DNA of 33,633 bases, taken from the IMG/VR virus record IMGVR_UViG_3300042541_000142, positions 1-33,633 of that record, one strand, 5' to 3'. The notes below the pieces were generated by a model that worked only from the letters and a program-made list of their open reading frames with translations, was not told the origin of the DNA and searched no databases. This stretch comes from a virus. Below are positions 1 to 33,633 of the stretch, piece after piece; the first letter of the stretch is position 1; the number at the start of each line of letters is the position of its first letter. The position numbers were made by a program, and so were the translations under genes.

Positions 1-81
1 AAGGGTCTTAAAGCTGGTGGCTTTGTTCGTGCTGCTGATGGCGTGGCTAAGAAAGGTAAGACCAAGGGTAAAGTCTTATAA
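1..81 (+). CDS. C-terminal end of a small/basic phage protein (cut by window edge)
   Basis: The window opens inside a reading frame of 26 codons that ends with TAA at 79-81. The tail is strongly basic, finishing in KKGKTKGKVL, and contains the glycine motif AGGFVRAADG. Ends of this type (GG, hydrophobic pair, then a Lys/Gly tail) occur on small conserved structural-region proteins of aquatic phages. The next gene starts at the last base of the stop codon. Function unknown; only the end is visible, so length and start cannot be judged. Confidence 0.6.
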   Translation, partial: KGLKAGGFVRAADGVAKKGKTKGKVL

Positions 82-314
82 TGAGACCGTCCCGGGGTAT
101 GGGGGACATCATGAAGTCCAAGATGCCCAAGGGTAAGAAGGGCGGTTGGATTAAGGATGCTATCAAGAAACCCGGGTCCTTACGTAAGTCACTAGGGGTT
201 AAGGCAGGGGAAACTATCCCAGCTAGTAAGTTAGCTAAAGCCGCTAAAGCCCCGGGTAAACTAGGTCAAAGAGCAAGGTTGGCTGAAACTCTGAAAGGCT
301 TCAAGCATGGCTAA
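81..314 (+). CDS. Small Lys-rich conserved phage protein
   Basis: This 77-residue frame starts at the TAATG junction with the preceding gene. An inner ATG at 111 is preceded by a GGGGGA purine run about 6 bases upstream and may be the true start (67 residues, MKSKMPKGKKGGW). The product is very basic, without membrane segment or cysteines, and has the conserved-looking string KAPGKLGQRARLAETLK. Function is not known. Its place among five similar basic mini-proteins before the adaptor genes suggests a capsid-associated or DNA-binding role, which is inference. Confidence 0.75.
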   Translation: MRPSRGMGDIMKSKMPKGKKGGWIKDAIKKPGSLRKSLGVKAGETIPASKLAKAAKAPGKLGQRARLAETLKGFKHG

Positions 315-498
315 GACTCCCGCGAAGAGTAAAGTTAACGCTGCTGGTAATTACACAAAGCCTACTCTTCGCAAGAAGATTGTGTCTCAGGTAAAGGCAG
401 CAGCAACTCAGGGTACTGGTGCAGGAGAATGGTCGGCTAGAAAGGCACAGCTTGTAGCCAAGAAGTACAAGGCAGCAGGTGGGGGCTACAAAGATTGA
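307..498 (+). CDS. Small basic conserved phage protein ending in GGGYKD
   Basis: A 63-residue basic protein starting at an ATG that lies inside the last codons of the previous gene (8-base overlap). The C-terminal half, with GEWSARKAQLVAKKYKAAGGG, resembles a widespread family of short phage proteins usually left as hypothetical; the W-S-A-R-K-A-Q core and the GGGY end are the parts recognised. No catalytic motif, signal peptide or membrane helix. It is coupled to the next gene through a TTGA overlap. A role in the virion or in packing DNA is guesswork from charge and position. Confidence 0.75.
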   Translation: MAKTPAKSKVNAAGNYTKPTLRKKIVSQVKAAATQGTGAGEWSARKAQLVAKKYKAAGGGYKD

Positions 499-728
499 AA
501 GCGCCACAGAAATCCTTAAAAGATTGGGGTAAGCAAGACTGGACTACCAAAAGTGGCAAAAAGTCTTCTGATACAGGTGAGCGATACCTTCCAAAGGCGG
601 CAATAAAGTCTTTAAGCCCAGCGGAGTATGCAGCAACCACCCGTGCAAAACGTGCAGGTAAGGCGGCAGGTAAGCAGTTTGTGGCTCAACCCAAGACTAT
701 TGCAAAGAAAACAGCGGGGTACAGATAA
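495..728 (+). CDS. DUF5872-like basic protein
   Basis: A 77-residue protein that starts with TTG at 495, overlapping the TGA stop of the previous gene (TTGA). The pattern K-x-D-W-T-T-K-S-G-K near residues 13-22, GERYLPKAA, a S-x-x-E-Y-A-A-T-T-R stretch and a Lys-rich end match what I recall of the DUF5872 family of phage and host mini-proteins, whose function is unknown. It is positively charged throughout. No better ATG exists in frame near the start, so the TTG start with coupling is preferred. The family assignment is by eye. Confidence 0.75.
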   Translation: MKAPQKSLKDWGKQDWTTKSGKKSSDTGERYLPKAAIKSLSPAEYAATTRAKRAGKAAGKQFVAQPKTIAKKTAGYR

Positions 729-982
729 TGGCTAAGACTCCTGCATGGACGCGAAAAGAAGGCAAGTCTGAAAAAGGTGGCTTAAATGCCAAGGGTAGGG
801 CTTCATATAACGCAGCTAATCCCGGTAAGCCCGGATTGAAGGCTCCTCAGCCAGAAGGTGGTAGTCGTAAGAAGTCATTCTGTGCGAGAATGTCTGGGAT
901 GAAGAAGAAGTTGACCTCTGCTAAGACAGCGAATGATCCAGATAGCCGCATAAATAAATCTTTAAGAGCTTGGAAATGTTGA
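728..982 (+). CDS. DUF6321-like conserved basic protein
   Basis: An 84-residue protein starting at a TAATG junction. It carries motifs I recognise from a conserved phage family (DUF6321 as I recall): MAKTPAWTRKEGK at the start, GGLNAKGRASYN, KAPQPEGG, KKSFCARMSGMKKKLT and a SRINKSLRAWKC end. It is close to full family length, so the gene is intact. Function is unknown; the high charge and position next to head-tail genes suggest a structural or DNA-associated protein. Its last codons (TGG AAA TGT stop) recur exactly at the end of the next gene, which bears on how that gene arrived. Confidence 0.85.
   Translation: MAKTPAWTRKEGKSEKGGLNAKGRASYNAANPGKPGLKAPQPEGGSRKKSFCARMSGMKKKLTSAKTANDPDSRINKSLRAWKC
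971..980 (+). repeat. Direct repeat, left copy, flanking the HNH gene
   Basis: TGGAAATGTT encodes Trp-Lys-Cys plus the first base of the stop of the upstream gene. The identical 10 bases occur at 1414-1423, where they encode the same Trp-Lys-Cys-stop end of the HNH gene. Confidence 0.7.
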
Positions 983-1425
983 GTGTTACACGTGTCAAGC
1001 GTGATTATGGGAGAAACCCAAAGGTTGCTGATGCAGAGGGTAGATATAGGTGCAGTAAGTGTCGAGAGTGGAAAGCACCAGAATTATTTAATAGAAACAG
1101 AAACCAGCTATCTGGCCTTAATTACGCCTGTAAGCCCTGCTCCAAAATAAGCGTACGTAGGTATAATTTGCCTACTAAGTATGGTATTTCTTCGCAGAAG
1201 TTTGAAGAGATGCTGGTTGCACAAGGTGGAAAATGTGCTTGTTGTGGTATAGTATTTGATACAGCAAGCATACAAACACATCGCCCTTGTGTAGATCACA
1301 ACCATAACACTGGGGAAGTTAGAGATTTGCTGTGTGGTAGATGTAATTTGGCGGCGGGAAATGTTTTTGATAGCTCTGCTTGTGCCGAGCAGCTTGCTTC
1401 ATACCTAAGAAAATGGAAATGTTAG
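976..1425 (+). CDS. Endonuclease VII-type HNH endonuclease
   Basis: A protein of 149 residues from the ATG at 976, which overlaps the previous stop; a TTG at 970 in the same frame would add two residues. The N-terminal half has two CxxC pairs (C26/C29 and C52/C55), probably a zinc ribbon. The C-terminal half has the recombination endonuclease VII signature: C87/C90, the DHNH motif at residues 108-111 inside VDHNHNTGEVRDLLCGRC, and C120/C123. Such enzymes cut branched DNA (T4 gp49) or act as free-standing HNH nucleases scattered through phage genomes. Sitting alone within structural genes, with a repeat at both ends, it is more likely a selfish or homing-type nuclease than a packaging enzyme. 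Confidence 0.9.
   Translation: MLSVTRVKRDYGRNPKVADAEGRYRCSKCREWKAPELFNRNRNQLSGLNYACKPCSKISVRRYNLPTKYGISSQKFEEMLVAQGGKCACCGIVFDTASIQTHRPCVDHNHNTGEVRDLLCGRCNLAAGNVFDSSACAEQLASYLRKWKC
1414..1423 (+). repeat. Direct repeat, right copy, flanking the HNH gene
   Basis: Second copy of TGGAAATGTT, 443 bases after the first, at the 3' end of the HNH gene and just before the next ATG at 1426. With the left copy it brackets almost exactly the HNH coding sequence. Confidence 0.7.
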
Positions 1426-2343
1426 ATGACCACTTCGAGCGTTACAACATTTAATCTTGATCTTAATTCCTTGGTGGAAGAGGCATTTGAGAGGTGCGGC
1501 GCTGAGCTACGTAGTGGTTATGATATGCGTACTGCGCGTAGATCTTTGAATCTACTACTGCTTGAATGGGCAAATCGTGGGATCAACCTGTGGACTATTG
1601 AACAGGGCCAGATAACTCTTGCAACTGGGCAAATATCCTACGCAATCCCCACAGACACAGTAGATCTACTAGACCACGTAATTAGGACTGGTACTGCATC
1701 TAACCAGCAAGATATTAATATCAGCCGTATCTCAGAGTCTACATACTCAACCCTGCCTAACAAGAACGCTAGTGGTCGCCCGATACAAGTTTGGGTTAAT
1801 AGACAGACTGGGGTACCTAGGTCTACTGCAAATACTACGTTGTCAGCAGCAATAACAGCAACCGCCACAACAATCAACGTAACATCTGCCGCCAGTCTCC
1901 CCTCAGTTGGGTTTATCAATATTGATTCAGAGACTATAACGTACCAGAATATCGTTGGAAACCAGTTACAGTATTGCTTCCGGGCACAGAACGGGACTAC
2001 AGCAGCGGCACATAACAACGCTGCATCGGTAACAAGTATCAACTTACCAAATATAAACGTCTGGCCTACGGGTGATGGCGGTGGTCCTTACACATTTGTG
2101 TACTGGAGACTACGTAGGATGCAAGATGCGGGTGATGGTAATACAACCCAAGATATTCCGTTCAGACTACTACCGGCACTTGTTGCTGGGCTTGCAGTTC
2201 AGTTAGCTATGAAGTTGCCTAATGGCATGGAAAGGCTTCAGATGCTTAAAGCAATGTACGATGAGCAATGGATGTTAGCTTCGGATGAAGATCGTGAAAA
2301 GGCTCCGATAAGGTTTGTGCCTCGTCAATCGTTTAATTACTAG
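1426..2343 (+). CDS. Head-tail adaptor / tail accessory protein (P22 gp4-like) with inserted beta module
   Basis: A 305-residue protein starting directly after the HNH stop. Residues 10-60 form a predicted helical N-terminus (SLVEEAFERCGAEL; LLLLEWANRGINLWT) typical of phage adaptor proteins that bind under the portal, of which P22 gp4 is the model. The C-terminal part returns to helices (LLPALVAGLAVQLAMKLP; EQWMLASDEDREKAP). Between about residues 130 and 205 lies a Ser/Thr-rich beta module with the pattern T-T-I-N-V-T-S-A-A-S-L-P, then GFINIDSETITY and a CFRAQNGTTAAAH string. That module is seen in many unrelated phage structural proteins and probably makes a surface knob. Family assignment is by fold-like pattern, not strict identity. 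Confidence 0.75.
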   Translation: MTTSSVTTFNLDLNSLVEEAFERCGAELRSGYDMRTARRSLNLLLLEWANRGINLWTIEQGQITLATGQISYAIPTDTVDLLDHVIRTGTASNQQDINISRISESTYSTLPNKNASGRPIQVWVNRQTGVPRSTANTTLSAAITATATTINVTSAASLPSVGFINIDSETITYQNIVGNQLQYCFRAQNGTTAAAHNNAASVTSINLPNINVWPTGDGGGPYTFVYWRLRRMQDAGDGNTTQDIPFRLLPALVAGLAVQLAMKLPNGMERLQMLKAMYDEQWMLASDEDREKAPIRFVPRQSFNY

Positions 2344-2351
2344 GCGGGTAC

Positions 2352-2798
2352 ATGCCTTCTAAATACTCATCAGGCAAAAATAGTATATCCGAGTGTGATC
2401 GGTGTGGGTTTAGGTACAAGTTAAAGGAATTAAGACGGCTAGTAATTAAGACTAAGAACGTAAATATTCTAGTCTGTGGTAACTGTTGGGAACCAGATCA
2501 GCCGCAGTTGTCTCTAGGGCTGTATCCTGTATCTGATCCTCAAGCGGTGCGTAATCCAAGACCAGATTTAAGCTTCTATGCAGCAGGTAGTACTGGATTA
2601 CAGATAGAAGAGCTTACTAGCCCTACCCCAGCAGAGCTTGCTGATCCTATGGCTAGTGGGGTACAGAGTATAGGTAGTCGTATAACTCAGTGGGGGTGGG
2701 GCCCAGTGGGATTGAATAATGTGCTAAACTTACCGAATGTTAACAATGATCTAATATCGGTTGGTGCGGTTGGAACAGTAACTATAGTAGTAACTTAA
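2352..2798 (+). CDS. Zinc-ribbon phage structural-region protein
   Basis: A 148-residue protein with two CxxC pairs, C15-DR-C18 and C42-GN-C45, in the order expected of a zinc ribbon, followed by W-E-P-D-Q-P-Q. Proteins with this CDRCG ... CGNCWEP start are common between the adaptor genes of podovirus-like phages and are normally left unnamed. The C-terminal 70 residues are Ser/Asn/Gly/Val-rich and look beta-stranded, more like a virion component than an enzyme. It starts with ATG eight bases after the upstream stop. DNA or protein binding through the ribbon is inference. Confidence 0.75.
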   Translation: MPSKYSSGKNSISECDRCGFRYKLKELRRLVIKTKNVNILVCGNCWEPDQPQLSLGLYPVSDPQAVRNPRPDLSFYAAGSTGLQIEELTSPTPAELADPMASGVQSIGSRITQWGWGPVGLNNVLNLPNVNNDLISVGAVGTVTIVVT

Positions 2799-2809
2799 AG
2801 GAGCATATC

Positions 2810-2932
2810 ATGGCTAAAGGTGGAAAGACTAACGAGCAAATGAAGCAACTAGGTCGCGGCCTAGCTAAAGTAGCTAACCAGAAGAAACCAGTGCGTAAAG
2901 TACCTGTATGCGCCCCTAAACGCGGTATCTAA
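2810..2932 (+). CDS. 40-residue basic mini-protein
   Basis: A short frame of 40 codons plus TAA, with a good Shine-Dalgarno (AAAGGAG) about 7 bases before its ATG and another (TAAGGAG) directly after it for the next gene. The product starts MAKGGKTNEQMKQLGRGLAK and ends CAPKRGI. It is helical and basic in its middle part. Spacing, strong RBS and coding-like composition argue that it is real. Function unknown; it belongs with the other Lys-rich small proteins of this region. Confidence 0.7.
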   Translation: MAKGGKTNEQMKQLGRGLAKVANQKKPVRKVPVCAPKRGI

Positions 2933-2942
2933 GGAGTATAGA

Positions 2943-3137
2943 ATGAGTGAATTTAACTTTTTCCCCGGGGATACAGCTAATCCTTGCGAGAAGTATACCC
3001 AGCCAAAGCCATACAGCGTAGACCTCAAGAACAGCAGCTACCCTAATAACGTGGCTAACACTCAGACTGAGAAGACTCGTGGTACTGGTGCAGCTACTAA
3101 AGGTAAGAACCACGCTAGGTTAAAAGTCGGCAAGTAA
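2943..3137 (+). CDS. Small basic protein with TKGKNHARLKVGK end
   Basis: A 64-residue protein preceded by AAGGAGTATAGA and ending in the TAATG junction with the next gene. The first half is acidic to neutral and Pro/Asn-rich (FFPGDTANPCEKYTQPKPYS); the last 20 residues are strongly basic and Gly-containing. No known domain. The two-part charge, and the position between two adaptor genes, fit a small virion or assembly factor, but nothing in the sequence proves that. Confidence 0.7.
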   Translation: MSEFNFFPGDTANPCEKYTQPKPYSVDLKNSSYPNNVANTQTEKTRGTGAATKGKNHARLKVGK

Positions 3138-3829
3138 TGAATTACGCTGAGCTTACGTTAACAATCAAGGGATACTGTGAAAACACGTTCCCAGAGACGA
3201 TCTCGACGTTTACAACGGCAGAGCAGATTGCTACGTTTGTCAGAAATGCTGAAGAACGGATATACAACTCTGTTCAGTTTCCCTCGCTTAGAAAGAATGT
3301 AACTGGGCTTTTAACAGCTAATAATAAGTACTTGTCAGCGCCTCTGGACTTCCTTGCAGTTTACGCAATAGCGGTGATAGACGCAGCCGGGGTATATTAC
3401 TACCTGCTAAACAAGGACGTTAACTTTATTAGAGAGGCGTTCCCTAACCCAGCTAATACGGGTCAGCCTACGCATTACGCTCTGTTTGGACCTACGACAA
3501 CAAACACAGATCCAGCCGTTATAACGAATGAGTTGACCTTCCTTCTTGGGCCAACGCCAGATATTCTGTATAACGTAGAGCTGCATTATTATTACTACCC
3601 AGAATCAATTGTAACTGCGGGGACTTCATGGCTTGGGGATAACTTTGATCCAGTACTGTTGTACGGGTCATTGCTTGAAGCTGTTGCCTATATGAAGGAA
3701 GAACCCGAAGTATTGGCTACGTACCAGAAAAGATACGACGAAGCATTAGCAATGGCTAAACGTCTGGGTGATGGCATGGAAAGACAAGATGCCTACCGAT
3801 CTGGGCAAGTACGAATAGCCGTAACATAA
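3137..3829 (+). CDS. Phage adaptor protein (SU10/T7 gp11-like head-tail adaptor)
   Basis: A 230-residue protein that begins at the TAATG junction. It follows the pattern of the adaptor family typified by phage SU10 and T7 tail tubular protein A: an N-terminal helical part (TAEQIATFVRNAEERIYNSVQFPSL), a beta core (YLSAPLDFLAVYAIAVIDAAG; LHYYYYPESI) and C-terminal helices (LLYGSLLEAVAYMKEEPEVL; YDEALAMAKRLGDG). These proteins form the ring connecting the portal to the nozzle of short-tailed phages. Length is right for the family. Together with the P22 gp10-like nozzle at 16658 it is the best evidence for a short, non-contractile tail. Confidence 0.8.
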   Translation: MNYAELTLTIKGYCENTFPETISTFTTAEQIATFVRNAEERIYNSVQFPSLRKNVTGLLTANNKYLSAPLDFLAVYAIAVIDAAGVYYYLLNKDVNFIREAFPNPANTGQPTHYALFGPTTTNTDPAVITNELTFLLGPTPDILYNVELHYYYYPESIVTAGTSWLGDNFDPVLLYGSLLEAVAYMKEEPEVLATYQKRYDEALAMAKRLGDGMERQDAYRSGQVRIAVT

Positions 3830-3841
3830 TAGAGGTACTAA

Positions 3842-4264
3842 GTGGCACTATCCCAGACATTATGTACGGTATTTAAAACTAACCTGCTAAGTGGGTTAGA
3901 GGACTTTAATACAGGTACGATTTACACATACAAAGTTGCTTTGTATACTGTGACAGCGCCATTAAACGCAGATACACTTGCTTATACAACGGATGGGGAA
4001 ATTACTGGGACTGGGTACGTGGCAGGGGGTAAAGTTCTAGCCCCAACAGTTCCCGCTAGTAGCAGTGGTACGGCATATGTAACATTTGCCAATGTGACTT
4101 GGGACCCCGCCCAGTTTACTGCATCAGGGGCATTAATATACAATAGCACAACAGGGGCTGCAGTCGCCGTGTTAAATTTTGGTGGGGATAAGACTGCAAC
4201 TTTAACATTCCAAATACAGTTTCCAACTGCGACAGCGACAACCGCAATTATTAGGTTTTCCTAA
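3842..4264 (+). CDS. Conserved tail-region beta protein
   Basis: A 140-residue protein starting with GTG at 3842, seven bases after an AGAGG motif. The pattern SQTLCTVFKTNLLSGLEDF, then K-V-A-L-Y-T, TGTGYVAGG, W-D-P-A-Q-F and a final TAIIRFS is one I recognise from many tailed-phage tail regions, where the protein is normally called hypothetical. It is nearly all beta-strand by composition. No enzyme motif. Likely a small virion protein; the exact place in the particle is unknown. Confidence 0.7.
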   Translation: MALSQTLCTVFKTNLLSGLEDFNTGTIYTYKVALYTVTAPLNADTLAYTTDGEITGTGYVAGGKVLAPTVPASSSGTAYVTFANVTWDPAQFTASGALIYNSTTGAAVAVLNFGGDKTATLTFQIQFPTATATTAIIRFS

Positions 4265-4275
4265 AGGAGTTTCAA

Positions 4276-4854
4276 ATGATCTCAAACAAAGCTAAATCTG
4301 TAGATAAAGTAGGTGGATGTGTTCTGTTAGGTGGTGCAACAACTTCTGCTGCTGGTGGAGCTGGTGTATTTACGATCCAATGTTTTGGTCAAGACGGCAA
4401 CCTGAAGTGGGAAGAAAAGAACCCAAATTTGGTTGTTAACGTAGGACTTCAAGACATGAATGACAAGTACTTTTCTGGGTCTACCTATACCGCAGCTTGG
4501 TATCTAGGTCTGATTACTGGTCCCGGCTCTGGCACAACTATTGCCGCAGCAGATACCTTAGCTTCGCATACAGGTTGGACTGAGTACACAGACTACACAG
4601 GTAACCGTAAGGCCGTGACTTTTGGTGCTGCAACCCTTGCTGATCCTTCAGTTATTGATAACTCAGGCGCACCTAATGCCTTTGTTATTACAGCCCCCGG
4701 TGGTACTGTTGCTGGTGCTTTCTTGGCTTCAGTAGCTACAGGTACTTCAGGTATTCTGTTCTCAGCTTCTGACTTTCAGTCTCCCGGTGATCGCGCTGTA
4801 GTTGCTGGCGATACTTTGAGTGTTACCTACACATTCAGCCTTGATGCTGCATAA
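4276..4854 (+). CDS. Putative tail-region structural protein
   Basis: A 192-residue protein with a strong Shine-Dalgarno (AAAGGAG) before the ATG. It has a short helical start, then KWEEKNPNLVVNVGLQDMND, a W-Y-L-G-L-I motif and long Ser/Thr/Gly/Ala stretches typical of phage beta-structure proteins. It is followed by another good RBS and a 59-residue protein. The VVN.GL..MND pattern is shared by a family of tail-region proteins in podo- and siphoviruses whose role is not settled. I assign it to the virion by composition and context only. Confidence 0.65.
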   Translation: MISNKAKSVDKVGGCVLLGGATTSAAGGAGVFTIQCFGQDGNLKWEEKNPNLVVNVGLQDMNDKYFSGSTYTAAWYLGLITGPGSGTTIAAADTLASHTGWTEYTDYTGNRKAVTFGAATLADPSVIDNSGAPNAFVITAPGGTVAGAFLASVATGTSGILFSASDFQSPGDRAVVAGDTLSVTYTFSLDAA

Positions 4855-4866
4855 GGAGATGTAAAA

Positions 4867-5046
4867 ATGGCAACGAAATTTACTAAAGGTCAGAACGTAA
4901 AAGTTCAAACAACCGTCCCTCAAGGTCCAGTACAAGCACTGCGTATGACTGAAGATGGGGATTTCTTCTACAACGTAGAGTGGACTGATGCTGATGGCGT
5001 TAAGCAAAACCGCTGGTTCCCAGAAGCTGCTCTGACCGAAGCGTAA
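4867..5046 (+). CDS. 59-residue SH3/KOW-like small protein
   Basis: A frame of 59 codons plus TAA, with AAGGAG 8 bases before its ATG. The product alternates charged and hydrophobic residues (FTKGQNVKVQTTVPQGPV; FFYNVEWTDADGVKQNRWF) in the manner of a small SH3-like beta barrel: a G-Q-x-V-x-V start, an acidic hairpin and an R-W-F-P-E-A-A-L end. Similar small barrels accompany tail genes in many phages. The next gene starts with GTG one base after its stop. Function unknown. Confidence 0.75.
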   Translation: MATKFTKGQNVKVQTTVPQGPVQALRMTEDGDFFYNVEWTDADGVKQNRWFPEAALTEA

Positions 5047-5047
5047 T

Positions 5048-5917
5048 GTGTTTGGAATCTCATCATTTGCGGCTGCGCCGTTTGCGTCACTAGCAGGAGC
5101 TTTTCTAAACTCTGAAGTTAGTGAGTCAGCCTCTGCGTCAGATTCTATTAACGGATCTCGTCAAGTTGATGCGGCGTTAATTGAGCTTGCTTTTGCAACA
5201 GATACGATAGCAGCAGGGGCTACCTTCAACTCAGCTCTATCTGATTCTGCTACAGCTTCTGACCAAGTGTCTGCAATTCAAGCGTTTGCTTCTGCCATAC
5301 AAGAGTCTGCTACCGCAGAAGATCAGGTTTCCTCGTCAGTAGAAGTAAACAGCGTTATCTTAGAGTCAGTAACTGGCGCTGATGTAGTGGCTGCTCTAGC
5401 TGAGATGAACTCTGCTGTTATAGAGGCTGGCACTGCTTCTGATGTTATAGCTACTCAAGCCACATTTGGAGTTTCTGTAATAGAGCAGGTAACAGCATCT
5501 GACCAAGTATTGTCAGCGGGGACGTTTGCAGTCAACGTACAAGAGAATGCTACAGGGGCTGACCAAGTAAACGCGGTTCATAGCATCAGTAGTCTAGTAC
5601 AAGAGTCTGCCACTGCATCTGAGGTTGCAGGGGCGTTAGTCTACCTGAATAGCTTTATTAACGAAGGTGCCACTGCCTCTGATGCTGTTGAGAGCATGGC
5701 AGAGTTTCATTCAAGCATACAGGAGCTAATTAACGCTTCTGAAAGCACTAGAACAGCCGCTAGTTTTCTGGCCTCAATTAATGAACTTGCTCAGGCTTCA
5801 GATCTGCTTGCCGGTAGGTCACTCTGGGAGGTAATTAATACCTCAGAATCCACCACTTGGAGTACAATAAATACATCAAGCACAACTGGTTGGCAAGTGA
5901 TTAAAACTCAACCATAA
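5048..5917 (+). CDS. Repeat-built fibre protein (12 x 20-residue units)
   Basis: A 289-residue protein starting with GTG at 5048, one base after the previous stop; no ATG offers a better start because the hydrophobic N-terminus (FAAAPFASLAGAFL) reads continuously from it. Residues 21-261 are twelve degenerate units of 20 (one of 21) residues, each with the core E-S-A-T-A-S-D-x-V. Fixed period, alternating small residues and a conserved Asp suggest a beta-solenoid or trimeric fibre shaft. The last 30 residues switch to an 11-residue Trp repeat (W260, W271, W282). No enzyme domain. It is probably a slender appendage or tail decoration; binding partner unknown. Confidence 0.75.
   Translation: MFGISSFAAAPFASLAGAFLNSEVSESASASDSINGSRQVDAALIELAFATDTIAAGATFNSALSDSATASDQVSAIQAFASAIQESATAEDQVSSSVEVNSVILESVTGADVVAALAEMNSAVIEAGTASDVIATQATFGVSVIEQVTASDQVLSAGTFAVNVQENATGADQVNAVHSISSLVQESATASEVAGALVYLNSFINEGATASDAVESMAEFHSSIQELINASESTRTAASFLASINELAQASDLLAGRSLWEVINTSESTTWSTINTSSTTGWQVIKTQP
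5108..5830 (+). repeat. Twelve tandem ~60-bp units encoding 20-residue repeats
   Basis: The units are strongly diverged in DNA but keep their length and the E-x-A-T-A-S-D core in protein. Unit boundaries by residue of the fibre: 21, 41, 62, 82, 102, 122, 142, 162, 182, 202, 222, 242, the last ending at 261. Confidence 0.8.
5825..5914 (+). repeat. 11-residue tryptophan repeat at fibre C-terminus
   Basis: Trp residues at 260, 271 and 282 of the fibre are spaced exactly 11 apart, with INTSESTT and INTSSTTG between them and VIKTQP after the last. Short Trp/Thr repeats of this type end other phage appendage proteins. Confidence 0.65.
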
Positions 5918-5926
5918 TAGGGACAT

Positions 5927-8347
5927 ATGGCACTCATCTTAGCTGACAGAGTAAAAGAGACTTCCACCACTGCAGGTAATGGCACATTTACGCTTGCTGG
6001 AGCTGCCGCTGGTTTTCAATCCTTTGCTGTAGTTGGCGATGGAAATACCACCTACTACTGTATCGCAGGACAAGGGACTAATGAGTGGGAAGTAGGCATT
6101 GGAACCTATACGTCTTCCGGTACTACACTAGCTCGTACTACAGTTCTATCTAACAGTTCAGCAACAGAGCCAACAGCTTTAGTATTTGCCGCTGGGACAA
6201 AGGACGTATTTGTTACATACCCTTCAGAGAAGTCAGTCAATCTGGACGCATCAGGTAATGCAACCGCATTGGGTACGCCAGTAGCCTTTACAGGTACAAA
6301 CATAACTGGCACTGCAGCAGGTCTTACAGCAGGAGCCGCAACGGTATTAGCTACGGCAAGGAACATTGCAGGTGTGTCTTTTGATGGCTCTGCTGCTATA
6401 TCAATACCGTTAGAGAATCTATCTGATGTATCAATTGGCACTGCGGTGGTTAATGAGTTGCTTGGATATAACGGCACGGCTTGGGTTAATGTCCCGCCAA
6501 ACTCGGCATCAGCCGGGATAGGGGTTGTGTTTTATAACGCCACTCCAGTCATAACTGCGGCGGGAGCTAACAACGATGTAGCTCTTCTTACCTTTGCATC
6601 CATCCCAGTAACAACAGCAGAGCAGGTCATTACAGGAACAGCAGTTAGTAACACGGTGCTTTTCTCTGCTTTTATCACTGTTGCGCTAAATAGACTTCTA
6701 TTTGATGCCGGGATATATGACTTCACAATATGGGCTGGTGTAGACAGCATTGCTGGTGGCTCTGTTACAACCATTACTAGACAGATATATACAGCTACTC
6801 CGTTTGTTGTTGGCACTGTAACTACCACGGGGACAGGATCAAGCCGCACAGCTACAGCATCATCAGGAACGCCCTTTGCTACTTCGGTGATAGATGCTTC
6901 TGCTACAAATACAACTGCATCATACTTACAGACCCCTCAAGGTCTATACCAGATAACAGCTAGAACTTCTGACACGGTAGTAACTATTACCACGCCTAGT
7001 GGGTATACCAATGAGTCGGCAGTTGCTGGCACTGCATGGAAAAAACTGTTTGGAGTTACTACTCCAGCAATAACGTCTATATCTCCTAACTACTCTGAAT
7101 TAAGTATATATACAACTCAGCCATCAACGGTAGTTACTGCCGCAACAAAGATGGGTATTCTTGGGTTTGTTACTTCAGACGCTACTAGGACTATATCGCT
7201 GACCTACAACGGCGAAGATAGAAATACCCACGTTAATACGCCTCTGGCTAATCTACACAATGACTTGGCTGGGTTACAGGGCGGAGCTGCTACAGAGTAT
7301 TTCCACTCCACCTCTGCTGAATACACGGGAACAGGTACTGGAGTCTTTGTAAGGGCAACGTCTCCTACCCTAGTAACCCCAGATCTGGGCACTCCAAGTG
7401 CGTTAGTAGGCACTAACATAACCGGCACAGCTACAGCCTTTACAGCTAGTAACGTGACAACCAATGCTAACCTAACGGGCGAAGCCACCTCTGTAGGCAA
7501 CGCAGCCACCCTAACCAACTCAGCGGTTATAGGTAAGGTCTTAACTGGATACACATCAGGGGCAGGTACAGTAGCGGCTACAGATACTATTCTTCAGGCA
7601 ATAGAGAAGTTAAATGGAAATACTGCGGCAGTTCCCGGTACAGTAACTTCAGTCTCAGTAGTAACCAATAATGGCTTTGCTGGCACTGTAGCTACGGCTA
7701 CATCTACTCCGGCTATAACCTTAACAACAACAGTAACAGGCATGCTGAAGGGTAGTAATGTATCTGGGATTGTAAGTGCTGGAACAAGCGGCACTGATTA
7801 CTCTGATGGTACTTCAGCTCTAGCTACCGGCATATTAAAGAGTACAACTACAACTGGCGCATTAACTATAGCAGTAGCGGCAACAGATTATGTGGCTCCA
7901 AGCGCATATGCTTCAGCTAACGGTCTTACAATGGCTACAGCTAGGCTACTGGGCAGGACTACAGCATCAACAGGGGCGGCAGAGGAAATCACAGTAGGAA
8001 CTGGGCTGTCTTTAGCCACAGGAACTTTGTCATCAACAGCAACCTCAGCATCTCTGTCTAATGATACAGCTACAGCTTCTTATATATATCCAGTCTTTGC
8101 CACTGGAACAACCGGTGTAATAGCAAATCTATATACATCTGATGCCAAGCTACTATACAAGCCATCAACAGGCGAATTGGCAGTAACTGCGCCTATAGCC
8201 GCTAATGGGTTAGTGCTTAACGCAAATACTGTAGCAACAAGTTATACTATTGAATCTGGATTTAATGCTTCCTCAGTGGGTCCGATAACTGTGAGCGGTG
8301 GCGTTGTGGTTACGATTACATCAGGGCAGCGTTGGGTTGTCTTATAA
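5927..8347 (+). CDS. Long tail fibre protein
   Basis: An 806-residue protein. Residues 1-105 form a recognisable attachment domain (start MALILADRVKETSTT, then GFQSFAVVGDGNTTYY, TTLARTTVL and KDVFVTYPSEKSV) found at the front of many phage fibres. The middle holds repeated Thr/Ala/Gly motifs such as LGTP.A..GTNITGTA (near 120-130 and again near 490), typical of trimeric shafts. The last 35 residues (SYTIESGFNASSVGPITVSG and following) form a short terminal module that recurs in the 61-residue protein at 12062. No depolymerase or peptidase motif is visible. Likely adhesin or shaft of a main fibre; receptor unknown. Confidence 0.85.
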   Translation: MALILADRVKETSTTAGNGTFTLAGAAAGFQSFAVVGDGNTTYYCIAGQGTNEWEVGIGTYTSSGTTLARTTVLSNSSATEPTALVFAAGTKDVFVTYPSEKSVNLDASGNATALGTPVAFTGTNITGTAAGLTAGAATVLATARNIAGVSFDGSAAISIPLENLSDVSIGTAVVNELLGYNGTAWVNVPPNSASAGIGVVFYNATPVITAAGANNDVALLTFASIPVTTAEQVITGTAVSNTVLFSAFITVALNRLLFDAGIYDFTIWAGVDSIAGGSVTTITRQIYTATPFVVGTVTTTGTGSSRTATASSGTPFATSVIDASATNTTASYLQTPQGLYQITARTSDTVVTITTPSGYTNESAVAGTAWKKLFGVTTPAITSISPNYSELSIYTTQPSTVVTAATKMGILGFVTSDATRTISLTYNGEDRNTHVNTPLANLHNDLAGLQGGAATEYFHSTSAEYTGTGTGVFVRATSPTLVTPDLGTPSALVGTNITGTATAFTASNVTTNANLTGEATSVGNAATLTNSAVIGKVLTGYTSGAGTVAATDTILQAIEKLNGNTAAVPGTVTSVSVVTNNGFAGTVATATSTPAITLTTTVTGMLKGSNVSGIVSAGTSGTDYSDGTSALATGILKSTTTTGALTIAVAATDYVAPSAYASANGLTMATARLLGRTTASTGAAEEITVGTGLSLATGTLSSTATSASLSNDTATASYIYPVFATGTTGVIANLYTSDAKLLYKPSTGELAVTAPIAANGLVLNANTVATSYTIESGFNASSVGPITVSGGVVVTITSGQRWVVL

Positions 8348-8361
8348 CTAAAGGATAAATC

Positions 8362-9441
8362 ATGGCAAGTAGTTACTCAGCACTTAAGATAGAACTTATT
8401 GCTACAGGCGAACAGGTAAATGTTTGGGGGTCTACAACTAATACAAATCTTGGTACTGCGTTAGAAGAAGCTATTGTAGGTAGGGCTGTAGCTAGTTTTA
8501 CTACTGATGGTAACCTGACTATAGATCTTACCAATACTAACTCAACGCAAGTAGCTAGGCACTACATACTAAGTTTAACCTCAACTGGGGCGCTAACGGC
8601 TACTAGAGATCTGATAGTTCCCACAACTGATAAACCTTACATAATTGAGAACAACACTACTGGCTCACAAAGTATCCGGGTAAAGACCGCCGCTGGCACG
8701 GGGATAACAGTACCTAATGGTAAGACGGCTATGGTTTACGCCAATAGCACGAATGTAGTTTCAGCTCTTAGTTATGTTCCAGCTCTAAGTATAGACACAG
8801 CAACAATTGCGGCGGGAACAGCTATATTTTCTACGGCTACTATAACTACAGCAACAATCAACGGTGGAACGATTACAGGCATTACTGATCTGGCTGTAGC
8901 TGATGGGGGCACGGGGCTTTCTACACTAACTGCAAATAACGTAATTTTAGGCAACGGTGCTTCTGCCCCTACATTTGTTGCCCCCAGTACTTCAGGAAAC
9001 TTATTAACGTCTAACGGAACAACTTGGGCGAGTACCGCACCAGTTACGCCAGCCCCACCATTTGCTTCTGGTACACGCATGAGTTTTCAGCAAACAGCCG
9101 CTCCTACTGGGTGGACTAAAGATACCACTGCTGCAATTGATGATTCTATTCTTAGGTTTGTTACTGGGTCAGTTACCCCAAGCGGTGGTTCTGTAGCATT
9201 TAGTACATGGAACGCACAGACGGTTACTGGTGGCACTGCTATAACAACAGCCCAGATGCCAGCACACACGCACGGATATACAGAATATAGTACCTCGGGC
9301 GCAGCGGGAGCGTCATCGGGTCGCTTTGTATCATCCCCATTCACCCAACAAACGCAGTCAACAGGCAGTGGCGGAAGCCACACCCACCCGCTTACCCAAA
9401 ATATAAAATTCTACGACTTCATTATTGCAGCTAAAGACTAA
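8362..9441 (+). CDS. Tail fibre with C-terminal collar domain (HxH motifs)
   Basis: A 359-residue protein with RBS AAAGGATAA before its ATG. Residues 1-140 form a widespread fibre N-terminus (SSYSALKIELIATGEQVNVW, GTTNTNLGTALEEAI-like). Residues 160-230 are a Thr/Ala shaft with the GGTGLSTLT and GNLLTSNGTTW motifs. The C-terminal 120 residues are a tail-collar type domain: GTRMSFQQTAAPTGWTKD, then MPAHTHGY (H302, H304) and GGSHTHPL (H340, H342), ending IKFYDFIIAAKD. In T4 gp12 such HxH motifs bind metal along the trimer axis. It is probably a receptor-binding short fibre; its stop overlaps the next ATG. Confidence 0.85.
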   Translation: MASSYSALKIELIATGEQVNVWGSTTNTNLGTALEEAIVGRAVASFTTDGNLTIDLTNTNSTQVARHYILSLTSTGALTATRDLIVPTTDKPYIIENNTTGSQSIRVKTAAGTGITVPNGKTAMVYANSTNVVSALSYVPALSIDTATIAAGTAIFSTATITTATINGGTITGITDLAVADGGTGLSTLTANNVILGNGASAPTFVAPSTSGNLLTSNGTTWASTAPVTPAPPFASGTRMSFQQTAAPTGWTKDTTAAIDDSILRFVTGSVTPSGGSVAFSTWNAQTVTGGTAITTAQMPAHTHGYTEYSTSGAAGASSGRFVSSPFTQQTQSTGSGGSHTHPLTQNIKFYDFIIAAKD

Positions 9442-9758
9442 TGGCTAAAGACGCTAAAATATTATGCCCTTTGATGGGTTCTGAGTGCATTGAGGATGGC
9501 GCTATTAAAGATGGTGAGCTAGTTAAGTGTCGGTTCTGGGTGCATGTACAAGGTCTAAATCCTCAGACTGGCGAGACAGTATCTAATGGGGACTGTGCCT
9601 TTTGCTGGACTCCAATGCTGTTAATTGAGAATAGCCAACAACAAAGGCAGACTGGTGCTGCAGTAGAGTCATTCAGGAATGAGATGGTTAAGGCTAATGA
9701 GTCTAGTCAACAGCTTCTACTAAACACAACTAAGGTAGCTGCAATAGGGCGTGACTAA
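9441..9758 (+). CDS. Conserved Cys-containing phage protein
   Basis: A 105-residue protein starting at the TAATG junction. Five cysteines (C9, C16, C30, C52, C55) fall in its first half, within CPLMGSECIEDG, VKCRFWVHVQG and DCAFCWTPMLL; the second half is one long polar helix (AAVESFRNEMVKANESSQQLL). I recognise the family as a conserved phage gene next to tail fibres, without assigned function. The cysteine set could hold zinc or a cluster, or form disulphides; the sequence does not decide. It sits between the collar fibre and the first member of the short-fibre array. Confidence 0.75.
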   Translation: MAKDAKILCPLMGSECIEDGAIKDGELVKCRFWVHVQGLNPQTGETVSNGDCAFCWTPMLLIENSQQQRQTGAAVESFRNEMVKANESSQQLLLNTTKVAAIGRD

Positions 9759-9780
9759 CTAAGGGTACAAGGAGATATAA

Positions 9781-10725
9781 ATGGCTTCAACTATTGCGGC
9801 AGTGACAACGGGGGGTGGGGGTGTAATCACCACAGCAGACTCTAGTGGAAATCTCTCATTACTCTCAGGTGTGAATACGGTTGTTGCTGTGACCAGCGCG
9901 GGTGTGGCTGTAACTGGTACTCTGAGTGCTACGGGTGCAGTGTCAGGCACTACAGGGACGTTTACTTCTGGTGTTGCGGCTACGTCCCTAACAAACAAGA
10001 TTCAGCCAATCACTGCTTCTGTTGCTGCTAGTGCGTTAACGATTACTCTGAATCCTACGATACTAGACTTTAGAGCATCTCCACTAACAAGCGGAACAGT
10101 AACGACTATCGCTGTACCTGCTGCAATCTCAGTGGTTATCCCAAGTACCTCAACAATGGGTACTGTATCTGCTGTTCAGTCTCGCATTGTAGTAATCGCA
10201 ATCAATAATGCTGGTACTGTTGAACTGGCAGCGGTCAATATCTCTGGTGGCTCTGTACTGGATGAGACTACTCTGATTACTACTACAGCAGCAGCCGCCG
10301 CTGGTAACTCAGCAACAGCGTATTACTCAACAACTGCTAGAACTGGTGTGGCTTACCGTGTTGTAGGTTATGTTGAAAGCACGCAGGCAACTGCTGGAAC
10401 ATGGGCAACTGCTCCAAGCACACTACAAGGTTACGGTGGTCAAGCATTGGCTGCTATGAGTAGTTTGGGATATGGGCAGACTTGGCAAGCGGTTACACGC
10501 ACAGCCTCTACAACTTACTACAACACAACGGGCAAACCTATAACTGCACAAGTAGCTTGCGGTAACGCAGTATCAGGCAGTTTTAATCCAGTCATCAATG
10601 GTATTGGTTTTGGTACAGCGACATCCCCAGCTGGGGTTGGTCAAATCGTAACCCTTTTACTGCCTCCCGGTTGCTCATATAGTTGGACTGGCACAGGTTC
10701 AGCTTCTTGGTCAGAACTCCGTTAA
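9781..10725 (+). CDS. Short tail fibre 1 of the fibre array
   Basis: A 314-residue fibre preceded by AAGGAGATATAA. The N-terminal 70 residues are Gly/Thr/Val-rich (GVAVTGTLSATGAVSGTTGT), a typical fibre shaft with NLSLLSG at the start. Residues 75-240 form a beta-rich middle with Ala and Thr runs, and the C-terminal part (YGQTWQAVTRTASTTYYNT; GKPITAQVACGN; a final GTGSASWSELR) resembles receptor-binding heads with the AGVGQIVTLLLPPGCSY motif seen in other phage fibres. It is followed at once by a chaperone-like gene, forming the first fibre/chaperone pair of the array. Confidence 0.8.
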   Translation: MASTIAAVTTGGGGVITTADSSGNLSLLSGVNTVVAVTSAGVAVTGTLSATGAVSGTTGTFTSGVAATSLTNKIQPITASVAASALTITLNPTILDFRASPLTSGTVTTIAVPAAISVVIPSTSTMGTVSAVQSRIVVIAINNAGTVELAAVNISGGSVLDETTLITTTAAAAAGNSATAYYSTTARTGVAYRVVGYVESTQATAGTWATAPSTLQGYGGQALAAMSSLGYGQTWQAVTRTASTTYYNTTGKPITAQVACGNAVSGSFNPVINGIGFGTATSPAGVGQIVTLLLPPGCSYSWTGTGSASWSELR

Positions 10726-10738
10726 AAAGGAAAATAAA

Positions 10739-11008
10739 ATGAACTATAAAGACTTAGAAAACAACTTACACTTCCTTGATAGCACAGAGTTCGAGCATCT
10801 CTTACCTGTTGGTTGCGTACAGATTACAGATGATGAAGCAGAGACTATTAGACTATCGAAGGTAGTACCACCAACCTACTCTGAGCTACGCGCTGCTGCC
10901 TATCCACCAATAGTAGACCAGCTAGACACCATCTTTCACGGTGGTCTTGATGCTTGGAAAGCTGAGATACAGGCCACTAAGAATAAGTATCCTAAGGAGG
11001 TAGCATGA
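10739..11008 (+). CDS. Tail fibre assembly chaperone-like protein 1
   Basis: An 89-residue acidic protein with AAAGGAAAATAAA before its ATG. The C-terminal pattern E-L-R-A-A-A-Y-P-P-I-V-D-Q-L-D, then FHGGLDAWKAEIQATKNKYPK is a very common phage motif on small proteins encoded after fibres, generally taken as fibre assembly chaperones. Its stop overlaps the start of the next fibre (ATGA), and AAGGAGG at its 3' end supplies the RBS for that fibre. Direct partner is presumably the fibre upstream at 9781, by analogy with fibre/chaperone pairs. Confidence 0.75.
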   Translation: MNYKDLENNLHFLDSTEFEHLLPVGCVQITDDEAETIRLSKVVPPTYSELRAAAYPPIVDQLDTIFHGGLDAWKAEIQATKNKYPKEVA

Positions 11009-11682
11009 GTTCAATCGTTGTCGCAGGGGACGTTTCTGGCGCCATTACAATAGCTGCTCCAGCCGTTGCAGGCTCTGGAACACTAACTCTACCAGTTGCT
11101 ACCGACACCCTAGTGGGGAAGGCCACGACTGATACGTTAACGAATAAGAGCATAGCAGCTACTCAGTTAACAGGAACTATTGCAGCAGCTAGGCTACCAG
11201 CGGGGAGTGTGTTACAGGTGGTGAGTACAGCTAAGACAGATACATTCAGCCTAGCAGCAACCACAACATTCACTGATGTTACTGGTCTGACTGTAACGAC
11301 TGCCGCACTCAGGTCAACGGCAAGCAGGGTTTTCATAAGTGTGGCACTTGGCAGGGTCAGCCACTCAGCCGTAGGAACGTATTCGATTGCATTCAGGCTT
11401 ATGCGCGGAGCAACGGTGATCGCTGTTGCCGATGCTGCTGGCTCTAGGCCCAGAGCTAGTTTTGCGACAACTTCAGCTACAGACACTAATCACTCATTGG
11501 GAGCATCGTTTTCGTGGGTAGACTCACCTTCTTCAACTTCCGCTGAGACATATAAACTACAAATGACCGTTCAAGCGGCTGGAACTGGCTACATTAATCG
11601 TACTGGCGGTGACTCTGATGGCGCAGAGGTTTACCAGTCTCGCGCAGCATCTTCTATAACAGTAATGGAGATACAGGGATGA
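11005..11682 (+). CDS. Short tail fibre 2 of the array
   Basis: A 225-residue fibre starting in an ATGA overlap behind AAGGAGG. The N-terminal 55 residues are adaptor/shaft (GAITIAAPAVAGSGTLTLP; TDTLTNKSIAATQL). At residue 65 a head domain begins with ARLPAGSVLQVV, a motif shared with fibres at 12257 and 13184, and continues as a beta-sandwich with FRLMRGATVI, SFSWVDSPSSTSAETYKLQM and a final SSITVMEIQG. This LPAG..LQV head is widespread in phages. The stop overlaps the next gene's ATG. It is likely one of several alternative or co-displayed receptor binders. Confidence 0.8.
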   Translation: MSSIVVAGDVSGAITIAAPAVAGSGTLTLPVATDTLVGKATTDTLTNKSIAATQLTGTIAAARLPAGSVLQVVSTAKTDTFSLAATTTFTDVTGLTVTTAALRSTASRVFISVALGRVSHSAVGTYSIAFRLMRGATVIAVADAAGSRPRASFATTSATDTNHSLGASFSWVDSPSSTSAETYKLQMTVQAAGTGYINRTGGDSDGAEVYQSRAASSITVMEIQG

Positions 11683-12062
11683 TAGACTATACTAAAATAC
11701 TTTCACTCAACTATCCTAGCACTCAGTGGGCGCTCAACGGTGATTCCTACGAAGGTTTAGACTGGTACGACTCCACTCCAAAGCCAACACAAGCTGAACT
11801 TGATGCTCTCTGGATACCTACACAAGAAGCCGATAGTAAGTCTGCTAACAAAGCCACTGCATCATCACTACTAGCTGGCACTGACTGGACAACCATAGCA
11901 GACATAGGGCTACCAACAGCTAATCCTAGGCTATCCAATCAGGATCAGTTCATTGCTTATCGCCAAGTGATTCGTCAGATTGCTGTCTACCCACCTGCTG
12001 GTGAAGTGGTCTGGCCTACACCGCCAACAGAAGTTTGGGCTGCACCAGAAGGAGCTAAATAA
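11679..12062 (+). CDS. XkdW-like tail fibre chaperone 2
   Basis: A 127-residue protein in ATGA overlap with fibre 2. The start ILSLNYPSTQWALNGDSYEG, then LDWYDSTPKPTQAELDALW follows the XkdW-type pattern (Y-P-x-x-x-W near the front, then W-x-x-x-x-x-K-P-T-x-x-E-L), and the rest carries TDWTTIADIGLPTANPRL and IRQIAVYPPAG, common on phage fibre-associated small proteins. It is acidic and soluble. I read it as the assembly chaperone of fibre 2; it differs from the KYPK-type chaperones at 10739 and 12910. Its TAA overlaps the next ATG. Confidence 0.75.
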   Translation: MIDYTKILSLNYPSTQWALNGDSYEGLDWYDSTPKPTQAELDALWIPTQEADSKSANKATASSLLAGTDWTTIADIGLPTANPRLSNQDQFIAYRQVIRQIAVYPPAGEVVWPTPPTEVWAAPEGAK

Positions 12063-12247
12063 TGGCAACAGTTATTAACGGCGATACGGCAGGGGTTCAT
12101 ACCAGTGCTGCAGTTGAATGTCTCCAGCTTATTACTACAAACTACACTATCTCTAGTGGGTACAACGCTGGGTTTTTTGGTCCAGTAACAGTGGACACTG
12201 GGGTAAGTATTGTAATCCCAGATGGTGCAACGCTAACCGTAGTGTAA
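12062..12247 (+). CDS. 61-residue mini-fibre / cap module
   Basis: A short protein starting at a TAATG junction. Its C-terminal 35 residues (YTISSGYNAGFFGPVTVDTG and following, ending TLTVV) align by eye with the last 35 residues of the 806-residue fibre at 5927 (SYTIESGFNASSVGPITVSG, ending WVVL). This pattern, N-A-x-x-x-G-P-V-x-V-x-x-G-V-x-V, closes many phage fibres. Here it stands almost alone, with only about 25 residues before it. It could be a free-standing trimeric cap, or the remains of a longer fibre. RBS support is weak, so coupling to the upstream gene is likely. Confidence 0.6.
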   Translation: MATVINGDTAGVHTSAAVECLQLITTNYTISSGYNAGFFGPVTVDTGVSIVIPDGATLTVV

Positions 12248-12256
12248 GGAGTTTAT

Positions 12257-12913
12257 ATGGCAGGTAAGATTACAACGAACTCAGTAGTGCTAGGTGATAG
12301 CGCAACGGATACACAGAATTTTATACTGAAGACAAATGTAGATGGCACAGCGACCTTAGCTCGTGGCGCTGCAGGTACTTTAGGAACAGTGTTTGGCGTG
12401 AATGGTAGCAGTGCTATTACAGGTGCTACATTGGTTGCCCCAGCTTTAGGAACACCAGCAAGTGGAGTGCTGACTAACTGTACTGGAGTGCCAGCAGCAG
12501 CATTGCCAGCGGGAACAGTTTTACAGGTGGTTAATGCTACTTATTCAACGACTGCTACTAATTCAACAGCTTCTTATGCTGATACAGGGTTAACTGCAAC
12601 CATAACTCCAACTAGAAATACTAGTAAAATATTAGTCATTGTTAATCAAAATGGAGTAAGCGGCAATTCAGCTACTACTGGAGTAAATCTTCAATTATTA
12701 AGAGGAGTATCCTCAATTTCAATATTTGGTGTTGCTAATGCGTATGGAGTTACCTCTAGTAATATAACGGTGTCTTGTAATTATTTAGACTCTCCTGCAA
12801 CAACGTCTGCAACAACATATAAAACGCAATTTGTAAGATATGCCGGATCAACTGTGACTGTTCAAGGTAGCGGCGATATGTCCACAATCACACTAATGGA
12901 GATAGCGGTATGA
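12257..12913 (+). CDS. Short tail fibre 3 of the array
   Basis: A 218-residue fibre with AAGGAG 7 bases before its ATG. The N-terminal 80 residues form a shaft (VVLGDSATDTQNFILKTNVD; APALGTPASGVLTNCTGVP). At residue 88 the head domain opens with LPAGTVLQVVNATYST and continues NTSKILVIVNQNGVSG, LQLLRGVSSIS and SCNYLDSPATTSATTYKTQF, ending STITLMEIAV, parallel to fibre 2. The head-coding DNA is clearly more AT-rich than its surroundings (about 34% GC by hand count over 12541-12840), which suggests that it was acquired separately. It ends in an ATGA overlap with a chaperone-like gene. Confidence 0.8.
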   Translation: MAGKITTNSVVLGDSATDTQNFILKTNVDGTATLARGAAGTLGTVFGVNGSSAITGATLVAPALGTPASGVLTNCTGVPAAALPAGTVLQVVNATYSTTATNSTASYADTGLTATITPTRNTSKILVIVNQNGVSGNSATTGVNLQLLRGVSSISIFGVANAYGVTSSNITVSCNYLDSPATTSATTYKTQFVRYAGSTVTVQGSGDMSTITLMEIAV

Positions 12914-13182
12914 ACAACTTCATTTCAGCACTATACAAACTCTACCCTCAGACTGTTCGCACTATGGGCGATGATGCCTTTGATGTTGATGGCAATCCAG
13001 TTATCTATGACAAAGCACTTATACAAGCTGAACTAGATCGTACTGCATACATTGATCTTCGTGTTGCTGAATACCCAGACTTTAAACTGTACCTTGATGG
13101 TGTAGTCAAGGGTGACCAAGTGCAGATCCAGTCATACATTGATTCTTGCCTAGCGGTCAAAGCAAAATATCCAAAGGAATAA
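12910..13182 (+). CDS. Tail fibre assembly chaperone-like protein 3
   Basis: A 90-residue protein starting in ATGA overlap with fibre 3. Its front, ISALYKLYPQTVRTMGDDAF, and a middle I-Y-D-K-A-L-I-Q-A-E are chaperone-like, and the end RVAEYPDFKLYLDGVVKGD plus CLAVKAKYPKE carries the KYPK-type signature shared with the protein at 10739. It is acidic and without membrane segment. The position directly after fibre 3 fits a dedicated folding partner. The next fibre begins two bases after its stop. Confidence 0.75.
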   Translation: MNNFISALYKLYPQTVRTMGDDAFDVDGNPVIYDKALIQAELDRTAYIDLRVAEYPDFKLYLDGVVKGDQVQIQSYIDSCLAVKAKYPKE

Positions 13183-13183
13183 C

Positions 13184-13798
13184 ATGACAATAACACTTAG
13201 AGCTGGGGTAGTAAGTTCGGGTATCCAACAGAATGGTACTGAGTTCCTCACAGTTGATTCATCAAACAATGTCTCACTAACTAATAACTTGGCTGTAACT
13301 GGGACGCTGACTGCTACGGGTAAATTGGCTGCATCATCATTGCCAGCAGGATGTGTTTTACAGGTTAAGAACTTTCAAACCGGGACTTATGCAACTGGCA
13401 CAACCTTGCTTCCTTTTGATAATACTATTCCACAAATTACAGAGGGCAATCAATATTTATCTTTGGCAATTACCCCAATCAGCGCAACAAGTAAACTGTT
13501 AATTCAAGTCAATATAGTTATGTCATCATCTGTTCTAAGTTTTTGCACCGCTGCATTGTTCCAAGACTCAACAGCAAATGCAATTGCCGCTAGCACTGCC
13601 TACGCTCCTGTGGCTACTGGAATCGTGATAACTTCTTTCAATTATTTTATGACAAGTGGAACAACATCATCCACAACCTTTACTGTTAGAGCTGGTACAA
13701 ATAATGCTGGTACAACTACCATTAATGGACAAAGCGGGGGTCAGTCTTTTGGCGGGGTATGCTCCTCCTCAATCACAATCACGGAGATAGCAGCATGA
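13184..13798 (+). CDS. Short tail fibre 4 of the array (no chaperone gene after it)
   Basis: A 204-residue fibre whose ATG is preceded by CAAAGGAATAAC. The N-terminal 45 residues are shaft (VDSSNNVSLTNNLAVTGTL), and the head begins at residue 52 with LPAGCVLQVKNFQTGTYATG, continuing SATSKLLIQVNIVMSSS, SFNYFMTSGTTSSTTFTVRA and the end SSITITEIAA, the same layout as fibres 2 and 3. The head DNA is again AT-rich. Unlike the others, no chaperone follows: the stop sits in an ATGATTAAC string that still looks like a chaperone start but runs out after nine codons. Confidence 0.8.
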   Translation: MTITLRAGVVSSGIQQNGTEFLTVDSSNNVSLTNNLAVTGTLTATGKLAASSLPAGCVLQVKNFQTGTYATGTTLLPFDNTIPQITEGNQYLSLAITPISATSKLLIQVNIVMSSSVLSFCTAALFQDSTANAIAASTAYAPVATGIVITSFNYFMTSGTTSSTTFTVRAGTNNAGTTTINGQSGGQSFGGVCSSSITITEIAA

Positions 13799-13814
13799 TT
13801 AACAGGAGAATAAT

Positions 13815-14378
13815 ATGCCTATAACTCTAAGCGGTACAACTGGCATCACTACACCTGCTATAGCAGATACAGGAACACTTTCTGTCACTGGAGTAACAAC
13901 GCTGACTGGTGGACTAAACGCTGCTCTGCCAGTATTGAGTGGCGGCACAGGAGTTACTACTTCTACTGGTACTGGCGCTAATGTGTTGGGGACTTCGCCT
14001 ACTCTAGCCACACCTACATTCGACTCTGCTCAACTACCCACAATCTCTGGTACTGCGCCGCTTTATATGTGTCGTGCTTGGGTAAACTTCAACGGCACTG
14101 GTACTGTGGCTATTCGTGCTAGTGGGAACGTGAGTAGTATTACTGATAGAGGCGTCGGGCGCTACACGGTGAACTTTACGACTGCTATGGTGGATGTGAA
14201 TTATTCAACAAGTACTGGTGTTAGAAAACTGGACACAAACGAAGACAATAATATGGTAATTACTTTGGGCGCAACTACTACTGCTTATTCAACAACGGCA
14301 GTTGCTCTAACAACAGGCTTTGCAACCTCAGCTAGTAATCAAGATGCTGAACTTGCGTGCGTTGCCGTCTTTCGCTAA
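13815..14378 (+). CDS. Short tail fibre 5 of the array
   Basis: A 187-residue fibre with AGGAGAATAAT before its ATG. The first 75 residues are shaft (GTTGITTPAIADTGTLSVTG; VLSGGTGVTTSTGTGANVLG). The head differs from fibres 2-4: it begins LYMCRAWVNFNGTGTVAIRA, followed by GNVSSITDRGVGRYTVNFTT and ends AELACVAVFR. That A-W-V-N-F-N-G-T-G head is one of the most widespread small fibre domains of phages. It is followed by the 14391/14573 gene pair, which take the chaperone position. Confidence 0.85.
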   Translation: MPITLSGTTGITTPAIADTGTLSVTGVTTLTGGLNAALPVLSGGTGVTTSTGTGANVLGTSPTLATPTFDSAQLPTISGTAPLYMCRAWVNFNGTGTVAIRASGNVSSITDRGVGRYTVNFTTAMVDVNYSTSTGVRKLDTNEDNNMVITLGATTTAYSTTAVALTTGFATSASNQDAELACVAVFR

Positions 14379-14390
14379 AAGGACACCAAA

Positions 14391-14582
14391 ATGAAAAGAA
14401 TAATTTATAAGAAACCTGATGGCGGTGTAGCAGTTCTAGTCCCATCACCAGAATACCTACAAGATCACACTATTGAGGAACTTGCTGCCAAAGATGTACC
14501 GGCAAATACTCCGTTTGAGATTGTAGATACCGACACAGTACCAACAGACCGCACATTCAGAGGAGCATGGACATGGGCATAA
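14391..14582 (+). CDS. Fibre-associated conserved small protein
   Basis: A 63-residue protein with AAAAGGACACC before its ATG. The pattern IIYKKPDGGVAVLVPSPEY, then T-I-E-E-L-A-A-K-D-V-P and the end PTDRTFRGAWTW matches a very common small protein found after the A-W-V-N-F-N-G-T-G type fibre in many phages, probably a fibre assembly factor. In some phages it seems to be joined to the domain encoded here by the next gene. It overlaps the next gene by 10 bases. Confidence 0.8.
   Translation: MKRIIYKKPDGGVAVLVPSPEYLQDHTIEELAAKDVPANTPFEIVDTDTVPTDRTFRGAWTWA
14561..14565 (+). promoter_or_regulatory. Shine-Dalgarno that decides the start at 14573
   Basis: AGGAG lies one base before an ATG at 14567 but seven bases before the ATG at 14573. 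Only the second spacing is workable, so the next gene most likely starts at 14573. Confidence 0.6.
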
Positions 14583-14797
14583 TCATTGACCTAGCCAAAG
14601 CACAAGGAATCACAAAAGAGCGACTTCGTGCAGAACGCGCTCCATTGCTAACAGCATTAGACGTACAGTACCAACGCGCTCAAGAAGATGGCAGAGATAC
14701 CACAATCATCATCAGTGAGAAACAAAGACTGCGTGACGTTACTAAACTAGCAGATAAGGCTACAACGCTGGATGAACTGAAGGCGCTATCGGCATGA
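14573..14797 (+). CDS. Small helical fibre-associated protein
   Basis: A 74-residue protein from the ATG at 14573 (an ATG two codons upstream has impossible RBS spacing). It is helical and charged: IDLAKAQGITKERLRAERAP, then LDVQYQRAQEDGRD and LADKATTLDELKAL. The I-D-L-x-K-A-x-x-I-x-x-x-x-x-R-x-x-R-x-x-x-L start and the ATTLDELKAL end are recognised from proteins that accompany or are joined to the fibre-associated protein encoded just upstream. Likely part of fibre assembly; exact role not known. Its stop overlaps the next ATG. Confidence 0.75.
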   Translation: MGIIIDLAKAQGITKERLRAERAPLLTALDVQYQRAQEDGRDTTIIISEKQRLRDVTKLADKATTLDELKALSA

Positions 14798-14913
14798 CCT
14801 TTGAACAGTGGTTTGATTCTTTGGAGGGTGGATACGACAGCTATAAAGACCTTCTGCAAGAGGCTTACGAGGCTGGAGCAGAAGAATCATCTAAGAAAAA
14901 ATTAGAGGAATAG
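14794..14913 (+). CDS. 39-residue acidic mini-protein
   Basis: A frame of 39 codons plus TAG, starting in an ATGA overlap with the upstream gene. The product MTFEQWFDSLEGGYDSYKDL, then an acidic/Lys helix, has the M-T-F-x-x-W-F start of many tiny phage proteins. Its stop is one base before the next ATG. Without a strong RBS it relies on coupling. Function unknown. Confidence 0.6.
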   Translation: MTFEQWFDSLEGGYDSYKDLLQEAYEAGAEESSKKKLEE

Positions 14914-14914
14914 C

Positions 14915-15073
14915 ATGACCATTAAAGACAAAGCTAAGAAGGTAGTGGGCAAGGTTGATGAGGTTATTGCTATAGCTGATCCAGTATCAGACAGATTCCT
15001 TGAGCTGATTAAGAACTCTAAGCGCACTACGCTAGTAGTAGTTATAATTGCGTTTATTATCTGGCTAATCTAA
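14915..15073 (+). CDS. 52-residue tail-anchored membrane protein
   Basis: A frame of 52 codons plus TAA, starting one base after the previous stop behind TTAGAGGAA. The first 37 residues are helical and charged (KDKAKKVVGKVDEVIAIADP), and residues 38-52 form a hydrophobic helix (TTLVVVIIAFIIWLI) that reaches the C-terminus. That is a tail-anchored topology. Position at the beginning of the lysis block suggests a holin-like or other membrane-acting protein, but the segment is short and no family is recognised. Confidence 0.65.
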   Translation: MTIKDKAKKVVGKVDEVIAIADPVSDRFLELIKNSKRTTLVVVIIAFIIWLI

Positions 15074-15083
15074 ATGAAACAAG

Positions 15084-15296
15084 ATGGACGATTCAGATAA
15101 GGCTTCGGAGTACGAGGATCTGTTTAGAGAGTCTGCGATAGCGTTTCGTAAGGCTTCACCAAAGCTAACCGGGATGTGCCTCAACTGCGGGGTAAAAACT
15201 AAGGGTGCCTACTGTTCTCCTGATTGCAGGGAAGATTGGGAACGAATTCAACGAATGAAACGTATAGGACGCAAACATGACGAACGAAGAAATTGA
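15084..15296 (+). CDS. Small C4 zinc-finger protein
   Basis: A 70-residue protein with cysteines C32, C35, C44 and C48 in the order C-x2-C-x8-C-x3-C (MCLNCGVKTKGAYCSPDCRED), flanked by charged helices (KASEYEDLFRESAIAF; QRMKRIGRKHDERR). Small proteins with this finger are frequent in podovirus-like genomes next to lysis genes; they recall DksA-type or DUF2116-like fingers, though no activity is established for this one. It overlaps the next gene by 20 bases. Confidence 0.75.
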   Translation: MDDSDKASEYEDLFRESAIAFRKASPKLTGMCLNCGVKTKGAYCSPDCREDWERIQRMKRIGRKHDERRN

Positions 15297-15504
15297 CGCT
15301 GTGGCCTTAAGACTATGCTCCATGATTCGGGAGCACCGTAAGGATTTCTGGATTGAACCGGAAGAACACTACAACGACCACAAAGAGTTATCTGAGCTCG
15401 TTAAAGATTGGAAAGATGCTAAGACTATATTCTGGAAAGCCTTCATTGGGCTTGCAGTTATTGGGAGTATAGCTCTAGCTGCAGTTGGCTTAGGACATAA
15501 GTGA
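15277..15504 (+). CDS. Single-TM membrane protein of the lysis block
   Basis: A 75-residue protein starting inside the zinc-finger gene. The first 50 residues are soluble (AVALRLCSMIREHRKDFWIE; HYNDHKELSELVKDWKD), then one membrane helix lies at about 54-72 (KAFIGLAVIGSIALAAVGLG). The E-H-x-x-F-W-x-E-P-E-x-H-Y pattern is seen on phage proteins encoded just before the endolysin. A holin partner or antiholin role is plausible from place and topology but not shown. Its stop overlaps the GTG of the next gene. Confidence 0.75.
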   Translation: MTNEEIDAVALRLCSMIREHRKDFWIEPEEHYNDHKELSELVKDWKDAKTIFWKAFIGLAVIGSIALAAVGLGHK

Positions 15505-15689
15505 AAAAGGCCCGTAGGTCTAAGACGCTCTGGTGGAACGGGGCATTAATCTTAGCTCTTGGGCTTCTTGAACTTGCTGCACAGGCATTTTCCACAGTCT
15601 TGCCACCCATAGCCTACGCTGGCTTGATATTTGTTAGTAGTGCGGGCAACATGGTGCTTAGATTCTTTACGAGTGAGCCGATCCAATGA
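15501..15689 (+). CDS. Holin-like protein, two membrane segments
   Basis: A 62-residue protein starting with GTG in a GTGA overlap. A basic N-terminus (KKARRSKTLWWN) is followed by two hydrophobic segments at about 11-30 (ALILALGLLELAAQ) and 34-55 (PPIAYAGLIFVSSAGNMVLR), ending RFFTSEPIQ. The S-K-T-x-W-x-N start and the L-R-F-x-T-x-x-P-I end are typical of small phage holin-type proteins (DUF7940-like, as I recall). It lies directly before the endolysin, whose ATG overlaps its stop, which supports the holin reading. Confidence 0.75.
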   Translation: MKKARRSKTLWWNGALILALGLLELAAQAFSTVLPPIAYAGLIFVSSAGNMVLRFFTSEPIQ

Positions 15690-16096
15690 TAACCCTGCAG
15701 GAATACTTCAACGATAAGCCACAGACCACAGAATACAATCTGAACGCCCTGACATTGCTGTACAGGGTTAATAACCTATTAGCCGCATTTGCTACGGATA
15801 CTGGAACAATACTACAAAACAACCCAGCTACTGGCAATCAGATCTCAGGCAACAAGAATGGCGATGGGGGGTTTAGACTGCAGACCTCCACTACAGGGTC
15901 ATCTAAGTCTGCTCATAAGCAAGGGATGGCTGTAGATATTTACGACCGTGGTGAGCACCTAGATAAGTGGCTGGATGCAAAGCCTGACGCATTGATTAAG
16001 TATGACCTGTACAGAGAAGAACCCAGCGCGACTATAAACTGGTGCCATCTTGGGACTAGGAAGCCGCTGTCCGGCAAGAGAACTTTCAAGCCGTGA
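15686..16096 (+). CDS. M15-type peptidase endolysin
   Basis: A 136-residue protein in ATGA overlap with the holin-like gene. The peptidase M15 arrangement is visible: GFRLQTSTTG, S-S-K-S-A-H77-K-Q-G-M-A-V-D84-I-Y for the first zinc ligands, E111/E112 (LYREE) as catalytic candidate, and W119-C-H121-L-G for the third ligand. Enzymes of this class cut the peptide bridges of peptidoglycan (D,D- or L,D-peptidase type). There is no signal sequence, so release depends on the holin. The whole protein is the catalytic domain, as usual for phages of Gram-negative hosts. Family level call is firm, exact bond cleaved is not. Confidence 0.85.
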   Translation: MITLQEYFNDKPQTTEYNLNALTLLYRVNNLLAAFATDTGTILQNNPATGNQISGNKNGDGGFRLQTSTTGSSKSAHKQGMAVDIYDRGEHLDKWLDAKPDALIKYDLYREEPSATINWCHLGTRKPLSGKRTFKP

Positions 16097-16590
16097 TACC
16101 CTTTATAGCAGGGGCGAAGGCTTTATCTCTCAGTACTAAAATTGCTATCGCTACAACGCTTGCTGCTGCATTGTTTTCTTTCGGGTTATACGTTGGTCAC
16201 AAATGGGGAGTAAGTAGCTGCTATGAGGCTACAATCGAGGCGCAGAGGCATACCATTGAGACAGGGGTCAAACAGGCTGTGGTTTCAGACAAAACGATCA
16301 CGCAGTATGTGGATCGAGTACAAATTGTGCAAGGAAAGAGCAGAGAGATAATTAAAGAGGTTAAAGTTTATGTACAAGATACTGGTACTTTGTCTAGTGG
16401 TTTCAGGGTGTGGCACGACAGCGCCATCTACAATGAACTTCCCGACCCCACCAGAATTATTGATGCGTCCACCGTTGCAGTTGAAACCGTTGCCGAAACC
16501 ATTGGAGCAAATTACGGTATCTGCCACCAGAACAAAGAAACTCTCACAGCCCTCCAAGACTGGGTTAGAGAGCAATCGGTAATTAGATAA
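16093..16590 (+). CDS. Inner-membrane spanin (Rz-like)
   Basis: A 165-residue protein starting with GTG in a GTGA overlap with the endolysin. One membrane helix lies at about 15-36 (KIAIATTLAAALFSFGLYVG), followed by a long charged helix likely to form a coiled coil (residues 45-95, including KSREIIKEVKVYV), a short Pro-containing turn, and the end YGICHQNKETLTALQDWV. This is the topology and end of Rz-type i-spanins, which link to an outer-membrane lipoprotein and fuse the two membranes at lysis. The partner Rz1 is nested inside this gene in another frame, the classical arrangement. Confidence 0.85.
   Translation: MIPFIAGAKALSLSTKIAIATTLAAALFSFGLYVGHKWGVSSCYEATIEAQRHTIETGVKQAVVSDKTITQYVDRVQIVQGKSREIIKEVKVYVQDTGTLSSGFRVWHDSAIYNELPDPTRIIDASTVAVETVAETIGANYGICHQNKETLTALQDWVREQSVIR
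16370..16582 (+). CDS. Outer-membrane spanin lipoprotein (Rz1-like), nested in Rz
   Basis: A 70-residue frame wholly inside the Rz-like gene, read in another frame. It starts MYKILVLCLVVSGC: a lipoprotein signal peptide with lipobox V-S-G-C14, so lipidation at Cys14. The mature 57 residues are Pro-rich (TMNFPTPPELLMRPP; LQLKPLPKPLEQ), as o-spanins are. AGAGG lies about 10 bases before the ATG. Length, lipobox, prolines and embedding all match Rz1. Mature protein would sit in the inner leaflet of the outer membrane and contact the Rz-like coiled coil. Confidence 0.85.
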   Translation: MYKILVLCLVVSGCGTTAPSTMNFPTPPELLMRPPLQLKPLPKPLEQITVSATRTKKLSQPSKTGLESNR

Positions 16591-16595
16591 GTAGT

Positions 16596-16615
16596 TATAC
16601 ACGTTTTGGTGTATA
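16596..16615 (+). promoter_or_regulatory. Perfect 7-bp hairpin in the gap before the nozzle gene
   Basis: TATACAC, a 6-base loop GTTTTG, then GTGTATA. No T-run follows on either strand, so it is a poor intrinsic terminator; it could be an operator, an RNA processing site or a weak attenuator. Confidence 0.4.
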
Positions 16616-16635
16616 GACGGGTATAGGTGAGTATA
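16611..16635 (+). promoter_or_regulatory. Three GTATA direct repeats at 10-base spacing, possible promoter region
   Basis: GTATA begins at 16611, 16621 and 16631, exactly one helical turn apart. The third gives TATAAA, an acceptable -10 element, but the best -35 candidate (TTGGTG at 16606) is 20 bases away, longer than ideal. This is one of only two noticeable gaps in the + strand gene block, so a promoter for the nozzle and core genes would fit here. Confidence 0.35.
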
Positions 16636-16657
16636 AAGTACCCATTAAGGAACCCAT

Positions 16658-18730
16658 ATGCTTAAGAAAATCCAACTAAAGCCCGGAATAAACCGGGATC
16701 AAACTAACTACTCGGGTGAGGGTGGCTGGTTTCAATGCGATAAGATACGTTTTCGTTCTGGATACCCAGAGAAAGTAGGCGGTTGGCTAAAGGCTTCACC
16801 AAGTTCTTTCATTGGAGTGTGCCGCCAGATGTGGGGGTGGATTACTTCGTACAACGATGACCTACTTGCACTAGGAACTAACGCCAAGGTATACATTGAG
16901 GCAGGGGCAAACTTCTATGACATAACCCCACTAAGTGGGACCTTTATTTCTCCTGATACCGATAACTGTTTTAGAACCGGGTTTGTGGGTAATGGGAGTA
17001 TTACCGGTGCTGTGCTAACTGTAACTACGGCTACTTACGGGCACTTGACTATAGGCACAGTAATATCTGGTAGTGGGATTGCTGCTAATACGACTATAAC
17101 CGCCTACGGTACAGGCGAAGGAGAACTTGGTACTTATACAGTAACACCTACGCAGACTGTGGGGTCTGTGGCTATCACAGGGGTATCTACTACCGTTACA
17201 GTAACTATAGCTGCAAATGGCGCTGGCCTAGGGGATTACGTAACTTTCTCTGGGGCTACTGCAGTAGGTGGAGTACCTGCGGGTGATCTAAATATTGAGC
17301 ATGTAGTAACGGAAGTAATATCAAGTAACGAGTTCACTATAGTTGTGGCTACAGTAGCTACATCGTCTGCTGCAGGTGGGGGTACAGGTATTACTGCGGA
17401 ATTCCAGATAAATATAGGCTATGTCATTAGAACCGCAGGGTATGGATATGGGGCGGGTGCTTGGGCGCGTAATGGGTGGGGGGCAGGTTCAGCAGTCCCT
17501 GTATTTTTTGCCCAGAGAGACTGGTGGTTTGATAACTTCGACAACGACCTAGTAATGAATATACGTAATGGGGCTATTTACTACTGGGAACGGGGCACTG
17601 CTCCTGAGCCAGAATTTACGACTAGGGCGGTGCTTCTTTCTAGTTTATCCGGGGCAAACGCAGTACCTGCTATAGCGATGCAGGTTATTTTGTCTCAGCA
17701 AGATCGTCACTTATTAGCTTTTGGGTGCACACCGTTTGGGGGTGGCACTGCAGATCCCCTGCTTATACGCTGGTCAGACCAGAATGATCCTGTTGAATGG
17801 GAACCAATGGTTACTAACTCTGCGGGGTTTCTACGTGTGTCTCGTGGGTCTAGAATTGTACGCGCACTAGCTACAAGGCAGGAAGTATTAGTATGGACCG
17901 ACTCTAATCTATACACACTACAGTTCTTAGGCACTGCGGATGTATTTGGTATACAGGAGTATGCGGATAATATTTCTATTATTTCAGGTCGTGCAGTTAT
18001 CTCTGCAAGTAATGTTACTTACTGGATGGGGCAGGATAAGTTTTATGCTTACTCTGGACGGGTTGAGACACTACCTTGCACACTGCGTAACCATGTCTTT
18101 CAAAACCTAAACTACGACCAAGCCCCACAAATTATCGCAGGCACTAACGAAGGGTTCCATGAAGTATGGTGGTTCTACCCAAGCGCTACTAGCGACACTA
18201 ATGATAGTTACGTGATCTACAACTACCTTGAACAGATCTGGTACTACGGCACTATAGAGCGTACTGCTTGGAACGATAGCCCACTAAGGACTTACCCACA
18301 GGCGGCGGAATACGATTCTGATCTAGGGATAAGCTACTTGTACAGCCATGAAAATGGGGTTGATGATGGGGTGGTGGGGATGGAAGCGTATATCCAGTCA
18401 AACGACATAGACATAGATGACGGTGATAAGTTCATGCTAACCAAGCGGATCATACCTGACGTTAATTTTAATGGGTCTGATAGGACTGCAAACCCAACGC
18501 CTACTGCAGTATTAACTATACTACCACGCAGTTTCCCGGGGGCTCCATACACTGAAGAGGCTTCAGACGCCCAACAAGTTATTAGTACCGCAGTGGACGA
18601 GTATACAAACCAAGTGTTTATCCGTGCCCGTGCAAGGCAGATGGCGATAAAGATAAGCTCTACTGATATAGGGGTTAAGTGGCAGATAGGTAGCCCCCGT
18701 GTTGATGCTAGGCCAAGCGGGAGAAGATAA
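16658..18730 (+). CDS. Tail nozzle / packaged DNA stabilization protein (P22 gp10-like)
   Basis: A 690-residue protein with TTAAGGAACCCAT before its ATG. The start LKPGINRDQTNYSGEGGWFQ, R-F-R-S-G-Y-P-E-K-V-G-G-W and the repeated W-S-D-x-x-D-P-x-x-W (residues about 370-385) are hallmarks of the P22 gp10 / podovirus nozzle family, which closes the tail channel below the adaptor ring. Further family-like strings: LVWTDSNLYTLQF, GQDKFYAYSGRVETLPCTLR, VWWFYPSATSDTNDSYVIYN. Residues 108-175 hold an inserted Gly/Thr beta module that recurs in the next protein, and a second beta module (GDYVTFSGATAVGG) follows near 197-210. No catalytic motif. The stop overlaps the next start. Confidence 0.85.
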   Translation: MLKKIQLKPGINRDQTNYSGEGGWFQCDKIRFRSGYPEKVGGWLKASPSSFIGVCRQMWGWITSYNDDLLALGTNAKVYIEAGANFYDITPLSGTFISPDTDNCFRTGFVGNGSITGAVLTVTTATYGHLTIGTVISGSGIAANTTITAYGTGEGELGTYTVTPTQTVGSVAITGVSTTVTVTIAANGAGLGDYVTFSGATAVGGVPAGDLNIEHVVTEVISSNEFTIVVATVATSSAAGGGTGITAEFQINIGYVIRTAGYGYGAGAWARNGWGAGSAVPVFFAQRDWWFDNFDNDLVMNIRNGAIYYWERGTAPEPEFTTRAVLLSSLSGANAVPAIAMQVILSQQDRHLLAFGCTPFGGGTADPLLIRWSDQNDPVEWEPMVTNSAGFLRVSRGSRIVRALATRQEVLVWTDSNLYTLQFLGTADVFGIQEYADNISIISGRAVISASNVTYWMGQDKFYAYSGRVETLPCTLRNHVFQNLNYDQAPQIIAGTNEGFHEVWWFYPSATSDTNDSYVIYNYLEQIWYYGTIERTAWNDSPLRTYPQAAEYDSDLGISYLYSHENGVDDGVVGMEAYIQSNDIDIDDGDKFMLTKRIIPDVNFNGSDRTANPTPTAVLTILPRSFPGAPYTEEASDAQQVISTAVDEYTNQVFIRARARQMAIKISSTDIGVKWQIGSPRVDARPSGRR
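16979..17182 (+). repeat. Inserted beta module, copy A (in nozzle protein)
   Basis: Residues 108-175 of the nozzle protein: NGSITGAVLTVTT near the start and GTYTVTPTQTVGS plus ITG near the end. The same pattern occurs in the neighbouring protein at 19084-19281. Similarity is at protein level; the DNA has diverged. Confidence 0.65.
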
Positions 18731-19659
18731 TGGGTATGGTGTTGTTCAGAGCTCCACCGATGCCAGTACCCCCGGTGCAATACAACCAGCAGTACAACAC
18801 GCAGCTCATACGGGTACTGGGGGTTTACTTCAGTCAGCTAGACTCTAGAACGCCTATACAAGCAGATGCCTTTATTGGAGGTACGTTTGAAGGAACTACA
18901 TTTACTGGGGATCACTTTGTAGGCGGAGACTTTACCGGGTCGGGGGTAGGTATAACTCTGCCTTATGGATCGTTTTACGATACAACCAATCAAGCTGGTG
19001 GAAGTGTAACTACTGAATACCCGATGCGTCTTGCCACTACAGACATATCTAGCGGGGTATCGGTTGCCTCTAGATCAGCAGCTTTCACAGGTTCAATAGC
19101 ACTAACTGTTCTAACTGTAGCCTCTGGGTTAACAGGGCTTATCTTTCCGGGGATGTTAATAGCAGGAACTACGGTTTCTGCCGACACCTACGTTGTTGTC
19201 CAGCTAACAGGTACAAGCGGTGGTCTAGGGACGTATACCGTCTCTGTGTCGCAAACAGTGACCTCAAGAGCATTAACCGGGGCTATGGCAACCAAGCTCA
19301 CTGTGACCAATGCAGGGATATATAACTTACAGTTCAGCGCTCAGTTTATTAATACTGACACTGCGGCTCATGACATTGATATATGGTTTAGAAAGAACGC
19401 AACTACCCCTACTGGAGCAGGTATAGCCAATAGCAATAGCGTCTTTACAATCCACAGCAGTCATGGCGGGGTAGATGGGCAGCTCATTGCCGGTTTAAAC
19501 TATATGATCCAATTAGCTGCTGCTGATTTCTTGGAGATCATGTGGCATGGAACTGATTTAGGGATAAGTATTGCAACTATAGCCGCTGGGTCTACTCCCA
19601 CCACTCCACAGTCTCCCGGAGTCATAGCTACATTGCAGTTTGTATCAGCCATACCATAA
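18730..19659 (+). CDS. Tail protein with C1q/TNF-like beta-sandwich
   Basis: A 309-residue protein starting at a TAATG junction (a second ATG two codons on is also possible). The N-terminus is Pro-rich with PVQYNQQYNTQLIRVLGVYF and SQLDSRTPIQA, a conserved-looking front of proteins encoded beside the nozzle. The C-terminal domain has a C1q-like pattern: PYGSFYDTTNQAGG, TTDISSGVSVAS, then KLTVTNAGIYNLQFSAQF, DIDIWFRKN, GLNYMIQLAAADFLEIMW and the end VIATLQFVS. That domain is interrupted between residues 119 and 184 by a module shared with the nozzle protein. It is probably an exposed tail or neck decoration. Confidence 0.7.
   Translation: MGMVLFRAPPMPVPPVQYNQQYNTQLIRVLGVYFSQLDSRTPIQADAFIGGTFEGTTFTGDHFVGGDFTGSGVGITLPYGSFYDTTNQAGGSVTTEYPMRLATTDISSGVSVASRSAAFTGSIALTVLTVASGLTGLIFPGMLIAGTTVSADTYVVVQLTGTSGGLGTYTVSVSQTVTSRALTGAMATKLTVTNAGIYNLQFSAQFINTDTAAHDIDIWFRKNATTPTGAGIANSNSVFTIHSSHGGVDGQLIAGLNYMIQLAAADFLEIMWHGTDLGISIATIAAGSTPTTPQSPGVIATLQFVSAIP
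19084..19281 (+). repeat. Inserted beta module, copy B (in C1q-like tail protein)
   Basis: Residues 119-184: FTGSIALTVLTVASG near the start, GTYTVSVSQTVTS and LTG near the end. It separates two strands of the C1q-like domain that are adjacent in homologues I recall, so it reads as an insertion. Confidence 0.65.
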
Positions 19660-19699
19660 TTCACTATACATACGCAAGAAACTTAAGGATAATGCCACT

Positions 19700-20185
19700 A
19701 TGAGCCTACAGCTAGTAGATCCCCAAAGTACAGCAAATGAAGTGGTAGACTTTACTACCACTCTGAGCACGATGAGTGGCGACATGATCGAGAAGCTGTT
19801 TGCCATTGAAGCTGTATTATTGCAGATGCCACAAATTGAAATTCCATTACGCCATTGCTTTGGTAATAAAGTATACGTTCGTGAAATGACAGCGCCAAAA
19901 GGCTCCATTCTCATCGGGAAGCTGCACAAGTTCAAACAGGTTAACATTGTTGTAAGGGGTGACATTTCGGTATTGACCGAGGACGGCTGGAAGCGCATGA
20001 AATCGGGCGATATGTTCGAGTCACCGGCTGGAGTTAAACGCGCCTTGGTCACGCACGAAGAAACTGTGTGGACAACGATCTGCGGAACAGAAGAAACCGA
20101 CATTGACAAAGCAGAAAACGAATTGACCATTGGAAGTTACCAAGAATTTTTGCAGTATAAAGGAGACTCATTATGGCTTTCATAG
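19700..20185 (+). CDS. Cupin-fold protein of the virion gene block
   Basis: A 161-residue protein from the ATG at 19700, which has AAGGA about 10 bases upstream; longer starts would overlap the previous gene without RBS. A helical start (MIEKLFAIEAVLLQMPQIEI) leads into a cupin barrel: REMTAPKGSILIGKLHKFKQ, NIVVRGDISVLTEDGW, K-S-G-D-M-F-E-S-P-A-G and KRALVTHEETVW, ending ATDETD-like GTEETDIDKAE. H76 and H119 are candidate metal ligands, but the full set is not complete. The family is common next to tail and core genes of podoviruses without a known reaction; a structural cupin is as likely as an enzyme. Confidence 0.8.
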   Translation: MSLQLVDPQSTANEVVDFTTTLSTMSGDMIEKLFAIEAVLLQMPQIEIPLRHCFGNKVYVREMTAPKGSILIGKLHKFKQVNIVVRGDISVLTEDGWKRMKSGDMFESPAGVKRALVTHEETVWTTICGTEETDIDKAENELTIGSYQEFLQYKGDSLWLS

Positions 20186-22161
20186 TTGTAGGCATGTCAG
20201 CAGCAGCGATTGCAATGGCAGAAGCCGCAGCAGCCGCAACATTAGCGGCAGCAACAACGGGAGGTACACTGGCGGCAGGCGCGGGGGGTGCGGGTTTAGT
20301 AGCGGGTACTGCGGGTACACTAGGAACAGTAGGAACAGTAGCAGGAACAGTAGGCACTGCCGCTGAACTTGCCACTGCCGCTGAACTTGCCGCCGCTGGT
20401 ACTACTGGTGGTGCTTCTGCAGTCTTCCCAACTGGCACTGCTCTTGGTCAGGGTGCCGCTACTGGGTTAGCCCCGGGGGTTGGCGCTGGAGGGGTTACTG
20501 CACCGGGGGCTAGTAGTTTATCTGCTGCTGGTAGTCAAACTGGTAATGTATTTTCTAGAGGATTAACTCAATTTGGCGAAATACTATCTAATCCTTATGT
20601 AAGTGGGGGTATAGGCGTAGTCGAGGGGGGTAGAACATATGAGGAGACAGGCGATCTAGGCCAAAGTTTTCTGGCTGGGCTTGGTGCATGGGGTACGGCT
20701 GGCGCTGCTGGTAGCCTAAGTAGCTTTGCAGGGAGGAAGCTAGGAGAACGGGCATTATCCCAAGGGAGTAAACAATTAATTAGACCCGCTATTAACCAAA
20801 TAGATAACAGTATAGCCACAGGGTTAAGGAATCCGTCTACGACGGGTAGAGGAATCAGTGGGGCGGCAGGTGAAGTCACAAACGTAGGGCAGACTATTGG
20901 CACAGATGCTCGGGCTTTTACAGGTACTGGGACGCCATATAATATGTATGGTGGAACACCTCAAGTTAGGGGCGGTCCTAATATTAACACCAGCCTCTAT
21001 TCAAGTACTCCACAGGTACCACTAGGTGCAGCTCCACTTCCACCCCGTGGAATACTCCAAACTCCTAGCCCAACACCTGCTCCACAAGTAGGTGCACCTG
21101 CAACGCCATCAACCTCGGCAGGAAAACCCGGTATGTTTGATGATTTTCCTAATAATTATCCCGGTGGTACGACGGGTGTATTGGCTACTGGGGCAATAGG
21201 TGGGCCTATGTTAATGGACGCTATGCAACCGTCTAGTAATCGACGGCCTGAGACAAAAGTTACTCCGTATAGAGGGCCGTATAAGCCCGTGGAAAGAATA
21301 GCTCAGTTCCCCACAGGACCAGCATCTTACACTGATACTTCAGAAAGACAGTACTTTGCTGATGTAAACCCCTACCCCGGTATAACTGAATACCCCGGCG
21401 CTGTTAAGGCTGCAGTAGGTGGGTTGATGGGGTTAGCAGGTGGCGGTTCTTACGATGACGAAGCTGGGTACGATGGCTATGCTGATGGTGGCGAAGTAGA
21501 AAAGAAGATGGCTACCCCAGATATGGACGCTATTCAGGAATATGTACGGGGCATAAACCCACAAATAGAAGAGTCCAATCCACTGCAGAGTTACTTAGCT
21601 AATATAGGGCGGCAACAACAGCGGCCTCAAGTGCCAGATATATTAAAGCAGTTACAGGCACAACAGGCTACTCAGACACAAACCCCGGTGGATAGTAGTG
21701 AGCGTAACTACGGCTTTAAACCAATAACAGTAGAGGAATCCCCACTAGGAGATAAGTACGCACCGTATAGGCCAGCAACTTTTACAGCCCCCGGGATAGA
21801 CGAGCATGAGTACCAATATACTGATACTTCTAAATACGTCTACAACCCAGAAACTCAACAGATGGAGATACCACTAGCAATAGGCGGGTTAACTAGCTTG
21901 GCTAGGGGCGGTAATTATCTAGATGGTCCGGGTGATGGGCTTAGTGATTCTATCCGTGCAACAATAGGCAATAGGCAACCTGCTAGATTAGCTGATGGTG
22001 AGTTTGTTATTTCTGCTGATGTAGTCAGTGATATTGGTGGCGGATCATCTAAGGCAGGGGCTAAGAAATTGCACGCTATGATGGATAGAGTTAGGCAGTC
22101 AGCCCACGGCACAAAGAAACAAGTTAAGAAAATAAACGATAGGAAAGTATTGGCTGCATGA
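20173..22161 (+). CDS. Large Ala/Gly-rich virion core protein
   Basis: A 662-residue protein with AAAGGAGACTCATT before its ATG, inside the end of the cupin gene. Residues 1-80 are almost only Ala, Gly, Thr and Val (strongly hydrophobic, membrane-active looking); the middle is disordered and Pro/Thr-rich. From residue 410 on it has Gly-pair motifs (GGLMGLAGGGSYDDEAGYDG, YADGGEVEKK). The last 90 residues carry the very common phage motif GPGDGLSDSIRATIG, PARLADGEFVISADVVSDIG, AKKLHAMMDRVRQSAHGTKK. It is probably an internal or ejected core protein, by position before the GNAT-like and giant proteins. No enzymatic motif seen. Confidence 0.75.
   Translation: MAFIVVGMSAAAIAMAEAAAAATLAAATTGGTLAAGAGGAGLVAGTAGTLGTVGTVAGTVGTAAELATAAELAAAGTTGGASAVFPTGTALGQGAATGLAPGVGAGGVTAPGASSLSAAGSQTGNVFSRGLTQFGEILSNPYVSGGIGVVEGGRTYEETGDLGQSFLAGLGAWGTAGAAGSLSSFAGRKLGERALSQGSKQLIRPAINQIDNSIATGLRNPSTTGRGISGAAGEVTNVGQTIGTDARAFTGTGTPYNMYGGTPQVRGGPNINTSLYSSTPQVPLGAAPLPPRGILQTPSPTPAPQVGAPATPSTSAGKPGMFDDFPNNYPGGTTGVLATGAIGGPMLMDAMQPSSNRRPETKVTPYRGPYKPVERIAQFPTGPASYTDTSERQYFADVNPYPGITEYPGAVKAAVGGLMGLAGGGSYDDEAGYDGYADGGEVEKKMATPDMDAIQEYVRGINPQIEESNPLQSYLANIGRQQQRPQVPDILKQLQAQQATQTQTPVDSSERNYGFKPITVEESPLGDKYAPYRPATFTAPGIDEHEYQYTDTSKYVYNPETQQMEIPLAIGGLTSLARGGNYLDGPGDGLSDSIRATIGNRQPARLADGEFVISADVVSDIGGGSSKAGAKKLHAMMDRVRQSAHGTKKQVKKINDRKVLAA
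20355..20390 (+). repeat. 18-bp perfect tandem repeat (two copies)
   Basis: CACTGCCGCTGAACTTGC occurs at 20355-20372 and again at 20373-20390, encoding T-A-A-E-L-A twice in the Ala-rich N-terminus. It follows three GGAACAGTA copies and marks recent slippage. Confidence 0.75.
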
Positions 22162-22574
22162 TTAAAATATCTTTGATTCTCCCAGAGTATGTAGATTCAG
22201 TGTGGGGTGAGATTGAAGGCTACATGGAAAAGGCAGCGGAGCATAGTTATGGAAGGTACAAAACAGAGGATATAAAAGCAGTTATCCTAGATGGCTCAAG
22301 GCAGTTGTGGATTGCCTATGATAATAGCTGTGTGTACGGGGCGGTTGTTACACAAGTAGTTAACTACCCAAGGATTAATGCCTTAGCGTTTCACTTTATA
22401 GGTGGTATTGAAGGGTTGAAATGGAAAACCCCCATGCTGCTAATGCTACAAAGATTTGCTAAGGATTGTAATTGCGGGGTTATAGAATCTATAGGGCGGG
22501 CTGGCTGGCTAAAGATCTTTGGACCAGAAGGCGCTACACATAAAGGGATATTTTTTGAGATACCTGTGGAGTAA
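22158..22574 (+). CDS. GNAT-like small core protein (T7 gp13 position)
   Basis: A 138-residue protein starting in ATGA overlap. It has an acetyltransferase-like layout: LILPEYVDSVWGEIEGYMEK, a helix, Q-L-W-I-A-Y-D-N, VVTQVVNYPRINALAFHFIG, then FAKDCNCGVIESIGRAGWLK and GATHKGIFFEI. The I-E-x-x-G-R-x-G-W-x-K end is the recognised signature. The acetyl-CoA pyrophosphate loop (Q/R-x-x-G-x-G/A) is not visible, so catalysis is doubtful. It has the same length as T7 gp13, another GNAT-fold-like internal virion protein as I recall, and the same position before the large core genes; homology is inferred, not shown. Confidence 0.75.
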   Translation: MIKISLILPEYVDSVWGEIEGYMEKAAEHSYGRYKTEDIKAVILDGSRQLWIAYDNSCVYGAVVTQVVNYPRINALAFHFIGGIEGLKWKTPMLLMLQRFAKDCNCGVIESIGRAGWLKIFGPEGATHKGIFFEIPVE

Positions 22575-22576
22575 TC

Positions 22577-23680
22577 ATGGCATATACAAATTTTGAGTTT
22601 AATGACGGGCCAGATGTAAGAGGGTTCCAGCTAGAAGCTGGTAGGGTTAAGTTGTATAAAGGTGGCGGGGGTATGCCAGCTGAAACTTCATCTACTGTTA
22701 CCCAATCTAATTTACCTGCATATGCCGAACCGTATGTAACGGACATAATGCAGCGGGCTCAGGCTCAGTCTTATCGCCCATATACCCCGTATGAAGGTCA
22801 ACGTATAGCGGGTTTTTCTAACGCACAACAAGCATCACAACAAGAAACTCTGGGTATGGGTACTCCGGGTCAGTTTGGTGCGGCTGGTTATGGGCTGGGT
22901 GGCGCTACGCAAATGGGGTTAGGTGCTGGACAAGCTGGACTCACAGGTGGGTTGATGGGGTCTGGTATTGGTGCCCAGATGGGGTATGACGTTGCAAGCC
23001 AAGGGGCAAACGCGGCTTTTGCTGATCCTTCAGCTTTTATGTCGCCCTACATGCAGAACGTAGTAGACGTACAGAAGCAGCAAGCCCTTCGTGATGCCCA
23101 GAAAGATCAGCTAGTTCAGAACATGGGTGCAGCTAGACAAGGTACATATGGCGGTGCTAGGAATATACTTGCTGGTACTGAGCGTGAAAGAAATCTAGGG
23201 TTCACACAGAATAAGATACAGCAAGAAGGGTTGCAAAACGCCTACGCCGCAGCGCAAGCTCGTCAGCAAAGTTTAGGTCAAATGGGTATGCAGGGGCTTA
23301 CTTCTGGTATAGGTGCTGCTGGTCAGATGGGCCAGATGGGTCAAGCTGGATTACAATCTGGTATTAGTGGTGCACAAGGTCTTGGTCAGTTAGGCACAGC
23401 AGAACAAGCAGCAAACCTACAACGGCTCCAGTCACAGTACAATGTGGGTGCTCAGCAACAAGGGCTACAACAGCAACAGATGGATACTCAGTATGCTGAC
23501 TTCTTACGTCAACGTGACTACCCGATGGAGCAGTTAGGTTACTACCAGAGTCTGGTTCGTGGGATGCCGTTACAGATGGGATCAACAGCAACTACATATG
23601 CAACTCCACCGTCAATGAATTCACAGCTTGCAGGTGCTGGCCTAGCTGCATTGGGTACAGCGGGTTTAGGCGCTAAATAA
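22577..23680 (+). CDS. Internal virion / DNA-ejection protein, Gln-Gly-rich
   Basis: A 367-residue protein two bases after the previous stop. The front SSTVTQSNLPAYAEPYVTDI, then RPYTPYEGQRIAGFSNAQQ is a very common phage core-protein pattern. The middle is Gly-rich and then a long helix (MQNVVDVQKQQALRDAQKDQ, NMGAARQGTYGGARNI). From about residue 225 Gln/Gly/Met repeats (LTSGIGAAGQMGQMGQAG) suggest coiled-coil bundles, ending with MDTQYADFLRQRDYPMEQL. Proteins of this type are ejected with the DNA or line the core. No catalytic residues. Confidence 0.75.
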   Translation: MAYTNFEFNDGPDVRGFQLEAGRVKLYKGGGGMPAETSSTVTQSNLPAYAEPYVTDIMQRAQAQSYRPYTPYEGQRIAGFSNAQQASQQETLGMGTPGQFGAAGYGLGGATQMGLGAGQAGLTGGLMGSGIGAQMGYDVASQGANAAFADPSAFMSPYMQNVVDVQKQQALRDAQKDQLVQNMGAARQGTYGGARNILAGTERERNLGFTQNKIQQEGLQNAYAAAQARQQSLGQMGMQGLTSGIGAAGQMGQMGQAGLQSGISGAQGLGQLGTAEQAANLQRLQSQYNVGAQQQGLQQQQMDTQYADFLRQRDYPMEQLGYYQSLVRGMPLQMGSTATTYATPPSMNSQLAGAGLAALGTAGLGAK

Positions 23681-23694
23681 TAAGGGGCACTGAA

Positions 23695-25068
23695 ATGGCT
23701 GAAATGCAAAGTAACCGTAACGACGATATATTTGGTAGAACAGATAAGGAGTTTGGTGCTCCCAGTATAGACTCGTTGGCACTAAAGTATAGCAAAGCCC
23801 AGTTACAGCAGATGGCTCAGATGGGCCGTATACCCCCTATATACGCAGTTATGGCTGGGATGGCACAAGATCGTATTCAATTAAACAACAGTCAAGCTCC
23901 AAAAACAACAGTGGCACAAGACACACTTGGTCAGCAAGTTGCTGATAGCAGTGGTCAGGGTATTACCGATAGTAGTGGCGCTGCTGTAGGTGCTGGTGCG
24001 CCGGTGGCTCCTCAGTCTACCGCTGATATATCTAGGGCACATGGCGGGTTAATGAGTATTCCAAGACCCGGCGAGAAGTATGACCGGAGTAACTTTGCTA
24101 CCGGCGGAATAGTTGCATTTGATGCTGGCGGTGAAGTACCAGAAGAACAGTATGGGTTAAATGATCTCTATAGCCAAGTAGAAGGTAGGCGGGCGTCAAT
24201 TCCTGATACTCAAGCACAAGCACTACAGGCTTATTACGCTGGTGCACCTGAAAGGGCTAAAGCACGTAGCAAACAAGACTTAAACATGAACCTTATTAGG
24301 CTAGGTGCCAACATAGGTGCACAGTCTGGTCCATTTGGAACGCAAAATATATTTAAGGGGCTTGCCGCCACAGCGCCTAACTTTGCAGAATCCCTTGCTG
24401 GGCAAAGAGCTGATACAGAAGCGGGTATTAAAGGTATGGCTGACGTAGAACAAAGACGCCGTACTGAGGCTATAGAAGGTCAGAAGTCTGCTGAAGGTAT
24501 GTTCAAGGAGTTGAGGCAAGCTGGCATACATGCAGGGAAAGATACAGATGCCCGCGCCGAAGTAGCAGCCTATGTTGCTAACCAGATGGAGCTTGTTAAG
24601 GAAGGGAAAAGAAAAGATAACCCATCTATGGCAAAGTTGCAGACTGAGGCGTTTGGCATAATAGGGGAAAGAAGGCTTGTTCCGTCTTACCTACAGCATA
24701 AGATAGGTGCGGGGGGTCTTGAAAATAAGCAGGAAGAGACTGGTATTAATAAACAGACTCTGGAGGTTAAAAGGGGCGATACAGCCGTAGATAATGTAGC
24801 AAAAAGTCTTGAAAGGCGGGGTATGCCAAGGACCATAGAACTAAACAGGTTAAAGAAGCTGGATAAGGAAAATAGAAAGGCTGGAAAGCCTACCACCCTA
24901 GCTGCGGATTATGTTACTAATTTGGAAAAGCAAGAGTATCTGAGACTAGGGGGTATAGACACACCACCCCTTGTGGATAATAACCCAGTGCCTGTAGTGA
25001 ATCCAAAACCACTTGCGGCAAGACTACCCAACGATATACAGCAGCTTGTTGATAAAAAATACAAATGA
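23695..25068 (+). CDS. Internal virion protein with GGIVAFDAGGEV motif
   Basis: A 457-residue protein with AAGGGGCACTGAA before its ATG. The start SLALKYSKAQLQQMAQMGRI, then PPIYAVMAGMAQDRIQ is a typical core-protein front. Residues 113-150 hold two glycine-hinge motifs, HGGLMSIPRPGEKYD and TGGIVAFDAGGEVPEE, and the rest is long charged helices (KSAEGMFKELRQAGIHAGKD; RIELNRLKKLDKENRKAGK-like). It is predicted to be mainly helical and rod-like. It is probably the second internal core protein and partner of the 2041-residue protein whose ATG overlaps its stop. No enzyme signature. Confidence 0.75.
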   Translation: MAEMQSNRNDDIFGRTDKEFGAPSIDSLALKYSKAQLQQMAQMGRIPPIYAVMAGMAQDRIQLNNSQAPKTTVAQDTLGQQVADSSGQGITDSSGAAVGAGAPVAPQSTADISRAHGGLMSIPRPGEKYDRSNFATGGIVAFDAGGEVPEEQYGLNDLYSQVEGRRASIPDTQAQALQAYYAGAPERAKARSKQDLNMNLIRLGANIGAQSGPFGTQNIFKGLAATAPNFAESLAGQRADTEAGIKGMADVEQRRRTEAIEGQKSAEGMFKELRQAGIHAGKDTDARAEVAAYVANQMELVKEGKRKDNPSMAKLQTEAFGIIGERRLVPSYLQHKIGAGGLENKQEETGINKQTLEVKRGDTAVDNVAKSLERRGMPRTIELNRLKKLDKENRKAGKPTTLAADYVTNLEKQEYLRLGGIDTPPLVDNNPVPVVNPKPLAARLPNDIQQLVDKKYK

Positions 25069-28000
25069 CGGATATAAATGCTGTCTATGATGCTCTAAGA
25101 AGGGCAGATGCAGCGGGGGATACCGAATCGGCACAAAAGCTGGCAGACTATATACGCCAGCAAACGAGTTCCCCAGAGCCAGTAGCATCAACTCCAGCTA
25201 CACCTGCACCAACTCCAGATCAACAGAGCTCACTACGTCAAGTAGCCGATGTCCCACTAAAACTTGGGGCGGGTGCGCTTGGGGGTTTCCGAATGTTGAC
25301 GGACACACTAGGGGCAAACAATCCAGCATCACAGCAGCTAAAGAATATGGAAGACTCTGTGTCTGCGTTGTTTAGTGCTCAGTCTAAGAATGATTCTGCT
25401 GAAGTAGCCCGTATTATGAAAGAGGCGGAGGATAAAGGCTACGGAGATCAAATTACTGCAGCTTTACAAGCATATGCTACCGCCCCAGTAGATCTAACCG
25501 TTAACGCTCTTGGTACTATGGCCCCCCTTGTCTTTGGGCAATTGTTGAAGAAAGGCTTACAAGCATTTAGTACCGCTAAGAAAGTTGCTACCACTGCACA
25601 AACTGCATTTCAAAGGTTAGTACCGTCTAAAACTTCGGCAGCTATCGGCACCGCTATGGGCACGGGGGTTATTAAGGGTGGTATATACGATGCCGTTAAG
25701 GAAGAACTAGCTAAAACAGATATGCCCCCAGAACAAGTTGAAGCTAGGGCGCAGCTTGCTCAAGACTACAACGGAGAGAATCTTGGGTTGATACTAGGTG
25801 GTGCTGCGTTAGGTGGCATAACTGCAGTGACTGGAGTTGATCCTCTGCTAGTAAAGGGGATGACTAAAAAGATAGTTGGGGAAGCAGGTAAAGAGGCGGC
25901 TAAAAAAGGGGTAGTTAGACGGGCTGTAGAAACAGGTGCAGCCGAAGCAATACCCGAAGTTGCACAAGGTGCACAAGAACAGTATGCCAAGAATGTAGCC
26001 CTGCAAAAAGAAGGTTTTGACGTGCCTACGATGCGTGGCGTAGCTGGGGCTGGGGCATTAGAAGGGTTAGCTGGTGGTGTACTAGGTGCTGGCGTAGGTG
26101 CAATCAATCCCCAAGGTAGAGACGAAGAAGCCGCCGCAGCCGCCGCAGCTCAGGAAGAAGCAGATACTGAGGAAAGATTAAGTGGTGTTAGGCAGAACGA
26201 ATCTGAGATCGCTAAAAAATACGACTCGGTAGTTAGCCAGTTGATGACCGATCAGGTCGCTGAAGACGGAACTATCATACGGAAAGGGATTAATGAAACA
26301 GAAGCGCTGAAGCAAGCAGGAAATATCATAGCGCAGGAGGAAGGATATGACTCAACAGGAACAGGAGCTGTTACTGAAGTTGAACCCGGAGGAATTGAGC
26401 CTAGCCCTGAAGTGCGTGGCGGGGAAGATACGAGTATCACGCAGCCTACCGGAGAGCCTACTGGAGCTGAGCCCGGATCAGTGGGTGTACTTGGAGCACC
26501 TGCTGCAGATGTTACAGGAAGAACGGAGCCTTACGCGACTACACTAGCTGACGTAGGAGGAACTACTGAACCTACGGTTACTGGGTTACCTGATGTAGCT
26601 GAAGCCGCTGGGCGTGTTGAGCCGACGCTTACTGGGGGTGTTGCAGAAATCAAACCAGAGGCTGTCCAAGACGTTGCAGAAATCAAACCCGAAGCTGTCC
26701 AAGACGTTGCAGAAATCAAACCCGAAGCTGTCCAAGACGTTGCAGAAATCAAACCCGAAGCTGTCCAAGACGTTGCAGAAATCAAAGATGAAGCTGTCAA
26801 AGACGTTGCAGAAATCAAAGATGAAGCTGTCCAAGACGTTGCAGAAATCAAAGATGAAGCTAAAGTTGACCCATTAACCGGATTACAGGCAGCGGGTAAG
26901 AAACGTGGTCGTCCAGTTCAAGAACTAACTGCGGAACAGAAAGCAGATAAGCAGCAACAACGTCGTGCTCAGCAAGGGTCTGGTATAGATGCTATTCGTA
27001 CTGCGGAAAAGGCTAAGGCTGTTGTAGAGAGAGCACCTTTAAACGAGGGTGACTACGCTAACGAATTAGAACTGGAAGATGCTAACACTATACGTAACGC
27101 AGAAACTGTAGAGGCGTTGACACAGGCATACAAGATTGCCAATGACCCTAGATATAGGAAGAATAAAGCAGGTGTAACAGCTAGTGAGGTTATAAATAAC
27201 CCAAACATTACTCCTCGCCAACACATGATTGCCCAGAATAAAGCCAAGATAAAAGACACGGCTAAAAGTGGGCAATTGCTAAGCACTCACACAAACCCAA
27301 CTACCGATCCAGTCATAAGCGCGTTTAAGTCCGCTAAAGATGCCGTAGCATACATATCACGTTATGGAACTGTTTTTGAAAAAACGCTAGTGAGGATGCT
27401 AAAACCCTTTATTGGTGAAATTACTATAGTCATAGTTCGTGACCCCCAAACGGACATAAAAGATCCTGAACTTAGGCATGAATTTACTAAAGGTAATGGC
27501 GCTGCTGGTATGTATGCTGAAACCAGCAAGGGTGGGGTTATATACCTAGATGCTATTAGTGGCCTTAATAATACTGTGTTACTCCATGAGATGCTGCATG
27601 GGGCTACCATGTCCAAGATCAATTCGTATCTTAAGGATCACAATTCTGTAGATAAGAAAACCAGAGATGCAATATACGATCTCATGGAGCTTATGGACAG
27701 GGCGGGTGAGTACTACAAACTACTGAACAGCGAAGGCAGGGTTCCTCCAGCTATACAGATACTGGCAAAAGAAAATGGTGCAGATGTATTCAATGACCTC
27801 AAGGAGTTTATATCCTACGGGCTAACCCAGCCTGAGATGCAAGAGTTCTTGATGAGTGCACCGGGTAGATACAAGACTGATACGTTCATTAACTCCTTCG
27901 TGCAGAGTATCCGCAATCTATTTAACATGGGCCCGCAGTATAAGTCTGCATTTCATGACCTAATAATAGTAACGAACAAGATAGCAGGGGCTCCTAAGTT

Positions 28001-31000
28001 CACAGAGAAAACTACTCCTTCAGTAGCATTGGCTAAGAAACCCAAGAAGGTAAAAGTAAACAAGCTCTCAGAGAAACTTGAAAAGTCACAGACTTATACA
28101 TATCTAAATGCAAGTATCGGTGAGTTAATAAGAAAGACTAGAAATTCTAAGGATGCAATCCGACTGCTCAAAGCGGTGGGGGATTCTCTTAAAGTAGGTT
28201 CTATTCGCGCTATCCTGCCTACACTAACTACACAAGATATAGGCCGTTGGGTAGGGGATAAGATCGTTAACATAAATAAGGTTAATGATGCCGTGCAGGA
28301 AATGGCGGGTATGCGCTCTAGGATGATTAGAGAACTAGCAGAGCAAGTGCCAGCATGGGTAAAATTTAATAAGAAGTCAGAAGAAGGTGGCAAACTGCTA
28401 GGCGACGTTATGAACGCAGCTACGTTGCAACAAGTAGATCCTGCTAAATATAAGACTCTTGCCGAGGCCCTACAGAATGATGCTGAATTAAAGCAACTAG
28501 AACAAGCCCATGCAGACCCGACGCTTAGTGGAAAAGAAAAGATAGCAGCGAGTGGACGGGTAACTAAACGTAAGAATAGGATCTCCTATGTGTACACCCT
28601 ATGGGATCGTCTGGGTAAAATTGCTAAGGGTAAGGGCCAAGATGTATACAGGATGGCACGGGATAAGCACGAAGAAACATTCCGCCTACATGAGCAGCTA
28701 CTAACCGATAAGATAGCATCATCTAATGTGCCCGGGGATATTAACGATGCCTCTACCCCCAAAGGCAAATTGATGGCATCTATTGCCAAGACATTCCAAG
28801 ATGCTAAGAAGCTAGGTATCTACTTTCCATTAATGCGTTACGGTAACTTCTGGTTCCGTGTAGGTAAGGGGCAATCCGGTGAGTTCTATATGTTCCAATC
28901 TGCGGCGGCGCGTAATAACGCTGTGGACAAACGGGTAGAGGAACTGAAAAAGGCTGGAGACAAGCGCACCAAAGAAAAGATGGTAGAGGATTTGACGCTT
29001 GATTTTGGGGACAACCTAAGACAGATGCGGGCTGAAGTTGTTGAGTCTAGCCAGATGCTGAAGGGCATCTTTGAGATGCTGGATACAAACAAGCTCACAG
29101 ATATTGAAGCGCTAAAAGATGAAGTCTATCAGATGTATCTAATGACGCTGCCTGAGAAAGACATGCGCCGTAGGTTTACACATCGCCAAGGTAAGACTGG
29201 GTTTAGTGCTGATGTGCTGCGTAACTTTATAACCTCCCAGCATACTGCGGCTAATCAGTTATCCCGGCTTGCGTACTCAGATAAGATACGTAATGCTTTG
29301 GGTAGTGCTTACGCTGAACTAGCAGGTAACCCAGACAAGCTACGCCTTAATGCTTTTATAGACGAGATAGCACTACGTGCTGGGGCTGAGCTGATGCCTC
29401 AAGTACCCGGGGAGTTTAATCTAGACTCATTAGCAAGTTTTGGTAACCAAGCAGTGTTCTACTATATGTTAACCGCCCCTAAGTCTGCGCTGGTTCAAAT
29501 GACGCAGTTGCCTATAGTGGGGCTACCTGTGTTACAGGCAGAGTATGGGGTTGCTGAAGCATCTAAGACTTTTGCACGATACTCATTCCTGTTTAACAAA
29601 CTTGGTACTAGCAAGAAAGATGCAAATGGGAATGTGATAACAAACTGGGGTCAACCATCTATCAATGACTCTAGCTACATTAATAAGCACCCAGACCCAG
29701 TGTATCGTAAGGCACTAAAGACGGCGTGGGAAACGGCTAATAACCGTGATATTTTCATGTCCACGTATGCAGCCGATATGACCTCGAGAGCAAGAACTCC
29801 TACAGCGGAGTATGAAGGGTGGATACATAAAGGCTTCAGAACAACCTTTAATTTTATGGGTGGGGCTTTCCATCACCTAGAGCGCATATCCCGTGAAACA
29901 ATGTACATGGCTTCGTTTGAGCTTGAGTTTGCCAAACTTAAGAAGGAAGGAGTATCTGACGCAGAGGCTACTAAACAGGGCATAAAGAAAGCTACTGAGC
30001 TAGTGTACGATGCCCTATTCAACTACACGCAGTACAACAAGCCCCGGTTTATGAAGACCCCTGCTACTAGATTAGCAACGCAGTTTATGACATACCCGCT
30101 GCAAATGACGTCCTACTTAACACGTAACTTTGTCAATATGCTCCGTAAGCTACCAGCTAAAGATAGGAAAGATGCGGCGGTTAAGTTCTTCGGAACACTA
30201 GGTATGACTGGGCTATTCTCAGGAGTAGTTGGGTTGCCACTATATAGCGTTATTATGGGTGCGGCTGAAGGTGTACGGGAGCTTATGCGCCCAGATATGG
30301 AAGGCGATGATGAAGATGAATACTATGATGACGATGATGAAGGTAATCCGCTGGGTAAACGTAGCCTAGACTTATGGTTTCGTGAGTCGTTCATACCAGA
30401 TTTCTTTGGTGAAGGTAGTAGTCTAGCAAAGGCTTTAGGGCTAACCGATGAACAAGCGTTAATGCTGCAACGTAGTGTGAAGATGGGTCCTATTTCTGCG
30501 CTTACTGACTTAAACATAGGCGCATCGACTTCGCTTAATAACCTGTGGTTTACAGAAGATGCCCCTGCGGAAAACTCTAAGGGTGCGTTCCAAGACATGG
30601 TGTTTAACACATTGACTGGGCCTTTTGGTGGGATGGGTGAACAGATAGCTGGGGCTTTTGATGACTGGAACAGTGGACATGTCAACCGAGCAGTAGAAAA
30701 GGGACTCCCTGCGTTCTTCCGTGGTGCTGCAACTGCCTACCGTCTACGCAGTGAAGGACTTCAAACACGTGAAGGGGATGAAATTAGGGACCCCGAATGG
30801 TATACAACTGCTAAGTTAGCAGCACAAACCTTGGGGTTCCACAGTACTGAGACTGCAGAGATACAGAAGAAGAACTTCATTGCTCAACGGATGTTAAAGG
30901 GGATTGAGAAAGACAGAAAAGAAGCCCTTGATAAACTGGACCTCGCTATTCGACGGTATGAGGCAGATGATACCGATGATAATGAAGAAGCTATTGAGGC

Positions 31001-31190
31001 TCGACTTAAAGATATTGACGTTTACAACTACAAGAATAGCGCCCTACCAATTGAGGATAGTACGATAGATGCGTCGCTTAAGAATCGTGCCGACCGTCGT
31101 GAAGAAGGTATTGAGGGGTTGGCAGTCCCTCGTAGGCATCTAGATATAATAGAGCCGTTGCTAGAGAAGTCTAGAGTAGGCCAGAAATAA
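25065..31190 (+). CDS. Giant ejection (internal virion) protein with zincin motif and LPD38-like C-terminus
   Basis: A 2041-residue protein in ATGA overlap with the previous gene. Residues 1-30 (NAVYDALRRADAAGDTESAQ) are a common front of ejected phage proteins. Residues 70-350 carry several Gly/Ala hydrophobic stretches (LGGAALGGITAVTGVDPLL), possible membrane-insertion segments. Residues 526-600 are an 11-residue repeat linker. Around 760-930 lies a zinc-peptidase-like region with H841-E842-M-L-H845 (LLHEMLHGAT). The long C-terminal half is helical, with FNFMGGAFHHLERISRETMY near 1590, a hydrophobic hairpin near 1708-1737, an acidic run near 1745-1761, and patterns of the polyvalent LPD38 type. 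It is probably the T7 gp16 counterpart by size and position, not by sequence. Confidence 0.8.
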   Translation: MTDINAVYDALRRADAAGDTESAQKLADYIRQQTSSPEPVASTPATPAPTPDQQSSLRQVADVPLKLGAGALGGFRMLTDTLGANNPASQQLKNMEDSVSALFSAQSKNDSAEVARIMKEAEDKGYGDQITAALQAYATAPVDLTVNALGTMAPLVFGQLLKKGLQAFSTAKKVATTAQTAFQRLVPSKTSAAIGTAMGTGVIKGGIYDAVKEELAKTDMPPEQVEARAQLAQDYNGENLGLILGGAALGGITAVTGVDPLLVKGMTKKIVGEAGKEAAKKGVVRRAVETGAAEAIPEVAQGAQEQYAKNVALQKEGFDVPTMRGVAGAGALEGLAGGVLGAGVGAINPQGRDEEAAAAAAAQEEADTEERLSGVRQNESEIAKKYDSVVSQLMTDQVAEDGTIIRKGINETEALKQAGNIIAQEEGYDSTGTGAVTEVEPGGIEPSPEVRGGEDTSITQPTGEPTGAEPGSVGVLGAPAADVTGRTEPYATTLADVGGTTEPTVTGLPDVAEAAGRVEPTLTGGVAEIKPEAVQDVAEIKPEAVQDVAEIKPEAVQDVAEIKPEAVQDVAEIKDEAVKDVAEIKDEAVQDVAEIKDEAKVDPLTGLQAAGKKRGRPVQELTAEQKADKQQQRRAQQGSGIDAIRTAEKAKAVVERAPLNEGDYANELELEDANTIRNAETVEALTQAYKIANDPRYRKNKAGVTASEVINNPNITPRQHMIAQNKAKIKDTAKSGQLLSTHTNPTTDPVISAFKSAKDAVAYISRYGTVFEKTLVRMLKPFIGEITIVIVRDPQTDIKDPELRHEFTKGNGAAGMYAETSKGGVIYLDAISGLNNTVLLHEMLHGATMSKINSYLKDHNSVDKKTRDAIYDLMELMDRAGEYYKLLNSEGRVPPAIQILAKENGADVFNDLKEFISYGLTQPEMQEFLMSAPGRYKTDTFINSFVQSIRNLFNMGPQYKSAFHDLIIVTNKIAGAPKFTEKTTPSVALAKKPKKVKVNKLSEKLEKSQTYTYLNASIGELIRKTRNSKDAIRLLKAVGDSLKVGSIRAILPTLTTQDIGRWVGDKIVNINKVNDAVQEMAGMRSRMIRELAEQVPAWVKFNKKSEEGGKLLGDVMNAATLQQVDPAKYKTLAEALQNDAELKQLEQAHADPTLSGKEKIAASGRVTKRKNRISYVYTLWDRLGKIAKGKGQDVYRMARDKHEETFRLHEQLLTDKIASSNVPGDINDASTPKGKLMASIAKTFQDAKKLGIYFPLMRYGNFWFRVGKGQSGEFYMFQSAAARNNAVDKRVEELKKAGDKRTKEKMVEDLTLDFGDNLRQMRAEVVESSQMLKGIFEMLDTNKLTDIEALKDEVYQMYLMTLPEKDMRRRFTHRQGKTGFSADVLRNFITSQHTAANQLSRLAYSDKIRNALGSAYAELAGNPDKLRLNAFIDEIALRAGAELMPQVPGEFNLDSLASFGNQAVFYYMLTAPKSALVQMTQLPIVGLPVLQAEYGVAEASKTFARYSFLFNKLGTSKKDANGNVITNWGQPSINDSSYINKHPDPVYRKALKTAWETANNRDIFMSTYAADMTSRARTPTAEYEGWIHKGFRTTFNFMGGAFHHLERISRETMYMASFELEFAKLKKEGVSDAEATKQGIKKATELVYDALFNYTQYNKPRFMKTPATRLATQFMTYPLQMTSYLTRNFVNMLRKLPAKDRKDAAVKFFGTLGMTGLFSGVVGLPLYSVIMGAAEGVRELMRPDMEGDDEDEYYDDDDEGNPLGKRSLDLWFRESFIPDFFGEGSSLAKALGLTDEQALMLQRSVKMGPISALTDLNIGASTSLNNLWFTEDAPAENSKGAFQDMVFNTLTGPFGGMGEQIAGAFDDWNSGHVNRAVEKGLPAFFRGAATAYRLRSEGLQTREGDEIRDPEWYTTAKLAAQTLGFHSTETAEIQKKNFIAQRMLKGIEKDRKEALDKLDLAIRRYEADDTDDNEEAIEARLKDIDVYNYKNSALPIEDSTIDASLKNRADRREEGIEGLAVPRRHLDIIEPLLEKSRVGQK
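26335..26340 (+). promoter_or_regulatory. Ideal internal Shine-Dalgarno in the +1 frame ORF context
   Basis: AGGAGG ends six bases before the ATG at 26347, which is out of frame with the giant protein. This is the consensus sequence at ideal spacing, as good as any start site in this window. Confidence 0.5.
26347..26547 (+). CDS. Candidate overlapping gene inside the giant protein gene
   Basis: A 66-residue frame read at +1 relative to the giant protein, over its disordered linker. It has AGGAGG six bases upstream of ATG and ends with TAG. The product is helical and balanced: MTQQEQELLLKLNPEELSLA, then a basic middle and LSPDQWVYLEHLLQMLQEE, ending LTRLH, with 17 leucines in amphipathic spacing and one Trp. 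The same stretch in the main frame is low-complexity Gly/Pro/Thr, so the +1 product looks more protein-like than its host. No known family is certain. It could be a regulator or partner of the core, or chance; treated as a candidate. Confidence 0.4.
   Translation: MTQQEQELLLKLNPEELSLALKCVAGKIRVSRSLPESLLELSPDQWVYLEHLLQMLQEERSLTRLH
26640..26864 (+). repeat. 33-bp tandem repeat, six full copies and one partial
   Basis: Units start at 26640, 26673, 26706, 26739, 26772, 26805 and 26838 and encode (G/D)VAEIKPEAVQ-type 11-mers, the later three with KDEA. Copies are nearly identical in DNA, so the array is young and probably varies in number. It forms a charged helical linker before the peptidase-like region. 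Confidence 0.9.
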
Positions 31191-31217
31191 AAAACCCCCC
31201 GGTGTTTAGTCGGGGGG
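31189..31217 (-). terminator. Intrinsic terminator for the leftward unit
   Basis: CCCCCCG at 31195-31201 pairs with CGGGGGG at 31211-31217 around a 9-base loop. On the - strand the stem is followed by six T (A-run 31189-31194), the classical form. On the + strand no T-run follows, so it works mainly for transcripts coming from the primase side. Confidence 0.8.
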
Positions 31218-31246
31218 CAAGGGGCACTACCAAGACTTGTAGTATA

Positions 31247-31441
31247 TCACATCCTCCATACCCTTAAGCCGCGTATACCCCCTTCAATAACCACCTTGGT
31301 TAGCACCTTTATCTTCAGCCTATTTGTGGTGCAAAGTAATTCTAGCTTAGCATTAGCACAGTTTAGGCAAGGGATAAAGATCGAATACCCCCTCCTAAAC
31401 TTCTTCCACTTAACGTCGTAGCTAACTCTGTCCACCAACAT
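31247..31441 (-). CDS. 64-residue conserved phage protein after the primase
   Basis: A small - strand protein from the ATG at 31441, which overlaps the end of the primase/helicase gene by 20 bases (an in-frame TTG two codons earlier is also possible). The product MLVDRVSYDVKWKKFRRGYS, then F-I-P-C-L-N-C and the end KVVIEGGIRGLRVWRM, has the pattern of small proteins found beside DUF927 genes: a basic front, an F-x-P-C core, and a final E-x-G-I-x-G-x-R-V-W-R. Function unknown. It ends about 30 bases before the terminator. Confidence 0.75.
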   Translation of the reverse strand: MLVDRVSYDVKWKKFRRGYSIFIPCLNCANAKLELLCTTNRLKIKVLTKVVIEGGIRGLRVWRM

Positions 31442-33633
31442 CTTCAACCTCAGCAGGAACTAAACCCTCTAAGCCTATGAAATCAGGGTTTTCACAGTTA
31501 AACACTATACAACGTACCCCCGGGGCTACTATCTTTGTGCCCTTAGCCAGTCGCTTAGTCTCAGAACCTAATACTATCCCCTTCTTAACCAACTGGTTAT
31601 ACGTTTCTTTGTAGTTAATTTGTATCTTTACACAGTCGCTCTTGAAGCTACTAGCGGATATGAACATTTTCTTAGTGTCTGGCTCATACCTGATAAGCAA
31701 GTCGCTCTTGGGTTCAAGCACTGGGAACGAAGGCAGTTTAGACCTAGCGTCTACTCCGTTGTTTACCACTAGGATGTTCTGCATATGGCGGTTGATGTAG
31801 TCAGCTACAACCAATACGGCGTTGTCTGCATGTGGGGCTACTTCCTCCCGTACACCCAGTATCATCGCAGTTGCTGCCATGTATATCGCCTTCATGTCCC
31901 AGTCTAACAATTTAAGCTTTTTAGCAATCAAACCACCAGTTATATTAGCTGCTAGGGCTGCTGACCATATACGCTCACGTTGCGTTAGCTTCAACTCTAG
32001 GTCTAACTTTGCTTGGATGCTGATACAAGTAGCCTTGGCTTCCTCTAAGTTATTGACCAGCCACTCAGCATATATTTCCCCAGCGTGCCCGTAGTTCTGC
32101 TTCAACTGGTGGTCAAACATCTGCTTGGCAAAAGACTTCTCCAATGTATCGGTGTAGTCTATCTTGTACTCTATTAGCCGCATCATCTCGCCGTCAGCAC
32201 TGTTCTTCATAGCGGTCATCTTCTCTACAAAGCTGGCATTAGAACTAGCCAGAGATATAGATTGCCATGAGGTCAAGTTAAGACGCAGCTCGTTAGTTGA
32301 TGCCTTAACCCTATCCTTACCCCGCCCTTGAGACATGCTATATGCTAGGGTAGAGAAGTCAGCCGGGGTCATGTTGGTCATTTCGTCTACCGTGTTAGGT
32401 AGGTTGTTCATCACCCCTAGCCGCATGATCTTGGCATTAAGGGTGTCATTCCACATAGACCCTAACCTGTCAGGGTTGCCATATACACTGTTGCACATAT
32501 GTAGAATCGTGGTTTTACCAGTACCAGACTTAGGGTGTATTACGTTGATGATCGCCCCGTTCTGCTTTAAGAACTTAAGTAGAGGCGAACCAAACGCAGT
32601 CAGCGCAGCAAAGGCATGAAGCTCTAGCCCCGGTCTGCCGTACAGGTCGAATACTTCCTTCCACTTCTCTAGTGTCCCTGCGGGTTGTAACTGAGCCGCT
32701 ATATCCGACGTAGTTGACGAAGGGGGACTGTGGAATATGCCATCACGGGTTATCTCACGATCTCCTATAATGAACTTGCTGTCATCATCTGCCCATCCAA
32801 ATTGTAATCTCATAAGTTCTGCCTTCCTTTTAAATTGTAGTTCTCTGATTGATAGTAGGATGAACTCGGTCAGGTGACCAAACTGCTTCATGTTAGGTAC
32901 AACGCCAAAACTAGATAGCACCTTACGAAGTTCATTCTTGTCTGTAACTGCGGTATTAGGTATTACAAACTGCTTAACCCCATCTCGAGGTAGGTGCAGC
33001 TTCATTACTACTACGTCTCCCAAGACTGGGTCGCGCATACGCTTTAATACATACAGGTCATGCTCATACACCCGTATTGGTTCCACTTCTTCATCAGCAG
33101 GTGCTAAGTAGATGCCGCCTGACTTACCCCTAAAGAAAGGACTGGGGTACTTAGGAATCTTGTGGACTTCCGCTTCTTCTGTTTCATCTTCGGAGTCTAC
33201 GACTACTATGTTATCTGCTTCTGTAGCCTCGACTATCTCTTTGCCTAGCTGTATAGGAGTCTTGATCTTCCCCTTATGTGGGCAACCTTCACACCCACCG
33301 GGGTTAGACTTATCAAACTCCGCACAACTATGAGGCCCACCTATGTGCGCTATCTTTTGCTCAGTAGTAATCGGGTCGTAGTCTTGATGCCCTTGCGATA
33401 ACTTATGAATCGCTTTGTCTTTATCTACACAAAACTTAGCTATGGATAACGCATCAAACCATCGTGGCTCTGATAACGATTCCCTGTTCTCGTAGCAATC
33501 AAGTAACTGTGCACACCCCGTACCACTAGCACTGCGGATCATAATCTTGCTGAACTTAGATATGGTGCTGTCCATCATGGACTTAGCCAGTTCGGTTAGT
33601 TCGCGCTTAGGGGGTACTTCAGACCTCTCTTGT
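31422..33633 (-). CDS. DUF927-type primase/helicase, 5' end cut by window edge
   Basis: The frame is open to the right edge with no stop; 18 codons precede the first ATG seen (33578), so the true start is outside. Counting from that ATG (718 residues), residues 36-112 carry the end of a primase-type domain: a LSIAKFCVDKD stretch, PHSCAEF, then C85, C96, C99 in PGGCEGCPHKGKIKTPIQLG. The P-loop lies at about 349-356 (HPKSGTGKTTILH), a Walker B-like TVDEM at 396-400, and an Arg/Ser-rich S-x-G-R-G-K-D-R at 416-423. This is the DUF927 helicase layout of phage primase-helicases that open DNA at replication forks. It belongs to the leftward early/replication unit. Confidence 0.85.
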   Translation of the reverse strand, partial: QERSEVPPKRELTELAKSMMDSTISKFSKIMIRSASGTGCAQLLDCYENRESLSEPRWFDALSIAKFCVDKDKAIHKLSQGHQDYDPITTEQKIAHIGGPHSCAEFDKSNPGGCEGCPHKGKIKTPIQLGKEIVEATEADNIVVVDSEDETEEAEVHKIPKYPSPFFRGKSGGIYLAPADEEVEPIRVYEHDLYVLKRMRDPVLGDVVVMKLHLPRDGVKQFVIPNTAVTDKNELRKVLSSFGVVPNMKQFGHLTEFILLSIRELQFKRKAELMRLQFGWADDDSKFIIGDREITRDGIFHSPPSSTTSDIAAQLQPAGTLEKWKEVFDLYGRPGLELHAFAALTAFGSPLLKFLKQNGAIINVIHPKSGTGKTTILHMCNSVYGNPDRLGSMWNDTLNAKIMRLGVMNNLPNTVDEMTNMTPADFSTLAYSMSQGRGKDRVKASTNELRLNLTSWQSISLASSNASFVEKMTAMKNSADGEMMRLIEYKIDYTDTLEKSFAKQMFDHQLKQNYGHAGEIYAEWLVNNLEEAKATCISIQAKLDLELKLTQRERIWSAALAANITGGLIAKKLKLLDWDMKAIYMAATAMILGVREEVAPHADNAVLVVADYINRHMQNILVVNNGVDARSKLPSFPVLEPKSDLLIRYEPDTKKMFISASSFKSDCVKIQINYKETYNQLVKKGIVLGSETKRLAKGTKIVAPGVRCIVFNCENPDFIGLEGLVPAEVEDVGGQS

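Follow-up and report, generated by a model that had tools for sequence, protein, structure and literature searches.

Phage receptor-binding proteins can carry near-identical N-termini joined to unrelated C-terminal receptor-binding domains (PMC10684548), and a fibre together with its cognate chaperone can be common to distant phages, as in the Alteromonas phages A5 and V22 (PMC10579305). In marine metaviromic islands, C1q-like receptor-binding proteins, tail fibres, XkdW and fibre assembly proteins are reported among the most variable genes (PMC3909814). The chaperone of phage Pam3 has a variable N-terminal domain that binds the TNF-like domain of the fibre and a conserved C-terminal domain that trimerises (PMC9608196). 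Fibre domain shuffling, hypervariable C1q-like genes, transfer of fibres with their chaperones and two-domain chaperones are already known from these studies.

We analysed a fibre locus in a 33.6-kb virus record (33,633 nucleotides, hereafter the window), which may be a fragment of a genome. Its other genes suit a short-tailed phage (a P22-like stabilisation protein family at 16658, a DNA ejection protein at 22577, endonuclease VII and an endolysin), and we describe it as podovirus-like. The locus resembles each of the systems above in part. As in domain shuffling, near-identical N-termini are found with unrelated receptor-binding domains behind them, but the exchanged unit in the window crosses a gene boundary and includes half of the neighbouring helper gene (PMC10684548). 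Transfer of fibre and chaperone is shared with A5 and V22, in which, however, whole modules move and the fibre and chaperone folds differ (PMC10579305). The metaviromic islands likewise vary in C1q-like receptor-binding, fibre, XkdW and assembly genes, although the part of that study drawn on here scored under-recruiting genes, without a tip plus half-chaperone unit or multi-tip arrays (PMC3909814). Gp24 and gp25 of the myocyanophage Pam3 match the window in combining a short fibre that has a TNF-like domain with a two-domain chaperone, whose variable N-domain binds the distal fibre and whose C-domain is helical; in Pam3 there is a single fibre of this kind and its end is rich in glycine, whereas the window has three tips and a helper N-half that looks XkdW-like (PMC9608196). 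The cultured Methylophilales phage MEP402 (OP830907) carries a short fibre followed by a gene of ∼90 aa twice over, with two TNF-type tips, but has fewer fibres, another genome backbone and helpers annotated as hypothetical. As far as the sources consulted here show, two things are new: an array with several tips, and an exchange unit that recurs and has one of its edges in the middle of the helper gene.

Layout of the array

Five fibre ORFs (187–314 aa), five small genes and a 61-aa mini-fibre lie where a preliminary description of this DNA had placed them (Table 1). The array genes are on a single strand throughout, with ends that overlap or nearly adjoin, and all reading frames are intact. 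The alternation of fibres with chaperone-type genes in that description holds except at fibre 4, which lacks a chaperone and has fibre 5 directly behind it. Moreover, the fibre run begins further upstream than 9781, with fibre-like genes at 5927 and 8362, and seven short fibre-type genes, the 61-aa one included, lie between 8362 and 14378. With seven fibre genes, three of which have the same tip family, the window is at the top of the range seen here and may be called unusual, as had been claimed; alternating short fibres and small genes in themselves are not, being found also in relatives and in MEP402.

Table 1. Positions in the window of the genes and segments of the fibre array
Feature	Position	Strand	Remarks
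Long fibre-like protein, 806 aa	5927..8347	+	Adjoins array upstream; 93–96% identity in L007, L073 and L250, whose neighbouring arrays differ
Short fibre, 359 aa	8362..9441	+	Counterpart is the sole short fibre of several relatives
Fibre 1, 314 aa	9781..10725	+	Relatives keep the head but vary in the C-terminal part
Small gene C1, 89 aa	10739..11008	+	C-half of KYPK type; matches a PHROG without known function; taken to be a fibre partner
Fibre 2	11005..11682	+	Head 1–63, TNF-lectin-like tip 64–225; tip DNA 100% identical in L002 and L003
LPAG.VLQVV joint of fibre 2	11194..11226	+	Left edge of exchanged unit; repeat D1
640-bp tract, 100% identity to L002 (569 bp in L003)	11197..11836	+	Fibre-2 tip and chaperone N-half
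Chaperone C2, 127 aa	11679..12062	+	N-half 1–55 XkdW-like; C-half Phage_tail_APC-like
Inserted block (mini-fibre, fibre 3, C3, fibre 4)	12039..13803	+	Missing from relatives, where the next fibre follows C2 directly
Mini-fibre, 61 aa	12062..12247	+	Full-length copy in L172, 85% identity
Fibre 3	12257..12913	+	Head 1–80; TNF-lectin-like tip 85–218, modelled
Small gene C3, 90 aa	12910..13182	+	Own C-half KYPK-type; N-half found on APC-type C-halves in L013, L015, L016 and L019
Fibre 4	13184..13798	+	Head 1–54, TNF-like tip 55–204; no chaperone directly downstream
Fibre 5, 187 aa	13815..14378	+	Tail fibre PHROG 11355; homology in relatives usually ends near 14205
C5a, 63 aa	14391..14582	+	Conserved small gene; no PHROGs match
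C5b, 76 aa	14567..14797	+	Conserved; PHROG 20196 of unknown function; weak fibre-assembly match

Tips, heads and helper halves

Fibres 2–4 share the motif LPAG.VLQV and an ITxxEI ending, as had been noticed earlier, but the former had been assigned to a common head. We found it at residues 55–85, at the start of the C-terminal domain. The C-terminal parts following the LPAG split are 32–40% identical and homologous (z 8.6–15 against shuffles), whereas the N-terminal heads are not alike (z −0.5 to 0.8 in the shuffle test), and the shared-head reading was dropped on these grounds.

We modelled fibre 3 with AlphaFold2, using an alignment of 38 tip-family sequences (alignment A1). The model is a jelly roll from residue 85 to the end, with a pLDDT of 87–98 over most of the tip; the head was poorly predicted. 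Among solved structures it comes nearest to the TNF-like lectin PLTL of Photorhabdus (Z 14.6, rmsd 2.0), to the C-terminal domain of chlamydial Pgp3 (Z 14.0) and to the N-domain of the Burkholderia lectin BC2L-C (Z 14.0), all three clear of the next fold group at Z 11 by a wide margin. These three proteins resemble the tip at Z of about 14 and rmsd 2.0–2.6 but are not phage fibres, and their sequence identity to it is 11–18%. The fibre-3 tip belongs by this model, and those of fibres 2 and 4 by homology, to the TNF-superfamily jelly-roll fold. The TNF-like distal domain of the Pam3 type is thus present in fibres 2–4; the glycine-rich distal domain of Pam3 was not found, fibres 2–4 ending with the jelly roll at ..ITxxEI. 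Fibre 4 alone passes the cut-off for the Pgp3 C-terminal domain (PF05475; 26.2 bits against 25), which 6 of the 38 aligned family members match at E 0.01. Moreover, the tip-family profile matches the C-terminus of the solved protein 'orf22' (9efk, 18 chains; E 3.5e-21), across the DSPATTSA and STIT..EI motifs. The tips of fibres 2–4 are predicted with high confidence to be TNF/C1q-type jelly rolls resembling bacterial TNF-like lectins and, by analogy with these relatives, probably trimerise and bind surface glycans, sugar binding not following from a lectin-like fold alone. The tips of fibres 1 and 5 are of other kinds.

The genes behind the fibres had been described as chaperones of at least three types. 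A chaperone identity is backed only for C2 at 11679, which matches tail fibre assembly PHROGs and whose C-half lies just below the Phage_tail_APC cut-off (PF16778; 23.4 bits against 26.6; best aligned relative E 1.2e-17). PHROGs without a known function are the matches of the genes at 10739, 12910 and 14567, the last with a weak fibre-assembly hit in addition, and the gene at 14391 matches no PHROG. The C2 N-half misses the Pfam cut-off for XkdW (PF09636; 17.5 bits against 24.6); its compact model overlays XkdW 2hg7 over 53 of 60 residues (rmsd 2.2, 28% identity, a modest Z of 5.1) and stops near the right-hand end of the tract that was exchanged. A Foldseek search with the C2 helper gave no significant match, and neither Pam3 gp25 nor Mu Tfa was among its listed structural matches. 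The helper genes do differ in type, but part of this variety comes from recombination between two modules, each half a gene long: two types of N-half and two of C-half occur in all four combinations.

Gain and loss of cassettes among relatives

The relatives compared are uncultured metagenome fragments, selected in part for their likeness to fibre 2, which biases frequencies among them. Similarity drops abruptly inside the array beside flanks that are up to 98% identical. L082 is 97.8% identical to the window over 14914–18878 yet has different fibres upstream, and L007 is 86.6% identical over 4952–8780 and divergent thereafter; L086 is about 95% identical over 14912–16972, its fragment stopping at the array. 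Six relatives with both flanks present and 87–92% identity in the gene at 4276 (L267, L285, L290, L295, L297 and L305) have one short fibre each, and L260 (94% in that gene) has about four, against seven in the window. In those relatives that were inspected, the gene of C2 type terminates near ..GAAGTTTGG and a few bases on comes AGGAGAATAATATG with the next gene, whereas in the window 12039–13803 separates the GAAGTTTGG piece from the AGGAGAATAATATG piece. This clean empty site identifies the block comprising the mini-fibre, fibre 3, C3 and fibre 4 as having been inserted into the usual gene order. The comparison of cassette presence and absence among relatives that had been suggested at the outset thus revealed turnover.

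Such an array might be a store, from which one or two fibres are assembled per virion while the others are spare or decaying copies. That one short fibre suffices in relatives, that fibre 4 has no adjacent helper and that the mini-fibre is just 61 aa long are all consistent with this. However, every frame is intact, close relatives of each tip occur in intact genes elsewhere, the mini-fibre is kept in L172 and, as the heads differ, the fibres would not have to compete for a single docking site. We consider a store unlikely.

Exchange of a tip with half of the neighbouring gene

Compared with L002, the window has 50 mismatches in 11001–11196, zero in 11197–11836 and many again beyond, giving a tract at 100% identity that begins at LPAG and ends at chaperone codon 52. 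The clean tract shared with L003 is 569 bp long, a length reached by 0 of 2000 shuffles, the longest of which gave 108. By segment, identity to L002 and L003 is 82% in the head, 100% in the tip, 99–100% in the helper N-half and 86–87% in the helper C-half. The 640-bp tract is a recent transfer that can be seen directly.

Among 32 pairs of fibres with like heads and unlike tips (22 genes), identity is about 0.9 until LPAG and then falls within 12 codons, to 0.78 over SVLQ, 0.62 over VVST and 0.37 over AKTD; it recovers to 0.77 at ITVMEI. In 37 fibres with related heads, tip distance correlates with that of the helper N-half (rho 0.52; 0/500 permutations) and not with that of the head (rho −0.04; 338/500), while head distance correlates with the helper C-half (rho 0.36; 0/500) and not with the N-half (0.08). 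The head adjoins the tip just as closely as the helper does, without co-varying with it. L020 and L021 have a fibre-4-type tip on fibre-2-type heads with a C2-type helper. What is exchanged, these comparisons show, is a precise unit made up of the tip and the first ∼45–52 codons of the gene behind it, an XkdW-like domain. Being neighbours might by itself make tip and N-half co-vary. On the simplest account, recombinants keeping the two together survive because the N-half recognises the tip, for which the Pam3 chaperone is a mechanical precedent (PMC9608196); a fibre-specific N-domain with a separate C-domain, as in Pam3, would fit the co-variation, gp25 not being among the listed fold matches.

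The three TNF-like fibres could instead be local duplicates that have drifted apart since, as one domain family in tandem with common motifs might suggest. The quick tip tree, which has many weak forks, disfavours this, with distances of 3.2–3.9 between window tips against 0–0.9 to tips elsewhere; the heads are unrelated, and the identical tract is common to the window and L002. We regard local duplication as very improbable.

Direct repeats in three copies each bracket the tips: D1 (40 nt, at 11180, 12489 and 13326) encodes LPAG.VLQV, and D3 (38 nt, at 11650, 12881 and 13766) encodes ITxxEI and the stop/start of the next gene. A role for LPAG as a purely DNA-level recombination site was not supported, codon identity there being no higher than in the rest (all 609 divergent pairs), and the joint is for that reason better read as a conserved domain boundary tolerating crossovers. 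Inverted repeats flanking the array are weak, promoter- and terminator-like sites are at chance level, and no invertase and no Rfam family was found. Programmed variation, in which a dedicated enzyme would use the repeats to shuffle tips inside one genome, is hardly credible despite the three-copy repeats and the sharp exchange edges, because no reverse transcriptase, resolvase or integrase family (PF00078, PF00239, PF00589) was found in the 33.6-kb record, which may be incomplete, the repeat copies are only 70–80% alike in the window and encode protein motifs conserved across the tip family, and the three tips are far apart, each nearer to tips of other phages. With no invertase, integrase or reverse transcriptase found, recombination between phages is the better reading, and the earlier term exchangeable is strongly supported between phage lineages, where tips, half-chaperones and whole cassettes vary among close relatives, but is not supported as a switch within one genome.

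In conclusion, we think it likely that this is a podovirus-like host-recognition array of modular fibres, shaped by exchange of tips with half-helpers and by cassette gain and loss. The N-terminal head, which differs from fibre to fibre, would attach the fibre to the virion or to a further fibre, while the C-terminal jelly-roll tip of fibres 2–4 would form trimers and contact surface glycans. The gene behind each fibre would be a two-domain helper, its XkdW-like N-half fitting the tip and its C-half serving as an exchangeable scaffold. Tip and helper N-half are swapped together, on this reading by homologous recombination, with edges at the LPAG.VLQV codons and near helper codon 45–52; whole cassettes are also gained or lost, and the inserted block has enlarged this genome and brought two further tips. 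The presence of three unlike tips on three unlike heads makes the multi-receptor reading proposed earlier plausible, and that several fibres are displayed simultaneously is a plausible hypothesis. More tentatively, and as somewhat less likely than not, at least three different lectin-tipped fibres may sit on one short-tailed virion via different heads, with receptor specificity traded across the phage population as a fixed two-gene unit of tip and recognition half of the chaperone.

Exchange of a tip with half of its helper would let viruses change or add hosts quickly. From the many natural recombinants comes a rule, set by nature, on what portion of a fibre moves with what portion of its chaperone. 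It opens chaperone–fibre recognition to direct tests and helps to account for the way in which aquatic phages track changing hosts.

Repeat-bearing genes and a comparison phage

The ASD/ES-repeat gene is a second gene of variable length, adjoining the array, whose relatives encode proteins of 178 to 1501 aa (L275, L267, L279, L285 and L297, all sequences compared with the window), a range due to extra repeat copies. The domain matched in the 2041-aa protein is Large polyvalent protein associated domain 39. Among the sequences compared, Limnohabitans phage DC33 (L328, PQ492659.1) is placed by its record under Inoviridae; its 39 kb genome carries tailed-phage-type fibre and endolysin genes, and the filing is possibly a taxonomy error.

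Features within and outside the window
Feature	Location	Basis
ASD/ES-repeat protein	window 5048-5917	repeats of about 30 aa
Stabilisation protein	window 16658-18730	family matches
Adhesin-like gene and 662-aa protein, downstream of stabilisation protein	window 19640-22161	PHROGs/similarity
2041-aa protein	window 25065-31190	Pfam LPD39, 45.9 bits
33-bp tandem repeat within 2041-aa gene	window 26640-26861	staggered matches to L083 (compared sequence)
Three more short proteins in tandem	L013 (compared sequence) 4572-6126	match to C-terminal part of 8362 fibre (359-aa short fibre)

Fibre-like genes beyond the array

The tandem set in L013 is another multi-fibre array. Within the window, the adhesin-like gene matches short tail fibre and tail fibre adhesin PHROGs, and the similarity of the 662-aa protein to fibres is weak.

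Stabilisation protein

One segment of the P22-like stabilisation protein bears a weak resemblance to families of tail fibres and of endosialidase barrels. Overall, the protein is 65-68% identical to its counterparts in two compared sequences, L086 and L085, whereas most genes around it are 80-100% identical in the same comparison, suggesting that part of the stabilisation protein, like parts of the array fibres, may be exchanged.
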